The notes beneath the pieces are model-generated. The model was not told where the DNA came from. It worked only from the letters and a program-made list of their open reading frames with translations, and made no database searches. A stretch of 64,000 nucleotides of DNA from Clostridium sp. Marseille-Q2269 (GTDB lineage Bacteria > Bacillota > Clostridia > Clostridiales > Clostridiaceae), in the NCBI RefSeq assembly GCF_943736985.1, contig NZ_CALSFS010000010.1, positions 102,085 to 166,084 on the forward strand. Reading direction: 5' to 3'. Below, in pieces: positions 1 through 64,000 of this stretch. Position 1 is the first letter of the stretch. Every line of letters starts with the position of its first letter. Both the position numbers and the translations under genes were made by a program.

Positions 1-967
1 TTTCTCCTATTACAAAATCTCCTGTACTACTAATTGCTCTTATGCCTGCAAAAGTAGTTAAAGATTTTCTCACATCAAAATCTGGTATAGATTTTCTAGC
101 TGTTTTTATTATATACTCTATGCTTTCTATATCTGTTCCTATATCTTCTTTATTATCTACATCCTGTGCATCAGGGCCTATCATAAAGTTTCCATGATAA
201 GTAGTAGTAACTAATATTCCTTTACCTTTTTCATTTGGTACTTGAAATATAACCTTGTTTACAAGATATCCTTGATCTTTTGTAGAAAGTACATATTGTC
301 CTCTTCTTGGTAATATTTTAAAATCATCCATTCCTAACATGTTTGCTACCTTATCACTATACAAGCCAGCAGCATTTATAATATATTTACTTTCTATTTC
401 ACCGTTATTGGTCCTTATTATAAAATCTTTATTTTTCTTAACTATATCTAATACTTTTGTTTCTAGTTTTAAATCTACACCATTTTTTATAGCATTTTCA
501 GTGAAAGCTATAGTCATCTCATAAGGGGATGCTACACCAACACTTTTATCGTATAATGCTACTTTAACATCTTGATTTATATGGGGTTCTAATTTTTTTA
601 TTTCATTTTCATATATTATTTCAAGATCATTACATCCTACTTTAATTCCATTTTCATATAATTTCTTTATTCTATTTTCATCTTCTTTGTCAAAACCTAT
701 TACTAGTGCACCTGTATTTCTATATCCAAAATTAAGCTCTTTTTCAAGTTCTCTATACATACTGTTTCCTTTTATGCATAACTGTCCTTTTAAAGTTCCA
801 TATTTAGCTACATATCCACCATGAACAATGCCACTATTTGCTTTTGAAGCCCCTGTTCCAACATCTTCTTCCTTTTCTATAAGACATATTTTAAAATCAT
901 ATTTTGATAGTTCCCTAGCAATAGCTGATCCAACTACTCCTGCACCTATGATGGTTATATCATACAT
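1..967 (-). CDS. FAD-dependent oxidoreductase, GlpA/LhgO type (3' end outside window)
   Basis: Flavin dehydrogenase of the DAO fold, the family that holds anaerobic glycerol-3-phosphate dehydrogenase subunit A and L-2-hydroxyglutarate oxidase. The frame opens MYDITIIGAGVVGS, a Rossmann GxGxxG at residues 8-13, and stays open for 322 codons to the window edge. Other family marks are ASKANSGIVHGGY soon after the FAD motif and PRRGQYVLS near residue 230. The ATG at 967 follows an AGAGGGTG ribosome site. In clostridia these genes often head a glycerol-phosphate set, which would lie left of the window. The substrate cannot be decided from this part alone. Confidence 0.8.
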   Translation of the reverse strand, partial: MYDITIIGAGVVGSAIARELSKYDFKICLIEKEEDVGTGASKANSGIVHGGYVAKYGTLKGQLCIKGNSMYRELEKELNFGYRNTGALVIGFDKEDENRIKKLYENGIKVGCNDLEIIYENEIKKLEPHINQDVKVALYDKSVGVASPYEMTIAFTENAIKNGVDLKLETKVLDIVKKNKDFIIRTNNGEIESKYIINAAGLYSDKVANMLGMDDFKILPRRGQYVLSTKDQGYLVNKVIFQVPNEKGKGILVTTTYHGNFMIGPDAQDVDNKEDIGTDIESIEYIIKTARKSIPDFDVRKSLTTFAGIRAISSTGDFVIGE

Positions 968-1088
968 AATTTCACCCTCTTTCTTATACTTAGTTTTGAA
1001 ATTGCTAACAATTAATATCTTTTAATATTTTTTATTACCATAATATTATTTTAAATCTTAATATATGAAAACAAAAGCATAATTTATA

Positions 1089-1640
1089 CTATTTAATTTG
1101 CATTCTATCTCTCATCAATAAATCCAAATATAGCTTATAATTATATTCATCAAAACACACAAACATAACTTTCTCTATATTTTTATATTCTATTAAGCTT
1201 TCCTTTACAGCATTATAAGCAACCTTTGCCGCTAAATCTTTAGGGTATTCATAAACACCTGTGCTAATATTAGGGAAAGCCACAGTTTTAATATTATTTT
1301 CACAAGCTAATTTTACACTATTTTTATAACAATTAAATAAAAGAGCTTCTTCATTATTATGCCCTCCATGCCATATAGGACCTACAGTATGAATAACATA
1401 TTTAGCTTTAAGATTTCCTCCTGAAGTTATTACTGCTTCTCCTGTACTTAAAGATCCTATTTTATCTACAATTTTTTTACATTCTTTAAGTATATTTTCT
1501 CCTTCTGCTCTATGGATGGCACCATCTACACCACCCCCACCTAGTAAGCCGCTATTAGCAGCATTAACAATAGCATCTACATTTTCCTTTGTAATATCTC
1601 CTTTTATTATATTTATTTTGTTTATATATGATGTACACAA
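1089..1640 (-). CDS. macro domain protein, probable O-acetyl-ADP-ribose deacetylase
   Basis: Single macro domain of about 180 residues, the usual length for YmdB-type enzymes that hydrolyse O-acetyl-ADP-ribose or remove ADP-ribose from proteins. The ADP-ribose pocket is visible: [18 protein letters not shown] near residues 15-32, then the glycine-rich loop [15 protein letters not shown], and the second loop [11 protein letters not shown] near residue 122. The start is TTG at 1640, seven to eight bases after AGAAGGGG; no ATG nearby has a ribosome site. It lies just downstream of the DUF1294 gene (27-base gap) and may be cotranscribed. The physiological substrate is unknown. Confidence 0.88.
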
Positions 1641-1667
1641 AATATAACCCCTTCTCTAAAAAAACAA

Positions 1668-1928
1668 TTAATATAATTTATTTAAATATAACACTACAAT
1701 TAGCTGAACTAAAATTATAAATGGAATACCATATTTAAATTTAATATGTTTTGTCTTATGCCTAAATGTTTTCATGCCTATATAAGATCCTATACTTCCT
1801 CCCAATATACATATGAACAATAAAGTATTCTCCTTGATCCTCCATTTATTTGCCTTAGCTTTTTCTTTATCTATATACATAGACAAAAATCCTAATAAAT
1901 TCAATAATATAAAATAATATTTAATCAT
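1668..1928 (-). CDS. DUF1294 membrane protein
   Basis: Short integral membrane protein of 86 residues with the DUF1294 layout: a hydrophobic helix at the N-terminus (about 1-18), the family signature around YIDKEKAKANKWRI, a second hydrophobic segment containing GGSIGSYIGM (about 38-54), a basic turn rich in His and Lys (TFRHKTKHIKFKYG), and a last hydrophobic helix. Function of the family is unknown. The ATG at 1928 follows GAGAGAAG. It is upstream of the macro-domain gene on the same strand, so the two probably form a small operon. Confidence 0.8.
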   Translation of the reverse strand: MIKYYFILLNLLGFLSMYIDKEKAKANKWRIKENTLLFICILGGSIGSYIGMKTFRHKTKHIKFKYGIPFIILVQLIVVLYLNKLY

Positions 1929-2238
1929 AACTTCTCTCTTTCTTTCAAATTATCTTCATTAATGTTATCTAGTAAATAATATACGTACTTGCATTTTCAA
2001 TCATATTATTAATCAATTGTACCATATTTTTCTTTTATCTATATAAAACTGTACACAGAATTCATATAAAATTACAATAATAAAAGTGAGTTATAAAATT
2101 CATATATACATAGCTTTTTTTAAAATAATATAATTTGTTATAAGTAAAAAGTATAAATTATTATGGGTGAAGTTAGTTAAAGTAGAATTTATGTAATACA
2201 AAAACACTGCCTCAATATTAATTAAGACAGTGCTTTTT
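1929..2238. other. gene-free gap
   Basis: About 310 bases with no credible reading frame. It holds the manA terminator at its right edge and presumably the promoter of the DUF1294/macro-domain pair, but no clear -35/-10 pair could be fixed. Nothing else seen. Confidence 0.5.
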
Positions 2239-2240
2239 TT
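2205..2240 (-). terminator. manA intrinsic terminator
   Basis: Inverted repeat CACTGCCT / AGACAGTG (one mismatch) with A-rich sequence on one side and T-rich on the other, so it can work in both directions. On the minus strand it directly follows the manA stop. Confidence 0.75.
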
Positions 2241-3216
2241 ATTCAACTTCTTTTAATATTTCATTTTTTATTTTATTTATATCAGGTACATAACTTTTCA
2301 AAAGTTTCATGTTTCCCTTTAAAGTGTATTCACCTAAATAAGCTGGAACTAAGAAACTGTCACCTTTCTTAATTTGTTCTTTATTGTCACCACTTGTTAT
2401 TATTCCTTCACCTTCAACACAAGTAAATATAAAAAATCTTTCTTTGTCGCTACATTCCACTGCTTCCTCTAAAATATCATAAAGTTCTAATGAAAATTCT
2501 TCACACAAGCATAAATAAGTTTTTTCGTATCCACTTTCTATAACTTTTAAGCCTTTTCTTTTATTTGAGCTTAATTGTAAGTTAATTACATCTAGTGCCT
2601 TCTTTACATGAATTTCTCGTCCTCTATTATAATCGTAGACTCTGTATGTGGTATCACTATTTTGTTGAATTTCTGCTATTACCACACCTTCTCCAATAGC
2701 ATGGATAAGGCCACTTTTTACAAAATATACGTCACCTTTTTTTACTTGAACTTTATTTAAATGTTTTTCAACATCTCCTGATTCAAGTGCATCTTTTATA
2801 TCTTGCTTTGTTACTCCTTCTTTTGTCCCTACCACAAGATTTGCACCTTCAAATGCATCTACTACATACCATACTTCTGTTTTTCCTAATTCACCCTCTA
2901 CTTTTCTTGCATATTCATTTTCAGGATGCACTTGAACAGATAAAGGCTCATTAGCATTTATAAGCTTAACTAAAAGTGGAAATTTTTCTTTATCTATTTT
3001 TGTTCCTAATAATTCATCTTTATATTCTTCTATAACCTGCTTTAAAGTTTTTCCCTTAAAGATACCATTAGATACAATACTCATACCATTTTCATGACAA
3101 GCTACATCCCAACTTTCTCCAATATTTCCCTTAGGTAAATTATCTCTAAATAATTCTAAATGGCGTCCACCCCATATTTTTTCATAATATAAATTCTCAA
3201 ATTTTAATGGATACAT
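2239..3216 (-). CDS. manA: mannose-6-phosphate isomerase, class I (short form)
   Basis: Interconverts mannose 6-phosphate and fructose 6-phosphate in the cytosol, using zinc. The 325-residue length and the opening YPLKFENLYYEKIWGGRHLE fit the short Bacillus-type ManA. The metal-site segment SVQVHPENEYA near residues 94-104 and GLIHAIGEG near 169 are present. An in-frame ATG two codons upstream (3222) touches the AGGAGT ribosome site, so the ATG at 3216, seven bases after it, is the better start. It is downstream of the Gfo/Idh gene on the same strand after a 192-base gap, and ends at its own terminator. It may serve general mannose metabolism rather than the neighbouring glycyl radical locus. 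Confidence 0.9.
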   Translation of the reverse strand: MYPLKFENLYYEKIWGGRHLELFRDNLPKGNIGESWDVACHENGMSIVSNGIFKGKTLKQVIEEYKDELLGTKIDKEKFPLLVKLINANEPLSVQVHPENEYARKVEGELGKTEVWYVVDAFEGANLVVGTKEGVTKQDIKDALESGDVEKHLNKVQVKKGDVYFVKSGLIHAIGEGVVIAEIQQNSDTTYRVYDYNRGREIHVKKALDVINLQLSSNKRKGLKVIESGYEKTYLCLCEEFSLELYDILEEAVECSDKERFFIFTCVEGEGIITSGDNKEQIKKGDSFLVPAYLGEYTLKGNMKLLKSYVPDINKIKNEILKEVE

Positions 3217-3408
3217 AATCATACTCCTATTCTTAATTTTATATTTTAAAATTATTTGTAGTTTCTTAAAAAAATTATATATTACTATTCATCTAAATGT
3301 AATGGTTTATTGTATAAATAAAACTATTTTTTTCTACATACTAGGGTAAATATCTTATATCTGTATAAAAAACATATAATATATAAACTTTTCTTTTAAT
3401 TATAAAAT

Positions 3409-4392
3409 CTATAAATCTGATGGAAATACTACGCCCATCTGCTTTCTAGCTTTTTGTAATATTCTCATTACAATTTTTGAAGTACTATAAGAATTTATAC
3501 TTGACTCTAATTTTCCTGATTTAATAATTTCTACAAATTCTTTTGCTTCATAATACATTGTATCCTTTGATTGAGATATTGTAATATCTTCTACTTCACC
3601 ATTTTTATATGAAATTTTTATATTTTCTGGAGTGTGTATCTTATCTATAATCATATTACCATTCTCACCTTGTATTTCACTCGGTATAGAAGAATTAGCT
3701 ATTTTAGAATGCATTATTACAGCATCCATATCTTCATAATTTAAAATTAAACTTCCTTCTCCATCAACTCCAGATTCTAATAAAACACCTGTTGCGCATA
3801 CTTCTTTAGGTTCTCCAAAAAGATGTACTAACGGATAAATGCAATAAATACCTATATCCATAAGGGATCCATTAGAAAATTTAGGATTAAATGTGTTTGG
3901 ATTCTCTCCACCCTTATATTTATCATATCTTGAAGAGTATTGACAATAGCTGCTAAAGTATCTTCTTATTTTACCTATCTTATGTAGATTATTTTTTATA
4001 ACATAAAAGTTTGGTAAAAAAGAAGATTTCATTCCTTCCATTAATGCTACTTTATTTTCTTTAGCTATATTTATTATTTCCTCCAACTGTCTCAAATTAG
4101 ATGTTATAGGTTTTTCACACATAACATGTTTTTTATTTTCTAAAAATATTTTAGCTTGAGAGGCATGAAAAGAATTGGGACTGGCTATATATACTGCATC
4201 TATACAATTACTTTCCGCCATCTTGTTAATATCCGTAAAAATTTTACTTATTGAATATTTACTCCCGAATTCCTTTGCTTTTTCTTCTGTTCTAGAATAT
4301 ATTGCAGTTAACTGAAAATCTTCTACTAACTCAGCACATCTTATAAATTCTTCTGTTATCCAACTAGTTCCTACTACTCCAAATCTTATCAA
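3409..4392 (-). CDS. Gfo/Idh/MocA family NAD(P)-dependent oxidoreductase
   Basis: Dehydrogenase of 327 residues with an N-terminal Rossmann domain (IRFGVVGTSWIT at 2-13) and the family hallmark CEKPIT at residues 92-97, whose lysine is part of the catalytic site; the C-terminal half is the usual alpha/beta substrate domain. Members act on sugars, inositols and anhydrosugars such as 1,5-anhydrofructose. The start is TTG at 4392, seven bases after AGGAAG. It is the gene after the GntR regulator on the same strand (116-base gap with a weak hairpin at 4421-4442), so it may belong to the glycyl radical operon. A sugar or anhydrosugar oxidoreductase role is inferred from that context. Confidence 0.85.
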   Translation of the reverse strand: MIRFGVVGTSWITEEFIRCAELVEDFQLTAIYSRTEEKAKEFGSKYSISKIFTDINKMAESNCIDAVYIASPNSFHASQAKIFLENKKHVMCEKPITSNLRQLEEIINIAKENKVALMEGMKSSFLPNFYVIKNNLHKIGKIRRYFSSYCQYSSRYDKYKGGENPNTFNPKFSNGSLMDIGIYCIYPLVHLFGEPKEVCATGVLLESGVDGEGSLILNYEDMDAVIMHSKIANSSIPSEIQGENGNMIIDKIHTPENIKISYKNGEVEDITISQSKDTMYYEAKEFVEIIKSGKLESSINSYSTSKIVMRILQKARKQMGVVFPSDL

Positions 4393-4420
4393 AAAATCAC
4401 TTCCTATATTACATATTTAT

Positions 4421-4442
4421 AAAAATGTTATTCAACATTTTT
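4421..4442 (-). terminator. weak hairpin between GntR and Gfo/Idh genes
   Basis: AAAAATGTT / AACATTTTT with a 4-base loop, followed by a T-run on the minus strand. All A/T stem except two G:C pairs, so it may cause only partial termination within the operon. Confidence 0.35.
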
Positions 4443-4508
4443 TACTATAACAAATTATGAGTTGTTTACAAATAAAAAATTCAAACTACATAATTAAAAA
4501 CTTTAATG

Positions 4509-5174
4509 TTAAGTGGATATAATTGTTACATCTGAATTATACTTAATCTGTTTACTTATTTGAATTAGTACATTGTTAGAATATAAATTATGTGTAGTTT
4601 GGATAGAATGTGTAACCTTTTTAGGGGTATATTGGTTTATTATATGTTCATCCTCTATTAGTACACTTTTTAATTCTTTTCTATCATGTGTTAATGCATA
4701 TTTCATCTCATCTTGAAAATAGCTTAAAATGCTGCCTTCACATTTTTTTACATTAAAATTTTCAAATAAATCATAAGGTACATATCCCTCTTCATAAATC
4801 ACATTATCTTCTGTTTTAATTATTCGTTTATATGTGTGTAAATATTTTGAATTAAACTTCTCTCCAATATGATTTAAAATTGTTTTAAACTCTAACACAA
4901 TTGTAGAATGTTTTGCTTTACTTTCAACACTTAAAGATGCAATAGTAGTATTTAAATAAAATTCTCTAGGATTTATATAATATCCTTTTCCTTGTTTAGA
5001 ATTAACATATCCTTTTTCTATTAACTTTTTTAAAGCCCTTCTTACAGGCTCTCTAGATACGTTATATCTTTTACATATCTCATTTTCAGAAATTAACAAT
5101 TCTCCTTCTTTAAATTCTTCATTTAATATTAATTTCTTTAATTCACCGTATACATAATCTTTTTTGGTAGTCAT
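4509..5174 (-). CDS. GntR family regulator (HutC-type, UTRA domain)
   Basis: Transcription factor of 221 residues with a winged helix-turn-helix at about 5-70 (SENEICKRYNVSREPVRRAL and GYVNSKQGKGYYI) and a C-terminal effector domain of the UTRA/HutC kind. Such proteins usually repress a catabolic operon until a sugar phosphate or similar ligand binds. ATG at 5174 follows AAAGGAAGG. It is the third gene after the glycyl radical enzyme and its activase. A 16-base palindrome of the type bound by GntR proteins occurs twice before that operon and once over the promoter of the PTS regulator, making this protein the likely regulator of both units. The effector is unknown. Confidence 0.88.
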   Translation of the reverse strand: MTTKKDYVYGELKKLILNEEFKEGELLISENEICKRYNVSREPVRRALKKLIEKGYVNSKQGKGYYINPREFYLNTTIASLSVESKAKHSTIVLEFKTILNHIGEKFNSKYLHTYKRIIKTEDNVIYEEGYVPYDLFENFNVKKCEGSILSYFQDEMKYALTHDRKELKSVLIEDEHIINQYTPKKVTHSIQTTHNLYSNNVLIQISKQIKYNSDVTIIST

Positions 5175-5212
5175 TTATATCCTTCCTTTATGCAACTGTA
5201 GTATATAAAGTT

Positions 5213-6130
5213 TTAAATCTTTTCATTTTCAATTATACCATTTTTTAATCCATTTTCTTTTAAAATTTTTTTCCACTTAATTTTATTTTCTTCTGAAGGA
5301 ATTTGAAACTTAGTCTGTTGATTTACATATTTAAATCTATTAACTTTTATTAAATTATGATATGGTAAAATGTCTACTTGCTTGATATTTTTATATTTAT
5401 TTGAAATACAAGAAATAGCTTTAAAATGTTCTTCTGTATCATTTACACCTGGAATTATAGGACATCTTAAGGTTATAATTTTATTATTATTATTTAATAA
5501 TTCTATTATCTTATAAAAATCAAATTCTCTTCCAACATATTCTTTGTATCTTTCTTTATCTGTTAACTTATAATCTAACAAATATTCATCTACAAAATCT
5601 ATTGTTTTTTCTATATTATTATTAATATCATATCCACTAATATCTAAACAAATATTAATACTTAGTTCTTTTAATTTATGGCCCAGTTCACAAATAAAAT
5701 CTATTTGGTTAAGAGCTTCCCCTCCACTAAAGGTAACTCCACCTTTAGAATTATCATAATAATCTTTATCTTTCATAATAATATTAATTAATTCCTCAGT
5801 TGTATATTTCTTTCCATACTTACTATAAGCTTTCATTGGACAAACTTCTATTAAATCAAAATTTTCATCATGCTTTGAAAAATCTATTTTTAATTCATTA
5901 TTTATTATTTCTATGCCATCACCTTTTACATATTTAACACATTTGCCACATAAAATACATTTCTTAGGATTGTAATTAAATTGTATTTTAGGAGAAATAG
6001 ATTCTGGATTATGACACCATTTACATCTTAAAGAACAACCCTTAAAAAATAGGGTTGTTCTTATTCCTGGACCATCATTAACAGAAAAGCGTTGTATATC
6101 AAATAATATTCCTTTTTTACTCATTGACAC
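5213..6130 (-). CDS. glycyl radical enzyme activating protein (radical SAM)
   Basis: Uses S-adenosylmethionine and a [4Fe-4S] cluster to place the radical on the partner glycyl radical enzyme encoded just upstream. The radical SAM motif is GCSLRCKWCHNPES with Cys32, Cys36 and Cys39. An inserted ferredoxin-type cluster follows (Cys58, Cys61, Cys64 and Cys97 in VCPMKA). GGVTFSGGEAL is the SAM-binding GGE motif. Length 305 is normal for PflA-like activases of the dehydratase group. The start is ambiguous: GTG at 6130 is seven bases from AAGGAAGG, while ATG at 6124 is thirteen away. The gene is 15 bases downstream of the enzyme gene. Confidence 0.93.
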   Translation of the reverse strand: MSMSKKGILFDIQRFSVNDGPGIRTTLFFKGCSLRCKWCHNPESISPKIQFNYNPKKCILCGKCVKYVKGDGIEIINNELKIDFSKHDENFDLIEVCPMKAYSKYGKKYTTEELINIIMKDKDYYDNSKGGVTFSGGEALNQIDFICELGHKLKELSINICLDISGYDINNNIEKTIDFVDEYLLDYKLTDKERYKEYVGREFDFYKIIELLNNNNKIITLRCPIIPGVNDTEEHFKAISCISNKYKNIKQVDILPYHNLIKVNRFKYVNQQTKFQIPSEENKIKWKKILKENGLKNGIIENEKI

Positions 6131-6145
6131 TTACTTCCCTTCCTT

Positions 6146-8434
6146 TTAATCATTACAGGTTCTTGCCATAATTTCTCTTTGAACATCATCTTCCAAATTA
6201 ACAAATCTTGCACTAAAGCCACCTACACGAACTGTCAAGTTTTTATATGCTTCTGGATTTTTATATGCTGCTTCTAATTCTTCTTTTCCTACAACATTTA
6301 TCATTAATTGGGGTCCGCCTTTTTTAAAGTAGGTAGAAAATAGAATCTTTATTTTATCTTTTTCTTTATTAAACATTTTTTTAGAAAATTTAATATTTTG
6401 TACACTTCCTCCATGAATATCTGCTCTTATTTTAGCTAATGAGTTTAACATTGCAGTTGGGCCATTTATATCAGCTCCACTTTGTGGATTATTAGCATTA
6501 CTCATATATAAACCAGCTATTCTTCCATCTGGTGATGATGCTGTAGCTCTCCCCCATTCTGTATTAACTTGATTATTTATTACAACTACTAGCCAACTAT
6601 CCAATCCAACTTTAGGAGCTTGTTTAGCTACTTCATTACAAGTAAATTCATGAAGTTCCACTGCTAATGAATCTACATAGTCATCATCATTTCCAAATTT
6701 AGGGCACTCTTTCATTTCTTCTTGAACATCTTCAAATCCATCAAAATCTTTTGATAGTATTTCTTGAATTTCAGTTAATGTGTATTTTTTATCATCAAAT
6801 ACTAATTTTTTAATTGCTGCTAATGAATCTGCAGTACTCATATTACCATACATTTCATTTGTACCACCTAGATGTTTTACACCACCATTTAAAACCATTT
6901 TACCTCTACCTATACAATCATCTATTAAAATACTAGTATATATAAATCCTACCTTTCTATTCATAACCTTATAGGAATGTGCATGAGCTTCTGCTGTTAA
7001 TTCAATATAGTATGTTAATAGCTTTTTATATTCGTTGAAGAATTCATCAAAACTTTTAATGTGCTCCATTTTCTTTAATTTAAGTTCACCATATTTATAT
7101 TTATAATTCCACTGATCCACACCATCATGTATAAATATTGTTAAAGCTTTCAATAAATTAATGCATGCATTTGGTGTACCTACTCCTTGGCCTGAAAGTA
7201 CAAATTCTCCACAACCAAAAGGAACATATTGTTCTGCTGTTCTTTCATCTACATGCATTGTTTTCATAACAGCAGGAACATTTACATCATCATTATAAAT
7301 AATAGGATAAGTTGTTCCTTCACCTATAGAATTAAGAGCTATATCATATATTGCAGGATCCATTCCTTTATAAATTCTTAATGTAAATTGTGGTTCTACT
7401 AATTTTGCTCTTTTTGTAGCTTCTATAGCTAGTCTGCAAAAAACATCTGCATTTTTAGGATTTCTTCTTCCTCTGCCTCCAACAATAACCCTACCATTTA
7501 CATTTGTTCTTTTAACTTCTATCAATCTCCATTGAGACTCTATATATTCAATTGCTTCTTCTTCTGTAATTATTTTATTTTCCAAATCATGAACTAAATA
7601 ATCTCCTAAATAGTCATCCATTCTACCATAATTAACTACACCGGATACTGATGAATATAACCAAGCTAGTTGCATTGCAGAAATAAAAGAATTTGGTTTA
7701 TCATTTTCAATTGTTTTAAGAGCTTTTAACAACTTCTCCATTTGATTTTTTCTTTTAGGAGAAAGACTTTCTTTTTGAAGCTTAACTTCAACCTCTCTTA
7801 TGTGATGCGTAACTACATTTTGCAAAAGCTCTAATGCTTCAATCATAACCTGATATTCTTCTGTTGAATTAGGATTTATTTTTCTTTTTGAATTTATCAA
7901 ATCTTTTAATCCATTTATTCCATTTTCAAGTAATAAATTATAATTTAAATACATACCACTAAAACGTGCAGTAATAATTGCTGGAAATAATACATCAACA
8001 AAACGCCCTAATACGTTTTCTTTTAGTCGTTCTCTATAAAAAACCTCTCTTGTATCATTTTCTTTCCAATATTCTTTTAAATAATCAATATCTTTTTTAT
8101 ACTTATCTCCAAGCTTTTCAAGTAATGAATCTAATTTTTCTAATCTACAATAATGCCCTGGTCCTCCAACAGATGTAACACTTCCAAAACCAATTAGTAA
8201 TGCATCTAATCTACCTAAAATTAAATCATCTTCATACATTGGTCTAAACACTTTTGGGAAAAGTACTTTTAAACACTCTATTTCTCTTTTTAATTTTTCT
8301 TCATCTGTATATTTGCTGTGTACTCTTGTATACTCTAGCATAGTTTTTAATTGTTCTAATTCATTCATATATAAAGGTTCTTTTGGTGCTACTGCTACAT
8401 TGGTGTCATTTTTTCTTAATTCTCTTATTACCAT
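6146..8434 (-). CDS. glycyl radical enzyme, C-x-E eliminase type (PflD/YbiW-like candidate)
   Basis: 762-residue anaerobic radical enzyme. The thiyl Cys408 lies in VPFGCGEFV, and Glu410 two residues on matches the catalytic base of dehydratase or lyase members (usually GCVE), so this is not a true pyruvate formate-lyase, which has Cys-Cys. The radical loop near the end is VRVGGFSARF, with Gly739 as radical site. Gly in place of Val between Cys and Glu is unusual. The length is close to E. coli PflD (about 765), which opens 1,5-anhydromannitol 6-phosphate and lies beside a fructose-type PTS. This gene is also flanked by a fructose-type PTS, so a PTS-imported sugar alcohol or anhydrosugar phosphate is the likely substrate (inference). 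ATG at 8434 follows GGAGGGTG. Confidence 0.9.
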   Translation of the reverse strand: MVIRELRKNDTNVAVAPKEPLYMNELEQLKTMLEYTRVHSKYTDEEKLKREIECLKVLFPKVFRPMYEDDLILGRLDALLIGFGSVTSVGGPGHYCRLEKLDSLLEKLGDKYKKDIDYLKEYWKENDTREVFYRERLKENVLGRFVDVLFPAIITARFSGMYLNYNLLLENGINGLKDLINSKRKINPNSTEEYQVMIEALELLQNVVTHHIREVEVKLQKESLSPKRKNQMEKLLKALKTIENDKPNSFISAMQLAWLYSSVSGVVNYGRMDDYLGDYLVHDLENKIITEEEAIEYIESQWRLIEVKRTNVNGRVIVGGRGRRNPKNADVFCRLAIEATKRAKLVEPQFTLRIYKGMDPAIYDIALNSIGEGTTYPIIYNDDVNVPAVMKTMHVDERTAEQYVPFGCGEFVLSGQGVGTPNACINLLKALTIFIHDGVDQWNYKYKYGELKLKKMEHIKSFDEFFNEYKKLLTYYIELTAEAHAHSYKVMNRKVGFIYTSILIDDCIGRGKMVLNGGVKHLGGTNEMYGNMSTADSLAAIKKLVFDDKKYTLTEIQEILSKDFDGFEDVQEEMKECPKFGNDDDYVDSLAVELHEFTCNEVAKQAPKVGLDSWLVVVINNQVNTEWGRATASSPDGRIAGLYMSNANNPQSGADINGPTAMLNSLAKIRADIHGGSVQNIKFSKKMFNKEKDKIKILFSTYFKKGGPQLMINVVGKEELEAAYKNPEAYKNLTVRVGGFSARFVNLEDDVQREIMARTCND

Positions 8435-8471
8435 AAATACACCCTCCTAAATATTTATCATATTATGATAT

Positions 8472-8487
8472 ACTTATAATTACAAGT
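8472..8487. promoter_or_regulatory. putative GntR operator 1 (downstream of -10, GRE operon)
   Basis: ACTTATAATTACAAGT, a near-perfect palindrome around TAATTA. It sits between the proposed -10 box and the ribosome site of the glycyl radical enzyme gene. It is the exact reverse complement of the site at 12628-12643. Confidence 0.65.
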
Positions 8488-8507
8488 TTTATAAAGCCGT
8501 ATACTTT

Positions 8508-8536
8508 ATTATATCATTTATATATAAATCATTGAA
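8508..8536 (-). promoter_or_regulatory. promoter of the glycyl radical operon
   Basis: On the minus strand, a -10 TATAAT (8508-8513) is preceded by TTCAAT (8531-8536) at exactly 17 bases. One operator lies on each side of it, 15 bases upstream of the -35 and about 20 bases downstream of the -10. Confidence 0.55.
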
Positions 8537-8550
8537 TTTCAATAATTATG

Positions 8551-8566
8551 AATTGTAATTACAAGT
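8551..8566. promoter_or_regulatory. putative GntR operator 2 (upstream of -35, GRE operon)
   Basis: AATTGTAATTACAAGT shares the core TGTAATTACA with the other two copies. With operator 1 it brackets the promoter at a centre-to-centre distance of 79 bases, which would allow looping. Confidence 0.65.
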
Positions 8567-8686
8567 TAATTTTATATCTTATTTTCATATGAGTCAAGTT
8601 AAATTTAAATGAACTATGGAATAGTTATATTATTTATAATTTTGTTAAAAATTACTTTGATTTTTTAATAATTATAAATTTAAATT

Positions 8687-8705
8687 ACGTTATAACTTAT
8701 AACGT
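8687..8705. repeat. perfect 9-bp palindrome upstream of the GRE promoter
   Basis: ACGTTATAA-C-TTATAACGT, a perfect inverted repeat with a 1-base centre, about 150 bases upstream of the GRE promoter and about 30 bases from the PTS terminator. It looks like a protein-binding site, not a terminator. The binder is unknown; the PRD activator encoded nearby is one candidate. Confidence 0.5.
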
Positions 8706-8735
8706 TAATATTAAATCATTATATAACCATATAAA

Positions 8736-8768
8736 AACAGCAACCTAATTTTTATTAGATTGCTGTTT
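8736..8768 (-). terminator. terminator of the PTS operon
   Basis: AACAGCAACCTAAT pairs with ATTAGATTGCTGTT (one mismatch) around a short loop. The minus strand continues into a T-rich stretch. It follows the EIIABC stop by a few bases and separates the PTS unit from the glycyl radical unit. Confidence 0.8.
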
Positions 8769-8772
8769 TATA

Positions 8773-10677
8773 TTATGCTGCTGAGATAGATTTTTTTCTT
8801 CTTTTATTGAGTAATTTTTTCATAAATATTGTTGCAAATCCAGTTACAAGAGAACCTGCCAACATTGCTAACAATGCTAATAATGGTTTATTTATAGCTC
8901 CAAATAATACAACTATTGGGCCACCATGAGCTACGTTATTTCTAATTCCGAATAAAAAACCTAAAACGCACGCTACTACACTACCTAACATATTAGAAGG
9001 TATTATAGCTAAAGGATCACTAGCTGCAAAAGGTATAGCCCCTTCTGAAATACCAACAAGTCCCATTGCTAAAGCTGCTTTACCATTAGCTACTTCTTCT
9101 TCATTAAACAACTTCATTTTTTTACCTATGAAAGTTGCTATTGCCATACCAATTGGTGCTACTGGAATAGCACAAGCTTGTGCTCCCATGAATTGAGTTT
9201 GTCCATTAGCAATTAACCCTACACTAAACATAAATGCTACTTTACCAAAAGGTCCGCCCATATCAAATCCTTGCATCAAACCTATAACAATACCAATAAC
9301 AACAAGACTTCCTGAAGATAGAGATTGTAGCATTCTAACTAAAGAATCCATTAATGAAGCTATTGGTGCACCTATAACTAATATAAATATTGCAGATATA
9401 GTTAATGAACCAAGAATAGGTATTATCATAATTGGAACTAAAGGCTCCATCATCTTAGGGAATTTCCATGATTTAATCCATTTAACAAGATATCCAGCAA
9501 TAATTCCTGCTATAATAGCTCCTATAAACCCAGTACCTGAAGCTGCATGATAAAAAGAACCATCATTAGCTATCCATCCGCCTATCATACCTGGTGCTAA
9601 TGCCGCTCTGTCTCCAATTCCATAAGAAATATAACCAGCAAGTATAGGTATCATAAGTTTAAATCCTACTGTACCAACATTAAGTATTTGGTTCCAAAAA
9701 CTATCTTTCGGTATCTGAAGACCATTTGGAGTAGGCTTACCACCTACAGCAAGAGAGATTGCAATTAATAATCCTCCTATTACTACGAATGGTATCATAT
9801 ATGAAACACCATTCATCAAATATTTATATAGTCCTGTTTTTTCTTTTGAAGAACTATTTGAAGATGTTTTTTTATTATTAGATGCGTATATAGGTATATT
9901 ACCATTTAAAGCCTCATCTATAAGTTCCTTAGGTCTATCTATAGCTTCTTTTACATTTACAAATATAACTTTTTTTCCATTAAATCTATCTAATTCAACT
10001 TGCTTATCACAAGCTACAATAATAGCCTCAGCTTTATCAATTTCAGCTTTTGTAGGTACATTTTCAACTCCTACAGACCCATTTGTTTCTACTTTTATAT
10101 CCACTCCAACTTCATCTGCATATTTCTTTAAAGCCTTTGCTGCAAGATAAGTATGAGCAATACCTACAGGACAACCTGTAACACCTATTAAAAATCTTCC
10201 ATCTTTCTTCTTTTCATTAGACTCTTTTTCCTCTTCTTTAAAAAGATTAAGAACTTCCTTTGCACTGTTAGCTTTCAACAAAGCTTGTTTAAATGAAGCA
10301 TCAAGTAATCTTGAAGTTATTTCAGACAATGTTTTTACATGTAAATCACTAGAATTATCTGGCATAGCTATTAAAAAGAATACTTTAGATTTCTCTCCAT
10401 CTAAAGAGTTACAATCTATACCTTTTTTACTTATCCCTATAGCAATGGAAGCTTGTTTTACATTGCTTGATTTAGCATGTGGCATTACTACACCATCTTC
10501 AAAAGCCGTAGACATTTGACTTTCTCTTTCTAATACATCATTTACAAAAAGCTTTACATTTGTAATCTTATCATTTTCATATAAAAGTTCTGAAAGTTCT
10601 TTTATAGCTTCTTCTTTTGTGTTTCCCTTTAAAGAAACTTTAATTAAATTTATATTTATCATATCATTAAAATTCAT
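8773..10677 (-). CDS. PTS fructose-family transporter, EIIABC fusion
   Basis: Membrane permease that imports a sugar or polyol and phosphorylates it. Domains in order: EIIA at 1-150 with phospho-His67 in VVMPHAKSS; EIIB at about 160-260 with phospho-Cys169 in IGVTGCPVGIAH; a Ser/Lys linker; and EIIC at about 285-625 with many membrane helices (YMIPFVVIGGLLIAIS, ISEGAIPFAASDP). The 634-residue length is that of a full FruA-type fusion. ATG at 10677 is four bases past the regulator stop, with the ribosome site AGAGGTGA overlapping that stop, so the two are translationally coupled. Given the adjacent glycyl radical enzyme the substrate may not be fructose. Confidence 0.92.
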   Translation of the reverse strand: MNFNDMININLIKVSLKGNTKEEAIKELSELLYENDKITNVKLFVNDVLERESQMSTAFEDGVVMPHAKSSNVKQASIAIGISKKGIDCNSLDGEKSKVFFLIAMPDNSSDLHVKTLSEITSRLLDASFKQALLKANSAKEVLNLFKEEEKESNEKKKDGRFLIGVTGCPVGIAHTYLAAKALKKYADEVGVDIKVETNGSVGVENVPTKAEIDKAEAIIVACDKQVELDRFNGKKVIFVNVKEAIDRPKELIDEALNGNIPIYASNNKKTSSNSSSKEKTGLYKYLMNGVSYMIPFVVIGGLLIAISLAVGGKPTPNGLQIPKDSFWNQILNVGTVGFKLMIPILAGYISYGIGDRAALAPGMIGGWIANDGSFYHAASGTGFIGAIIAGIIAGYLVKWIKSWKFPKMMEPLVPIMIIPILGSLTISAIFILVIGAPIASLMDSLVRMLQSLSSGSLVVIGIVIGLMQGFDMGGPFGKVAFMFSVGLIANGQTQFMGAQACAIPVAPIGMAIATFIGKKMKLFNEEEVANGKAALAMGLVGISEGAIPFAASDPLAIIPSNMLGSVVACVLGFLFGIRNNVAHGGPIVVLFGAINKPLLALLAMLAGSLVTGFATIFMKKLLNKRRKKSISAA

Positions 10678-10681
10678 TATA

Positions 10682-12613
10682 TCACCTCTTAGATTTAATA
10701 AGTTTCATAAAGTTTTCAAAACAATCTGCCTTTACTAATTCCAATACTCCTTTTTTATCATCTAATATTGAAAAAAGTGTATCAAATATATTTGTAAAAT
10801 CTTCATCTGTCATTTTTTCAAGGGCTAATAAAAGTACAATTTGAACCATATTCTCACCCCATTGAATAGGTTTCTCTAATATCCCTATAGCAATCTTTGA
10901 ATCAATAACGTTTTCAAACAATGCATGAGGTATAGCTACTAAATTACTAATAGATGTGGATGATATTTGTTCTCTTTCTATAACTGATTGTAAAAATTCT
11001 TCTGTAACACAATTTTTATCGTTTAGTAATTTACTTAATATTTTTATGACTTCAAACTTATCCTTAGTTTTTATTCCTTTAATATATAAATCCTTGTGGA
11101 ACAAATCATACAATTTAATTTTTTCACTTACTTTTTCTGAGTCTTCTATAACATCTCTTATTTTTTGTAAATCTTTTTTCCCTAATAAAGAACTAACATA
11201 TATAACAGGAACATTATTAACCTTAATAGGTATAGTACTTAATATTAAGTCCGGTTTTTTTAATAATACTTCTTCAATTTTATAAGATGGATGTATACCC
11301 GTTATAATAATATTAGGAAATGTATTTCTTATTTTAGAAGCTAATAACTGTGCTGTACCTATCCCTGTAGAGCAAATTATAGCTACCTTTTTAATTGTTT
11401 TTTTCCCTATATCCTTTTTTCTTTCAAGAGAAGCTCCTATATGCATTGCTATATATCCTATTTCATCTTCATTAATCTTTAGATTAATATTATGCTCTAA
11501 TACTTTGCTAGCAACAACACCCATTTCAAAGGCACGAGGATATTCTTCTTTTATTTCATTTAATAATGGATTTCTTAAATTCATATTATACTTCACTCTA
11601 TTAACGGCAGGCTTTAAATGTAAAACTAATCCATAAATTAATTTTTCGTCTTTTGAAAAATTAATTTTGTATACTTCCTCTAATTTTGTTAACATGTCAT
11701 ATATAATTTTAAGTAAATTACTTCCTATAACAGCTTCTAGTTCTTCCATATTAAGCTCTTCATCTTTTAATGCTTTAATTCCAAGTAAATGTATTGTGAT
11801 ATATGCTTTCTCTCCATGGGGTATACTGATACAAAACTCTTTTTCTAAAGTATTTACAATTTTCTCTGCCATTTCATATTCTTTTTTACCCTTTAGATTT
11901 GTAATTTCAGTTGGAGGTAAGCTAATATCTTTTCCTTCTTTAATTCTTTTAATTGCTATTGCAATGTGTATTATTAAATTATTAAAAGCAACATCAGATA
12001 ACTTTAACGAAGTTATTTCGTCCATATCCAGTATAATATTTCTTATTTTATCAACATTCATATTTAAAATATCTTCTATATATTTTGTATCACAAATACT
12101 CATAAAGTAATCTGATATAGAATATCTAAACTGCATTTCATCCCCATGTATTTTTATGCCATAATTAGGTCTTTTAATTAATTCTAAATTATTCTTTTTA
12201 ACCCACTTCTCAACTTTATCAATATCGTTGTCCACAGTTGATTTACTTACATATAACTCATTGGACAATTGTTCCAAAGTTATAAATTTGCTAGTATCTA
12301 AAAGTCTTTTTATTATATAAAAAACTCTGTCTTCTGGAAGTATTGCTATATTGTCTTTTGTCCCTTCAGTATATTTTTTTAATACTTTGAAAGTGTTGTT
12401 ATTATATGGATTAACACTATATCCAATTCTAGGTGTAGATGTAATTTCTATTTCTTCTGTCTTTAATTCCTTATTTAATAGTTTTATATCATTCCGTATA
12501 GTCCTTGAAGATACTCCAACTACTTTTGATAAATACTCTCCTGTAATGGGCCCATTACATTCTATAAATTCACTTATTATTTTCTTTTTGCGCGCATCAT
12601 AACTCAAATTCAT
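10682..12613 (-). CDS. PRD-containing PTS-regulated activator (BglG/MtlR/LicR family)
   Basis: About 643-residue regulator controlled by PTS phosphorylation. It has N-terminal helix-turn-helix domains (KKKIISEFIECNGPITGEYL and SNELYVSKSTVDNDI), two PRD domains at about 180-400 with conserved histidines (AYITIHLLGIKA, GYIAMHIGASLE), an EIIB-like domain (AIICSTGIGTAQLL, phospho-Cys) and a C-terminal EIIA-like domain (NLVAIPHALFE, phospho-His). A longer frame begins at 12646, but ATG at 12613 directly follows the ribosome site GAGAGGTGAG. It is cotranscribed with and probably activates the EIIABC gene. Its promoter is overlapped by a GntR-type operator and preceded by a 10-bp palindrome. Confidence 0.9.
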   Translation of the reverse strand: MNLSYDARKKKIISEFIECNGPITGEYLSKVVGVSSRTIRNDIKLLNKELKTEEIEITSTPRIGYSVNPYNNNTFKVLKKYTEGTKDNIAILPEDRVFYIIKRLLDTSKFITLEQLSNELYVSKSTVDNDIDKVEKWVKKNNLELIKRPNYGIKIHGDEMQFRYSISDYFMSICDTKYIEDILNMNVDKIRNIILDMDEITSLKLSDVAFNNLIIHIAIAIKRIKEGKDISLPPTEITNLKGKKEYEMAEKIVNTLEKEFCISIPHGEKAYITIHLLGIKALKDEELNMEELEAVIGSNLLKIIYDMLTKLEEVYKINFSKDEKLIYGLVLHLKPAVNRVKYNMNLRNPLLNEIKEEYPRAFEMGVVASKVLEHNINLKINEDEIGYIAMHIGASLERKKDIGKKTIKKVAIICSTGIGTAQLLASKIRNTFPNIIITGIHPSYKIEEVLLKKPDLILSTIPIKVNNVPVIYVSSLLGKKDLQKIRDVIEDSEKVSEKIKLYDLFHKDLYIKGIKTKDKFEVIKILSKLLNDKNCVTEEFLQSVIEREQISSTSISNLVAIPHALFENVIDSKIAIGILEKPIQWGENMVQIVLLLALEKMTDEDFTNIFDTLFSILDDKKGVLELVKADCFENFMKLIKSKR

Positions 12614-12627
12614 CTCACCTCTCTTGT

Positions 12628-12643
12628 ACTTGTAATTATAAGT
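12628..12643. promoter_or_regulatory. putative GntR operator 3 over the regulator-PTS promoter
   Basis: ACTTGTAATTATAAGT, the exact reverse complement of operator 1. It covers the proposed -10 box of the PRD-regulator/PTS operon, where a repressor would block transcription. Confidence 0.65.
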
Positions 12644-12663
12644 CATGTACTATGACAATGCAA
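12635..12663 (-). promoter_or_regulatory. promoter of the PRD regulator / PTS operon
   Basis: Minus-strand TTGCAT (12658-12663) and TATAAT (12635-12640) with exactly 17 bases between. The -10 lies inside operator 3. The start codon is about 22 bases further on. Confidence 0.6.
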
Positions 12664-12670
12664 TTCAACA

Positions 12671-12695
12671 ATTTTCCGCATATATTGCGGAAAAT
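12671..12695. promoter_or_regulatory. 10-bp palindrome just upstream of the -35, probable activator site
   Basis: ATTTTCCGCA-TATAT-TGCGGAAAAT, a perfect inverted repeat ending eight bases upstream of the -35 of the PRD-regulator promoter. That position suits an activator site, perhaps autoregulation by the PRD protein. I saw no second copy in the window. Confidence 0.55.
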
Positions 12696-12804
12696 TTATT
12701 AAGGGAGTTTTAATGAGAACTCAAATGTATTTTAATTAAATCAATTCATAATTTTCATGATAAATATAACTTTTTAAAAAATTACTTAATATTTAGCAAA
12801 TTAA

Positions 12805-12846
12805 AATAACTAGATATTAGTATTCCAATACTAATATCTAGTTATT
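12805..12846 (-). terminator. long perfect hairpin after the PhlG-like gene
   Basis: 20-bp arms (12805-12824 and 12827-12846) with a 2-base centre. The minus strand continues TTTTAATTTG, giving a modest U-tract. It lies about 95 bases past the stop of the hydrolase gene and would end that operon. A protein-binding palindrome cannot be excluded. Confidence 0.6.
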
Positions 12847-12940
12847 CAGTGTATTATAAAACATATTTTAAAACAGTATAAAATTTTATGTTATATTTTC
12901 AAAATAGATTTAATTTTATTTTTTCATATTATTTTAAAAT

Positions 12941-13720
12941 TTATTCCTTGTGCTTTTCTTCTTCATAAACAGAAGGTAATATTTTTGCTAAGTTGCTATA
13001 TTCTTTAATATTATGAAGAAGCAACCTCTTTGCTACTTCTAATGGCACCTTATCACCTTCTGGTAAAATCTTAACTGGTTTTTTATCTACAATATTATAT
13101 CCAATCCAAAATCTTGAACGAAGTTCTATTCCATGTTCTACTGATCTTATTGAATGACACATAACTGCATCATCCCCATTTCCTGAAACTATTGACAAAA
13201 CATTAGATTGTTTTAAAAGTTTCATATCAAATCCCATATCTTCTGGAGACATAAAGTTTATATAAATAGTCCTTGATCCAAATCCTGTATCCTCATCAAC
13301 AGTGTGAGTGACTCCCCATATTCTTTCTTCCATAGGAATGTTTTTATTCAATAGCCTTTCCCGTTTTGTAGTTTTAATTCCAAAATGATCTTCTCTATTC
13401 CATATTTTATATCTTAATGGTTCTAATCCATGCCAAGCAAACCACCAATCAAACATTTCTTTAGTAACTTTGGGCATTTTTATAATATTAGAAACAAATC
13501 CAGTACCATTATCCATTACACAATAACCTACTTCAGCATCAAGGTATCCTATGTTTAATAATTCATCCTTATTTTCTATAGTTAGTGCTTCCTGTGATTT
13601 TATTGGTCCTTCCATGATTTTTTCTAGTGAATCTTTTGGCTGTTTTGCCATTTCCATATAATAATATTTAGAATAGCTAATATTCTTTTCATAATCTTCT
13701 AACTCTTTTATATATGACAT
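12941..13720 (-). CDS. PhlG / phloretin hydrolase-like C-C hydrolase (DAPG hydrolase family)
   Basis: 259 residues, the size of phloretin hydrolase (Phy) of Eubacterium ramulus and close to 2,4-diacetylphloroglucinol hydrolase PhlG. These zinc enzymes cut the carbon-carbon bond joining an acyl group to a phloroglucinol ring. Visible family segments are FDWWFAWHGLEPLRYKIW (90-107), GVTHTVDEDTG (136-146) and HGIELRSRFWIGY (196-208). LLLHNIKEY gives His236-x3-Glu240, the zinc His/Glu pair spacing known in PhlG; His97 is a likely further ligand. ATG at 13720 follows GGGGGAAT. It is the last of three same-strand genes with two flavin reductases. The family call is firm; the substrate is inferred. 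Confidence 0.8.
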   Translation of the reverse strand: MSYIKELEDYEKNISYSKYYYMEMAKQPKDSLEKIMEGPIKSQEALTIENKDELLNIGYLDAEVGYCVMDNGTGFVSNIIKMPKVTKEMFDWWFAWHGLEPLRYKIWNREDHFGIKTTKRERLLNKNIPMEERIWGVTHTVDEDTGFGSRTIYINFMSPEDMGFDMKLLKQSNVLSIVSGNGDDAVMCHSIRSVEHGIELRSRFWIGYNIVDKKPVKILPEGDKVPLEVAKRLLLHNIKEYSNLAKILPSVYEEEKHKE

Positions 13721-13888
13721 ACTTATTCCCCCATTATTTATTTTTACATATATTGTTTGTTCATTGATTTTAATAATTATAATATTCTATAATTATTTCA
13801 AACTGCAAAATCTTAATTATTTTAGGATTAATTATATTAACACAGTAAATACTTATAAAACAGTTTGTCAATAATATGTAAATAAATA

Positions 13889-15889
13889 TCAAATTTCTAT
13901 TGCCATATTAAATCCTGCATGAACTGCACTATATACATTACCTATTTCTTTGCCATCTCCAATTACATAAACTTCTGTTTCTGGAATTGTATGTCTCAGT
14001 GTATCTATAGTTTTCCTACGCCTTTTCATTCCTAAAGCTAATAGAACTGTATCAGCCTCATATTCCTTCCATTGAAACTTAGAATTAATTGTCTTGATGC
14101 CTTTTTCGGTAATTTCTTCCAATTTAGTATTAGTTACAACTTTAACTCCATGTTTTTTTAGTAAAGATTCTAGGGAAAATCTATTAATTAATGAAGCTCC
14201 ATTAAGTAAAGCCTCTGAACCTTGCATTTCTATTAAAGTAACTTCTTTGCCTTTCATAGCTAGACTAACTGCTGATTCTGCACCTGTCAGTCCACCACCA
14301 ATTATTATAACGCTTTGTCCAACCTCTACTTTTCCACAATCTGCATCACCTGACCAATGAACATGACCCTTATGAATTCCTGGAATATTAGGAATAAGTG
14401 GTGTTGCACCAACAGCTAAAATTAATGCATCTGGATTTTCTAATTTTATAGTTTTCTCTGTAGCTTCTGTATTTAACTTTACTGTTGCTTTACTCTTTAA
14501 AGTTTGATTAACTATCCACTTTAAGTAATTTCTTAGATCTTTTTTAAATTCAAGATCTATAGCATAATTTAAACTACCACCTAATTTATCTTCTTTTTCA
14601 AAAAGAACAACTTCATGTCCTCTTTCAATAGCAGTAAGTGCAGCTTGCATTCCAGCTGGTCCACCTCCAACTATTACTACCTTTTTCTTACTATCTGCCT
14701 TTGGAATTTTACCATTAGGATAATCTATTTCACGTCCATTTATTGGATTAACTGCACATCTAGTCTTTTTAAAAAAAGCTGAACGACCACAACATGTATT
14801 ACAACGTAAGCATGGTCGTATATCATCTGTTTTTCCAAGAACAGTTTTCCTCATAAACTGAGGATCTGCTACAAAAGGTCTTGCCATTGCTACAAAATCA
14901 ACTAATCCTCTTGATAATATTTCTTCTGCATTATCTAAAGTCATTACCGAACCAACTGCAGTTACATATATATCGCTACCAACTGCTTTCTTAATTTCTT
15001 CCGCAAAATGTATATTTAACATATACGGTATATACATAGGTTGAATCATATATTGAATTGTAAATTGGTTAGGAAGCATACCAGCGGAAACATGTAGAAT
15101 ATCAATCTTATCTTTTATTAATTTTACAAATTCAATTACTTCCTCAGTTTTCATGCCACCATGAACCAGTTCATCTGCACTAATTCTATATTCTATAATA
15201 AAATTTTCACCAACTCTTCTGCGCACAGCATCTAATAATTCAATACAGAACCGTGCTCTATTTTGAAAACTTCCCCCATATCTGTCTGTGCGTTTATTTA
15301 CATAAGGAGATAAAAACTGTGCCGGAAGCATGCCATGAGCTCCATGAATCATTACCATTTTAAAGCCACTATCTTTGCATCTACCAGCAGCATCTGCATA
15401 ATCTTGAATAGTTTTATTTATCAATGAAATATCCATTTCCTCAACTTCTCCTGGAGTCTTTCCTTGCAATTTTGAAAAATATTCATCAATTTCTGCTGGT
15501 TTTGAAGTGGAGCTTACTGGTTTTAATCCTTTAGATGCTAGATTTATTGAATTAGCAAACCGTCCTCCATGATTTAGTTCTATAGAAATTAATGCTCCAA
15601 ATTTTTGTACTTCATCTGCTAAATGATCTAGTCCCATCTTAACATTATCATTACCTAAATTAATTTGTCCTTCATGATCCATAGCATGTTCCCAGTTCAC
15701 AGCAGAATCTCCTACTGTAACTATTGCTGCACTTCCCCTTGCAAAAGTTTTATAAAATTCTATAAGTTCCTTTGTAATCCATCCTTCTGGTGTGGCCATA
15801 CAAGGTACCATTGGTGCTACTTCAATTCTATTTTTAAATTCTACACCTTTAATTATTATAGGTTCAAATACATGCTTATACTTCTTCAT
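13889..15889 (-). CDS. Old Yellow Enzyme / BaiCD-BaiH type NADH:flavin ene-reductase
   Basis: 666-residue flavoenzyme of the 2,4-dienoyl-CoA reductase group. Residues 1-350 form the FMN TIM barrel (opening FEPIIIKGVEFKNRIEVAPM; substrate-site HGAHGMLPAQFLSPYVNKR). An iron-sulfur site follows (PCLRCNTCC with another Cys eleven residues later). A C-terminal FAD/NAD(P)-binding half begins KKVVIVGGGPAGMQAAL and has a second GGGLTGAES motif. The family reduces activated C=C bonds, for example in bile acids, cinnamates and chalcones. ATG at 15889 follows AGGGGTG. It lies between the PhlG-like hydrolase and a flavodoxin-fold protein, which suggests reduction of a chalcone-like intermediate (inference). 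Confidence 0.9.
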   Translation of the reverse strand: MKKYKHVFEPIIIKGVEFKNRIEVAPMVPCMATPEGWITKELIEFYKTFARGSAAIVTVGDSAVNWEHAMDHEGQINLGNDNVKMGLDHLADEVQKFGALISIELNHGGRFANSINLASKGLKPVSSTSKPAEIDEYFSKLQGKTPGEVEEMDISLINKTIQDYADAAGRCKDSGFKMVMIHGAHGMLPAQFLSPYVNKRTDRYGGSFQNRARFCIELLDAVRRRVGENFIIEYRISADELVHGGMKTEEVIEFVKLIKDKIDILHVSAGMLPNQFTIQYMIQPMYIPYMLNIHFAEEIKKAVGSDIYVTAVGSVMTLDNAEEILSRGLVDFVAMARPFVADPQFMRKTVLGKTDDIRPCLRCNTCCGRSAFFKKTRCAVNPINGREIDYPNGKIPKADSKKKVVIVGGGPAGMQAALTAIERGHEVVLFEKEDKLGGSLNYAIDLEFKKDLRNYLKWIVNQTLKSKATVKLNTEATEKTIKLENPDALILAVGATPLIPNIPGIHKGHVHWSGDADCGKVEVGQSVIIIGGGLTGAESAVSLAMKGKEVTLIEMQGSEALLNGASLINRFSLESLLKKHGVKVVTNTKLEEITEKGIKTINSKFQWKEYEADTVLLALGMKRRRKTIDTLRHTIPETEVYVIGDGKEIGNVYSAVHAGFNMAIEI

Positions 15890-16003
15890 AAAAAATACAC
15901 CCCTAATATTTATACTATAATTTAAAGCATGCTATATAAGTTTTTTAAGTAAACCTATATGGTATGTTTTAAAATTCAAATAGATAATTATAATACTATG
16001 ATT

Positions 16004-16957
16004 TTATTTTTTTATTTCGATACCTGGAAATTTTAATTCTTTATATTTAGCAAACTTTTCTTTAACAATAGCTAAATTTTCTTCTGTATAAAATCCACCT
16101 TGTGTATGCTCAATTTCTCTTAAATGCTTTTCTCTTCCCTCTACAGATGTACGATCACGACTTAAACCATCTTCCTGAATCACAAACTTCCACTTGCCAT
16201 CTTCTGTCTTTTCTAAATTTCCACCTGCACCACATACTTGACATTCAACTGGGAAACGTACACCATCCCATTGCATTTCTCCCAAAATTAACGCATTAGA
16301 ATGGCAATGTGGGCACCATCCCATATTCTCTTCTCCCATCCATGCTCTTTCTTTAGCTGGAGTATTTAATGATTTCATAATGTTTTCTCCCATTTTATGA
16401 GCACGCTGAATCATGTCATCATGTAATAAGCATTGTTTTGGTGCTGGTACTCTAGTTGCTAAATACATGTCTACTACTTTAAAATCATTTGTAAAACAGG
16501 TAGCTTGTATACTTTCTAAAGCCATTGATTGCCATGAACGAGTAGAACCACCAACTGAAATTAATCCAGCAACTCTATCTTTATGTTCAATTGCTCCAAT
16601 TAATTCTAAAAATGCTGACTCATATGCTAAATTTCTATGCATAAATTTTAAATATGTGGCTGTTGCCGTTAAATCATATGTAGGCGCTGATACAATTAAG
16701 GCATCTACATTTAACATTACTTTCATGATTTCTTCTTTATCATCTTTTTTACTTAGTGTACATCCAACATTTTTCCCATTAATCATCCCCTGTGTGCAAG
16801 CTGTACAACCTGAACATTCCATGATATTATAATCTCTTAAATTAATCATCCTTACATGTGCACCTTGTTCTTCACATGCAAGTAATGCCTCTTTCAATAA
16901 AATTTCCGAATTTGAATCCTTTCTTCCTGCTGTAATACCTAATACTGTAAAACTCAT
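16004..16957 (-). CDS. flavodoxin-fold iron-sulfur flavoprotein (FMN reductase family, FLR-like candidate)
   Basis: 317 residues. The N-terminal 200 residues are a flavodoxin-like NAD(P)H:FMN reductase fold (VLGITAGRKDSNSEILLKEA; SAPTYDLTATATYLKFMHR). A compact cysteine motif CSGCTAC at 49-55 with another Cys further on is typical of iron-sulfur flavoproteins. The C-terminal part has a zinc-ribbon-like set (CPHCHSN ... CQVCGAGG). ATG at 16957 follows AAAAGGAGATG. It is the first gene of the three-gene reductase/hydrolase set and diverges from a PucR regulator. Gut flavone reductase FLR, from what I recall, is a flavoprotein of similar size, so flavone-type C=C reduction is one possibility; a plain electron-transfer role is another. 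Confidence 0.75.
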   Translation of the reverse strand: MSFTVLGITAGRKDSNSEILLKEALLACEEQGAHVRMINLRDYNIMECSGCTACTQGMINGKNVGCTLSKKDDKEEIMKVMLNVDALIVSAPTYDLTATATYLKFMHRNLAYESAFLELIGAIEHKDRVAGLISVGGSTRSWQSMALESIQATCFTNDFKVVDMYLATRVPAPKQCLLHDDMIQRAHKMGENIMKSLNTPAKERAWMGEENMGWCPHCHSNALILGEMQWDGVRFPVECQVCGAGGNLEKTEDGKWKFVIQEDGLSRDRTSVEGREKHLREIEHTQGGFYTEENLAIVKEKFAKYKELKFPGIEIKK

Positions 16958-17163
16958 ACTGTCATCTCCTTTTCATAATGTTAATATGTCTGTATTTTAT
17001 TATTTTTTAATAAAACATAAATTTCTGCTTACAGAAACAAATGAATTAGTATAATATTAACATGTATAGAAATGCCATTCATCCAAAATAAGTTTTAAAA
17101 TATTAACTTGAAATATATAATATTTAGACATTTTTATAATTATAATAAAGTAAGGAGAAGCCT

Positions 17164-18417
17164 ATGCAGAAGAAATATGATTTATATAAAAAGAAATATG
17201 AACTTTATGATAGTTTATTCACTAAAAGTACTGTAGATGAAATTGTTAATACATCTGAGAATTTTTTAGATAATCCCATTTTCATTTTAGATACAAGCTA
17301 TCGTATTATTGCCAGATCCAACCTTGCAAAGACTGAAAATTCAAGTGTTGAATCACATAACGGAGAAAATTATCTTCTATCAAATACTATTAAATTGATG
17401 AAAAAAGATAAATGCATGGATACTATTTATAAAACAAATACTGCTTTCTTTCATTATTCTAATGAAAATTTAATCTTTTGTTCAATTAGAGTTAATTGTA
17501 TCACCATTGCATATATAACTATTTTGCAAAGCAAATGTACCTTTCAAAAAGAAGATCTAGATTTAACAAATATATTATCCAAAGTGCTTTCTATACAAAT
17601 GCAGAAAGAGAACCTATTTATAAGTAACTCTGGATTAGATGAAGAATACTATTTAATGGATTTATTATTAAATGGTTTAGATAGTATCAGTTACGCCAAA
17701 GAACGTTTAGCTCGTAGTAATTTTATCTTAAATAAAAATCTAGTAATACTTTCAATACCATTTAAACAAAAATACAAAGATTATAGACATAACTTTGCAT
17801 TAAAGCAATTAATTCAATCTGTAAAAACCATATTTAAAAATTGTATTTCAGCATATTATTCTGATAAAATTATTTTTCTTATTAGCAGCAAAGATGAGTA
17901 TATTATTTATGACAATAGAAAAAAAGATTTATTAGAATTTTTAAATTTAAATAATTTGAAATGTGGGGTCAGTATTGTTTTTCAAAACTTATTGGATATA
18001 CAAGACTTTTTTAATCAATCAGTGCATGCCTTACAATTATCAATATATATGAAAATAAGTAACAGACTTAATTTTTTTGAAAATTATATAGAATATTACT
18101 TATTTTATATAGCTACACATCCAACCAATGATTTATATAAACTAAATTTAATAAATTTAGTTCATCCTTGGATTAAAAAACTTATAAAATTTGATAATGA
18201 GAATAATACCCAATTATTTGAAACTCTAAAAACTTATCTAAAAAATGATAGAAATGCTAATAATACTTCCAAACAACTGCATATACATAGAAGTACTTTC
18301 TTTTATCGTTTTAATAAAATAAAGAGTTTGATTAATATGCCTTTAGAAGATAATAATAATCTATCTAAATTAGAGTTATCATTTAAGATTTTAAATTATA
18401 ATGCATTACTTAAATAG
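17164..18417 (+). CDS. PucR/CdaR-family transcriptional regulator
   Basis: 417 residues. An N-terminal sensor region (about 30-130, with PIFILDTSYRIIARSN resembling a PAS/GAF-like sensor), a middle GGDEF-like regulatory part, and a C-terminal PucR helix-turn-helix (FETLKTYLKNDRNANNTSKQ, then LHIHRSTFFYRFNKIK, about 350-405). These proteins activate catabolic genes in response to a small ligand. ATG at 17164 follows AAGGAG by six bases. It is one of the few plus-strand genes and is divergent from the flavodoxin-fold/ene-reductase/hydrolase set, so it most likely controls that set through the 206-base shared intergenic region. No clear operator was identified. Confidence 0.85.
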   Translation: MQKKYDLYKKKYELYDSLFTKSTVDEIVNTSENFLDNPIFILDTSYRIIARSNLAKTENSSVESHNGENYLLSNTIKLMKKDKCMDTIYKTNTAFFHYSNENLIFCSIRVNCITIAYITILQSKCTFQKEDLDLTNILSKVLSIQMQKENLFISNSGLDEEYYLMDLLLNGLDSISYAKERLARSNFILNKNLVILSIPFKQKYKDYRHNFALKQLIQSVKTIFKNCISAYYSDKIIFLISSKDEYIIYDNRKKDLLEFLNLNNLKCGVSIVFQNLLDIQDFFNQSVHALQLSIYMKISNRLNFFENYIEYYLFYIATHPTNDLYKLNLINLVHPWIKKLIKFDNENNTQLFETLKTYLKNDRNANNTSKQLHIHRSTFFYRFNKIKSLINMPLEDNNNLSKLELSFKILNYNALLK

Positions 18418-18426
18418 AAAAATAGT

Positions 18427-18505
18427 GCATCATACTATCTTATATGTACTATGAACATAATATTAACCCATTATTTATATGTTTAACTAAAAACAAGTAT
18501 GATGC
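18427..18505. repeat. hairpin between converging PucR and thiM genes
   Basis: GCATCATACT (18427-18436) and AGTATGATGC (18496-18505) form a perfect 10-bp stem enclosing a 59-base AT-rich interior. It is placed where a terminator for both converging genes is expected, but no clean U-tract follows. Confidence 0.4.
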
Positions 18506-18616
18506 TTATATATCCTATTTATTTCATTAATTTAATTATTTTTTTCTTAACACCATAATAGCTGAAGTTCATTTTTATTTTCTGTACTTTAAATTATAGA
18601 TTATTACTATCTATTG

Positions 18617-19447
18617 CTATCTAAATTTACATTTTATTCTTTCTGTTATAGTATCATCAGAAATATTTAACATACTGTCTATAATCTCAGTTTTAAATGA
18701 TCCTGTCCCCTTAGCATGCTGAGAAAGCTCGCCACATATCCCCATAAGAATTGTAGCGAGAATAGTCCCTTCTAGTATATCATGAGAAGATATATAAGTT
18801 GCTATAATGGCCGTAAGCATGCATCCTGTACCCGTTATCATTGAAAGCATTTCACATCCATTTGTTATTAAATATGTATTAAAACCATCTGTTACTATAT
18901 CTGTTTGTCCTGTTGCTACAATAATAGCACCTGTTTTCAATGACAACTCCTTCATCATTTCTATATTTTCATCAATATTTTTTTCTGTTGCAATATCAGA
19001 TATACCAACATCAATGCCTATTGCGTTACTTTTTATATTACAAATTGCTTTTATCTCAGACATATTCCCTTTGATCACATTGGGCTTGCATTCTAAAATA
19101 ATTTTTTTTGCATACTCTAGTCTAAGCCTACTACATCCAACGCCTACAACATCAATTATTTGTGGAATTTTATTTTCAAATGCTACTTTACCAGAAATCA
19201 GCATAGATTTCATTCTATTATCTGTTATATTACCAAGATTAATACCCAGTGCTTTAGAAACGCCAGTAATTTCACAAACCTCTAATTGATGTTCTGCCAT
19301 AATAGGTTTACCACCAACTGCTAAAATCATATTTGCGCAATCATTCATTGAAATGGGATTTGTAATATAATGTATAAGAGGTTTTTTAAATTTAACATCC
19401 TGTTTTATTTGTAATAACTTCTTCATTGTTATTTCTTGGTTTATCAT
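18617..19447 (-). CDS. thiM: hydroxyethylthiazole kinase
   Basis: Phosphorylates 4-methyl-5-(2-hydroxyethyl)thiazole for thiamine salvage in the cytosol. The 276-residue sequence has the family start LIHYITNPISMNDCANMILA, the ATP-binding part VIKGNMSEI and the catalytic loop MITGTGCMLTAIIA. The frame opens at ATG 19447, inside the 3' end of thiW (56-base overlap). A second ATG at 19426 has a poorer ribosome site; GGGGG lies nine bases before the first. The overlap indicates one mRNA with thiW under the TPP riboswitch. No thiE or thiD is present in the window, so those steps must be encoded elsewhere. Confidence 0.93.
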   Translation of the reverse strand: MINQEITMKKLLQIKQDVKFKKPLIHYITNPISMNDCANMILAVGGKPIMAEHQLEVCEITGVSKALGINLGNITDNRMKSMLISGKVAFENKIPQIIDVVGVGCSRLRLEYAKKIILECKPNVIKGNMSEIKAICNIKSNAIGIDVGISDIATEKNIDENIEMMKELSLKTGAIIVATGQTDIVTDGFNTYLITNGCEMLSMITGTGCMLTAIIATYISSHDILEGTILATILMGICGELSQHAKGTGSFKTEIIDSMLNISDDTITERIKCKFR

Positions 19448-19961
19448 AAACTCTAGCCCCCAACCTTATTTGAATTTTTTTAAGTATACCTCTTCTTTTT
19501 AATTCGACTAAAAAAATAAATGCAATTATTCCTCCTATAAGCGTTCCCATAATAAATGAAGGAACATAAAACATCCATGTAAGTCCTGTTCTTCCCCATA
19601 TAAATGTCATAATAGGGTATGAAAGTATAGCTCCTATGACTCCTGTTCCTATAATTTCACCTATAATAGCACATATCAAGATTCCTTTAGACAATCTGTA
19701 TAAAATTCCAGATAAAACTGCTCCAAAAATTGCTCCAGTCAAAGCTAAAGGTGGAATTCCCATAAAAAACATTCTTATCACACCTATCAATGTGGCACAA
19801 ATCAACGAATACCAAGGGCCAAGAAGTACGGAGCATACAATATTTATAAAATGAGCCATAGGACACATTCCTTCAATTCTGAGAATTGGTGAAATCACAA
19901 CCCCCATTGCCACCATCATTGCTAGCATAAGTTTTTTTAATAATTTTGAGTTTTTTTCCAT
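19392..19961 (-). CDS. thiW: ThiW, substrate-binding (S) component of a thiazole ECF transporter
   Basis: Small membrane protein of 189 residues with five to six hydrophobic helices (LMLAMMVAMGVVISPIL; HFINIVCSVLLGPWYSLICA; ALTGAIFGAVLSGILYR; further ones at about 100-155). It is the S-component that hands the thiazole precursor of thiamine to the shared ECF energy module. RIEGMCPMAHFIN is a ThiW-type motif. ATG at 19961 follows AGGAGG. It is the first gene of a two-gene salvage operon with thiM, controlled by the TPP riboswitch 300-400 bases upstream and possibly by a second RNA element in between. The ECF ATPases and EcfT are not in the window. Confidence 0.9.
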   Translation of the reverse strand: MEKNSKLLKKLMLAMMVAMGVVISPILRIEGMCPMAHFINIVCSVLLGPWYSLICATLIGVIRMFFMGIPPLALTGAIFGAVLSGILYRLSKGILICAIIGEIIGTGVIGAILSYPIMTFIWGRTGLTWMFYVPSFIMGTLIGGIIAFIFLVELKRRGILKKIQIRLGARVYDKPRNNNEEVITNKTGC

Positions 19962-19969
19962 AATAAAAA

Positions 19970-20015
19970 TACCTCCTAATAATATTTAACTCCCTAATAT
20001 ATCATATAGGAGATA
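19970..20015 (-). promoter_or_regulatory. thiW ribosome site with complementary anti-SD upstream
   Basis: The Shine-Dalgarno region TAGGAGGTA (19970-19978, minus strand) can pair over nine positions (one G-U) with TATCTCCTA at 20007-20015. The same anti-SD can instead pair with TAGGGAG at 19990-19996. These look like mutually exclusive structures that would hide or expose the thiW ribosome site. Confidence 0.5.
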
Positions 20016-20055
20016 AATGTTATTATTGAGGTATACTCTTATATACTCTTAGCAT

Positions 20056-20155
20056 AACCAAATAGCAATCCCATATATGATATAATCCATATTGGTCGGT
20101 CGAAGCTCAAAAGCTTCCTCTCACCTTGAAACACAAGTTCCCTCGCTATTTAGTT
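20056..20155 (-). promoter_or_regulatory. second, non-canonical TPP-riboswitch-like element
   Basis: Its 5' half matches the canonical TPP element upstream: GGGAACTTG..., GTGAGAGGAAGC and GCTTCGACC against GGGAGCTTG..., CTGAGAGGAAGC and GCTTCGACC. The 3' half lacks the conserved GGGTAATGCC..CGTA region and differs. An 11-bp closing stem can form (AACTAAATAGC at 20145-20155 with GCTATTTGGTT at 20056-20066), enclosing three hairpins. It is either a decayed duplicate or an altered aptamer between the first riboswitch terminator and thiW. Confidence 0.5.
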
Positions 20156-20223
20156 GTTTTGTTAATATAAACAAAGGGCGCTCCCCCATTGCTTATGAAA
20201 CATATACTATTTAAAATAAAAAT

Positions 20224-20250
20224 GAGATATACCAAACTAAGGCATATCTC
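20224..20250 (-). terminator. intrinsic terminator of the TPP riboswitch
   Basis: GAGATATGCC / GGTATATCTC with a short loop, followed on the minus strand by a T-rich run (about 20211-20223). It sits 35 bases after the canonical aptamer and is the expected expression platform. Confidence 0.75.
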
Positions 20251-20284
20251 TTTATACTCATAAAATATATAAATAGTATAAAAT

Positions 20285-20367
20285 ATTTCCTTACGTCGGC
20301 ATTACCCGAATCAAGTTATAGGTCGAAGCATAAGCTTCCTCTCAGCCTGATATACAAGCTCCCTTTT
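20285..20367 (-). promoter_or_regulatory. TPP riboswitch (THI element)
   Basis: On the minus strand all conserved parts are present in order: GGGAGC, GGCTGAGAGGAAGC, GCTTCGACC, ACTTGATTCGGGTAATGCCG and CGTAAGGAAA. It switches thiW-thiM off when thiamine pyrophosphate is high, through the terminator that follows. Confidence 0.93.
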
Positions 20368-20399
20368 AAAAAAATTATATCATATTATTTTACTGGACT

Positions 20400-20752
20400 C
20401 AATAAAATCTTTTATTAAATCATAGTAAAAACTTATATACATAAATATTAATTAATATTTTATTTTATGCTTCATCACCTCACTTAATAATATTACTTAA
20501 CTACACATTACTATTATGTTTCAACATTTATTTTCTAATATTATCATTACTTATTTTCATTTTATATCTTTATAAAATTTATCCAAATAATTTTATTTAT
20601 TAGTATTCTCTGCTTTATAATATAATCTTTCCATATGTAATACTTATGATACTCTGTTCTATACCTTTTTAGTTTATTATTTTCAGTAAAAAATTTAATT
20701 GTTTTTGATCATATTAGGATTTTTATAAATATTTGATTTTTATATAACATAT
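20400..20752. other. gene-free gap upstream of the thi leader
   Basis: About 350 bases of AT-rich sequence without a credible reading frame. It should contain the thi promoter close to 20400, but no box stands out. Nothing else recognised. Confidence 0.4.
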
Positions 20753-20788
20753 AAAAGATCCCATTGCCAATATCAATGGGATCTTTTT
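20753..20788. terminator. bidirectional terminator
   Basis: AAAAGATCCCATTG / CAATGGGATCTTTT with a 7-base loop, perfect stem, T-rich on both strands. It lies downstream of the broken deacetylase gene. Confidence 0.85.
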
Positions 20789-20902
20789 AAAAAATAAGGA
20801 GGTCTCTAACTATACCCAGTTTATGGGAATCTTTATATTTAATATTCTATAAGAATTTAAATATTCCTTCTTAAAATCTCTAAATAAATATTTTTTTAAA
20901 AT

Positions 20903-21629
20903 TTATTTATTTTTTAATGGAAAATAACATTCAGGTGTTTCATCATTAATAGTCTTAAACTCATAACCTTTATCTTTATAGAATTTTATTATATCAGGTA
21001 AAACTTTACAAGTATTTTTTTTCATATAATCACAGTGCACAAGTAATATTATAGGTTCAGATTTTTTATTAATCTCTGTAGCTTTTTTAAATATTTTGTT
21101 AGGTGACATCTTTGGTTTTATACCATCTTGTGAGTCAACATTCCAATAATATACCTTAAAACTTTTTTCTCTAATTGACTTTTAAATTCTTTATTCAACC
21201 TCTTTACACTACCCCCTGGGAATCTAATTATATTTGTATTAACACCTGTTACTTTATGAATTTCTTCCTGACATCTTAACATTTCATCTATAAATACCTC
21301 ATTACTAGAATATATTTTTTTGAAATCATGAGTATAAGTATGCAATCCCATACTGTGTTCTTCATTTTGTATTCTTTTTATAGTATCTTCTTATCCTTTA
21401 ATTTGATTTGCTATGATAAAAAAGTTGCTTTCACATTGTATTTTTTTAATGTATCTAGTACCTTATTAGTATTTTCACTAGGGCCATCATCAAAAGTTAA
21501 ATATATTACATTATGTTCTTCTGAATGATTTTTATTAGTTACTTTATTATCAAAAGCATATACACAAATACTTGATATACATAGTAATAAAACTAAACTA
21601 ATACTAAATTTAATGCTTTTTTTATATTT
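20903..21629 (-). pseudogene. polysaccharide deacetylase (NodB family), multiply broken
   Basis: Remains of a secreted peptidoglycan or chitin deacetylase. In order on the minus strand: a hydrophobic signal segment (SISLVLLLCISSICVYAF), the motif YLTFDDGPSENT, then KATF where a T-run has lost a base, an in-frame TAA at 21391-21393, HTYTHDF (metal motif), IIRFPGGSVKRLN, a second frameshift in an A/T run near 21160, YYWNVDSQDG, and ILLVHCDYMKKNT to the end. No start codon with a ribosome site was found. At least three lesions make function unlikely. Confidence 0.85.
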
Positions 21630-21712
21630 TTATAATTCTCTAATTGTATTATAGGAATATATATATTTTAGATGTTGAAAATCATTTCTTATTATAAAAT
21701 CCTTCTTTCTAA

Positions 21713-22384
21713 TTATTTTTTATATATATAGTTATACTCTGGTCTTCCCACATTACCATAAACAGGAGTTACTTTTACTCTATTTATATTTTCTAAATAA
21801 TCCATATATTTTTTCACTGTAACATTACTAATGTCTGTTTCACAAGATATTTCTCTAATAGTCCAAGTTTTACATTCTTTTCCTTCTAAAACTTTAGCTA
21901 TTTTTTCTAAAGTTCTCTTTTGCAGTCCTTTAGGAAGATGTAATTTTTCTTGATTTTCAAGACAGGATATATTATCTATTTCCTTTTGCTTAAATTCATC
22001 ACTCTTTGCTAAAACTTCCTCTATAGACATATATTTTTTTATAGCTTCACTAAATCTATCAAACTCGAAAGGTTTTACTAAATAATCTATTGCACCATAA
22101 GCAAAAGCTGTTTTAATTTCATTTCTACTATTTGCTGCAGTTACCATAATAATATCTACAATGTACCCTTTTGCTCTTAAACTCTTTAATATATCTAATC
22201 CACTTTTTTTAGGTAAATAAACATCCAAAATAATTAAGTCTACATGTTCTTTATCTAGTACATCAATTATTTTCTCTTCTTCTGTAACACATCCTAAATA
22301 ATTTAATCCTTTTATCAAATTTACATAACTTTTATTTATTAAAGCGACCATAGGATCATCTTCTACTATAAGAACATTTTTCAT
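21713..22384 (-). CDS. response regulator, CitB/DcuR family
   Basis: 223 residues. Receiver domain at 1-120 with the phospho-acceptor Asp in LIILDVYLPKKSGLDIL and the conserved Lys in YLVKPFEFDRF. The C-terminal helix-turn-helix (about 170-222, WTIREISCETDISNVTVKKY) is the kind found in regulators of citrate, malate and fumarate use. Its ATG shares one base with the stop of the sensor kinase gene and follows AAGGAGG. The following same-strand targets are not obvious, but upstream on the same strand lie a D-2-hydroxyacid dehydrogenase and an AEC-type permease, the likely regulated genes. Confidence 0.9.
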   Translation of the reverse strand: MKNVLIVEDDPMVALINKSYVNLIKGLNYLGCVTEEEKIIDVLDKEHVDLIILDVYLPKKSGLDILKSLRAKGYIVDIIMVTAANSRNEIKTAFAYGAIDYLVKPFEFDRFSEAIKKYMSIEEVLAKSDEFKQKEIDNISCLENQEKLHLPKGLQKRTLEKIAKVLEGKECKTWTIREISCETDISNVTVKKYMDYLENINRVKVTPVYGNVGRPEYNYIYKK

Positions 22385-23943
22385 TATCTTTCCTCCTTAA
22401 ATAAAGTTATAATAAATTTCTTTTCATTTTTTTCTTCTTTCAAATTTATAATCCCTTCATGAAGTTCTACTTTTGTTTTTACAAGATAAAGACCAATACC
22501 AGCATTTTTATCACTATTATATTTTGAAGAAATACCTCTTTGAAAAATCTTGTTTCTTATACTTTTAGGTATGGCCATACCATTATCTTCCACTTCAATA
22601 TATATTTTCTCATCATCTTCTTTTAACTTAACTTTAACTTGTTTATTATCATTATTTTCACAAGTACAAGCCTCAAAAGCATTACCTATGAGATTGCCTA
22701 ATATAGTTATAAGATCATCACTGCAAATTGGCCCATGATCTTCGTAAAGACATGAATCTTCTGATACTTCAAATTTAATATTCTTCTCTTTAGCAATAAG
22801 TTTTCTACTTATTATCATAGCCCTAATATAAAAATCCCCTATATAAGAGTATTTTTCATTATTACTCTCTTGCATCTTTTGAGTATTCATTATATATTTT
22901 TTTGCTGCATCATACTGCTCTATATTTATAAGCCCTAATATAACATGAAGCTTATTTTTAAATTCATGAATACTAGCTCTTAAATCTTTAACCAATTCAT
23001 CTGCACCAGTTATTTCCTTTGCAATCTTTTTTATATCTTTTTTATCTGTAAATATAATTACCTTACCTAAATATTTTTTTTGTTCATATATAGGATTAAT
23101 TGTTACAAAAAGATTTTTTCCATTAATACGTATTTCTCTCATATTAATTAGCTCATTTGATTCCAAATATGGCTTAACCTTTTTTAAAACTTTTTCTAAT
23201 GAAAAATCTTGAAAAAGCATTGCACAATTTTCATTTATCTCTACCACTTTATTACTATTATCCAATGCTATAATTCCATCACTTATGTTATCTATAATAA
23301 TCTTCTTTTCCTTATATAATCTTGCTATTTCTTCTGGTTCCATATTAAGCATTGATTCTTTTATGCCTCTTACAAAATACTTAGTAAAAATAACAGTAAA
23401 TAAAATTGCCACAACAAACAATAAACAATACAATATCTGTGTTTCCCAAGTCAGCCATTTTACATCATTATAATATTTACCTACCATAACAAAACCAACT
23501 CTTTTATTATTATAAAATACAGGCTCAAAACGTCTTAATGTAACTCCTATGGATCCTTGTGTTATAGAATAATAGGCTGTCCCTTTTTGTAGTACATCCT
23601 TTTTATCCTCACCTATAAATATATCCCCTATTTGCTTTACATCATTATGAGAATATTTTACTCCATCTATATCACCTATTACTATTATGTCTGCATTAGG
23701 AACACTTTTTACATACTTTTCCGCAATTTTTTGTATTGTCATATCATTTTCTTTTTTGGCAAGCTTTTCTCCTATTTTATCAATATGACTTACAGTGAAA
23801 GCTATAGTATATAAGTTGTCCTTTATACTTTTGTTTATAAATGTAGTCTTATCATACAAAAATATTCCATAGGATATTATAATAGGTATTACTGCTATCA
23901 AAATTGCTCTAATTACTATCTTTCTTTCAAATTTACCTCTCAT
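22384..23943 (-). CDS. sensor histidine kinase, CitA/DcuS family
   Basis: 519 residues from the preferred start. Layout: first membrane helix at about 10-25, an extracytoplasmic PAS-like ligand domain (about 30-165), second helix near 170-190, a cytoplasmic PAS domain (about 215-300), a Spo0B-type dimer/phospho-acceptor segment RASIHEFKNKLHVILGL, and the HATPase domain (GNLIGNAFEAC, VEDNGMAIP, NAGIGLYLVK). The family senses di- and tricarboxylates outside the cell. A GTG at 23955 opens a longer frame but lies within the GGTGA ribosome site, so ATG at 23943 is chosen. Cotranscribed with the response regulator. Confidence 0.9.
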   Translation of the reverse strand: MRGKFERKIVIRAILIAVIPIIISYGIFLYDKTTFINKSIKDNLYTIAFTVSHIDKIGEKLAKKENDMTIQKIAEKYVKSVPNADIIVIGDIDGVKYSHNDVKQIGDIFIGEDKKDVLQKGTAYYSITQGSIGVTLRRFEPVFYNNKRVGFVMVGKYYNDVKWLTWETQILYCLLFVVAILFTVIFTKYFVRGIKESMLNMEPEEIARLYKEKKIIIDNISDGIIALDNSNKVVEINENCAMLFQDFSLEKVLKKVKPYLESNELINMREIRINGKNLFVTINPIYEQKKYLGKVIIFTDKKDIKKIAKEITGADELVKDLRASIHEFKNKLHVILGLINIEQYDAAKKYIMNTQKMQESNNEKYSYIGDFYIRAMIISRKLIAKEKNIKFEVSEDSCLYEDHGPICSDDLITILGNLIGNAFEACTCENNDNKQVKVKLKEDDEKIYIEVEDNGMAIPKSIRNKIFQRGISSKYNSDKNAGIGLYLVKTKVELHEGIINLKEEKNEKKFIITLFKEER

Positions 23944-24163
23944 ATTTATCACCAATTTATATATTTGAAAATATTATAACATATTTATTCTTTTTTTGCT
24001 AAATCCCTTCTATTATTTGGTATATTATTTTAATATAATTAAAATAATATTGAAATATATGCTTTTTACTACTAAATACTTTCTTACCAATCTAATTATA
24101 TCCCTAAAATTTATAAACATTATTATACTTCACTTTATCTTAAATATATATACATTATCATAG

Positions 24164-24199
24164 AAATAAATCACTAGAACAAACTCTAGTGATTTATTT
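24164..24199. terminator. bidirectional terminator after the 2-hydroxyacid dehydrogenase
   Basis: Perfect 15-bp stem AAATAAATCACTAGA / TCTAGTGATTTATTT with a 6-base loop, A/T-rich at both outer ends. It follows the dehydrogenase stop and separates it from the two-component system. Confidence 0.8.
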
Positions 24200-24203
24200 G
24201 AAA

Positions 24204-25202
24204 TTACGCTATTTCATTTTCACATTTCCCTGCTGTAATAAATTCATTCATATTTTTATATGAAATACTAATCATATTAGTTAATGCTTGATCAGTAAAT
24301 GATCCTATATGTGGTGTTACAATAACTTTTGGGAACATATCCACTAGTTTGTTTACTGCCTTGTTTTCAAGTTCTCTTCCTCTTAAATTTTTGGAGAAAA
24401 AGCTGGATTCTCCTTCAAAAACATCTGTACCATATCCTCCAAGTTTTCCTGATTCAAGAGCATCTGATATAGCATCATTATCTTGAAGTTCTCCTCTTGC
24501 AGTATTTATAAGTATTGCTCCTTTTCTCATTTTAGATATAAATTCTTCATTAATCATATGATAATTTACACCTTTTATATATGGAACATGAATTGTAACT
24601 ATGTCTGATTTAGAAAGCACCTCTTTAAGAGCCATAAATTCAACTACTTCTTTGGCTGCATCGCTTTGGAATACATCATAACCTACTATTTTAGCTCCAA
24701 GACCTTTGAAAAGTTTAGCACTAGTAAGACCTATTTTCCCAGTTCCGATTACCCCTACAGTACAATTTCTTATTTCTTTACTAAACATTTTAGAATCTAC
24801 AGTAAAATCTTTTTTTCTAGTTTTGCTAGCAGCATAAGCTGTATTTCTTAATAGCATCATAGCCAATGTAACCGCTAGTTCTGCTATTGCATTTGGTGAA
24901 TAAACAGGTACTGTAGCAATTCTCATTTTAAATTCTTTTACCGCTTCTAAATCTATATGATTATACCCAACAGTTCTTGTAAGAATATACTTAACTCCAT
25001 TTGAAGCTAAGAATTCTATGTTCTTTCTGTCTGCTTTGCAATTTCCTCTTATCATCACTGCATCCGCCCCTATAGCTTTAGCAGCATTTTCATAATTTAA
25101 AAAATCACTAACTAACTCAATTTCATATCCAAAATTGTTTAATTTATTAAAATAAGTAACTTCTATATCTCTAACACCATAACATACGATTTTAGTTGAC
25201 AT
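24204..25202 (-). CDS. D-2-hydroxyacid dehydrogenase (D-lactate dehydrogenase family)
   Basis: NAD-dependent reduction of a 2-keto acid to the D-hydroxy acid. About 332 residues. NAD-binding motif TVGVIGTGKIGLTSAK near residue 145, and the catalytic triad in INTARGELQD (Arg), DVFEGES (Glu) and VTPHIGSFTD (His). The frame opens at 25217, but that ATG overlaps the GGGAGG ribosome site. ATG at 25205 and at 25202 both follow it, the second with the better 7-base spacing. It is 37 bases downstream of an AEC permease and beside a CitA-type two-component system. Lactate or a branched or aromatic 2-keto acid are possible substrates. Confidence 0.88.
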   Translation of the reverse strand: MSTKIVCYGVRDIEVTYFNKLNNFGYEIELVSDFLNYENAAKAIGADAVMIRGNCKADRKNIEFLASNGVKYILTRTVGYNHIDLEAVKEFKMRIATVPVYSPNAIAELAVTLAMMLLRNTAYAASKTRKKDFTVDSKMFSKEIRNCTVGVIGTGKIGLTSAKLFKGLGAKIVGYDVFQSDAAKEVVEFMALKEVLSKSDIVTIHVPYIKGVNYHMINEEFISKMRKGAILINTARGELQDNDAISDALESGKLGGYGTDVFEGESSFFSKNLRGRELENKAVNKLVDMFPKVIVTPHIGSFTDQALTNMISISYKNMNEFITAGKCENEIA

Positions 25203-25239
25203 CATTATACCTCCCATTTAATTACTAATACCATAAAAT

Positions 25240-26295
25240 CTATGCAAATAAGTTCAATTGTTTTATAACTTCTAATGCTACAATCCATATAGGCATAAAC
25301 ACTATACTAAATATAGTTGAAAGGAAAGAACAATTTGAAGTAATAAGTGCTTCTTTATCAAAGCTAATTGAATAAGCTGCTGCCACTGTAGCTGTAGGTG
25401 TAGCCATTGCAATAACAACTGTAGCCAAAGCCATATGAGAAATTTTTAATATTCCTGTAACTGTTAAAATATATAATGCAACAATATTTAAAGCAGGAAC
25501 CAATATTACTTTCATAAGTGTATAGTACCAACATTCTTTAGAAGATACTGCTTCTTTTAAAGAAATTGTAGCAAGTTTACCACCTATAGCAAGCCAAGCC
25601 AATGGTGAACATAATTTTGCAAGATAATTTAATGGACTATATAACCATGCAGCTGTTTTATCTATTCTTAAGAAAGCATAACTAGCTGTTTTTCCTCCTT
25701 CTGTAACAACAACTTGTGGAAGTGATTTTTGAACTACCCAAATTATCATACCAAAAAGTGTGGCTAACACTATAGGATTAAAAATTATTTTTTTAATATT
25801 TGCCTTGTCCATTTTTAAGCCAGACATCTTTACATATCCATAAGAATATAAGAACGCTCTATATGATATATTAAGTATTGATGCATACATTACTCCAGTA
25901 GCTCCATAAACAGCTTGTGTTATTGGGATACCAAAGAACGTAGTTGAACCGAATATAGTAAGTACCCTTAAAACTTCTTTTTTATCACCTTTAAATTTAA
26001 TGTATAATACCTTTGTTATTATTATTAGTAATACGTACATTGCGAATCCCCATATAAGAAGATTCATTGCTTGTTTTAAAGACTTACCATTTATATCTTG
26101 CATAAATGAGTTATATGCCAATGCAGGTAATGCAGCTGATAATACAACTTCACTTAAAATCTTTGATGTGGAATCTTTAAAAACTTCCTTCTTTCTTAAA
26201 AAATAACCAAATAATATAATTAAAATTGATGATGCTATAGCTCCTACAATTTTAGAGTCTGTGGCTATTTTAATCATTATTTCCATAATATTCAC
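25240..26295 (-). CDS. AEC family permease (malate/auxin efflux carrier type)
   Basis: 351-residue membrane protein with about ten helices arranged as two half-repeats (VGAIASSILIILFGYFL at the start; TPTATVAAAYSISF in the second half is the typical broken-helix motif). Bacterial members such as MleP carry malate or related carboxylates. The start is GTG at 26295, ten bases from GGAGG; the next ATG is too far. It heads a two-gene unit with the D-2-hydroxyacid dehydrogenase, which suggests exchange of a hydroxy or keto acid. The neighbouring carboxylate-sensing two-component system may control it. Confidence 0.88.
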   Translation of the reverse strand: MNIMEIMIKIATDSKIVGAIASSILIILFGYFLRKKEVFKDSTSKILSEVVLSAALPALAYNSFMQDINGKSLKQAMNLLIWGFAMYVLLIIITKVLYIKFKGDKKEVLRVLTIFGSTTFFGIPITQAVYGATGVMYASILNISYRAFLYSYGYVKMSGLKMDKANIKKIIFNPIVLATLFGMIIWVVQKSLPQVVVTEGGKTASYAFLRIDKTAAWLYSPLNYLAKLCSPLAWLAIGGKLATISLKEAVSSKECWYYTLMKVILVPALNIVALYILTVTGILKISHMALATVVIAMATPTATVAAAYSISFDKEALITSNCSFLSTIFSIVFMPIWIVALEVIKQLNLFA

Positions 26296-26486
26296 TTATT
26301 TTCTACCTCCTATAATTATAATTTTCCCACTTTAAATATTAGGTTTAAATATAGATTGTTTATTTTTTAACTTTGAATGGGATATTAAATATATTTTTAT
26401 GTATTTATTACAGAAAAGCTTCTCTACTTTGATATTTTTTATACTATCTTATTTTATCTTAATAGTACATCTTAACTAACTTTTTT

Positions 26487-26531
26487 AATAATTAATTAAT
26501 TTAATTAAATTAATTAAATTAATTAATTATT
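26487..26531. repeat. 20-bp AT-only inverted repeat
   Basis: Arms 26487-26506 and 26512-26531 with a 5-base centre, composed only of A and T (TTAATT units) and flanked by T-runs. It lies in the 457-base gap upstream of the AEC permease gene, where nothing else was recognised. It could be a binding site or chance low complexity. Confidence 0.4.
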
Positions 26532-26694
26532 TTTTAATTTATTAAACAGAATACTTCTCACATAACTATAATTTAAATTGAAAAATTCTAAAATATATAT
26601 TATTTTATCTCAATTAATGTTATTTAATTAACGACTATTTTTTAATTACTATCTATAGCAAACCCTTCATAGTTTACTTAATCTATTTAATAAA

Positions 26695-26738
26695 AAAAGC
26701 TCTATGAACTTAAATTTCATAAGTTCATAAAGCTTTTT
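26695..26738 (-). terminator. terminator of the 360-residue protein gene
   Basis: AAAAAGCTCTATGAACTTA pairs with TAAGTTCATAAAGCTTTTT (one mismatch), and the minus strand ends in a T-run. It follows the stop at 26753. Confidence 0.8.
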
Positions 26739-26752
26739 ATTATTTTATGCTA

Positions 26753-27835
26753 CTAAGCTTTAACACCATAGTTTATTATTAAATTAGCTATTTCGCCTAT
26801 ATTAGAATATCCATAAACCACACTGTTTACAACCTTGCAAGAATATATTTTTTCGTTATTGTCATTTTCAACTACAACGCAGTCTCTTTTCAGTCTGCCA
26901 TTATAATATAAAATATCTTTAACAAAATTATGTGGTTTATTGTATTTTTTAAAAGCTTCTGCATCAATATAGTGCATTAGAGCTACATCACCTTCCATAA
27001 GTGCAAATCTACAATCAAAATCTACAGGCCAGCAAGAAGGGGGACATATCATGAGTTCTGGTTCATCTATTACTCTAAGATGACATCCTATTACTGGTAA
27101 CTTATAATTTTTAATTTTACTTGATATAAACTCTGGTATATCTGGCATTTCTCCATTATATTTAAAAGCCCATATCATATCGTCATCCTCAATAATTTCA
27201 AATGCTTCTTCACTTTGCAAACATATTTTAACAACATCATTTAAAATTTTCCAGTTATTACTTATGGGCTCTTTTTTAATATATCTATGCTTATTTAAAA
27301 TTTCTTTTTTCATTAAATTAATATGTTTATTAGAATTTAGTGTATGTAGTGCTTTTTCTTTTTTAAAACCACATAAGTCAATTATATTCTCGGAATCATA
27401 ATTATCATTACATTGTATGGTTAAAGGGTTTTCTATATCATCGCATATAAGTATATCACAGGTATTTATATAATTTGTAACAGCACCAATTATAATAATA
27501 TTTCCTTTTTGTGCGTAGTATTCAGCTTTATTTAATATATTAGTAATTTTTTCTTTATTGTCACTTAAAAAAGTTAATTCATTTTCTATATCATATAATT
27601 TTTCTATATTACATGGGGATAGTATGCGCCAAGGGAGTGTGTCTCCATAAGTTCTAAGTAAAAGAATATGCTCTCTGTATTCCTGCAAATAGGTATCTTT
27701 ATAATTATTTTCTGCTTCTATAATCTCATGTACTATTTTACTTTGAATATTATATAATTTAATTGGTGAGTCAATATTATCTATTTCTTTTAATAAATTT
27801 CTTCTTATATATTTTAAATTATCCTCTACTTTCAT
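26753..27835 (-). CDS. uncharacterised 360-residue soluble protein
   Basis: Not recognised. No signal peptide or membrane segment. The N-terminal 110 residues are charged and helical with a possible coiled-coil stretch (IENELTFLSDNKEKITNILN), a middle part GNIIIIGAVTNYINTCDILI resembles a beta-rich sandwich, and the C-terminal part has conserved-looking aromatic/Cys segments (DEPELMICPPSCWPVDFDCR, RFALMEGDVALMHYIDAEAF). DCRFALMEGDV is striking but matches no motif I know. ATG at 27835 follows TTGGAGG. It is preceded by a small membrane-protein gene on the same strand and followed by its own terminator. A real gene by length, ribosome site and coding pattern. Confidence 0.7.
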   Translation of the reverse strand: MKVEDNLKYIRRNLLKEIDNIDSPIKLYNIQSKIVHEIIEAENNYKDTYLQEYREHILLLRTYGDTLPWRILSPCNIEKLYDIENELTFLSDNKEKITNILNKAEYYAQKGNIIIIGAVTNYINTCDILICDDIENPLTIQCNDNYDSENIIDLCGFKKEKALHTLNSNKHINLMKKEILNKHRYIKKEPISNNWKILNDVVKICLQSEEAFEIIEDDDMIWAFKYNGEMPDIPEFISSKIKNYKLPVIGCHLRVIDEPELMICPPSCWPVDFDCRFALMEGDVALMHYIDAEAFKKYNKPHNFVKDILYYNGRLKRDCVVVENDNNEKIYSCKVVNSVVYGYSNIGEIANLIINYGVKA

Positions 27836-27860
27836 AAAGAAACCTCCAAGTACTCCTAAA

Positions 27861-28070
27861 CTATCTATTAATATCTATTTGTTGTTTCTGTTTGTTTTTA
27901 AACCAATACTTTATTCCTAAGGCATTAAATATTATAAATAACGTAACTCCACATCCTATAAGTTCATTAATTTTTAGATGGGAATTATAATATAAGAAAA
28001 AAATCGAAAGATCTATAATAATAATAGAATTAACTACTAAATTTAATATATATTTAAAAAAATCATTCAC
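27861..28070 (-). CDS. small two-helix membrane protein
   Basis: 69 residues: a first hydrophobic helix (NLVVNSIIIIDLSIFFLYY, about 11-29), a short polar loop, a second (LIGCGVTLFIIFNALGIKYW, about 37-56), and a basic tail. No family recognised. The start is GTG at 28070, six bases after AAGGGGGAG. It is 25 bases upstream of the 360-residue protein gene and probably in its operon. A 23-bp palindrome lies just upstream. Confidence 0.6.
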   Translation of the reverse strand: MNDFFKYILNLVVNSIIIIDLSIFFLYYNSHLKINELIGCGVTLFIIFNALGIKYWFKNKQKQQIDINR

Positions 28071-28091
28071 ATTATTCTCCCCCTTTTAAAT

Positions 28092-28140
28092 AATTTTTTA
28101 AGTTAATTAAATGATATTCATTTAATTAACTTAAAAAATT
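28092..28140. repeat. perfect 23-bp inverted repeat
   Basis: Arms 28092-28114 and 28118-28140 with a 3-base loop, fully complementary, running from AATTTTTTAAG to the mirrored CTTAAAAAATT. It sits 22 bases upstream of the small membrane-protein gene. The T-runs lie inside the stem, so a standard terminator is less likely; a regulatory RNA hairpin or DNA palindrome is possible. Confidence 0.55.
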
Positions 28141-28356
28141 CATAATTCAATATTAGCACATCCTATGACCCAAGTAAAATAAGCTTAATTTCACTTCATA
28201 ATTTAAATATAAATAACTTTAAAAATTCATAATTTATTTATAAACTAACTCCTTGTGCCACTTAAATTGCGCTTACATAATCATATTTTTCACATTAACC
28301 CAATACTAAATCAACTGACATTAATATTAGTTTATTTATAACTTTATAAAATAAAA
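28141..28356. other. gene-free gap
   Basis: AT-rich, no open frame with a ribosome site. The ClpP terminator lies at its left-facing end near 28357-28385. Nothing else seen. Confidence 0.4.
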
Positions 28357-28385
28357 CAACAAGCCCTATTTATAAGAACTTGTTG
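28357..28385 (-). terminator. terminator of the ClpP-like gene
   Basis: CAACAAG / CTTGTTG stem, 15-base loop, followed on the minus strand by TTTTATTTT. About 60 bases past the stop. Confidence 0.65.
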
Positions 28386-28445
28386 CTTTATTTTGGTATA
28401 TATAAATCAATATAATAATAAGTTAACTTTTTGTGCTAGTTAAAG

Positions 28446-29018
28446 TTAGCTTATGGAATTATATTTTGAAATAACTTTGTTTACTATTCCGTAGTCAACG
28501 GCTTCTTGAGCATTTAGCCAATAATTTCTATCAGTATCCTTTTCCACTTTTTCAAAAGATTGTCCAGTAGCCTCACTAATTATACTATTAATTCTTTTAC
28601 GTACTCTCAATATTTCTTCTGCTTCAATGCCAATATCTGTAGCTTGTCCATTAAAGCCACCTAATGGTTGATGTATCATATATCTTGTATTTGGTAAAGA
28701 ATAACGATCTTGCTTATCTGCTGCAAGATAAATTGTAATAGCAGCACTTGCTACCCAGCCTGTACCAATTACAATTACTCGTGGTTTAATAAATTTAATC
28801 ATATCATGAATTGTATCTCCAGCCTCAACATGACCACCTTGACTATTTATAAATAATTTTATTGGTTCATCTCCCATTTCTTGTAGAATAAGAAGCTGTG
28901 TAGTTATTTTTTCTGCTAGTTCTTGATTTATTTCTCCTGAAATTATGATTGATCTAGATTTCAACAATTTTTCTTGTACTAAAGTTGATTTTTCTTGTTT
29001 CTGTTCTTCATTATTCAT
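28446..29018 (-). CDS. ClpP-family serine peptidase (second ClpP / ClpP-like)
   Basis: 190 residues. The catalytic triad of ClpP can be placed at Ser91 in GWVASAAITIYL, His116 in RYMIHQPLGG and Asp163 in DTDRNYWL. The glycine-rich strand INSQGGHVEAG is present. The sequence around the serine departs from the usual MGQAASMGA, and the gene stands alone, away from clpX, so this looks like an additional ClpP paralogue and not the housekeeping tig-clpP-clpX copy. ATG at 29018 follows TAGGAGGATGATATA. Substrates and partner ATPase unknown. Confidence 0.85.
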   Translation of the reverse strand: MNNEEQKQEKSTLVQEKLLKSRSIIISGEINQELAEKITTQLLILQEMGDEPIKLFINSQGGHVEAGDTIHDMIKFIKPRVIVIGTGWVASAAITIYLAADKQDRYSLPNTRYMIHQPLGGFNGQATDIGIEAEEILRVRKRINSIISEATGQSFEKVEKDTDRNYWLNAQEAVDYGIVNKVISKYNSIS

Positions 29019-29214
29019 TATATCATCCTCCTATAAGTACTATAATTAATTTTAATAATAAATACATATTTATTATATTATAAACATTATGAATTTAACT
29101 AATTATAACATAATAATGCTAAAATTGTTAATAAGTTAATTATCTAATTTAGTAAGCTCCGATCATATTAATATATTTATTTAAATTTTGAAATAAATAT
29201 AAACATATGAATAA

Positions 29215-29236
29215 GAGCCGTCAATTGCGACGACTC
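29215..29236 (-). terminator. terminator of the YmaF-like gene
   Basis: GAGCCGTC / GACGACTC (one mismatch), 6-base loop, directly after the stop. A GC-rich stem for this region, with a moderate T-run on the minus strand. Confidence 0.55.
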
Positions 29237-29246
29237 AAAATTTTAT

Positions 29247-29594
29247 CTAATCTGTAGGTTCTTCAATTAAAGTAGCAAATATAAATTTATGCACATGACC
29301 TCTATCAAGAGTAGTTGTTCCATAAACAAAGTGTACATGTCTACCATCGCCAACTGGTATTGCACGGCCAGTTCTAGCTCCAACTTCATGAAGATGTTGC
29401 ACAGCAAAATCTGAATTTCCTAATAACTGATGGACATGACTATTGCCACTTGGTATGGCCTCACTAGTAACTCCAGCAAAACGATGATTGTGTGGTATTC
29501 CTTCAAAAATTGTAGTACTACCTAAATATTCGTGTACGTGAGTTTGACAGCTTTGAGTTTGTTCTTTTTCACAATCAAAATTTTCATCAAACAC
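29247..29594 (-). CDS. YmaF family His-rich repeat protein
   Basis: 115 residues built from four to five short repeats of the form HxHxFxG (QTHVHEYLGST, PHNHRFAGVTS, NSHVHQLLGNS, VQHLHEVGART, GRHVHFVYGTT, RGHVHKFIFAT). The paired histidines suggest metal binding, but the role of YmaF is not known. The start is GTG at 29594, seven bases after AAAGGAGG. It stands alone with its own terminator, between a ClpP-like peptidase and a small hypothetical gene. Confidence 0.85.
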   Translation of the reverse strand: MFDENFDCEKEQTQSCQTHVHEYLGSTTIFEGIPHNHRFAGVTSEAIPSGNSHVHQLLGNSDFAVQHLHEVGARTGRAIPVGDGRHVHFVYGTTTLDRGHVHKFIFATLIEEPTD

Positions 29595-29731
29595 AACAAT
29601 TCCTCCTTTGAAATGAACAAAAATGCTTGTCCTATTATATAATATGAATATCTCTTTGAAAGGTTACCTTACACATGAAACTTTTTAATAAAGAATGAAA
29701 ATTTCTATTAAAACTATTAAAATAAAAAACA

Positions 29732-29753
29732 AAAGAGCCCTTATGAGCTCTTT
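29732..29753 (-). terminator. terminator overlapping the stop of the 81-residue gene
   Basis: AAAGAGC / GAGCTCTTT with a short loop; the minus strand then reads TTTTGTTTTTTATTTT. The stem includes the stop codon region. Confidence 0.7.
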
Positions 29754-29997
29754 AAAACTTTTCCGCCATATCTTTTAATTCTTCTGGAAGATATTCTTTT
29801 AAATATTTAAAATGTATTCTATCTGCCATTTCTGCTGTGGCATAAAATTTAAGATATAAATTTCTTAATTCATCAATTTTTATAGGTTTATCTGTTTCAT
29901 ACTGATCTGTTAAATATATGTCTAATAACTCCATAGCAACATCACGACAATTTCTTTGTATTGGTATCAGATTATTATTTGTTATTTGCTCTGCCAT
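29752..29997 (-). CDS. small hypothetical protein
   Basis: 81 residues, acidic and largely helical (ELLDIYLTDQYETDKPIKID; ELRNLYLKFYATAEMADRIH; KYLKEYLPEELKDMAEKF). No family recognised; the size and composition are common in phage-derived or accessory genes. The frame can be opened three codons earlier at a GTG (30006), but that codon nearly touches the GAGAGG ribosome site, so ATG at 29997 is preferred. Confidence 0.6.
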   Translation of the reverse strand: MAEQITNNNLIPIQRNCRDVAMELLDIYLTDQYETDKPIKIDELRNLYLKFYATAEMADRIHFKYLKEYLPEELKDMAEKF

Positions 29998-30118
29998 AAT
30001 ATACACATCCTCTCTACATCTTAGTATATTCTCATATATCTAAATATGTTAATGTAGGATGTAAAATATATATGATGTTATTTATATGATTTAAATATAG
30101 ATTTATGTACCATTAATA

Positions 30119-30385
30119 TTACTCTTCCTTCTCCAGTTCAATTAAAGTCATAATACTATAGTTAGCCAAATCCATTAATGTGTCTTTTATAGATTCATCT
30201 ACTAGAGCATCCTTAGTGCACAAACTTTGCAGCCTATTAACCTTATCTGTAATTCTAGTCACAGCACTAATTATACCTAATTTCTTATATGTTTCTCCAA
30301 AGCTATCACCATAATCATGATTTTTATCTTTATATAACTTATTTAGATTTTCACAGATTTGTTTATGCTTATTTGCTTTATCCAT
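30119..30385 (-). CDS. DUF1599 / nucleotide-modification-associated domain protein
   Basis: 88 residues with the signature KNHDYGDSFGETYKKLG followed by TRITDKVNRLQSL and DTLMDLANYSIMTLIELE. The family is common in phages and is linked by others to nucleotide or DNA modification; it resembles all-alpha NTP pyrophosphatases (charged residues such as DxxxNxR/K). ATG at 30385 follows AAGGAGG. The IS110 element begins about 200 bases upstream on the other strand. Function not proven. Confidence 0.7.
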   Translation of the reverse strand: MDKANKHKQICENLNKLYKDKNHDYGDSFGETYKKLGIISAVTRITDKVNRLQSLCTKDALVDESIKDTLMDLANYSIMTLIELEKEE

Positions 30386-30553
30386 ATTATTACCTCCTTA
30401 TATAATGTAGTTGTAACATTTGATAGAAAACATCTTTATTTTCTAACGAACATTATCAATCTACTTTTTAAAATTATTCTTATATTTTATTTAGCCTATC
30501 AGATAATTAATCTCTTCATTTTATGTTTTCTATTAAAATATCTGACAGGAAAC

Positions 30554-30582
30554 TTAACGTTAAAATTAAATCATTGTATAAT
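30554..30582 (+). promoter_or_regulatory. promoter at the left end of the IS110 element
   Basis: TTAACG (30554-30559) and TATAAT (30577-30582) with 17 bases between. Transcription would start near 30589, right at the start of the structured, GC-richer leader of the element. Confidence 0.55.
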
Positions 30583-30589
30583 ATCTCCT

Positions 30590-30811
30590 GAATAGAGGTT
30601 AGATGGAAACCTCCAGGGAATCTCGTAGAGATTATACCCGTAAATTAGCGTATCATTCCATCAGTGAGATTTCTATGGTTTAGCTGGTTGGGTTTCCCGT
30701 AGGGTGTTCCTATTGAGAATTCCCCCTGTCACAAATAAGGTTATAGGCTCATTGATAGAAGTGGATACTCTATTCTATCTCAAACTAATTAAGGTAAAGG
30801 AGATATTAATT
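30590..30811 (+). ncRNA. candidate IS110 bridge RNA / structured leader
   Basis: 222 non-coding bases, clearly richer in G and C than the flanks, between a promoter and the transposase start. It can fold into several hairpins: GAGGTT/AACCTC at the start, GATGGAA (30602-30608) closing with TTCCATC (30656-30662) around AATCTC-GTA-GAGATT, and GGG/CCC pairs near 30690-30705. IS110-family elements encode a bridge RNA upstream of the transposase that guides target and donor recognition. Size and position fit; the exact fold and loops were not determined. Confidence 0.6.
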
Positions 30812-32119
30812 ATGTCTAATTATTTTTATAATCCAACAGTAGGTATTGATGTTTCAGCAGACTTTTCTATAGTTTCTATTCTTGCACCTAACGGTGATAT
30901 TTATAGGAAGGCATTTAAGATTAAATATGACGTGGACGGCTTTAACCACTTAGTTAAAGAAATAAAGAAAGTGGAAAAAGAGTTTGACATGAAAACAGGC
31001 ATTTTCATGGAGTCCACTGGCGTGTACCACTTATTTCTTTTCCACTTTCTTAAAACCAACAACTTAGAGGCTTTTGTTATTAATCCTCTAGTTACTAATT
31101 CTAACAAAAATAAAAACATAAGAAAAGTGAAAAATGATAAAAAGGATGCCTTAGCTATGGCTAAAATAGGTAAATTTGAAAATATTAAAGCTTCTAGCTA
31201 CTTTGATGTTTCTATTTTTACTTTAAAATCTTTATGCCGAGATTACTATAAACTTGTTGATACAAGATCAACATTCAAGAAAAAATTATCTGCTGACTTA
31301 CGTGTGGTATTTCCAGGATATAACAGTGTATTTTGTGATATAACTGGAGCAACTTCAATTGCTATTCTTAAGTGTTACCAAACACCTCAATCTATTCTTG
31401 ATACTCCTAGAGAACATATTGTAAAAATTCTTAGAGAGTCATCTAAAAAGAATTTAGCTTGGTGTAACAATACTTATGATAAATTAATTAAGACTGCTTC
31501 TAATGCTAAAGATATTGCTATATCATCCATTGGATTATCAACAAAAGTAATTATTAATATTGGAACTATTGAAAACTTTAATAAACAAGTAGAACTAATA
31601 TTGAAAGAAATAGAAAATGTCTTATATAGCAATGAAGTTTCTTCAAAGTTTTAAAAAAATATCCTGTTATTGATGTCAATACCTGGCGTTGGTTTTATTT
31701 CAGCTGTAACTATACTAACTGAAATCGGAGATTTTCAAGGTTTCTTAAAACCTAAGCAGTTAGTTGCATACTTTGGTGTTGACCCCTCTGTTAATGAATC
31801 TGGTAAATTTAAAAGTGATAAAGACAAAATATCCAAAAGAGGTACTCGATTTGGACGTAGAGCTTTATATGCAATAGCATTAGCTTCTATAAGAACTAAA
31901 CGTACTGGGGAAGCCAACAATAAAATCTTACTAGACTACTACAAAAATAATCTAAATGGTAAAAAGAAGAAGGTAGCCTTAGTAGCTATTATGCATAAAC
32001 TTATTAACTATATCTTTGCCGTTCTACGTGATCAAAAAGAATATGAACAACGTTTACCAAAAATTCATCTGTTTTCTATAGATTATTTTCTCCATGCATT
32101 TAATTTGTATGTCTATTAA
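30812..32119 (+). pseudogene. IS110 transposase with in-frame stop
   Basis: DEDD transposase/recombinase of about 435 codons. N-terminal RuvC-like domain: VGIDVSADFS (Asp), FMESTGVYH (Glu), VKNDKKDALAMAK (Asp pair). C-terminal Tnp_20 domain: MSIPGVGFISAVTILTEIGD, LVAYFGVDPSVNESGKFKSD and KRGTRFGRRALY. A TAA at 31652-31654 interrupts the frame (reads SSKF-stop-KNILLLMSIPG), but both halves are in the same frame with no other lesion. ATG at 30812 follows AAAGGAGAT. It is either a recent nonsense mutation or a read-through codon. The separate halves would not be active alone. Confidence 0.85.
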
Positions 32120-32318
32120 ATTAAGATTTAGTTACATTGTATATTTGTATTATTACTTAAAAATCACTAAAAATCCAGATAAAAATAATGCATCACTTTA
32201 TTAAATTACTAAATTTTTAACTTATTCTTCTAAAATGAAATATATTATATAAGTTTATGTAACAAAATCATATTTAAAAAATATTTTAATAGTATAAAGA
32301 TAAAGTGGAGGAATGGGC

Positions 32319-33302
32319 ATGGATTACGAAATAAAAGATTGCATAGATGCTGGTAGTGAATATTGTCCTTGTCATTTAGCTGAAACAGGAGATTGTATAC
32401 TATGTTCTCAGTTATCTGGGAAAAAATTTTGTGATTGTATAAATTGGAAAGGTGTTTGCATATACCAAGAATTTATATGGAATAACAAAAAGGCTAAAGA
32501 CGAAAGAGAAACTTATTTAGGCAAAATTATAAAAAAACATAACATAGAAGATAAAACTATAGTTTTAACCATAGAACTGAGCCATAGATTATGTCAGCAA
32601 TTAGTTTATCCAGGTAGCTTTGTATTTTTAAGAAATAAAAATCATTCTGGTTTTTATGATACACCTATTTCTATAATGGCCGTAGATACAGAAAAGGATT
32701 TTATTAAGGTAGCCATTGAAATCAGAGGTGTAAAAACTAAAACCATAGCAAATTTAGATAAAGATGATAATATTTGGGTAAGAGGCCCTTTCTGGAATGG
32801 AGTATTAGGCCTAAAGAACGTTTATAGAACTAAAAATGGAACCAGTCTTTTAATCTCAAGAGGCATAGGCCAAGCGCCTTTGGTACCAGTTATGAAAAAA
32901 TTACACTCTAATGGAAATAAAATAATAGCTATAATTGATAATTCTGGTTATGAAAATATACTAATAAAAGATTATCTTAAATTATACAATGCAGAAGTTA
33001 TAGAACTAAACACTTTAAATTCTGGCGAGCTTACAGAAGAACTAAAAAATAAACTAAAAGATATTTTAGATAAGGAAGATATTAATATAATTCATTGTTC
33101 TGCTCAAGACATTATAATATATAAGCTTGTTGAATTTTTAGGCGACAAAGTACCAATATCTAGTTCTAATAATGCAAAAATGTGCTGTGGAGAAGGAGTT
33201 TGTGGTACTTGTACTGTAAGATATAAAGGACATATAGTTAAGCGATTATGTAAAGTTCAAACTGATCCTAAATATGTATTTAAAGAAAGACGTCTTATTT
33301 AA
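32319..33302 (+). CDS. PyrK-like FAD/NAD/[2Fe-2S] electron-transfer flavoprotein
   Basis: About 327 residues, of the sulfide dehydrogenase / dihydroorotate dehydrogenase electron-transfer subunit type. An extra cysteine-rich N-terminus (CPCHLAETGDCILC, FCDCINWKGVC) probably holds an iron-sulfur cluster. A ferredoxin-reductase-like FAD domain follows (YPGSFVFLRN; FYDTPISIMAVD), then an NAD-binding part (LLISRGIGQAPLVPVMKKL) and a C-terminal [2Fe-2S] set MCCGEGVCGTCTV plus RLCK. The ATG at 32313 touches GTGGAGG, so ATG at 32319 is taken. It stands alone, without a partner catalytic subunit next to it. The electron acceptor is unknown. Confidence 0.83.
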   Translation: MDYEIKDCIDAGSEYCPCHLAETGDCILCSQLSGKKFCDCINWKGVCIYQEFIWNNKKAKDERETYLGKIIKKHNIEDKTIVLTIELSHRLCQQLVYPGSFVFLRNKNHSGFYDTPISIMAVDTEKDFIKVAIEIRGVKTKTIANLDKDDNIWVRGPFWNGVLGLKNVYRTKNGTSLLISRGIGQAPLVPVMKKLHSNGNKIIAIIDNSGYENILIKDYLKLYNAEVIELNTLNSGELTEELKNKLKDILDKEDINIIHCSAQDIIIYKLVEFLGDKVPISSSNNAKMCCGEGVCGTCTVRYKGHIVKRLCKVQTDPKYVFKERRLI

Positions 33303-33410
33303 ATATATACAAATTGCTTAAGCACATATACCTGAAATATAAAAGCATAAGTAATATAATATTTTTTCAAATTATAAAATTAAAAATCTAAAAATAATAT
33401 AATTAACATA

Positions 33411-33438
33411 AAACCCCAAGAATTTCACTTGGGGCTTT
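33411..33438. terminator. bidirectional terminator between converging genes
   Basis: AAACCCCAAG / CTTGGGGCTTT with a 7-base loop, T-rich on both strands. It ends the PyrK-like gene on the plus strand and the Spo0E-like gene on the minus strand. Confidence 0.8.
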
Positions 33439-33492
33439 ATTAATACCTTTAATCTTCATAATTTGAAGATTTTATCTTTAGTTTACCAACAT

Positions 33493-33663
33493 TTAGTGAT
33501 TATTATGTCTCAAAAAATTGTCGTACTCATTAAGTAATTTATCTAATCTTTGGCTTAATAGTACTAGCTCTTCATCAATAAGTTGAGATTTTTCACTTAT
33601 TAGTTGATTCATTAGTGTCCTAACTTCTTCTATTTTCTTTAATAACAATTCTTCTTTTGACAT
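33493..33663 (-). CDS. Spo0E-family aspartyl-phosphate phosphatase
   Basis: 56-residue helical hairpin protein that would dephosphorylate Spo0A-P and delay sporulation. The family signature is SQLIDEELVLLSQRLDKLLNEY, with the SQxLDxLxxxY core. The frame can be opened at GTG 33687, but that stretch contains the AAAGGGGGG ribosome site, so ATG at 33663 is the start. Monocistronic. In clostridia several such small proteins exist; which phosphoprotein it acts on is not known. Confidence 0.85.
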   Translation of the reverse strand: MSKEELLLKKIEEVRTLMNQLISEKSQLIDEELVLLSQRLDKLLNEYDNFLRHNNH

Positions 33664-33730
33664 AGTATCCCCCCTTTCTAGATTCACTATATAAAATTGG
33701 AAGGATACTATGTAATAATTTGTAATAAAA

Positions 33731-33764
33731 GAAACACTTAGAATTTAATCTAAGTGTTTCTTTT
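33731..33764. terminator. terminator of the hemerythrin/PAS gene
   Basis: GAAACACTTAGA / TCTAAGTGTTTC perfect 12-bp stem, 6-base loop, T-rich exit on both strands. Confidence 0.8.
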
Positions 33765-33949
33765 ACAATATATTATTCTTTATTTTTATATTGGCTAAAC
33801 TTTTTCATATCATTCATATCACAACTTACATGGATAAATATCTCCACAATTTAAGTATTATTATATTTTTAACATACATTTCTTTTACTTTCATTTATTT
33901 AATATGACCTTAACTATTCTTTAACATTAAGTATTAGGATATTCTTCTA

Positions 33950-35236
33950 TTAATCATTACCTATATTCTCTTTTTTACCATTCCATGATAATAATCTCTG
34001 GCTTCTTTCTAAACTTCTAATTCGAGTTACATCCTGCATCATTTCTAACACTCCTTTAAAGTTTCCCACTTCATCTCTTACAGCATTATAAATAATATAG
34101 ATAAACTTTCCTCCAATTTCTAACCAAAATTCTGCCTCATCCTTTTCTCCTGCTCTAAATGCTCTAAATGCTCTAATTATTTCTTCTACCGTACTTACAC
34201 TTTCTCTAGGGTGACAATTTTCAACCTTTCTCTCAATTACTCCTGCACTTCTTGGAAATACTCTGTGTTTAGTATCACTATAAAATTTTACAATTTCATT
34301 TTCATCATCTCCCTTTCTCATCTTAACAAAGTCTTCCTCAGACAAGATTTCTATTGAGGTTGGATAAAGAATTTCTTCTTCTTTTACCATCATATCCTCT
34401 ACCATTTCAATCACTTCATCCTGAAGTTCTAAAAATTCCTTATCCTGATCAGCTTCTAAATACCCTTTAGCTTTTTTAATAATATCCCTAATATTATTAT
34501 CTAATGTCCACATTACCTTAGATGGCTTATCAAAGCCTTTACCTTCTAATGCTGGGAACAATTGATTTTGTTTTCTAGCAAAGTGAATATTAATTTTCTT
34601 CAACTTATCATAAAGTTCGGCCCATTGATTCTTTATAAATTTCTTCTGAAGTATACTTCTCATTTTATTTAGAACTCTTCTAATAGCATCTACTTCATCT
34701 AAGTAAGTTCTAATTGGATGTCCTAAATCAATATCTAACTTATTGTTTATAAGAATTCCTTCAAAAATTTCTAAAATTCCATCCATTTTTTCTGCCAATT
34801 CATCATCTGAAATACCATATTGTTGAAGATATTGTTCACATATTGCAAATTCTTCAGGTGTTATCTTATCAAAGCGCTCCTTCATCTCTCTTTTAGCCTC
34901 TTCTAAAGAAATATTACCTTTTAGATAGTTAAGTTTAATTGTAACGATTTTTTTAATCTTCTTATTATCCAGATTTAAATATTCACCCATTTTAATCTTT
35001 TCAAGTTCTGTTTTTAGATAAAAGTATACATGAAATTCTTCCTCACTTACTTTTTCTATATATTTATTAAATGCCTTTTGTTCCATCATCTTATACATTG
35101 GAAAAGGTTCAAAATCTTTAATGACATGTATACCCTCTCCTGGTTTTAAACTTTAAATTATCTTTGTTATACAATCTTTAAAGGATTCATGCTCACCACG
35201 ACCGTCTATGGTAATATACTTTATTTGTTTTTTCAT
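33950..35236 (-). pseudogene. DUF2249-DUF438-hemerythrin-PAS protein with early in-frame stop
   Basis: Full frame of about 428 codons: a DUF2249 (SirA-like) domain (KYITIDGRGEHESFKDC ... LKPGEGIHVIKDFEP), a DUF438 domain (about 100-165), a hemerythrin HHE-like domain with metal-type residues (LGHPIRTYLDE, KINIHFARKQNQLFP, EEEILYPT), and a C-terminal PAS domain (GGKFIYIIYNAVRDEVGNFK). ATG at 35236 has a fair AAGGGATG site. A TAA at 35153-35155 stops translation after 27 residues; the rest stays open in the same frame. An internal start at 35098 (382 residues) lacks a good ribosome site. Such proteins are thought to sense oxygen, NO or redox state. Confidence 0.8.
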
Positions 35237-35441
35237 ATTTCATCATCCCTTCTTAATTAATGTAAACAATTTAAAATATACTTTATTTCAAATGATTAAT
35301 AATTTTATATTATCTAATATCTCGATATAAATGATAATATCTATCATTTATAATGTATCACTTTTATTATTTTCTAGTCTGTGATTACTATCACAAAAAT
35401 ATAGAAATTGTAACTATGTTATTAAAATAAAATATTTAAAT

Positions 35442-35618
35442 CTAATTATTCCAATTGATACTGACATTAGCAGTAAAAACCTTATATATTATTCTACTTT
35501 TGGGTTTAATTACTTGAAGATCTTTGTATACTTTCTTTACTTTTTTATAAACTAAAATCTCATCTTCTATAGTAAAATTTCTTTTAAAATAAGAAAAATA
35601 ATTAATGTCTATATAAAA
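35442..35618 (-). pseudogene. possible 3' remnant of an unidentified gene
   Basis: An open stretch of about 59 codons without start codon or ribosome site, reading KRNFTIEDEILVYKKV, then KKVYKDLQVIKPKS and IIYKVFTANVSINWNN before a TAG. The composition is protein-like (alternating charged and hydrophobic residues), but no family was recognised. Chance cannot be excluded. Confidence 0.3.
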
Positions 35619-35652
35619 ACTTTATGTAACAAAAGTATTTTATATAGACATT
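35604..35652. terminator. hairpin with T-rich exits
   Basis: AATGTCTATATAAAA / TTTTATATAGACATT, perfect 15-bp stem with a 19-base loop. It may terminate msrB transcription (185 bases after its stop) or mark the end of a lost gene. Confidence 0.5.
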
Positions 35653-35836
35653 TTTATAATATGAATATAAAGTAAAATTTTTATGGTAATGAAAAAAATA
35701 ACTATTAGTTTTCTAAAAATAGATTCTCTTTTATTATCTATTCATATTAGTTATATAATTTATTATATTAAAGAGATTTATAACTTTAGTCTATAATATA
35801 TGAATAAATGTAAATCATTCTAATAAAGCAAATATG

Positions 35837-36286
35837 TTATTTAAAAAATTTTAAATATTCACCATATCCTTCTTCTTCAAGCTTATCCTTAGGGATAAAT
35901 TTAAGTGCAGCTGAATTAATACAATATCTTAATCCACCTAACTTTTCTGGTCCATCGGAAAATACATGTCCTAAGTGAGAATCAGAATTTTTACTTCTTA
36001 CTTCCGTTCTAATCATTCCATATTTTTTATCAGCAAATTCTTTTACTATTTCTTTATCTATTGGTTTGCTAAATGCAGGCCATCCACAAGAAGAATGAAA
36101 CTTATCATCTGAAATAAATAAAGGTTCTCCATTTGTTATATCTACATAAATACCATCTTCATGTAAATCCCAATATTCATTTTCAAATGGTGGTTCTGTT
36201 CCATCTTCTTGGGTTACTTTATACTGCTCTTTCGTTAATATATTTTTTAATTCTTTTTTAGACTTTTTACCATAATTTTTATCCAT
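35837..36286 (-). CDS. msrB: peptide-methionine (R)-S-oxide reductase
   Basis: Repairs methionine-R-sulfoxide in proteins. 149 residues from the preferred start. Conserved parts: [13 protein letters not shown] (Cys67 as probable resolving Cys), [17 protein letters not shown] and the catalytic Cys122 in [13 protein letters not shown]. The two zinc CxxC pairs of many MsrB proteins are absent, as in the zinc-free form. A longer frame opens at 36313 but includes the AAGGAGG ribosome site; ATG at 36286 follows it with normal spacing. Monocistronic. Confidence 0.95.
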
Positions 36287-36502
36287 ACTTCCTCCTTCGT
36301 TTCGTATTTGCAAATTATTTTTTAAAGTTTAAATAAAAATTTTTATATAGTTTCTTATATGACATTTTCTACATGTTTTTATATGTTTTATTATACACTT
36401 TACTACCCTATATTGTTATAGTATTTATTATTCTCTTTAGCCATATTTCCTATACTTAAAATAAAAGCCTAATATTATAAGTTTCTGTACTTTATTATAT
36501 CG

Positions 36503-36651
36503 TTAAAATTTTACATATTCATCTAATAGTTTTGACTTTAACCTAGTAATATCATTATTTTCCCTGTAATAATATTATCATTAGCCTTTGTTACATTATC
36601 TTTGTTTCCATAATACTTTTCAATTTTTTCGACTCTTAATATATTTTCCAT
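36503..36651 (-). pseudogene. 5' fragment of a BceA-type ABC transporter ATPase
   Basis: Starts with a perfect ribosome site (GGGGAGCT) and ATG at 36651, and reads MENILRVEKIEKYYGNKDN, the usual opening of antimicrobial-peptide ABC exporter ATPases. The frame departs after about 25 codons and stops at 36538. A second frame continues (NNDITRLKSKLLDEYVKF) to a stop at 36503, maybe the far end of the same or a neighbouring gene joined by deletion. Confidence 0.6.
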
Positions 36652-36790
36652 TTATAGCTCCCCTTTTTTATTTTATGTGGGATTTTTTAACTTAACCTCA
36701 TGTAATTTATTTTACACAATAAAATTTACAGTATCAATTGGAGTAAATTTTATTACTATTACATTTTATTACATTAATTTTTATTATAAT

Positions 36791-36857
36791 AAAAAAACAC
36801 CACAAAATTCATTTAAATATCGTGGAGTCTATAAATTATTTGTTTTTGAGTTGTTGG
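36791..36857 (-). repeat. dispersed repeat copy A
   Basis: Shares AAAAACACCxCAAAATTCA and AATTATTTGTTTTT with copies at 44452-44552 and 45380-45475. On the minus strand it can act as a terminator (CCAC...GTGG then a T-run) for the gene ending at 36868. Confidence 0.5.
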
Positions 36858-36867
36858 ATTTATTTAT

Positions 36868-37338
36868 CTATGTAACGTTTATCTTAAGCACATAATCAAT
36901 AGAATGTCCTTCATCCCATGAACTAAAAATTAAGAAAATATATTCTCCCTTTTCTTTTGGGGCATTAAAGGAATTTCCATTTACCACTTGTTCCTTTAAT
37001 TTAATGTCTGACTCTTTATCTTTATTGTATATTAATAAGTACACATTAGTTTTACGTGGCTGTCTCAATAAAGTATTAAAATTAAATTTTATTTGTCCAC
37101 CTTTTTCTACAGGAGACACTCTAAGTTCTTTAGCTAAATTTATTGGACTATCAGCCAAACTTGAATTTCCAGGTTTGTTAGCCAAAGTATAATCGCCTGT
37201 TGCAGTTTCAAATTTACTCTCATTATATGTAACATTAATATCAGGTGGCCATAAAGGAATGACTTTTTTCATAGGTTTAATCCAGAATAATACGGAAACT
37301 AACAATACTATTATTATAATACTAAAATATTTTTTCAA
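36868..37338 (-). CDS. membrane-anchored extracellular protein, unknown function
   Basis: 156 residues. An N-terminal membrane anchor or uncleaved signal (YFSIIIIVLLVSVLFWI, about 4-20) is followed by an extracellular beta-rich part (FETATGDYTLANKPGNSS ... KFNFNTLLRQPRKTNVYLL ... GEYIFLIFSSWDEGHSIDYV) that looks immunoglobulin- or jelly-roll-like. No family name can be given. ATG at 37338 has only a weak ribosome site. Monocistronic, ending at repeat copy A. Confidence 0.6.
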   Translation of the reverse strand: MKKYFSIIIIVLLVSVLFWIKPMKKVIPLWPPDINVTYNESKFETATGDYTLANKPGNSSLADSPINLAKELRVSPVEKGGQIKFNFNTLLRQPRKTNVYLLIYNKDKESDIKLKEQVVNGNSFNAPKEKGEYIFLIFSSWDEGHSIDYVLKINVT

Positions 37339-37421
37339 AGCATAACCTACTTTTAACTTGATTTATTTTTATTATATATGAATATTAAACTCTTTGAATT
37401 TAAACATTCCATTTCCATGCT

Positions 37422-37527
37422 TTAAATGACCATTTTCATATGCCCAGCACCAGGTATTAAATATAATTTTTTATTTGGTGCATTAATTTTTTTAAAATAT
37501 TCTTCCGCAATAATATACGGAGTTTGT
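37422..37527 (-). pseudogene. 3' fragment of an alpha/beta hydrolase
   Basis: An open stretch of about 35 codons without a start: QTPYIIAEEYFKKINAPNKK and LYLIPGAGHMKMVI before TAA. This is the C-terminal end typical of alpha/beta hydrolases, with GAGH carrying the catalytic histidine. The rest of the gene is gone. Confidence 0.6.
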
Positions 37528-37530
37528 CAA

Positions 37531-37830
37531 TCATTTATTGTTAATTTTTATATATATTTTCTTTATTAAAATTAATACAGCATAAATAATAAGAATATTC
37601 CCAAAGAAATATAATAAATTGATTCCCATTCCTATATTTCCATCAAACAAATTAGTTAAAAGCTGTAAACTGCCTTTATTATTTTGATATATTGACCAAT
37701 ACCTACAAGGAAATCCAAATTTATATTCTATAAAAATTCCATTTTGTGTTACATTTGCTGGTACAATAAAAGAAATAATAATAACTATTAGTACACTTAC
37801 CTTAAATTCCAAGGTCTGAATTCTTCTCAT
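37531..37830 (-). CDS. small two-helix membrane protein, unknown
   Basis: About 99 residues with a membrane helix near the N-terminus (FKVSVLIVIIISFIVPANV), a polar loop of about 40 residues (CRYWSIYQNNKGSLQ), and a second helix (NLLYFFGNILIIYAVLILIKK). No family recognised. A GTG at 37839 would overlap the AAAGGTGA ribosome site, so ATG at 37830 is taken. It lies between cca and a gene remnant and may be cotranscribed with neither. Confidence 0.55.
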   Translation of the reverse strand: MRRIQTLEFKVSVLIVIIISFIVPANVTQNGIFIEYKFGFPCRYWSIYQNNKGSLQLLTNLFDGNIGMGINLLYFFGNILIIYAVLILIKKIYIKINNK

Positions 37831-37886
37831 TTCATTCACCTTTCTACAGCATTATTACACAATAAATATCTTGATAAAATATATTT

Positions 37887-39239
37887 TTATAAACTCTTTA
37901 CTAGCTCAATTAAATCTTTTTTATTATTTAAATTAGGCTTTTCTAAAACTATATCCAATAATTTATTCAACACAGTTCCTATTTCTTTTCCTTGTCTTAT
38001 TCCTAATTTCATTAAATCATATCCAGTAATATCTAAATCCTTCACTTTTAGTGGTTGTTTTTCACTAAGTATTTTTTCACACTTTATTTTTAAATTTAAT
38101 ACATTATGAAAATTATGATATTCTTTGGCACATCCTTTTATATCAGCCATTTGTAGCTGAAATAAATCATCCAAGTTATGAATTCCTACTCTATTAATAA
38201 ACTTTTTTATGCTAGAATCTTTTAATTTGTCATCTATGGTCATATGATTATAAACTAACTTATGTACCTTATCTATTGTTTTATTATCAAATTTTAATCT
38301 TGTTAGTATTTTTTTAGTAATATCAGAACTTATTTTTTCATGGCCATAAAAATGCCCTTGCCCATCATCCCCTATACTAAAACACTTAGGTTTTCCTATA
38401 TCATGTAATAACGCCGATAATCTTAATTCTAATTTATTAGGTATATTTTCTAACACACACAATATATGATCATACGCATCTTTATCATGATGTTTATTAT
38501 GTTGTTCAAACCCTATACAATCTTTTAGCTCAGGAATAATATAATCTATCAAATTTAATTTAACCATATTTCTTATACCATAAGCAGGTTTACTACTTAT
38601 TAATATTTTGCATAATTCCACTCTAATTCTTTCTATAGATACATTGCTTATATTTACACTTAATTCTCTTATACTAAATTTTGTAGATTTTTCTATATGG
38701 AAATTTAATTGTGAAGCGAATCTTATACATCTTAACATTCTTAGTGCATCTTCATTATATCTATGTAATGGATCTCCTACACATCTAATAATTTTATTTT
38801 TTAGATCTTCCACGCCATTAAAATAATCTACTAATCCATTTTTTTCACTATAAGCCATAGCATTAATTGTAAAATCTCTACGCCTTAGATCTTCTTTTAA
38901 ACTTGATGTGAATTTAACTTCTTTAGGATGCCTATTGTCTTCATACTCTCCATCTATTCTATAAGTTGTAATCTCGAAATTTTCATTATTAAATATTATA
39001 GTAACTGTTCCATGCTTAAGTCCAGTAGGAATAATTTTGCATTGTAGGTTTTTAAATATTCCCATTATTTGTTGTGGTTTTGCATTAGTGGTTATATCCC
39101 AATCATTAGGATTTTTACTTAGTAAACTGTCTCTAACACACCCTCCTACTATATAACCTTCATATCCTTGATTTTCTAAAGTATCTATAATATATTTTAC
39201 CCATTTAGGTATTAGAATTTTTATATGTTCACTTATCAT
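37887..39239 (-). CDS. cca: CCA tRNA nucleotidyltransferase with HD domain
   Basis: Adds or repairs the 3' CCA end of tRNAs. 450 residues. Class II nucleotidyltransferase head: IVGGCVRDSLL (31-40), the metal Asp pair in NDWDITTNA, and LRRRDFTINAMAY. The tRNA-binding neck follows, then an HD phosphohydrolase domain (LSALLHDIGKPKCF) and a C-terminal substrate region. The HD domain is common in Firmicute CCA and poly(A) polymerase relatives. ATG at 39239 follows GGTGTGAT, a modest site. Monocistronic. Confidence 0.93.
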   Translation of the reverse strand: MISEHIKILIPKWVKYIIDTLENQGYEGYIVGGCVRDSLLSKNPNDWDITTNAKPQQIMGIFKNLQCKIIPTGLKHGTVTIIFNNENFEITTYRIDGEYEDNRHPKEVKFTSSLKEDLRRRDFTINAMAYSEKNGLVDYFNGVEDLKNKIIRCVGDPLHRYNEDALRMLRCIRFASQLNFHIEKSTKFSIRELSVNISNVSIERIRVELCKILISSKPAYGIRNMVKLNLIDYIIPELKDCIGFEQHNKHHDKDAYDHILCVLENIPNKLELRLSALLHDIGKPKCFSIGDDGQGHFYGHEKISSDITKKILTRLKFDNKTIDKVHKLVYNHMTIDDKLKDSSIKKFINRVGIHNLDDLFQLQMADIKGCAKEYHNFHNVLNLKIKCEKILSEKQPLKVKDLDITGYDLMKLGIRQGKEIGTVLNKLLDIVLEKPNLNNKKDLIELVKSL

Positions 39240-39440
39240 TATTTATCACACCTTTATTTCTATAACTGTTTCTTGTACCTTGTTATAATTAAGTTTATCA
39301 GATAAATCTATATTACATGATTAATATTTAAAATCTTTTTCATATTATATACAAAATTAATATTCTCATTTGTATTTGAATATCTTGAATAAATATAATT
39401 TCATTCTTTATAGTATTTAGTATATGTTGTTACTTATACA

Positions 39441-40232
39441 TTAACATCCATAGAACTTTAGATATTTCTCAATATCAGATTATATATATTTAGCACTGTG
39501 GTTACCAGTGAATATATGATTCTCACAATTTACACCTTTTTTATTCAATATTTTATGTAAAATTGAACAGCCTTTATAAAATCCACCTTCATCTTTATCT
39601 CCGGCATCCAGATAAACTCTCATATCAGAAGAAATATTAGTGTTTCTTGCAATGTATATTGGATCATATTTTTCCCATACACTCATGTCCTTATAATATA
39701 ATTTATCTTCATCATCAAGCTCCAATTCCAGAGCAGGCATATGTGCTCCTACTTTGGAAAATATATGCTGATATCTAAATGCATTATGAAGAGCTATATA
39801 CCCTCCAGCAGATACGCCTCCTATATATCTTCCTTTTTTATGCTTTATAGTCTTAAAGGTATTATCTATTAAAGGCACTATTTCTTTTATAAAATAATCT
39901 TCGTACATTCCTAAATTTATAATTCTATTACCATCTCCATTATGAGACACCTGTTTACTCATTAAAGATGAATTAATCCCTCTGCTGTTTTCAATTCTTG
40001 GACATACAATTATCATAGGTTGAATTTCTCTATCTTTTATCAATTTATCAACCTTAATATTCATATCTATTTGAAACATTATATTTTCGTTTCCACTTCT
40101 TCCATGTAAAAAATATAAAACTGGTAGAGACTTAAAATTATTATACTCCTTGGGCAAATATACCAACATCCCCATTTCTTTATCAAGTATATTACTATAA
40201 AAAGTTATTTTTTCTAATTTTGATTTATTCAT
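39441..40232 (-). pseudogene. alpha/beta-fold esterase, C-terminus cut by an in-frame stop
   Basis: Esterase D/FrsA-type hydrolase. Oxyanion/HG region PVLYFLHGRSGNENIMF, nucleophile Ser in YIGGVSAGGYIAL, acid in VYLDAGDKDEGGFY, and His in TGNHSAKYI. TAA at 39480-39482 ends the protein at 250 residues. The same frame then reads SDIEKYLKFYGC to a second TAA at 39441, which is how this family normally ends, so 12-13 residues are lost. All catalytic residues precede the stop, so activity may remain. ATG at 40232 is seven bases after GGTGG; the ATG at 40238 is too close. Confidence 0.75.
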
Positions 40233-40363
40233 TTTCATACCACCGTATTGAAAATTTTGCTATTTATAATAAAACTCACTTATATTATAATATCTATATT
40301 TACTGTATAATTAAAGAATTATATTGCTAAATTTTAGTACAATTTTGATATAAGGATATAGAT

Positions 40364-40646
40364 ATGAAAAATTTACAAACTTATTATTCTAAGAAAATGT
40401 CCAATCCAAACTTGGGCATAGACATATTCCTAGCAGAAAACTATAAAAAAGGCGTAAAATTTAACACACATTGGCATGAACATATGCAGCTATATTTTTT
40501 TACTAAGGGTAGTGCTTTAGTTGAACGATCTTTCAGATATTGTCCATATAAGTACCTATCATTTTTGTAGAATTTTTAAGCAGGTGACAGGTAAAACAAC
40601 TACAGATTATATTAATGGAATAAGACTAGAGAAAGCTGTTCAATAA
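40364..40646 (+). pseudogene. AraC family regulator with internal deletion
   Basis: N-terminal cupin part is intact (NYKKGVKFNTHWHEHMQLYF), then the frame runs into stop codons. From 40540 another frame reads STYHFCRIFKQVTGKT and TDYINGIRLEKAVQ, the second helix-turn-helix of an AraC protein, before TAA. The middle of the gene has been lost. Divergent from the esterase gene, which it may once have controlled. Confidence 0.75.
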
Positions 40647-40649
40647 ATG

Positions 40650-40762
40650 ATGTTTCCATGCCATACTCCAAATATAATTGATGACATAATTATGGCAGTT
40701 AGTGCTTTATACTTGTTTAAGAAACCTTCTAAAATAATTCCTCTTAACACTATTTCTTCAAA
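40650..40762 (-). pseudogene. fragment of a CPBP (CAAX/Abi) membrane protease
   Basis: About 37 codons without a start: FEEIVLRGIILEGFLNKYK and IIMSSIIFGVWHGN, carrying the EExxxR and FxxxH motifs of CPBP metalloproteases. Both ends are missing. It lies back to back with the AraC remnant. Confidence 0.65.
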
Positions 40763-41030
40763 AACAAGTAATCACCTACATTTCTAAATTTTTCATGTAA
40801 ATAATAATACTTTTATAGTTATTTAAAAATATACTCTTAGCCAAATTTAACATATATTTTATATTTTACCATTATTATATGGTTATTGTATCATAAATTA
40901 TTTTAATAATACAATGTTATAAAATTTACAGAAATATTAAAAACCTACCTTAAAACTTTATAACTAAAAGCTTAAGATAGGTTTTAAAATAAAAAATTTA
41001 TAAATAATAGTACTATAAAAATTCCACCAT

Positions 41031-42377
41031 CTACTTTATAGAATAAGCCAGCCATCTAAAAAATTTTCCTATACTTTTAAATGAAATTATATTACACAGT
41101 AATTCTGTCAGCTTTCCAAATTTTCTATAAAACAAATTAAAGGCTAAAAATGGAATCCATTGTTTTTTAGATTTGGGCAGTCTTTTCATTATATTTTTAA
41201 ATGTGTACACTTCTTTGTATATCCATATATACCCGTTATACAATTCTTCTGCCCCCATATTCTTAGGTTTATATACCACATGGGCAGTATTATAGTTTGA
41301 CAAATCAAAATCTATAATTCTATTTTCTTTTATTAATGATGAGTATAACTTTGTACCAGGATATGGTGTAAGAATATGTGAAGTTACCGTTTCTATCTTA
41401 TTTTTAACTATCCATTCTAATGTATTTTTAAATACAGAAACATCATCTTCATCTAATCCGAAAACAAAACTTGCATTTATCATTATTCCTCTTTTATGAA
41501 TTTCATCTACAAGTTTCTCATATCTATTTACACTATTTTGCACCTTGTGTACACTATCTATGGACTTTCCATTTATACTTTCAAAACCTATAAATAAACT
41601 TTGACAACCAGACTCTTTCATTTCATCTAACAATTTAGGCATATCTACTATATTGGAAGTAACCGCTGCGTTCCATTTTAGTTCAAGAGGTTTTATTTCC
41701 TGTAATAATTTTTTTGTCCATTGAGGATTTCCAATAAAATTATCATCAATAAACATTATATGTCTTGTTTTTAATGCCTTTATATCTTTAATTACATCTT
41801 CTATGGGTCTATTAATATAATTTTTAAGCATATTTTTGCAACTATTATAGCAAAAATCACATTTAAATGGACACCCTCTGCTTGTACTAATTATATTTGT
41901 ATATAAATACTTTTTATTATCAATAATGTAATAGTTGGGTGCTACTATTTCTTCCCCTTTAATATTCTCTGTATCATAATATATATTTTTAAGTGAATTA
42001 TTTTTTTTATCCTTAAGAATTTCTATCCAAACTCTCTCTGCCATTCCAACACATATTACATCAAAACTATTAAGAGCTACCTGTGGATCCGCTGTAATAT
42101 GTATACCTCCTGCAATTACTGTTACTCCTCTATTTTGAAATTCTTTTGATATTTCAACTGCTCTATTCATAACATCTACAGTAACAGTTATAGCCACCAA
42201 ATCTACTGGATCATCAAAATCTATCTTTTCAACATTTTCATTTTCAATAATAACTTCATGTTCCTTTGGAGTAAGATTTGCTATTGTTAATAAAGCCAAT
42301 GACGGAGACATTCTTGTTTTTAATTTTGTATCCATAGGTCTTGGCAACATTGCAGGTTGAATTAATTTAATTTTCAT
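41031..42377 (-). CDS. B12-binding-domain radical SAM protein
   Basis: 448 residues. N-terminal cobalamin-binding-like Rossmann domain (about 1-130: RMSPSLALLTIANLTPKEHE; VTVIAGGIHITADPQVAL). Radical SAM core with Cys169, Cys173 and Cys176 in SRGCPFKCDFCYNSC, then MFIDDNFIGNP and FVFGLDEDD. C-terminal region of about 100 residues with several aromatic/basic segments. The family includes methyltransferases and anaerobic cyclases acting on unusual substrates; the role here is not known. ATG at 42377 follows GGGAGG. The next gene upstream on the strand encodes a small regulator, 51 bases away, so linkage is possible. Confidence 0.88.
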   Translation of the reverse strand: MKIKLIQPAMLPRPMDTKLKTRMSPSLALLTIANLTPKEHEVIIENENVEKIDFDDPVDLVAITVTVDVMNRAVEISKEFQNRGVTVIAGGIHITADPQVALNSFDVICVGMAERVWIEILKDKKNNSLKNIYYDTENIKGEEIVAPNYYIIDNKKYLYTNIISTSRGCPFKCDFCYNSCKNMLKNYINRPIEDVIKDIKALKTRHIMFIDDNFIGNPQWTKKLLQEIKPLELKWNAAVTSNIVDMPKLLDEMKESGCQSLFIGFESINGKSIDSVHKVQNSVNRYEKLVDEIHKRGIMINASFVFGLDEDDVSVFKNTLEWIVKNKIETVTSHILTPYPGTKLYSSLIKENRIIDFDLSNYNTAHVVYKPKNMGAEELYNGYIWIYKEVYTFKNIMKRLPKSKKQWIPFLAFNLFYRKFGKLTELLCNIISFKSIGKFFRWLAYSIK

Positions 42378-42428
42378 ATATTACCTCCCAAATAAACCTT
42401 TATAACATACTCTCATTCAATTTATAGT

Positions 42429-42638
42429 TTATAAATCATTTCTGTATTCTAAAATATCACCGGGCTGACAATCCAACGCTTTACATATTGCCTCTAAAGT
42501 TGAAAATCTAATGGCTTTTGCCTTTCCATTTTTCAATATAGAAAGATTGGCCATGGTTATTCCCACCCTCTTTGTAAGTTCTGTTACACTCATTTTTCTT
42601 TTAGCCAACATCACATCAATATTAATTATAATCGCCAT
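42429..42638 (-). CDS. small Cro/CI-type helix-turn-helix regulator
   Basis: 69 residues, one XRE-like domain: INIDVMLAKRKMSVTEL, TKRVGITMANLSILKNGK and FSTLEAICKALDCQPGDILEY. This is the YozG-like kind that is nearly always paired with a DUF2975 membrane protein, as here (10-base gap upstream). ATG at 42638 follows GAGG. The pair may act as a membrane-linked regulatory unit; ligand unknown. Confidence 0.9.
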   Translation of the reverse strand: MAIIINIDVMLAKRKMSVTELTKRVGITMANLSILKNGKAKAIRFSTLEAICKALDCQPGDILEYRNDL

Positions 42639-42648
42639 TTTATCTACC

Positions 42649-43101
42649 TCATACCGTTAAATCATTTTCTGACTTTATATCAACGGCATATTGTAAAAGC
42701 CTTTGAAGAACAGCAGCAAAAACTGCAATGACGGCAGATACAAAAATAATGATTAATGGTATTGCTACCACACCTGGTGCATCATCTACATCTGCTATTG
42801 GATATAAAAAAGGTAAGAGTATAGCATATAAAATACTTATGGTAATCCCACAATATTTTATATGCTTTAAAGCATTTACAGATAATTCAGAAAAAGCTTT
42901 GTTCTTATCAATATAACTTAAAAGCCTTAAAGCTTGATACAGGGCAAAGAAAAATGTTATAGCCGTTGCATATATACCAATTAAAATGGGATAGTGAAAA
43001 TAATGTACCATTAAAGGCAATCCAAATATACACATACCCAGAACCGGAATTCCAATGATAATAACAGCTATTTTTAGAAAAATTGTTGAATATCGTTTCA
43101 T
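42649..43101 (-). CDS. DUF2975 membrane protein
   Basis: 150 residues with four membrane helices (IFLKIAVIIIGIPVLGMCIF; PILIGIYATAITFFFALYQA; CGITISILYAILLPFLY; VVAIPLIIIFVSAVIAVFAA), the typical DUF2975 pattern, ending RLLQYAVDIKSENDLTV. ATG at 43101 follows AGAGAGG. Encoded together with the small Cro/CI regulator downstream; across Firmicutes the two are regularly paired, and the membrane protein may hold or sense for the regulator. Confidence 0.88.
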   Translation of the reverse strand: MKRYSTIFLKIAVIIIGIPVLGMCIFGLPLMVHYFHYPILIGIYATAITFFFALYQALRLLSYIDKNKAFSELSVNALKHIKYCGITISILYAILLPFLYPIADVDDAPGVVAIPLIIIFVSAVIAVFAAVLQRLLQYAVDIKSENDLTV

Positions 43102-43245
43102 AAAAACACCTCTCTTTTAATTTCTATAATATAGGATACCACACATTTTTATTGTTTATCAATAAATTTTTATTAATTTATATCATATTTTTATCGAATC
43201 ATCTAATTTGCAATTAAGGTGCTCTTAAGGTTAAAATTAAAGAAT

Positions 43246-43690
43246 TTATTTTTTATAATAACCTAGCTTATGAAATTCATACCATTCATTAATCTTATCC
43301 ACAGGCTTAGCCTTTAAATATAACATAATCTCTTTAGTAAATTCCAATGTGGCTGTCCCATTTGCAGTAATAACATTACTATCACATACCGCTTGTTTTT
43401 CAATATAATTATTTTCACCTTTATAATGAGGAGTTTTCAATTTGAAAAATTCCAATATATTACTTGAATGTTTTCTACTATCTAAATATCCATTCTCCCC
43501 TATAAAAAAAGTAGCACCGCAAATTGATGCCACTGGAATGTTATGAGCAAATTGCATGATTAACTATAAGTTTAATATGATTATTCTTCTCTTTCACCCA
43601 TCATCACCATCAATTAATAAAAGCATTGCAAAATTCTTAGGATAATCATTTATAGAATAATCCGAAAGTAAATTCATATTCTAATTTAAC
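43246..43690 (-). pseudogene. DJ-1/PfpI family protein, frameshifted
   Basis: In order: SDYSINDYPKNFAMLLLIDG, a frameshift after GDDG, then EKNNHIKLIVNHAI in another frame, another shift, and from 43557 QFAHNIPVASICGATFFIGE with the nucleophile elbow SICGAT, to the end. The N-terminal strand is missing. At least two frameshifts break it. An internal frame of 103 residues starts within the conserved core and is not a natural start. Confidence 0.8.
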
Positions 43691-43717
43691 ATTTATATCA
43701 TCTCTTGTCTTTTCTTT

Positions 43718-44272
43718 TTATCTTCTTCTATTTCTTACTTTCTTTATTATAAATGTAATTATTACTATAGCAATAATTAAAGTTAAAATATCTTTCCATA
43801 TTCCACTATAACCGTAATCTATAGTTTCCCATGTACCATTAGATCTATTTACAACTACTGTATTATGGTTAGTTAATATTCTATACATCCAATAATTATC
43901 CCAAAAGCTACCTCTAAAACTATTACCATGAGGAGTATAATAAGTAGTATTGTACTTAGGTGCATTATAATGATTATAAATTACAGTATTATTAATATTT
44001 TTGTTGGCATTTGTATTTGTATTTGTATTTGTATTTTTACTTTTATTCATATTCTTATTAACTTTAAATTTTCCACCTTTAAATCTTTTAGGGTACTTAA
44101 TCTTAAATGAATTGCTTTTAAAACTACTTGATTTGTTACTTTTAAAGCTACTTGAATGGAAACTTGAACGACTACCACCTCTTGAGCTAAGCCCTTTTGC
44201 TTGTACATTAAAGGCTATTCCTATTGATATTATAGTTATTAACAATAAAGTCACCATTTTATTTCTTTTCAT
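43718..44272 (-). CDS. secreted or membrane-anchored low-complexity protein
   Basis: 184 residues. Signal peptide at 1-25 (MVTLLLITIISIGIAFNVQA), a Ser/Phe/Lys-rich repeat (SSRGGSRSSFHSSSFKSNKS, KFKVNKNMNKS), an Asn/Thr tract coded by four tandem copies of a 6-base unit (44013-44036), a Tyr/Asn-rich segment, and a C-terminal membrane helix (WKDILTLIIAIVIITFIIKK) with a basic tail. This SRGGSRSS...membrane-helix layout is common in hypothetical Gram-positive surface proteins. The 6-base tandem repeat could vary in number. ATG at 44272 follows AAAGGGAG. Confidence 0.7.
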   Translation of the reverse strand: MKRNKMVTLLLITIISIGIAFNVQAKGLSSRGGSRSSFHSSSFKSNKSSSFKSNSFKIKYPKRFKGGKFKVNKNMNKSKNTNTNTNTNANKNINNTVIYNHYNAPKYNTTYYTPHGNSFRGSFWDNYWMYRILTNHNTVVVNRSNGTWETIDYGYSGIWKDILTLIIAIVIITFIIKKVRNRRR

Positions 44273-44451
44273 TAATTTATCTCCCTTTGTTTTTATAATT
44301 TATTTTAAACTTATTGTAATACTAATATGTTTTATACTCTTATTTTATTAATTCGAACTCTTTATTCAAATCTTCTCCCCTATTAGTCAATTTGTCAATA
44401 TAATTTACAAATATAATGTCTTCTTCTAAATCAATCATTTTAACTGTCTAA

Positions 44452-44552
44452 ACCTTTTATTTATATTGAGACATAAAAACACCCCAAAATTCAATTCATG
44501 AATAATGCGGTGCTTAAGTAAATTATTTATTTTTTCAGTTATGGCATTAAAT
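44452..44552 (-). repeat. dispersed repeat copy B
   Basis: TTATATTGAGACATAAAAAC, then ACCCCAAAATTCA and AATTATTTATTTTTTCAGTT. It matches copy C over about 90 bases and copy A over about 65. On the minus strand it forms CACC...GGTG followed by a T-run and could terminate the gene ending at 44577. Confidence 0.55.
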
Positions 44553-44576
44553 AAGAAAAGTATAAAATAAATATGA

Positions 44577-45128
44577 TTAAACGTTACATTTAAAATCCAA
44601 CATAAGTTTCTTGTTCTCAACTGCCAAGCTGATACTAAACAAAACTTCCATTATCACCATCATCATTGCAAGAATATGAGGTTCGAAGTTTATACCAACT
44701 ATAAGAGACAAAATTGGTATTAAAATAGCTAATACTGCATAAGACTTAGATTTATAAAGCCAACCATATGGCAACAGGTGTGCTCCAAAAATTATTGCTA
44801 GTACCATTAGCATTTTTTCAGGTACAGTTGGATATATCCACATGGCAATCAGTAAATATATCATCTGATTTAGAGAAAAAATAATTCCCAAATTAGTTAA
44901 CGGATTTTCTTTATTCTGAAAATTCACCTTTATTATTTTAGATATAAGAAATGCTAAAGGCATTAATGGTGCCGTAGCGCAAAATGTAAGTAAGTTCTTA
45001 GTTAAAATATGTAATGATGTTAAATGAATAATTAGTACAACACACCAAATAATAATTGATGCTAATATAAAATGTAACCCTTTCTTTTGCTTAATAGCAC
45101 AGCATAAACGTAATTCTTCTAAGCTCAT
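44577..45128 (-). CDS. multi-helix membrane protein (DUF7010-like)
   Basis: About 183 residues with six hydrophobic helices (GLHFILASIIIWCVVLIIHL; ILTKNLLTFCATAPLMPLAF; MIYLLIAMWIYPTV; MLMVLAIIFGAHLLPYGWLY; AVLAILIPILSLIVGI; HILAMMMVIMEVLFSISLAV). It resembles a family of uncharacterised Firmicute membrane proteins. A frame six codons longer exists, but ATG at 45128 follows GGAGG with seven bases. A 26-codon membrane peptide gene lies 37 bases upstream on the same strand, and repeat copies B and C flank the two genes. Confidence 0.65.
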   Translation of the reverse strand: MSLEELRLCCAIKQKKGLHFILASIIIWCVVLIIHLTSLHILTKNLLTFCATAPLMPLAFLISKIIKVNFQNKENPLTNLGIIFSLNQMIYLLIAMWIYPTVPEKMLMVLAIIFGAHLLPYGWLYKSKSYAVLAILIPILSLIVGINFEPHILAMMMVIMEVLFSISLAVENKKLMLDFKCNV

Positions 45129-45164
45129 ATTCAATCCTCCATACAAGTAAAATATAGATATTTT

Positions 45165-45245
45165 TTATTTTTTATCTTTTTTATTAGTAGACACTAAAGA
45201 GCATAAAATAGCAGCACCGATTGCAATCCAAATAGCAATATTCAT
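45165..45245 (-). CDS. 26-residue membrane peptide
   Basis: Short frame MNIAIWIAIGAAILCSLVST followed by a charged tail NKKDKK. One hydrophobic helix, positive C-terminus, and a strong ribosome site (GAGAGGAG, nine bases before ATG 45245). It is just upstream of the multi-helix membrane protein gene and probably in its operon. It resembles small single-helix peptides that modulate membrane proteins, but no homologue is claimed. Confidence 0.55.
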   Translation of the reverse strand: MNIAIWIAIGAAILCSLVSTNKKDKK

Positions 45246-45379
45246 TTGAAATTTCTCCTCTCAAAATCTAATTTCATTTATCTAATTTAAGTAAATTATA
45301 ACATATTTTATATATCACATTATTCAATTTTCAAAAATCATCATTTCTATTTTTACTTTTAATATTTACGTCATATTAT

Positions 45380-45475
45380 CTTTATATTGCGACACAAAAA
45401 CGCCCCAAAATTCAGACTCAAATACTACAGTGTTTTAATAAATTATTTGTTTTTTCAGTTGTTATGCTAAATATA
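45380..45475 (-). repeat. dispersed repeat copy C
   Basis: TTTATATTGCGACACAAAAAC, GCCCCAAAATTCA and AATTATTTGTTTTTTCAGTTG. A direct repeat of copy B 930 bases away; together they bracket the membrane protein and the 26-residue peptide. Confidence 0.55.
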
Positions 45476-45530
45476 AATATTTAAAGTATATACTTGTAGA
45501 AAACTATAAATTTTCTTTAAATAAAATATA

Positions 45531-45588
45531 AAAATACCCTAAAATTAATTTAAATATATATTCACTCACACTTTTAGGGTATTTTTTT
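45531..45588. terminator. terminator after the EutB-like gene
   Basis: AAAATACCCTAAAA / TTTTAGGGTATTTTTTT with a 27-base loop. It lies 87 bases past the stop of the dehydratase gene. Apart from this and repeat copy C, the gap 45246-45674 shows nothing. Confidence 0.65.
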
Positions 45589-45674
45589 ATTACTCTGAGA
45601 TTTAAAATTTATTTAAACTAGCAAGTATATATGTTGACAAGCTAGTATTCATCATTTTTTTAAATAATCTTTAA

Positions 45675-46637
45675 TCAATATTTTTCTAAAATAGAAGTTA
45701 AAAGTTTTCCATCGATGTTTCCACCAGATAGAACAAGGGCTATATTTTTTCCACCAATTCTTTCTCGATGCTCCATAACTGCAGCTATAGTTGTACAACT
45801 TCCTGCTTCTACAATATATTTTTCTTCTTTTGCCATAAAACTAACTGCCTTAGCTATAGATTTTTCTGTTACAATAAGGAAGTCATCAACATAATCCTTG
45901 GCCATTTCATAGCTTAGCTTTCCGATACCACCAACCAGAGCATCACATATTGACTCTTTGCTAGGATATTCTTCATAGAAGGTATTGTCTTTATAAGAGT
46001 CTATCATAGCAGGACATGCTTCTGTCTGTACACCAATTATACGAATGCCTGGCTTTATTGACTTTGCAGCAACTGCAATACCTGTAATAAGACCTCCACC
46101 ACCAATTGGAACTACTATTGTATCAATATCTTGATTTTGCTCAAGGATTTCAATGGCAATTGTTCCTTGGCCACCATATATTTTTGGATCACTATAATAT
46201 GCATCAATGAAAGTTAGACCGTTTTCCTTTATATATGCCATTCCAAGTAAGTGGGCCTCATCATAATTTTTGCCCATAAGCATTACATCCCCACCAAAGT
46301 ATTTAATCTTATCTATTTTACTTTGAGGAGTGTTTTCAGGTACAATAACTTTTGCATTCTTTATGCCAAGAATAGAAGCACCGTAACTAACAGAACTACC
46401 ATGATTTCCAGAAGAAATTGCTGCAATTCCACACTCTTTTTCTTCTTCAGTTAAAGTCATCATTTTATTTAAAGCACCTCGGATTTTAAAGCTTTTTGCT
46501 CTTTGAAAAGATTCCAGTTTAAAGAAATATCTTTTATTTTCATCTCCTAAATAATAGGATTCCTCTAATGGTGTTTTGCGTATATAGTTTTTAATGCGTT
46601 CATAGGCATTTTTTACTTCTTTATAATTAAAACTCAT
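45675..46637 (-). CDS. PLP-dependent threonine/hydroxyaspartate dehydratase (EutB/BhcB-like)
   Basis: 320 residues, fold type II PLP enzyme of the serine/threonine dehydratase group. The Schiff-base lysine is Lys51 in AKSFKIRGALNKM. The substrate loop is SSGNHGSSVSYGA, and the phosphate-binding glycine loop is VVPIGGGGLITGIAVAAKS. ATG at 46637 follows AAAAGGAGG. It is paired, 16 bases downstream, with an ornithine-cyclodeaminase-family gene. The same pairing occurs in ectoine use (EutB-EutC) and in the beta-hydroxyaspartate cycle (BhcB-BhcD, dehydratase plus iminosuccinate reductase). A threonine ammonia-lyase alone remains possible. Confidence 0.85.
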   Translation of the reverse strand: MSFNYKEVKNAYERIKNYIRKTPLEESYYLGDENKRYFFKLESFQRAKSFKIRGALNKMMTLTEEEKECGIAAISSGNHGSSVSYGASILGIKNAKVIVPENTPQSKIDKIKYFGGDVMLMGKNYDEAHLLGMAYIKENGLTFIDAYYSDPKIYGGQGTIAIEILEQNQDIDTIVVPIGGGGLITGIAVAAKSIKPGIRIIGVQTEACPAMIDSYKDNTFYEEYPSKESICDALVGGIGKLSYEMAKDYVDDFLIVTEKSIAKAVSFMAKEEKYIVEAGSCTTIAAVMEHRERIGGKNIALVLSGGNIDGKLLTSILEKY

Positions 46638-46653
46638 AATGTTATTCCTCCTT

Positions 46654-47667
46654 TTAAAGTTTTGATTTTGAACCTAATTTATTTTTTTCTGCAAGTTGTA
46701 GTGCAACTTCAGCTGTAGCAATATCTAAAAGTGCCATACCAGTAGCATCAAATATTGTTATTTGGTCATCGTTTGTTCTTCCATTAACTTTATTTAATAT
46801 CAAATCACCTATTTCACCAATTATATTTCTTTCGTTTATCACTCCTTGCTTAAGAGGTATTTCTATTTCACCTACATCCTTACAGTGTTCCATGTCGTCT
46901 ACAAATATTAAAGCTGATGACATAATTTCTGAATCTATTTCTTGTTTTCCTTCCATATCTGCACCTATACAAGAAATATGAGTACCTTTTTGAACCCAAT
47001 CTTTTTTTATAATTGGCTTTCTTGAAGGCGTTACAGTTATGATAATATGACTTTCTTTAACTGCAACTTCCAAATTTTCTACGGCTCTAAATATGATATC
47101 TTCACTATTAATTTCAAATTCGTCTTGAAGTCTATTGCGAATACCAGCGACAAAACGCTCCGCTTCTAATAGATCTAACGCAGCTACCTGTACTTTTTTT
47201 ATATTTGGCAGTACCGTTAAAGCTGCAGCAATTTGGAAAGCCGACTGATTGCCTGCACCTACAATTAATAGATTTTCTGAAGTCTTTCTGGCCAAATATT
47301 TTGCTCCTAATGCCCCTGCTGCTCCTGTTCTCATTCCTGTGATATAAGAAGCATCTGTGATTCCAATTGGCATTCCAGTTTCGGCATCAAACACAGCAAT
47401 CATTCCAATTAAAGTTGGAAGGTTTTTTTCTACATTTGCACCAAACCATGTTACAGTTTTGTGACCGAAAAGTTGCTTACTTTTTAAGTAGCCAGATTTA
47501 ATATCCAAATCTGCTTTACCTAGATCAAATTCATAAAAGACAGTAGGCCATACATCTGTCATTCCTTCACTTTTTGATTTATATACAGATTCAACCACAT
47601 CAATTACTTGGTTCATTTTTAGAGTTTTTGATACGTCTTCTTTGCTTAATACTTGAATTTCAAACAT
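46654..47667 (-). CDS. ornithine cyclodeaminase / mu-crystallin family reductase (EutC/BhcD-like)
   Basis: 337 residues. NAD-binding domain with NLLIVGAGNQSAFQIAAAL near 130-150 and the family marks TGMRTGAAGALGAKYLAR and GTHISCIGADMEGKQEID. Members include ornithine cyclodeaminase, alanine dehydrogenase, EutC and iminosuccinate reductase BhcD. ATG at 47667 follows TTAAAGGAGG. First gene of a pair with the PLP dehydratase. The pairing favours imine reduction of the dehydratase product, for example hydroxyaspartate to iminosuccinate to aspartate (inference). A long leader with hairpins precedes it. Confidence 0.85.
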   Translation of the reverse strand: MFEIQVLSKEDVSKTLKMNQVIDVVESVYKSKSEGMTDVWPTVFYEFDLGKADLDIKSGYLKSKQLFGHKTVTWFGANVEKNLPTLIGMIAVFDAETGMPIGITDASYITGMRTGAAGALGAKYLARKTSENLLIVGAGNQSAFQIAAALTVLPNIKKVQVAALDLLEAERFVAGIRNRLQDEFEINSEDIIFRAVENLEVAVKESHIIITVTPSRKPIIKKDWVQKGTHISCIGADMEGKQEIDSEIMSSALIFVDDMEHCKDVGEIEIPLKQGVINERNIIGEIGDLILNKVNGRTNDDQITIFDATGMALLDIATAEVALQLAEKNKLGSKSKL

Positions 47668-47798
47668 ATTAATTAACCTCCTTTAAATTATTCAAGAAAT
47701 TTTTAGTTTAATTTATATTTATTAGCTCCTATATTAAAATCCTATAAAATATCCCCCCTTTAACCAATATGAATTGAACTATTCCTAAAAAACAATAA

Positions 47799-47854
47799 AG
47801 CACCAGATCTCATCTCTCCTAAAAATAGGCCCTAACGAAATGAAATCTAGTGCT
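47799..47854 (-). terminator. attenuator-like hairpin in the EutC/EutB leader
   Basis: An 18-bp stem (with a few G-U pairs) from AGCACTAGAT... (47837-47854) and ...ATCTGGTGCT (47799-47816), a 20-base loop, then a T-rich run on the minus strand. It lies between a promoter near 47930 and the start codon at 47667, so it would stop transcription before the genes unless prevented. Confidence 0.6.
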
Positions 47855-47859
47855 TTTTA

Positions 47860-47885
47860 TTATTCTTACCCGGGGGTAAGAATAA
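47860..47885. promoter_or_regulatory. 12-bp palindrome near the EutC/EutB transcription start
   Basis: TTATTCTTACCC-GG-GGGTAAGAATAA, a perfect inverted repeat just downstream of a proposed minus-strand promoter (TTGATT, 17 bases, TATAAT upstream, about 47915-47940). It fits an operator, or a first hairpin of the leader. Confidence 0.5.
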
Positions 47886-48090
47886 GCATCATGTTATTTA
47901 ATTGGTAATATTATATTATAATATTTTTCTTAAATCAACAAGAATTTAATTTCATATTACGAACATTTTAAAATAAACTTTAAAAAAGTAATACCCACTA
48001 AATAAAAAAAACCCTATAATATAAACAATATGAGCACCTAAACTATGGGCAAAAATAATAAACTTATTAAGTTTTAAGTGTTGTACAAAA

Positions 48091-48897
48091 TTATACAATG
48101 AGTTTCTTTAAAAGCAAACATTTTTTCAATGTTTTTAATAATAAAGATGTTGGTAAATAATAAAGACGTTCAGGAAATATATTCCACACTTGTATAGTAA
48201 GTGCCCTGCAACCTTTATAGCCTTCTCTTAAAATAAGTATTGATAGTTTTGCAAAATCATCCTGATTTACATAAATTTCTTCCAAACCAGCTTTCATAAC
48301 ACCTGCTAAAAATTATACATAGTTTGTTTATAGTAAAGTAATTATATTCTTTGACACCTTTGGATTAAGTCCTACTTTATTCATAACTTCTTAAACTTTT
48401 AAAAACCTATCTGTTATTTTCCCATGTTTTTGTCCAAGAATTGTAGATGCATTTTTCACTCCGAATATTGTATAATAAATAGAGTTTCCTTCTTTTCCTC
48501 CATCCATAATATGTGGTTGTAGAAAAAACTTTAAACTCTATTAAATAAGGTTCAATTTCTTTAATATTATAAATCCATATATTTTTCAAAATTAATATAT
48601 CTGATTTATCATCTATTTTTAAAATAATAGGGAATATTGATATTAGTTGATTAGCTTTTACAGTAACATTAATAAGATCATAATTTTCATCTTCACTTAT
48701 TTTGTCAACAATTTTAGGGTTATATAATACCTCTTTATGATTTTCTTCTCCAAATCTCATATCTAAACAACGTATAGTATTTCAATTATCTGTTTTTTAC
48801 CTTTACGAACAAAATGTGTAATATCATTACCTGATTCAAACAATTGCCATCTATAAATACTTCTAATAATTCCAGTACCTGTAATAAGAATTTTCAT
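48091..48897 (-). pseudogene. ketopantoate reductase-like (ApbA/PanE) gene, decayed
   Basis: Opens at ATG 48897 with MKILITGTGIIRSIYRWQLF, a Rossmann start like ketopantoate reductase. Later pieces in shifted frames read EENHKEVLYNPKIVDKIS, INVTVKANQLISIFPII and WIYNIKEIEPYLIEF, then VMNKVGLNPKVSKN, and finally MKAGLEEIYVNQDDFAKL. Several frameshifts and stop codons separate them. Fragments of 117 and 68 codons still look open but are not functional genes. Confidence 0.7.
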
Positions 48898-49082
48898 ATG
48901 CAATATATACCACCTTTTGTAAATTTCAAACCATCTAACTATTTATTTATATATACATTCAAGTGAAGTTAATTTATATATATCAATAATACATTGTACG
49001 TTTATGAGCAAATTATATCATTATTTGTCATTATATTCAGAATAACATCTTACTATACTACTCTAATATTACACATAAAAAA

Positions 49083-49117
49083 CGTAGTTACCTAGAATTT
49101 TGCTTCTAAGTAACGAC
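49083..49117 (-). terminator. terminator of the radical SAM gene
   Basis: CGTAGTTACCTAGAA / TTCTAAGTAACGAC (a few mismatches), 6-base loop, T-run on the minus strand. Confidence 0.65.
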
Positions 49118-49189
49118 TTTATTTATTACTTTTCAAATTTATAAGTTACTTAGATGATATTGAAACATTATATTTAATAAGCTTCCTTA

Positions 49190-50056
49190 TTAAAATCTTC
49201 TGTACTGATCTTTAGTAGTTAAATCTTTATCTAAAACTTTTTTTAAACCATTTAAAATATGTTCCTTATCCAAAGGTAATACACCTTGAAGATTCACAAA
49301 ATTAGATGCATGATTTATTCTTAAAGTAGTGCCTTTAACTTTAAGCTTTTCCACAAGACTTAAAGCTTCTAAAACTAGCTCTTTTGGTGTTAACAATTCA
49401 AATCTTCCTGCTTTTATATCCTTCATAAGTTCCATTTCACCACTAACTAAAAGTGTCATTAAACTTACAAAGTCAGGATTTATTATATTAAGAGCTTCTG
49501 CTGTTTTTGTTATATGTTCCTTAGATAATTTTTTACCCCCTAATCCTAAAAGCACTGTTGTATAAATTGTTATTCCTGCTTCTTTAAGCAAATTTGATGC
49601 TTTGATTGCATTGTCTACTGTTGAATTTTTATGTACAAAAGTTAAAACTTCATCGCTTCCACTTTCTAAGCCAAGATATAGTTTTTTTAATCCATTTTCA
49701 CGCAGCAATTTTAAGTCTTCAGGACTTTTTCGAAGTACATCGGTAAATCTTGCATAAGAAGCTACATGAGTGCATTCTGGATATATTTCTTTAATATGCT
49801 TTAGTATTTCTAAAATACTTTCTGTTTTTAACACAAAAGCATCCCCATCAGCTAAAAATATCTTTTTTATATTTGAATACATTTTTCTTGTTTCTTTTAG
49901 CTGATCCACTATATCACTGATTTTTTTAATTCTGAAATCTCTATCTTTATACATACTACAAAATGTACACTTATTATGGGCACAGCCTGAAGTAACTTGA
50001 AGGATTAAACTATCATATTCCATTGGTGGTCTATATATATTTTTTTCATTTTCCAT
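49190..50056 (-). CDS. radical SAM protein with CX4CX2C cluster motif
   Basis: 288 residues of the Elp3/MiaB/NifB-like radical SAM group. The cluster cysteines are Cys25, Cys30 and Cys33 (SGCAHNKCTFCSMY), one residue longer than the standard CX3CX2C spacing. Other marks are KIFLADGDAFVLKT, KLYLGLESGSDEVL and TTVLLGLGGKKLSKEH. Annotated in many clostridia only as radical SAM protein. ATG at 50056 has a weak AAGAAGG site. It is followed by its own terminator and preceded by a methyltransferase gene 150 bases upstream. Reaction unknown. Confidence 0.85.
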   Translation of the reverse strand: MENEKNIYRPPMEYDSLILQVTSGCAHNKCTFCSMYKDRDFRIKKISDIVDQLKETRKMYSNIKKIFLADGDAFVLKTESILEILKHIKEIYPECTHVASYARFTDVLRKSPEDLKLLRENGLKKLYLGLESGSDEVLTFVHKNSTVDNAIKASNLLKEAGITIYTTVLLGLGGKKLSKEHITKTAEALNIINPDFVSLMTLLVSGEMELMKDIKAGRFELLTPKELVLEALSLVEKLKVKGTTLRINHASNFVNLQGVLPLDKEHILNGLKKVLDKDLTTKDQYRRF

Positions 50057-50206
50057 TTAATAAACCTTCTTTCATTTGATTTCTTTATTTTGAATTTTAT
50101 GCTGTATCTAGTAAGTCTTATTTATGTTTACCCATCCATCTGAACCCTAGTTTATTTAGTATGGAGACTTCTACTTCTGCTAGTTGTGGAAATTACATAA
50201 TTGTAT

Positions 50207-50836
50207 TTATAGTTCTTTCTGACATTTTATCATTATAAATTTGAATGGAGGTGTATTTTCCTTATTCTTATGTGGCTCATCAATTTCTACAAATTCTATA
50301 AGTCCATATTTACCAAATTCTTGTTTTATGGAGTCAGAATCATAAAAAAACATTTTTACCCCTTCCATTATCTCAAAATAGTCTTTACCCAGTTGTTTGC
50401 CCTTTCCAAACATTGGAGCTTTCTTTGAAATAGTAGTAAAAATCATATATCCATTTGGCTTCAACTGATTATAGCAATCTTTAATAAATTTATTTCTCTC
50501 AGCATTATTCAATAAATGAATAAGTGCGTAACAAAATATACCGTCATAAAGTTTATTATCAAAAGGCATATCACTTACTGAACCATTAAAGATACTAATA
50601 TTAAGCCCACTTTGTCGTGCTAATTCAATGGCTGTTTTTGAAATTTCAATACCTGTTACATTTATTCCGTTATCAATAAAAACATTTGCGTTTCTACCAT
50701 ATCCAATACCAGGTATTAATATATCCTTAACTTTCTTTTCAATAAAAAAATCTTTTGTTAAAATTGCTGAATCTGATGGTTCATTCCCCCACATCATCTG
50801 ATTTTGTAAAAAACTTGATTCCCAGAATTCTGTCAT
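50207..50836 (-). CDS. class I SAM-dependent methyltransferase (TehB-like)
   Basis: 209 residues. SAM-binding motif I is ILIPGIGYGRNANVF (about 39-53), followed by motif II GIEISKTAIELAR, the acidic SVSDMPFDNKLYDGIFCYAL and the motif LKPNGYMIFTTISKK. The start WESSFLQNQMMWGNEPSDSA resembles TehB/thiopurine-methyltransferase-like proteins that act on small toxic compounds. ATG at 50836 follows AAAGGAGAG. Its partner, if any, is not obvious. Confidence 0.85.
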   Translation of the reverse strand: MTEFWESSFLQNQMMWGNEPSDSAILTKDFFIEKKVKDILIPGIGYGRNANVFIDNGINVTGIEISKTAIELARQSGLNISIFNGSVSDMPFDNKLYDGIFCYALIHLLNNAERNKFIKDCYNQLKPNGYMIFTTISKKAPMFGKGKQLGKDYFEIMEGVKMFFYDSDSIKQEFGKYGLIEFVEIDEPHKNKENTPPFKFIMIKCQKEL

Positions 50837-50849
50837 ACCTTTCTCTCCT

Positions 50850-51681
50850 TTATTTTTTATTCTAATTATACTTTATTTACTTCGTATTTTTTACAATTGT
50901 TTATTTGTTCAATTACACATTAGGTAATTATAGAATCACAAACATTCAACATAACTTATTATAACCCATTCTAAATGTGGTAGCCAAATTTCAACTCAGT
51001 TCTTTAACATAGCCTAAAATTAATGAAAAACTTTTATAATAATTTATATTTTTTATTTTGGTTGGACTAGGTTTCTTTTACCTCTACTTAAAAGTAATAC
51101 CCTATGGCAAATGGAAGCCTGTACAAAAATTTCTATTTGGATATTTTAAAAAAAGTAATGCTCCACTAAATTAAAAGATACCCCATAACATAGACAAAAT
51201 AAGTCTATCTATAGGGTATCTTTTAACTAATAAGGTTGCATTTCTTTTGTAATTATATTTTGTCCTTGGAATTGCTTATTTCTGTAGCTACAAAGAAATA
51301 CTTAAAAGTAGCAGATATAAGCTAGTACAAGGCTGCCTATTTTAAAGTATTACGCCCTAGCGGATTATAGGCTTTAGATAAGCTACTTAATGAGCCCTAT
51401 GGAATACCTAAAATTAAGCATTGTGTAATTAGATAAAGTTTCTTTATTTTAAAATACATATACGCACATTATTCTTAGCAAAAAAATCACTATATAATGA
51501 AGAAGGAATATAATTTTCAATGTAGAATATTACAACATAATAGAATAAGAAAATTGAAAAAATAGATAAAAATATGAATTAAAAACGAATAATAGTTTAT
51601 TCATTTTCATGTGAACTATATTTTTTATTAGCTTAAAATAAAAATAGTTTACAACTAATTAATCATTTTGGAGGTAATATA
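50850..51681. other. 830-base gap with gene remnants
   Basis: From 51050 to 51171 the plus strand reads a 42-codon tail without a start (ILVGLGFFYLYLKVIPYGKW, KPVQKFLFGYFKKSNAPLN, stop), likely the end of a lost membrane protein, followed by a terminator at 51173-51224. The rest (51225-51600) has scattered protein-like pieces in different frames, too short to name. The C_GCAxxG_C_C gene promoter must lie close to 51640. Confidence 0.4.
51173..51224 (+). terminator. terminator after the lost membrane protein tail
   Basis: AAAAGATACCCC / GGGTATCTTTT, with an internal ATAGAC/GTCTAT hairpin, T-rich exit on the plus strand. Confidence 0.7.
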
Positions 51682-52122
51682 ATGAATAATATTGACTTTG
51701 ATAAAATAAGAAAAGTTGCTGAAGATTACTATAGAAATGGAGATTTTTATTGTTCAGAAGCGGTAGTTAAAACTATTAGAGATGAATTTAAAATAGAAGT
51801 TTCAGATGATGCTATAGCTATGGCATCAGGATTTCCAGTAGGTATGGGAGGTTCAGGATGTACTTGTGGCGCTATAGCAGGTGGAATAATGGCACTTGGT
51901 ATGGTGTTTGGTAGAAAAGAAGCAAAAGACCCTATAGTTGCAAAATCCATGGAACTAAGTAAAAAATTACATGATGATTTTAAAAAAGAACATAAAAGTC
52001 TCTGCTGTAGATTTCTAACAAAAGACATGGAATTAGGTTCAAAAGAGCATATGGATCAATGTATAGCATTCACGGGTGAAGTAGCGGAAAGAGTAGCAAG
52101 AATAATAGTAGAAAATAGATAG
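51682..52122 (+). CDS. C_GCAxxG_C_C family redox protein
   Basis: 146 residues, all-helical, with the family's cysteine pattern: YCSEAV, GGSGCTCGAIAGGIMALG, SLCCRFL and MDQCIAFTG. These proteins may bind metal or act in redox relay; the biochemical role is not established. ATG at 51682 follows TTTTGGAGG. One of the few plus-strand genes, monocistronic, with a terminator 90 bases downstream. Confidence 0.9.
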   Translation: MNNIDFDKIRKVAEDYYRNGDFYCSEAVVKTIRDEFKIEVSDDAIAMASGFPVGMGGSGCTCGAIAGGIMALGMVFGRKEAKDPIVAKSMELSKKLHDDFKKEHKSLCCRFLTKDMELGSKEHMDQCIAFTGEVAERVARIIVENR

Positions 52123-52213
52123 GTAACAAGAATATATATTCTACATAAATAATGAAAATCCTTTTTGTATAAATTTAAAAGGCTGTTTACAAAATATGTT
52201 TATCAACAACCCA

Positions 52214-52248
52214 AGGAAAATATAATTAATTTTTAATTATATTTTCCT
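52214..52248 (+). terminator. terminator of the C_GCAxxG_C_C gene
   Basis: AGGAAAATATAATTA / TAATTATATTTTCCT, perfect 15-bp stem, 5-base loop. It lies between converging genes and may serve both. Confidence 0.65.
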
Positions 52249-52269
52249 AATTTATATAATTCTCATCTA

Positions 52270-52470
52270 TTATATACTAAGCGCTCTTTTAAATATTACT
52301 GAACCATCATCTGGTTTTGGCATCCATCCTATTCCCTCATGAGGTTTGGCCAAAGCACATACAAGTTCCCATCCTTCTTCACCATAATTATTAAGTTCAT
52401 TCTGTAAATTAATAGGATTACCTAAATTCTTTATAGAATTAATTTCAATAACTTTATATTCCCATTTCAT
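52270..52470 (-). CDS. DUF4177 small protein
   Basis: About 66 residues with the DUF4177 pattern: MKWEYKVIEINSIKN, a variable middle, GEEGWELVCALAKP and SVIFKRALS at the end. Small single-domain proteins of this type are widespread and uncharacterised. Upstream GTG and ATG codons (52479, 52476) lie in the AAGGGG ribosome site, so ATG at 52470 is chosen. It lies 51 bases downstream of the acr3 gene and could be the last gene of the arsenic operon, although nothing links it to arsenic. Confidence 0.85.
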   Translation of the reverse strand: MKWEYKVIEINSIKNLGNPINLQNELNNYGEEGWELVCALAKPHEGIGWMPKPDDGSVIFKRALSI

Positions 52471-52520
52471 ATACATCACCCCTTAATTAATTCTAATAGA
52501 AGTGTAACTTAAAAATTTAT

Positions 52521-53594
52521 TTATTGTTTCTCTATAATCTCTGTTGAAAACCATCCTCGTGTATTATTAGCAATTCTAACAAGAGTTAACATTATAGGTA
52601 CTTCAGTTAAAACTCCTACTACTGTGGCAAGGGCTGCTCCTGATTTCAATCCAAACAAAGATATTGCAACTGCAACTGATAGTTCAAAGAAATTACTTGC
52701 TCCTATCATGCCTACTGGTGCAGCCACATTGTGAGGTAATTTCCATAGTTTTGCCCATCCATAAGCAATAGTAAATATAAGAAATGTTTGAATTGTAAGA
52801 GGTACTGCAATCAATAAAATATGAAGCGGATTGTTTAATATAATCTCTCCTTGGAATGAGAAAATAATAACTAAAGTTAGAAGCAATCCTATAATAGTTA
52901 TATTATCGAATTTCTTTAAAAACACATCATTAAAATACTCTATTCCCTTATTTTTTATAACTGATTTTCTTGTTAAAAAGCCTGCTGTTAAAGGTATAAC
53001 AACAAATAATATAGTTGATAATATTAATGTTCCATAGGGAACTGTAACATCACTTACTCCCAATAAAAACGCTACAATAGGTGCAAAGGCTACTAATATA
53101 ATTAAATCATTTACAGCTACTTGAACTAAGGTATATGCTGCATCTCCTTTAGTAAGATAACTCCATACAAATACCATTGCTGTGCATGGTGCTGCTCCTA
53201 ATAGTACTGCACCTGCTAAATACTCTGTAGCAAGGTTTCCTGGAATAAATGCTTTAAACACAACCTTTAAGAAAAATGAGGCTATTAAATACATTGTAAA
53301 GGGCTTTATAAGCCAATTAGTAACGCAGGTAACTATTAACCCTTTAGGTTTTTTAGTTACACCTACTATACTATTAAAATCAATTTTTAACATCATTGGA
53401 TATATCATAAGCCAAATTAAAATAGCAACTGGTATTGAAACATTGTAGTATTCAAATTTATTCAAAGTTTCAGGTATGGACGGAATAAATTGTCCTATAA
53501 GTATTCCTACTATAATGCAAAGTGCTACCCATATAGTAAGATATCTTTCAAAGATACCTAATCCTTTATTTTTTTCTTTACTTTTTAAGGGCAT
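52521..53594 (-). CDS. acr3: ACR3 family arsenite efflux permease
   Basis: Membrane exporter of arsenite, 357 residues, ten helices. The conserved Cys in GAAPCTAMVFVW (about residue 136) and the region GASNFFELSVAVAIS are ACR3 signatures; this is the BART-fold family, not classical ArsB. A frame nine codons longer exists, but ATG at 53594 follows AAAGGAGG. It is the last core gene of the arsR-arsD-arsA-arsC-acr3 operon, so the pump may be coupled to ArsA ATPase. Confidence 0.95.
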   Translation of the reverse strand: MPLKSKEKNKGLGIFERYLTIWVALCIIVGILIGQFIPSIPETLNKFEYYNVSIPVAILIWLMIYPMMLKIDFNSIVGVTKKPKGLIVTCVTNWLIKPFTMYLIASFFLKVVFKAFIPGNLATEYLAGAVLLGAAPCTAMVFVWSYLTKGDAAYTLVQVAVNDLIILVAFAPIVAFLLGVSDVTVPYGTLILSTILFVVIPLTAGFLTRKSVIKNKGIEYFNDVFLKKFDNITIIGLLLTLVIIFSFQGEIILNNPLHILLIAVPLTIQTFLIFTIAYGWAKLWKLPHNVAAPVGMIGASNFFELSVAVAISLFGLKSGAALATVVGVLTEVPIMLTLVRIANNTRGWFSTEIIEKQ

Positions 53595-53637
53595 AATTAA
53601 TCCTCCTTTATAAAAATTCATAGTTTAAAATCATAAA

Positions 53638-54054
53638 TTATTCCGTTAAATCAATTTCATTGTTTTTTATTCTTTCCGCTAAATCTTTAATCTTTTCTTC
53701 AATAATTTTTGCTGTTTTAATAAACTCTTCATCACTTTTACCTGTAGGATCTTCTAATTCCCAATCTTCTGTATGCTTACAAGGTAAGAAAGGACATACA
53801 ACGTTACATCCCATTTTTATAGCAATGTCTACTTTTGGTATATCCGTTAATAGTTTAGACCTATGGTCTTTATTCATATCTACTTTATACATTGTCTTTA
53901 TAATTCTTACTGCATCTTGATTTATTTGTACTTTAGTTTCTGTACCGGCGGAATATGAATGAAAAACATCAGATGCAAACAATTTTCCTAACGCTTCTGC
54001 CATTTGAGATCTACAAGAATTATGAACACAAATAAATGCTACTTTAGGTTTCAT
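53638..54054 (-). CDS. arsC: arsenate reductase, low-molecular-weight phosphatase type
   Basis: Reduces arsenate to arsenite so that it can be exported. 138 residues with the P-loop CVHNSCRSQ (nucleophile Cys9, Arg15) and the redox cysteines in MGCNVVCPFLPC, as in thioredoxin-coupled ArsC of Gram-positives. ATG at 54054 follows GCGGAGG. Between arsA and acr3 in the operon. Confidence 0.93.
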   Translation of the reverse strand: MKPKVAFICVHNSCRSQMAEALGKLFASDVFHSYSAGTETKVQINQDAVRIIKTMYKVDMNKDHRSKLLTDIPKVDIAIKMGCNVVCPFLPCKHTEDWELEDPTGKSDEEFIKTAKIIEEKIKDLAERIKNNEIDLTE

Positions 54055-54148
54055 GAAATTATCCTCCGCTAAAATTATTTATATATAATCATGTTTATAT
54101 ATAACTCCACTACAAAATTAATTTTTACATTTTGCAGTGGAGTTATTC

Positions 54149-55894
54149 CTAGTTCACTAAATCATTAAGTATTTCACCTTTAACCTCTTTAGGAATCCAC
54201 TGTATAACTGCAAAATTTCCTTTAGATATTTCATTCACTTTGTTAATCCACTGTACCTCATTGTTGACTTTTACCTTTAAGATAGAATTTGTTGTATTGG
54301 TTGCATAGAAACTTGAATTGATAACCCACCATTTACTGTGAATACCAGCTCTATTTAAATCTTTCTGCAATCTTAAAGCCTCATAAACAGGAGTAGTTTC
54401 AGCTAGTGTTGCGATGATTACTTCTGTATTTTCCTCATTTCTAAGCTTAGGTAAAAGCTTCTTAACTGATTCTGGAATATCTCCTTGTGAACGTTCAATT
54501 TCTTTATTATAACTTTGAGTAGAGTCTAAAAGTAATAAAGTGTGCCCTGTTGGTGCTGTATCAATAACTACAACCTCATTTTCTGACCTTTCAACTATTT
54601 CTGCAAATGCCCTAAATACTGCTATTTCTTGAGTACAAGGTGATCTTAAATCTTCTTCAACATAAGCAATATCATCTTCACTCATGGTTTTTCGTGCTTT
54701 ACCTAATACCTCTTCTTTGTATTTTTCTAGTTCCTTTTTTTCGTCTATATGGCTTAAAGTGATTCCATAACTTTCATCTAACACAAATTTTAAATGATCT
54801 GCTGGATCAGTAGTTGTTAAATGTACTTTCTTTCCTTTCTTAGCTAACCCTACAGCAATTGCAGCAGCTATTGTAGTTTTACCTACACCACCTTTACCCA
54901 TTGTAAATATTACTTTTTTATCAGTATTATATAAATCTTCTATTACCTTATTTAATTTAGGTAAATTAGTAGTGTTTAATTTTTCATCATTATATTTAAT
55001 ATTATTATTCTTTAAAAAAGCTCTTACATTTTCTAAACCTGTTACATTATATGGTCTTAATGGGATTTGAAAAGTTTCAACAGTCTTTAGTGATTGTGGA
55101 ATATCTTCTAATGCTTTTTGTTCTTTAGTATAAATAGCATTAGAAAGATAATCTTCATGCTCTTCAAGTACTCCATTAATAACTAAAACTTGATTGTTTA
55201 CCCCTATATCTTGAAGTTCTTTAGAAGCTCTTTCAGCCTCCTTTAAAGGTGATACTTCTGGGCGTGATACAAGTATAAGTGTAGTTTTATCCTTATCCGC
55301 TAGAGTATTTACTGCATTTTTATAAACTTCTTTTTTACTTTCAAGTCCTGAAAGCTGTCCTAAACATGAAGCACCATGTGTACTTTCATTAATAAAATTG
55401 CTCCATGCTGAAGGAAGCTGCAACATCCTTAGTGTATGACCTGTTGGTGCTGTATCAAATATAATATGGTCATACTCTTTTTCTACTTTTTCATCAGTTA
55501 TAAAGGTTGAGAATTCATTAAATGCAGCAATCTCAACAGTACATGAACCTGAAAGCTGTTCCTCCATATTACTCAAAACTACTTCTGGTAGTTTTCCACG
55601 ATAAGGTGCTATTACACTTTCTCTATATTCCTCAGCTGCTTCTTCTGGCTCAAAGTTTGCAACTACTAAATTAGGAACTTCTTTTATAGTAACTCCCTTA
55701 TTATTTAATTTTGTATTAAAAACATCTTGAAGATTTGAAGCTGGATCTGTACTAACAAGCATAATTTTTTTACCTTTATCAGCTAAAGTTACCGCTACAG
55801 CACAAGCTGTTGAAGTCTTACCAACTCCACCTTTGCCAGTAAAGAATAAATATTTTGTTAAGTTTATATCTTCTACATTAAATTTTTTAAACAT
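54149..55894 (-). CDS. arsA: arsenical pump-driving ATPase
   Basis: Cytosolic ATPase of 581 residues made of two homologous halves, each with a deviant Walker A: FFTGKGGVGKTSTACA near 16-31 and FTMGKGGVGKTTIAAA near 331-346. Each half also carries the DTAPTGHTLRML or DTAPTGHTLLLL signature. The metal-site cysteines are in LSGSCTVEIAAF and RSPCTQEIAVF. It energises arsenite export with the permease and accepts metalloid from ArsD. ATG at 55894 follows AAAGGGGGATA. Full length for the family. Confidence 0.95.
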   Translation of the reverse strand: MFKKFNVEDINLTKYLFFTGKGGVGKTSTACAVAVTLADKGKKIMLVSTDPASNLQDVFNTKLNNKGVTIKEVPNLVVANFEPEEAAEEYRESVIAPYRGKLPEVVLSNMEEQLSGSCTVEIAAFNEFSTFITDEKVEKEYDHIIFDTAPTGHTLRMLQLPSAWSNFINESTHGASCLGQLSGLESKKEVYKNAVNTLADKDKTTLILVSRPEVSPLKEAERASKELQDIGVNNQVLVINGVLEEHEDYLSNAIYTKEQKALEDIPQSLKTVETFQIPLRPYNVTGLENVRAFLKNNNIKYNDEKLNTTNLPKLNKVIEDLYNTDKKVIFTMGKGGVGKTTIAAAIAVGLAKKGKKVHLTTTDPADHLKFVLDESYGITLSHIDEKKELEKYKEEVLGKARKTMSEDDIAYVEEDLRSPCTQEIAVFRAFAEIVERSENEVVVIDTAPTGHTLLLLDSTQSYNKEIERSQGDIPESVKKLLPKLRNEENTEVIIATLAETTPVYEALRLQKDLNRAGIHSKWWVINSSFYATNTTNSILKVKVNNEVQWINKVNEISKGNFAVIQWIPKEVKGEILNDLVN

Positions 55895-55912
55895 TATATC
55901 CCCCTTTTCTTT

Positions 55913-56284
55913 TTAGCAACATCCATCTTTACAATTACAACCTTTAGATGGTTTTTTTATAGTAATTTTTAAATAATCCTCTGGTATATCTAACAATTTA
56001 CAAAATTCTTTGTTAGTTGGATACGCTTTTGTTTTTACAATAATACCATCAATCATTGTAACTGGAAGTATTTCTACTCCTTCTTTATTTAGAATTTCAT
56101 TTATTTTCTTATTGTCAACAAATATTTGTGGATTACTAGTTAGATTATATCTTTCAACTAATATTCCATTATTCTTTAATCTGTTTATTGTTGTAGCTAT
56201 CCTCAATAATTCTGGATTAACAGATGGGCCACATACTCCTGTTGAACAACACATAGCTGGATCAAAAATTATCATTTTTTTCAT
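55913..56284 (-). CDS. arsD: arsenical resistance metallochaperone/repressor ArsD
   Basis: 123 residues that pass arsenite to ArsA and can weakly repress. The essential cysteines are MCCSTGVCGP (Cys12, Cys13, Cys18) and the C-terminal cluster GCNCKDGCC. The thioredoxin-like fold segments FDPAMCCS and VEILPVTMIDGIIV are typical. ATG at 56284 follows TGAGGAG. It lies between arsR and arsA. Confidence 0.95.
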   Translation of the reverse strand: MKKMIIFDPAMCCSTGVCGPSVNPELLRIATTINRLKNNGILVERYNLTSNPQIFVDNKKINEILNKEGVEILPVTMIDGIIVKTKAYPTNKEFCKLLDIPEDYLKITIKKPSKGCNCKDGCC

Positions 56285-56305
56285 GCTTATTCACTCCTCA
56301 TTTTT

Positions 56306-56629
56306 TTATTTACAATTACATTTTGATTCATTCTTACAGATACAGTCGTCTGTATCCGTTGTAATGCTCATAAGAAATAAAATTAGTTTATTACAATTAG
56401 TAATATTTAATGAATAATATGACCATAAACCTTCTTTTCTAGATTCTACAAGACCACAATCCATTAGAACCTTCATATGATGAGAAAGTGTTGGTTGTGT
56501 AAAACCAAAGTGTTCCAATATATCACAAGCACACTTTTCTCCACAAGATAATATATCAATTATTTTTAATCTACTACCATCTGATAATGCTTTAATAATT
56601 TTTGCATTATCATCATAATTTAAGCTCAT
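56306..56629 (-). CDS. arsR: ArsR/SmtB family arsenic-responsive repressor
   Basis: 107 residues, winged helix-turn-helix (RLKIIDILSCGEKCACDILE, then FTQPTLSHHMKVLMDCGLVE). Metalloid-binding cysteines are Cys29, Cys33 and Cys35 near the first helix of the HTH; the tail has extra cysteines (DDCICKNESKCNCK). It represses its own operon until arsenite binds. ATG at 56629 follows TATAGGAGG. Two perfect palindromes cover its promoter. Confidence 0.95.
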   Translation of the reverse strand: MSLNYDDNAKIIKALSDGSRLKIIDILSCGEKCACDILEHFGFTQPTLSHHMKVLMDCGLVESRKEGLWSYYSLNITNCNKLILFLMSITTDTDDCICKNESKCNCK

Positions 56630-56643
56630 TGATTTCCCTCCTA

Positions 56644-56661
56644 TATAGATATTTATCTATA
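56644..56661. promoter_or_regulatory. ArsR operator 2 (downstream of -10)
   Basis: TATAGATA-TT-TATCTATA, perfect 8-2-8 palindrome between the -10 box and the ribosome site of arsR. Confidence 0.7.
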
Positions 56662-56664
56662 CAT

Positions 56665-56693
56665 AGTATAGAATGTATTCTATATAATGTCAA
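56665..56693 (-). promoter_or_regulatory. ars operon promoter
   Basis: Minus-strand TTGACA (56688-56693) and TATACT (56665-56670) with exactly 17 bases between. Confidence 0.8.
56667..56684. promoter_or_regulatory. ArsR operator 1 (between -35 and -10)
   Basis: TATAGAAT-GT-ATTCTATA, perfect 8-2-8 palindrome lying in the promoter spacer and overlapping the -10 by four bases. Its half-site TATAGA matches operator 2. Confidence 0.75.
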
Positions 56694-56699
56694 CATCAT

Positions 56700-56928
56700 T
56701 TATATTTATCAACTCAAAATACACCTATATATAAACATTTGTCTATATAGAAGTATATTATGCAAATAATATATTAAATGTGAACATGAAAGTATTAACT
56801 ATAATCTAAGTTATATATTGTGTAAAATAGATCAATCAATACTAATATTATTTAAATAATTATATAAATCAATAAACACCTGAAATAATAATTGCAAGTA
56901 TAAATAATTTTTATGCTTTAATAAAAAA
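56700..56928. other. gene-free gap upstream of the ars promoter
   Basis: About 230 bases, AT-rich, no open frame. A loose inverted repeat (CTATATA ... TATATAG near 56750) may be a decayed third ArsR-like site. Otherwise nothing seen. Confidence 0.35.
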
Positions 56929-56957
56929 ATACTATAGAACATTAAGCTCTATAGTAT
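56929..56957. terminator. bidirectional terminator, probably the original SulP terminator
   Basis: ATACTATAGA / TCTATAGTAT, 9-base loop, T-runs on both outer sides. Removing the two insertion sequences to its right would place it about 120 bases after the SulP stop. Confidence 0.65.
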
Positions 56958-56983
56958 CTTTTATAAATATATTAAATTATATT

Positions 56984-58445
56984 CTTTAGTTAGGCAATTT
57001 CAAAAGCTAAATTACCTATTGAGACGATATTATACTTATTATGATATATTATCCATATAATATGAAAACACTTGCCCAATTTTATATGATGAATTTTTAA
57101 AAACTCTAAGGGATTTTTAGCTCAGATAAAATATCTTTTAGTTCAATATTCTGTTTTGATTTTTCATATATAAAGCACACAAGTGCTTTTGCCGTCAGGC
57201 TGTTTAGATATTTCTGAGTTTCACCTATAGTCTTAAAATCTCCGTGGTTGGAACTAACTCTAAATAATTCTAAAAAATTATAGATTAAGAATACTATAAG
57301 AAAATATCGTTCTATAGACAAAATGCTACGCATTCTATATTTATCAAAAGCTAAATTGCTTTTTAAATATTTATATGAAGTTTCTATAGTCCATCTGTGA
57401 GAATAATATTTAATTATAGTTTCTGCATTTAATAAGATGTCGGTAGACAGCAAATATACTGGGTTCTTGAATCCATCATGGGTGACTTCATAGCAAATAA
57501 GTATTTTAGCATAAGGGAATTTAGAAACATTACCTTCATAGGTATATACTCTATAGTCCTTACCTTCAACTGTAACAAGGTCTAAGGTGTTAGGACTAAG
57601 GAATTTTTCAAATTTTGATAACTGCATTGAAATTCCTAATGGAGATATTTTTCTGTTAGATTTAATTGCTCCTATTAGGTGGTAGCCCTTTGCTAAAGAT
57701 GCTTCTATTAAATTATTATTTGTATACCATGAATCCATAAGACAATAAATTTTTTCACAATTAGATGGAGTTTTAAAAGAAGTTATAAAATTTTTTGCAA
57801 TATCAATATTAGATTTAAAATTTTTATTTAAATCTTTGCAAAATTCCTTTTTATAGTAAGGTTTATATTGTAAAGGAATAGATTTATCATTTACAACAAA
57901 ATTTGAAGTAACCACACAATGTGACCAAATATTTTTGTCTTCTGTATGAGAGTAATTATAAGATAATCCTTGCATTTTCTTTGCTGATTTCTTGGGATTT
58001 ACAGTATCATCTATAATCAAAAATCCTACGGATTTAGGTTTAATATTATGCTCAAGGAAAAAGTTTAAATAGCTAATTCTATTGTTGTTCAGAAGACTAT
58101 GGTCCCATTTAGAATGGCTTAAAAATCTATAAATACAACTTTTGTCTTTTGAATGCAACACATTTTTAGCAATTTCAGATAAAGTTTTAGTGCCAGGTAA
58201 ATTAATTAATCCATTGGCAATATTGGTTAAATGATTAAATTGAGGCTTAGACATTCCATAATTTACATCATTTAAGTAATTGTAAAGTTCATTATTAATG
58301 GATACAATATTAGTACTTGGCATACTTCTTACCTCCTGTGTTTGTATTTGTATGGTAACTTTTATATAACACAGTGAGAGAAAGTATGCCATATTTATTT
58401 TTTGGTAGTTTTACCAATTTAGATTTTTATTTTGCATAACTAAAG
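56984..58445 (-). mobile_element. IS4/IS701-superfamily insertion sequence, 1462 bp
   Basis: Ends CTTTAGTTAGGCAA (left) and the complement of CTTTAGTTATGCAA (right), 13 of 14 matching, with weaker similarity further in. A 7-bp direct repeat TTATATT (56977-56983 and 58446-58452) flanks it. One full-length transposase gene inside. Confidence 0.8.
57106..58323 (-). CDS. DDE transposase, IS4/IS701-like
   Basis: About 405 residues from ATG 58323, which follows AGGAGG by eight bases (a frame 23 codons longer is not needed). First catalytic Asp in FLIIDDTVNPKKSAKKMQGL, second in YCLMDSWYTNNNLIEAS, and the YREK block YSHRWTIETSYKYLKSNL with the catalytic Glu. Full length and apparently intact, so the element may still move. 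Confidence 0.85.
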   Translation of the reverse strand: MPSTNIVSINNELYNYLNDVNYGMSKPQFNHLTNIANGLINLPGTKTLSEIAKNVLHSKDKSCIYRFLSHSKWDHSLLNNNRISYLNFFLEHNIKPKSVGFLIIDDTVNPKKSAKKMQGLSYNYSHTEDKNIWSHCVVTSNFVVNDKSIPLQYKPYYKKEFCKDLNKNFKSNIDIAKNFITSFKTPSNCEKIYCLMDSWYTNNNLIEASLAKGYHLIGAIKSNRKISPLGISMQLSKFEKFLSPNTLDLVTVEGKDYRVYTYEGNVSKFPYAKILICYEVTHDGFKNPVYLLSTDILLNAETIIKYYSHRWTIETSYKYLKSNLAFDKYRMRSILSIERYFLIVFLIYNFLELFRVSSNHGDFKTIGETQKYLNSLTAKALVCFIYEKSKQNIELKDILSELKIP

Positions 58446-58485
58446 TTATATTATTAAATTTTTTAAAAATCTAAAAAACATACTA

Positions 58486-59363
58486 GGGCGTGTCTGAAAA
58501 CAATATATCAAGAGCTTATTTAGATAAAACAAAAATGGCAGAAATATAAACAAATGCAAGAAAAGAAGAAGAAAGCGTATCATATCTAGTAGCAATTCTT
58601 CTAAAATGCTTCACTTTATTAAAAAAGCATTCAACTAGATGACGCTCCTTATATGTCCACCAATCACAAGGCCAAGGATTCTTTGAATTAGATTTTGGCG
58701 GAATAGTATATGAGGCTCCCTGTGACGTTATATATTCTCTAATTTCATTTGTGCCATATGCTTTATCAGCTAAAATATTACTACTTTGTATATCAATGTT
58801 TGAAAGGATATCTATGGCTTGTGTACTGTCATGTAAATTACCAGATGACAATTGGAAGTATACCGGATTGCCAAGGGCATCCACAACTGCATGAATTTTT
58901 GTCGTATGTCCTCCGTGGCTTAATCCAATATGTTGTTTCGTTTCGTTGTTTACAGCCCCTTTTTAACACCTGCACTATGTTGGTGGGCTTTAATGCATGT
59001 TGAATCGATACTTAAATTTTCATAATCTGCTTCTGAGGTTAGCTCTTTAAAAATTACTACTAAAGTACCGTCATCACGCCACTTACAAAAACGACTATAT
59101 ACTGTTTTCCATGACCCAAAGCGTTCAGGTAAATCACGCCATGCAGCACCGCTTTTTGCAATCCATAGTATGGCATTGAACATAATTCTATTATCTTTGG
59201 GTGGTCTTCCTGTCTTTGCAACGGGAAATAAGTTTTTTATTTGATTCCATTGTTCATCTGATATTTCGTAGCGTTTTTGTGTCATTGTTTTAACCTCATA
59301 GTTTTTTATATTATTATACCTAAAATTTAAGTCTTTTGCACTAGTTAGTTTTCAGACACACCC
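58486..59363 (-). mobile_element. IS5 family insertion sequence (IS427-like), 878 bp
   Basis: Terminal inverted repeats GGGCGTGTCTGAAAAC (left, 58486-58501) and the complement of GGGTGTGTCTGAAAAC (right, 59348-59363), 15 of 16 matching. A TA target duplication is present on both sides (58484-58485 and 59364-59365). It encodes two overlapping-frame transposase halves. Confidence 0.9.
58516..59285 (-). CDS. IS5/IS427 transposase, made by -1 frameshift
   Basis: ATG at 59285. First frame: MTQKRYEISDEQWNQI, KTGRPPKDNRIMFNAILWI, SGAAWRDLPERFGSW and the catalytic Asp in LSIDSTCIKAHQ, ending in a stop at 58950. Second frame: GLSHGGHTTKIHAVVDALGN, NILADKAYGTNEIR (second Asp) and ERHLVECFFNKVKHFRRIAT (Glu). 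The frames join at AAA AAG GGG (58956-58964), a slippery stretch suited to -1 slippage, as is usual for this group. It could instead be a broken single gene, but the layout matches functional relatives. Confidence 0.8.
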
Positions 59364-59415
59364 TAATTTATAACTAAATAATTTTATATATATTTTTTAT
59401 AATTTTAAAATTATT

Positions 59416-60891
59416 TTAGTGAACAAATTCTTGTTGACATGCATCATTTTTATTAAAAATAGCTATTTTATCAATTAGATTTGTACTATGCTTATTTAAG
59501 CCTACTATATTTACATTTGAACCATTCTTTTTATATTTAATCATAGCCTTATCAATTGCGCCAACACCTGATTCATCCCAAATATGTGCTTTAGATAAAT
59601 CAATCTCTATAGAGTTAAACTTATCACTAAAATCAAATTGCTCTAAAAAATTTGTTGCTGATGCAAAGAATAATTGCCCTTTTACTTTATACACTTTCTT
59701 ATTACTATTTTCTTCTACAATAGAGATGACTTTTATCTTTGAAATTTTTACTACAAAGAAAACAGCGCTTAGTATTGTTCCCAACAATACTCCAATAGCA
59801 AGATTATGTGTTAGTACAACAACAGCTACAGTTACTATCATTACAAAAGAATCACTCTTAGGTAACATTTTCATTTTCTTAATAGAACTCCAATCAAAGG
59901 TACCTATTGAAACCATGATCATAACCGCAACCAATGCCGCTAAAGGAATTTGTACTACTAGTTTATTTAATGCAATTATTAAAACCATTAAAAATATTCC
60001 TGATGAAAATGTAGAAAGACGACTTCTACCACCTGATTTAATATTAATAACAGATTGTCCGATCATAGCACATGATGCCATTCCTCCAAAAAAGCCAACA
60101 ATTATATTACCAATACCTTGTCCAAAACATTCTTGTGTTTTATTACTTGAAGTTTCAGTCATATCATCTACAATTTGTGATGTTAATAATGATTCAATCA
60201 AACCTACAAATGCAAGGGAAATAGAATATGGTAATATCACTTTAAATGTTTCAAAGTTTAGAGGAACATTTGGAATTAAAAACTTTGGTAAGGTATTTGA
60301 TATATGACCCATATCTCCAACAGTTCTAACATCACTTTTAGTAAGAATAGCAATAGCACTAATTACAACAATAGCAACTAATGGAGATGGTATTGTCTTA
60401 GTTATTTTAGGAAATATATATATTATTAATAGCCCACCTGCCACCATAGCATACATCTGCCAAGATTCTCCGGAAAAGCTAGGAATTTGTGCCATGAAAA
60501 TTAAAATAGCTAAAGAATTCACAAAACCTACCATTACTGATTTGGGAATAAATTTTATTAAATTTCCAACTTTTAATGTTCCCAATATCATTTGTATAAT
60601 ACCTGTCAATATAGTTGCAGCAAACATATACTGTACACCATGGTTTTTTACAAGCCCTACCATTACAAGAGCCATAGCTCCTGTTGCTGCTGAAATCATT
60701 CCTATCCGGCCACCTGAAAAAGCAATTACTAATGACATACAAAATGAAGCATATAGTCCAATCATAGGATCAACTCCTGCTATAATAGAAAAACCTATAG
60801 CCTCTAGGATAAGTGCTAGTGCAACTACAATTCCCGACAGAATATCTCCTTTAATATTAGAAAGCCATTCTTCTTTAATTTTTTCTCTCAA
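59416..60891 (-). CDS. SulP family anion transporter with STAS domain
   Basis: 491 residues, about twelve membrane helices in the inverted-repeat fold (LSGIVVALALILEAIGFSII; GLYASFCMSLVIAFSGGRIG; AATGAMALVMVGL), followed by a cytosolic STAS domain (about 395-491, with EIDLSKAHIWDESGVGAIDK). Family members carry sulfate, bicarbonate or other anions; the substrate is not evident. The start is TTG at 60891, seven bases after AGAGG. Its 3' flank has taken two insertion sequences beginning 52 bases past the stop. Confidence 0.92.
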   Translation of the reverse strand: MREKIKEEWLSNIKGDILSGIVVALALILEAIGFSIIAGVDPMIGLYASFCMSLVIAFSGGRIGMISAATGAMALVMVGLVKNHGVQYMFAATILTGIIQMILGTLKVGNLIKFIPKSVMVGFVNSLAILIFMAQIPSFSGESWQMYAMVAGGLLIIYIFPKITKTIPSPLVAIVVISAIAILTKSDVRTVGDMGHISNTLPKFLIPNVPLNFETFKVILPYSISLAFVGLIESLLTSQIVDDMTETSSNKTQECFGQGIGNIIVGFFGGMASCAMIGQSVINIKSGGRSRLSTFSSGIFLMVLIIALNKLVVQIPLAALVAVMIMVSIGTFDWSSIKKMKMLPKSDSFVMIVTVAVVVLTHNLAIGVLLGTILSAVFFVVKISKIKVISIVEENSNKKVYKVKGQLFFASATNFLEQFDFSDKFNSIEIDLSKAHIWDESGVGAIDKAMIKYKKNGSNVNIVGLNKHSTNLIDKIAIFNKNDACQQEFVH

Positions 60892-61084
60892 AACATCACC
60901 TCTATTTAAAATTTATATGACTTTTTCCGTAAAAGTCTATTTCCGTTTCGCACAAGAATAAATTATACCTGCATAATTATCTAAATTCAAGCATATTTAT
61001 ATATATTATTTTTATATGAAAGCAATATAAAGGGAAAAGGTTTAAATATGATTTTTATAAAATTAGCACATCATATTTGTAATT

Positions 61085-62749
61085 TTATATTTCCATTATA
61101 ATAGGAAGTATTATAGGTTTTCTTTTAGTTTTTTTATATAAAAATTGACCTAAATCATTTCTTATAGTAGCCTTTATTACTGACCATTCAGTTATATTAT
61201 TACTAATACACTCCTCCACTGACTCCCTTACTAAATTTTTGGAATCCCTTAGTAATTGCTCTGACTCTTTAATATAAACAAACCCTCTAGAAACAATATC
61301 AGGACCTGCTAAAACACTAGGACCTTGTTTATCAATTGTTACTACTATTGTTATAATACCATCCTGTGATAAATGTCTTCTATCTCTCAAAACTATATTG
61401 CCTACATCTCCCACACCTAATCCGTCTACCATTATTCTTCCTGAAGAAACTTTGTTTACAATTTCTGCTTTTGTAGATGTAATTTCAAATACATCTCCTA
61501 TATCTAAAATAAAAATATTAGATTCATTTAGACCTAATTTTTCAGCAATCATAGCATGTTGTTTTAAGTGTCTGTATTCTCCATGTATAGGTATAAAATA
61601 CTTTGGTTTTAAAAGTGAATGTACTAATTTAAGTTCTTCTTGACATGCATGACCAGAAACATGTATATCTTCTAAGGACTTATAAATAACTGCTGCTCCT
61701 CTTCTATACAATTGATTTATCACATTAAATATAAATTTTTCATTTCCTGGAATAGGAGATGCAGAAATAACAATCATATCTCCTGGTTCAATCTTAATTT
61801 TTTTATGAGTACCTGTAGCAATTCTAGTGAGAGCTGACATAGGCTCGCCTTGACTTCCAGTTGTAATAATTGTAATTTTGTCATTAGAATATTTACCAAT
61901 TTCATCTATCTCTATTAATGACTTAGTTGGTATATTTAAATAACCTAATTCCATTGCAACTTGTGATATTCGTTCCATGCTCCTTCCACTAAATGCAATC
62001 TTTCTTCCTTCCTTTATAGACGAATTTGCAATCTGCTGAACCCTATGTATGTTAGATGCAAAAGTAGCTACAATAACTCTCCCCTTTGATCCATTAAAAA
62101 TATTATCTAATTTTTCACCTACAGTTTTTTCAGACATTGTATATCCTGTTCGCTCTGAATTTGTACTATCTCCCATAAATAATAGGACACCTTGCTTACC
62201 CAGCTGAGAATATCTTTTTAAATCAATAATTTCTCCATCAATAGGAGTATAGTCAATTTTAAAATCTCCACTATGAACAATCACACCTAAAGGAGTATGT
62301 ATTGCTAATGAACAACTATCCGCTATACTATGATTTGTCCTTATAAATTCAACAGAAACTGTTTCTAACTTTATAACATCCCCTGGTTTTACAATATTAA
62401 GTTCACACTGTGATAGTATATTGTGTTCTTCCAATTTACACTTTACTAACCCTAAAGTTAATTTTGTGCCATATATAGGAACATTAAGTTCCTTTAAAAT
62501 ATATGGAAGGGCTCCAATATGATCCTCATGACCATGGGTTATGAAAAATCCTTTTACCTTATGACTATTTTTCATCAAATATGTTATGTCCGGTATTACA
62601 ATATCTACCCCATACATTTCCGCATCTGGAAAAGCTAACCCGCAATCAATTACAACAATCTCGTCATCATATTCAATAGCTGTAATATTTTTTCCTATCT
62701 CACCAAGACCTCCTAGTGATATAATTTTCATCTTACTTTTATTTTTCAA
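61085..62749 (-). CDS. rnj: ribonuclease J
   Basis: 554 residues, metallo-beta-lactamase/beta-CASP ribonuclease with 5' exonuclease and endonuclease activity in mRNA turnover and rRNA maturation. The zinc motif is FITHGHEDHIGALPYI (His72, His74, Asp76, His77). Further marks are VHSGDFKIDYTP, FMGDSTNSERTGYT and the beta-CASP motif PIHGEYRHLKQHA, plus the C-terminal domain. The start is TTG at 62749, seven bases after AGGAGGG; the first ATG, six codons in, has no site. Monocistronic, essential or near-essential in related bacteria. Confidence 0.95.
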   Translation of the reverse strand: MKNKSKMKIISLGGLGEIGKNITAIEYDDEIVVIDCGLAFPDAEMYGVDIVIPDITYLMKNSHKVKGFFITHGHEDHIGALPYILKELNVPIYGTKLTLGLVKCKLEEHNILSQCELNIVKPGDVIKLETVSVEFIRTNHSIADSCSLAIHTPLGVIVHSGDFKIDYTPIDGEIIDLKRYSQLGKQGVLLFMGDSTNSERTGYTMSEKTVGEKLDNIFNGSKGRVIVATFASNIHRVQQIANSSIKEGRKIAFSGRSMERISQVAMELGYLNIPTKSLIEIDEIGKYSNDKITIITTGSQGEPMSALTRIATGTHKKIKIEPGDMIVISASPIPGNEKFIFNVINQLYRRGAAVIYKSLEDIHVSGHACQEELKLVHSLLKPKYFIPIHGEYRHLKQHAMIAEKLGLNESNIFILDIGDVFEITSTKAEIVNKVSSGRIMVDGLGVGDVGNIVLRDRRHLSQDGIITIVVTIDKQGPSVLAGPDIVSRGFVYIKESEQLLRDSKNLVRESVEECISNNITEWSVIKATIRNDLGQFLYKKTKRKPIILPIIMEI

Positions 62750-62879
62750 AAAATTCCCTCCTTCATATAATTATTATTATCTTTTTTCCAGGCTAACTTT
62801 ATAATGCTTTCTTAATATATATTAAATAACTGTATAAAACTCACTATTTACAGATGAGGTTCTATAACTTTGTCTTAAA

Positions 62880-63284
62880 GTTTTGTAATTATTATCTTAT
62901 CCAAAAACATTATCAATAATTTGCTGCCAATTATTTATTGCTCCATAAGAATGTATTCCCTGAAAAAGATCTCCCAATAAAGTGAACATATTAGTATTTA
63001 AAACATAAAACTGAAATACACTGAAATCCTGCGCCTCATCTATTACTATACTTCCACTTGTTTTTTAAATTCTAAACCATTTCTAAAATAACGTACTGTA
63101 CAAACATTTTCATTTACATTAAATATTTCTATCTTATGCATGCCATAATTTTCTAGATGTTTATTAATCTTTTTAAATCCTTCTAAATCTTCTTTTGTTA
63201 CTTTTTCATCATAAAAAAACTAAAGGAATATTTAGCCCATAATTCCAATAATTCATGAAATGATGTATTATTATTTATTATCAT
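62880..63284 (-). pseudogene. remnants of a HelD/UvrD-like helicase and a small fused frame
   Basis: A perfect ribosome site (AGGAGG) and ATG at 63284 open NNNTSFHELLELWAKYSF; a T-run frameshift follows, then DEKVTKEDLEGFKKINKHLE and EIFNVNENVCTVRYFRNGLE. After another shift the strand reads SIVIDEAQDFSVFQFYVL, with the DEAQD Walker B motif of UvrD/HelD helicases, and LLGDLFQGIHSYGAINNWQQ to a stop. Most of the helicase is missing. At least two frameshifts and a large deletion. Confidence 0.65.
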
Positions 63285-63307
63285 TCGTGTACCTCCTGAT
63301 AAAAAAA

Positions 63308-63508
63308 TTATAATCTTTCTCCCCTTTTTAATTTTTCAATAAATTCAGATAAATCTTCTTTTTTAACACGCCAATGTCTTCCTATTTTAAAAGCTGGAAT
63401 CTTTCCTTCTTGAACTAATTTATATGTTGTAACTTCACTAATTTTAAAATATTCTGCAACCTCTGCTACTGTCATGATTTCATCATATTTTTCATTTTCT
63501 TCTTTCAT
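63308..63508 (-). CDS. excisionase-type helix-turn-helix protein
   Basis: 66 residues: IMTVAEVAEYFKISEVTTYK, LVQEGKIPAFKIGRHWRVKK and DLSEFIEKLKRGERL, the MerR-like winged helix (HTH_17) of phage and transposon excisionases and many small regulators. No integrase gene is adjacent, so it may be a stray regulator rather than a true Xis. Close to the helicase remnant (23-base gap). Confidence 0.85.
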   Translation of the reverse strand: MKEENEKYDEIMTVAEVAEYFKISEVTTYKLVQEGKIPAFKIGRHWRVKKEDLSEFIEKLKRGERL

Positions 63509-63941
63509 CTTAACAATTCTCCAATCTATTCAAATTTTTTATATTTGATTTTATTCTATATCAAAAATGTTCTGCTTCTATCCTTTAAACATTTTTATTA
63601 TATACAATATTTTATAAATAAACAAGTTATTTTATATTATAAATCAAATAACTTATAATAATTTAATTTAATTATAATAGATAATAAATTATTATAGAAG
63701 CTTATTATAAATTTCACTTAATATTATATTACCTCATATATTCCAGACATGAAAAAACATCTCATGTAATAACACAAGATGCACATATTTTTAATTTCTG
63801 TCCAATTTACCTTAAATATTAGCAACGCCCTTATTAGAAATTTTATATAAAAAATATTGAACTATTTTTTATAGTATCTCTAATGAAAATCAAAATTCAA
63901 AGTTATAATAAAACAAATAATGAAATTTATTTTTGTAACTT
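63509..63941. other. gene-free gap
   Basis: About 430 bases, very AT-rich. It contains a terminator at 63758-63781 and presumably the promoter of the HTH gene. No open frame with a ribosome site. Confidence 0.4.
63758..63781 (-). terminator. terminator of the gene entering from the right
   Basis: CATCTTGTG / CATGAGATG (two wobble pairs), 6-base loop, then TTTTTTC on the minus strand. Confidence 0.65.
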
Positions 63942-64000
63942 TTACTCTCTCATTATTCTATTCCATGTCTTTTCTCCTATAATTCCATATATCATAAGAT
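63942..64000 (-). CDS. C-terminus of a probable peptidoglycan-binding-domain protein (partial)
   Basis: The last 18 codons of a gene from beyond the window: MIYGIIGEKTWNRIMRE then TAA at 63942. YGIIGEKTWNRI matches the end of a PG_binding_1 repeat (G-x-x-G-x-x-T-W/L), common in clostridial cell-wall hydrolases and spore-cortex enzymes. Too short for certainty, but the terminator downstream supports a real gene end. Confidence 0.45.
   Translation of the reverse strand, partial: LMIYGIIGEKTWNRIMRE

Follow-up and report, generated by a model that had tools for sequence, protein, structure and literature searches.

By sequence comparison, the glycyl radical enzyme (GRE) encoded in the window (the whole 64-kb stretch of DNA that was analysed) belongs to an uncharacterised deep clade and is unmatched to any studied enzyme. 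Its operon probably imports a sugar-like compound and then splits it by this free-radical enzyme. We consider it quite possible, if short of an even chance, that the reaction is a radical cleavage of a C-O bond in a 6-phospho conjugate brought in by the PTS. Such a cleavage would release a manno-configured hexose-6-phosphate and would have an oxygen-dependent counterpart in the PhyH-NHL gene pair of some relatives.

The initial annotation had listed a PRD regulator, an EIIABC, a GRE, an activase, a GntR regulator and a Gfo/Idh oxidoreductase, and this gene set was confirmed by Pfam and by open reading frame positions. It had missed a mannose-6-phosphate isomerase gene (ManA), which begins 186 nt downstream of the Gfo/Idh gene. 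All the genes of the locus lie on the minus strand of the window.

12628..12643, no strand assigned: operator-like palindrome 5′ of the PRD regulator, ACTTGTAATTATAAGT, like the site before the PRD gene in Maledivibacter
10682..12613, minus strand: PRD-type transcriptional regulator (HTH_11, Mga, two PRD, EIIB-like and EIIA domains; Pfam)
8773..10677, minus strand: fructose-family PTS EIIABC (Pfam/NCBIfam PTS_EIIA_2/IIB/EIIC)
8551..8566, no strand assigned: operator-like palindrome 5′ of the GRE, AATTGTAATTACAAGT
8472..8487, no strand assigned: second operator-like palindrome 5′ of the GRE, ACTTATAATTACAAGT
6146..8434, minus strand: GRE, 762 aa, with Cys408, Glu410 and radical Gly739 (Pfam PFL-like and Gly_radical)
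5213..6130, minus strand: radical SAM GRE-activating enzyme (TIGR02494, 266.7 bits against a cut-off of 174; Pfam Radical_SAM)
4509..5174, minus strand: GntR-family regulator (Pfam GntR; a UTRA match too weak to reach the Pfam cut-off)
3409..4392, minus strand: Gfo/Idh/MocA oxidoreductase (Pfam GFO_IDH_MocA)
2239..3222, minus strand: mannose-6-phosphate isomerase ManA (TIGR00218, 203.4 bits against a cut-off of 116.2)

The longest open reading frame of the PRD regulator is 12646-10682. We preferred the ATG at 12613, where the gene had also been ended previously, because a ribosome-site-like stretch precedes it and a start at 12646 would fall inside the palindrome. Maledivibacter halophilus has the identical order PRD-EIIABC-GRE-activase-GntR-Gfo with a GRE 87% identical to that of the window, so the arrangement is not a chance one. 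The Gfo gene also lies 3′ of GRE and activase in the Vibrio loci L009 and L146, as it does in Maledivibacter.

The GRE has the Cys408-Gly-Glu410 motif and the RVGGF loop (residues 736-740, radical Gly739) that had been described. It is placed in the GRE superfamily by its PFL-like and Gly_radical domains, active-site Cys, C-terminal radical-glycine loop and paired activase, and its AlphaFold model has a pLDDT of 88.9. All of the 77 window-type GREs compared have the radical glycine and GC[G/T]E (75 G, 2 T), and thus the Cys-x-Glu signature of eliminases. Two loops are missing from the same 77 proteins and are present in the other 28 GREs of the alignment. Arg157 and Arg315 are invariant residues that might bind a phosphate or carboxylate group. 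In the tree of compared eliminases the window GRE falls in a separate deep clade, the stem of which (2.13) is longer than any single branch among these eliminases (longest 1.35). None of the curated NCBIfam GRE equivalogs (HypD, CutC, HpsG, HpfG, IAD, HPAD and PFL) matched it at cut-off (91-240 bits against 994-1150), and the subfamily model TIGR01774 gave 294 bits against 678.

The B12-independent glycerol dehydratase (PDB 1r8w) was both the best PDB sequence match (247 bits) and the first Foldseek match (TM 0.86). The two proteins share the GRE fold and Cys-x-Glu. However, they are only 25-27% identical, and the aligned stretch with N-G-H-S, which has a role in substrate binding, is absent from the window protein. 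The aminoacyl radical enzymes, as far as they are described by Fu et al. (2024, PMC11528403), are likewise uncharacterised branches of the GRE superfamily; unlike them, members of the window family have a radical glycine in 77 of 77 cases.

The motif and the EIIABC support the earlier reading of a PTS-linked GRE with an eliminase Cys-x-Glu, and the substrate is very probably a PTS-derived sugar phosphate, as had been suggested. The caution that PflD and YbiW may form a different product was also supported. The grouping of the enzyme with these two proteins was not: the identity is 25% to PflD and 28% to YbiW, the clade is separate and the two loops which those enzymes have are missing. The window GRE is neither a PflD nor a YbiW. 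Moreover, both YbiW and PflD are much closer by score to glycerol dehydratase and CutC than to the window GRE. The two E. coli enzymes, which the published account presents as 1,5-anhydroglucitol- and 1,5-anhydromannitol-6-phosphate lyases, are also Cys-x-Glu GREs tied to PTS uptake, and PflD adjoins fructose-like PTS genes.

A convergent enzyme with the same chemistry is another matter. It would open a 1,5-anhydrohexitol-6-phosphate (1,5-anhydromannitol or another stereoisomer) at C1-O5 to a 1-deoxyketose-6-phosphate; in Vibrio, hydroxylation of C1 by the dioxygenase PhyH would yield mannose-6-phosphate and thereby explain the presence of ManA. For Rhizobiaceae, a review (PMC12441222) describes that C1 of 1,5-anhydromannitol is hydroxylated aerobically, with mannose as the product. 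In three loci a YbiW- or PflD-type GRE lies at most 5 kb from the window-type GRE: Vibrio L148 has a YbiW-type GRE and an FSA gene over an NCBIfam cut-off, Erysipelotrichaceae L127 has a PflD-type GRE and an FSA-like gene, and L002 has a YbiW-like GRE (38%). In addition, among five E. coli PTS proteins compared, FrwC is nearest to the window EIIC domain (44.6%). Nevertheless, the low identity, the separate clade and the missing loops speak against such a reaction. As had been stated, no FsaA/B aldolase is present; nowhere in the 64 kb was FsaA matched at E≤1e-6. FSA was also unmatched in four of nine Vibrio carriers of the window-type GRE; FSA-type matches were found in all nine enteric carriers, and the Firmicute matches of 33-46% may be transaldolases. 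Buttiauxella carries the window-type GRE besides both YbiW and PflD. Together with the four Vibrio carriers, this disfavours the known anhydrohexitol-phosphate route. Nor does the Gfo/Idh protein stand particularly close to 1,5-anhydrofructose reductase (AFR): AFR gave 47-52 bits against 156 for 2ho5, which is with 4iq0 (also 156 bits) the best match among solved structures. We regard an anhydrohexitol-phosphate substrate as unlikely.

The palindrome TTGTAnnTACAA was counted, with at most one mismatch and within 250 nt of the start, in 23 distinct EIIABC-type loci, some of which had also served for its discovery. It precedes all 23 window-type GREs (shuffle mean 0.6) and 20 of 22 EIIABC genes (0.57 in shuffles), against a background of 2 of 245 other genes of these loci. 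Neither of the two YbiW-type GREs in the same loci has it, so window-type and YbiW/PflD-type enzymes differ in having no common operator, a further point against an anhydrohexitol phosphate. A variant, ATTTGTATTAACAAAT, is found in six of six Erysipelotrichaceae loci (the 69% group), both 5′ of the GRE and 5′ of an operon that diverges from it. This operon holds NanE in five of the six; the contig of the sixth (L004) ends before that point. The exact palindrome was not found in nine other clade-A loci examined (the Erysipelotrichaceae 46-50% group, Parabacteroides and L140). As these loci mostly bear NanE, operator and NanE coincide only in the 69% group. The GntR protein is the candidate binder of the palindrome.

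Members of the clade occur in Clostridia, Erysipelotrichaceae, Enterobacteriaceae, Vibrio, Bacteroidota, Chloroflexota and a Treponema, and the genes around the GRE differ greatly between clades A, B and C. NanE and ManA both act on manno-configured 6-phosphates. Of 51 clade-A GREs, 21 have NanE no more than 6 kb away, the genome-wide co-occurrence of NanE with the GRE being confounded. ManA-type genes lie near 10 of the 51, and only two exceed the TIGR00218 cut-off; the scores of five more (L015 twice, L125, L136 twice) were 69-109 bits against 116. The ManA of Vibrio L146 reached 306 bits against 116, and GRE, activase, Gfo and ManA are tightly packed there (27-nt gap, 4-nt overlap, 2-nt gap). 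In the window, the 186-nt gap means that ManA may be a separate gene, and in Maledivibacter the gene after Gfo encodes an arsenic-efflux-type protein instead of ManA. The window and L146 ManA proteins can be aligned over only 120 residues, at 32.5%, and thus were probably recruited separately.

These genes can be read in two other ways. Cys-x-Glu enzymes include C-N and C-S lyases. The GRE might therefore cleave a C-N or C-S bond, or catalyse another reaction, on an unrelated PTS substrate such as an amino-polyol or an N-linked sugar, with ManA and NanE incidental. The varied gene contexts agree with this. Against it, ManA comes after the genes for GRE, activase and Gfo both in the window and, nearly without gaps, in L146, and in five Erysipelotrichaceae loci the NanE operon and the GRE diverge from a palindrome-like site that they share; we judge this reading rather unlikely. 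Alternatively, the GRE might consume mannose-6-phosphate or ManNAc-6-phosphate, supplied by NanE and ManA: if a hydrogen is abstracted from C1 and the axial substituent of C2 (OH or acetamide) is lost, a 2-deoxyaldonolactone-6-phosphate would result. This would fit the recurrence of NanE and ManA. It would also fit the clade-B neighbourhoods, where 9 of 13 GREs have a ROK kinase nearby and four loci carry GH38 mannosidases, and the DeoC aldolase close to 8 of the 51 clade-A GREs. However, such a product needs downstream enzymes, which the enteric loci do not show, and the benefit is not clear because ManA alone channels mannose-6-phosphate to glycolysis. Consumption of these phosphates seems improbable. 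The ten enteric loci have GntR, EIIABC, GRE and activase, and neither Gfo nor ManA; the product should thus enter ordinary metabolism.

A sugar-releasing GRE would resemble the E. coli mng system (MngR-MngA-MngB). Both have a fused fructose-family EIIABC, a GntR-type regulator and one cleaving enzyme, and mannose-6-phosphate is the proposed product in the window locus, as in mng. The difference is that a GRE and its activase stand in place of the mannosidase. The proteins are distant: identity to MngA is 32-34% for EIIABC in the pairs listed, and to MngR 22-31% for GntR in five pairs; the window IIBC is 39% identical to FruA and 31.5% to MngA. The locus is not itself the mannosylglycerate system, since the MngA model gave 402 against a cut-off of 763, no GH38 domain was found among the 10 window proteins scanned with Pfam, and the palindrome was not found in the E. 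coli mngRA region.

In three Vibrio loci a single shared TTGTAnnTACAA site lies between divergent genes for an Fe/2OG dioxygenase (PhyH) and an NHL protein, and so precedes three of three genes of each kind. PhyH was present in 3 of 247 Vibrionaceae genomes, all within the nine GRE carriers (P = 3.4e-5). In Persicobacter, 12 nt separate the end of PhyH from the GRE that follows it. Some oxygen-tolerant relatives thus apparently run an oxygen-using enzyme from the same DNA switch as the GRE. In the library of papers that we searched, none named a GRE and an Fe/2OG dioxygenase together.

In our preferred scheme of sugar-phosphate release, the whole locus would be a GntR-controlled catabolic unit around the deep-clade GRE. 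Judging from its family, EIIABC would import and phosphorylate a sugar-like compound. The conserved residues suggest that the activase generates the Gly739 radical, which would pass to a Cys408 thiyl radical, and Cys-x-Glu points to a radical 1,2-elimination in which Glu410 acts as general base/acid and a C-O bond is broken. From gene context, the leaving group might be a 6-phosphorylated manno sugar, mannose-6-phosphate here and ManNAc-6-phosphate in the NanE relatives, which ManA or NanE would feed into glycolysis; Gfo/Idh may handle a carbonyl co-product or a related redox step. The unit would then work like mng with a radical lyase replacing the mannosidase, and PhyH and the NHL propeller of the three Vibrio would attack the same compound by an oxygen-dependent route. 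Radical chemistry is not required to hydrolyse a simple glycoside; only an ether bond would account for the use of a GRE. The boldest form of this scheme is possible but doubtful: a radical glycoside/ether lyase that acts on a PTS-delivered mannose or ManNAc conjugate with the sugar phosphate leaving, in an oxygen-sensitive (GRE) and an oxygen-dependent (PhyH and NHL propeller) form under one GntR operator kept from Clostridia to Vibrio.

Many abundant GREs of human-gut bacteria have unknown functions, at least in the account of one review (PMC11574389). The enteric version, with PTS, GRE, activase and GntR, is a compact and testable unit, and the shared operator offers a direct route to the inducer. 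If confirmed, the pairing of a GRE and an Fe/2OG dioxygenase at the regulon level would be an unusual aerobic/anaerobic pair in sugar catabolism, and a radical elimination that releases a sugar phosphate would, if true, be an unstudied GRE reaction.

The gene order proposed in the initial annotation was confirmed: the PRD regulator, EIIABC, glycyl radical enzyme (GRE), activase, GntR regulator and Gfo/Idh oxidoreductase genes follow one another, all encoded on the minus strand. The likely start of the PRD regulator is 12613, because the longer ORF start falls within a palindrome. One gene had been overlooked:

3222-2239, minus strand, mannose-6-phosphate isomerase (ManA), 186 nt downstream of the Gfo/Idh gene

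Maledivibacter halophilus has an identical gene order and a GRE that is 87% identical, and its ManA position is taken by an arsenic-efflux-type gene. The window ManA may be transcribed separately from the operon. Elsewhere in the window (12941-16957), genes lie side by side for a member of the DAPG-hydrolase family, an ene reductase of the old-yellow-enzyme/BaiCD-like type and an FMN-reductase-like protein, followed by an ORF on the opposite strand (17164-18417). The 12941-16957 group may be a cluster for degrading a polyphenol (phloretin or flavonoid).

The Cys408-Gly-Glu410 motif and the RVGGF loop reported for the window GRE are present, with Gly739 as the radical glycine. We aligned 77 GREs of its family (window-type) with 28 others (17 eliminase-type, 10 PFL-type and one NrdD; 105 rows). 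Among these others, the labels of L042 (HypD), L188 (HpfG) and three PFLs were based on NCBIfam cut-offs, L139 is the NrdD, and the remaining labels were based on motif or similarity. GC[G/T]E was found in all 77 window-type GREs; L187, one of the eliminase-type rows, has GCVV in place of Cys-x-Glu. Two loops, one of 7 columns following W264 and one of about 14 columns preceding NGRVIVGG, were absent from 77/77 window-type GREs and present in 28/28 other rows. In YbiW the first loop reads E-S-N-G-H-S, and several other GREs are similar, whereas window-type GREs lack it. The loop and Glu410 presumably have catalytic uses. Nine residues (E51, R157, R315, Q349, Y380, Y488, E527, N621 and N648) were kept in 76 or 77 of the 77 window-type GREs, and the same-column residues were missing in 18 comparison rows (the 17 eliminase-type rows and NrdD).

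The window GRE scored under every listed NCBIfam cut-off (TIGR01774, 294 bits versus a cut-off of 678). Its top PDB matches were glycerol dehydratase (247 bits) and YbiW (221); YbiW as query scored 551 against glycerol dehydratase and 489 against PflD. Several eliminases matched its structure (AlphaFold model, pLDDT 88.9) with similar strength. In a quick IQ-TREE phylogeny of 46 GREs, a branch of 2.13 (SH-aLRT 100) split the 30 window-type rows from the YbiW, PflD, HypD, HpfG and CutC-like rows, among which the longest single branch was 1.35; the attachment point is unsure, the PFL outgroup branch is even longer (3.6) and the program warned of meeting long branches. Given this separation and the two absent loops, the specific filing with PflD and YbiW was not supported.

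A scan of the genome contig collection gave 39 loci. In wider searches (E<=1e-110; counts include the genome centring each search), matches were found in 34/145 Erysipelotrichaceae, 9/247 Vibrionaceae and 8/246 Enterobacteriaceae genomes, in 2/297 genomes of Maledivibacter's order and in 1/395 of Pelagihabitans' class. Locus L156 (G867 contig C69) carries window-type GREs in tandem, one with an internal stop; the genome has five matches, four of them on C69. A Buttiauxella genome (G009) has a window-type GRE together with YbiW (86%) and PflD (86%).

Clades A, B and C were defined by identity to the window GRE, and neighbourhoods were built from simple ORF calls grouped by single-linkage clustering. 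At most 6 kb from 51 distinct clade-A GREs, where several contigs stop early, we found EIIABC in 22, NanE in 21, ManA-type genes in 10, DeoC in 8, Gfo/Idh in 7 and PhyH, an Fe/2OG dioxygenase, in 3. ROK kinases occurred at 9/13 clade-B GREs and Gfo/Idh at 3/8 clade-C GREs. All four NanE genes tested passed the NCBIfam subfamily cut-off. The ManA of the window and of the Vibrio locus L146 passed the TIGR00218 cut-off; five other ManA-type genes tested fell under it. In L146, GRE, activase, Gfo and ManA are almost gap-free, with EIIABC, PhyH, a propeller gene (NHL) and GntR adjoining. The order in Parabacteroides is ROK-NanE-GRE-activase; one Parabacteroides 'plasmid' record (NZ_OY725812.1, L040) carries dnaG, ftsH and lon and may be a piece of chromosome. 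All ten enteric loci have an activase by tblastn, including L017, L154 and L155, where an antisense frame had masked it in ORF calling, and none of the ten gave a Gfo or ManA match. A YbiW- or PflD-type GRE lies <=5 kb from the window-type GRE in three loci (L148, L127 and L002). Upstream of the window-type GRE, L002:213-8211 encodes a corrinoid protein, a UroD-like methyltransferase and a RACo-type activator, followed by DeoC and a YbiW-like GRE plus activase.

A palindrome was first spotted upstream of the GRE in the window, Maledivibacter and enteric loci. We counted TTGTAnnTACAA (<=1 mismatch, <=250 nt from the start) in 27 loci (those carrying EIIABC, plus L002), which reduce to 23 distinct GREs. 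It preceded 23/23 window-type GREs (shuffles, mean 0.6), a count that overstates independence, as four loci served for motif discovery and many are related. It also preceded 20/22 EIIABC genes, the exceptions being the window and Maledivibacter, both with PRD ahead of EIIABC; 3/3 PhyH and 3/3 NHL genes, by a single site per locus common to both; 10/21 GntR genes; and 1/2 PRD genes, the window PRD missing only under its longer start, with a site just ahead of 12613. It preceded 0/23 activases, 0/4 Gfo, 0/1 ManA and 0/2 YbiW-type GREs in this sample, and 2/245 other genes in the same loci. The palindrome is common to Clostridia, the Erysipelotrichaceae strain L006, enterics and Vibrio. The L003 GntR is 42-46% identical to enteric and Vibrio GntRs; the window GntR is more diverged (27-34%).

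The exact TTGTAnnTACAA form was not found in five Erysipelotrichaceae loci examined of the 69% group or in nine further clade-A loci. In the 69% group, ATTTGTATTAACAAAT was kept in 6/6 loci in the interval separating the GRE from a divergent gene that has no Pfam domain; behind this gene come genes for NanE, a SIS protein and a mannose-type PTS in 5/6, where the contig continues. In L015 (3344-5155) and relatives, a 603-aa protein without a Pfam domain, weakly ManA-like (about 25%), is encoded divergently from the GRE and shares its palindrome-bearing upstream region. We also searched the Maledivibacter, Citrobacter and Buttiauxella genomes with a 16-nt form (<=2 mismatches). The 0- or 1-mismatch sites of Maledivibacter and Citrobacter lie at the GRE locus, as do both Buttiauxella sites (2 mismatches). 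Further regulon members outside the GRE locus are possible, because each genome also gave 2 sites per strand with the reversed control, and because the Citrobacter EIIABC site escaped the pattern.

Eliminases of this superfamily remove a substituent from the carbon adjoining the site of hydrogen abstraction. ManA, together with NanE, which handles ManNAc-6-P, suggests an intact manno-hexose-6-phosphate as the product. If so, the sugar would be the leaving group, and GRE chemistry would then predict a 6-phospho sugar conjugate as the substrate, its other partner bearing a vicinal hydroxyl. Alternatively, the GRE might act on an anhydrohexitol-phosphate, as in the YbiW and PflD work of Ma et al. 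2024 (JACS), as summarised in PMC12441222, with which structure titles 8id7 and 8id0 agree. PhyH was found in 3/247 Vibrionaceae genomes (E<=1e-40), all three among the nine GRE carriers (p 3.4e-5). The anhydrohexitol reading accounts well for PhyH and ManA in Vibrio, because C1 hydroxylation turns 1,5-anhydromannitol into mannose (PMC12441222). However, it requires an FsaA/B-type aldolase, for which 4/9 Vibrio carriers gave no match, and Buttiauxella is already equipped with YbiW and PflD; we consider it rather unlikely. The sub-cut-off ManA-type genes of Erysipelotrichaceae and the clearly passing ManA of L146 pull in opposite directions and leave the odds of the readings as they were. In Persicobacter (L041), whose GRE belongs to a different clade (B) and phylum, PhyH ends 12 nt upstream of the GRE, with a gene for a 6-bladed propeller nearby; the PhyH-GRE pair (L041:14224-17205) is set among sulfatases and a GH20 enzyme.

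Release of the sugar as leaving group fits the small enteric unit, in which transport, radical cleavage and regulation are the sole functions found. The broader idea of the initial annotation, a PTS-fed radical sugar-phosphate lyase, was upheld, and the window operon is real, well conserved and built on a GRE of an uncharacterised deep clade.
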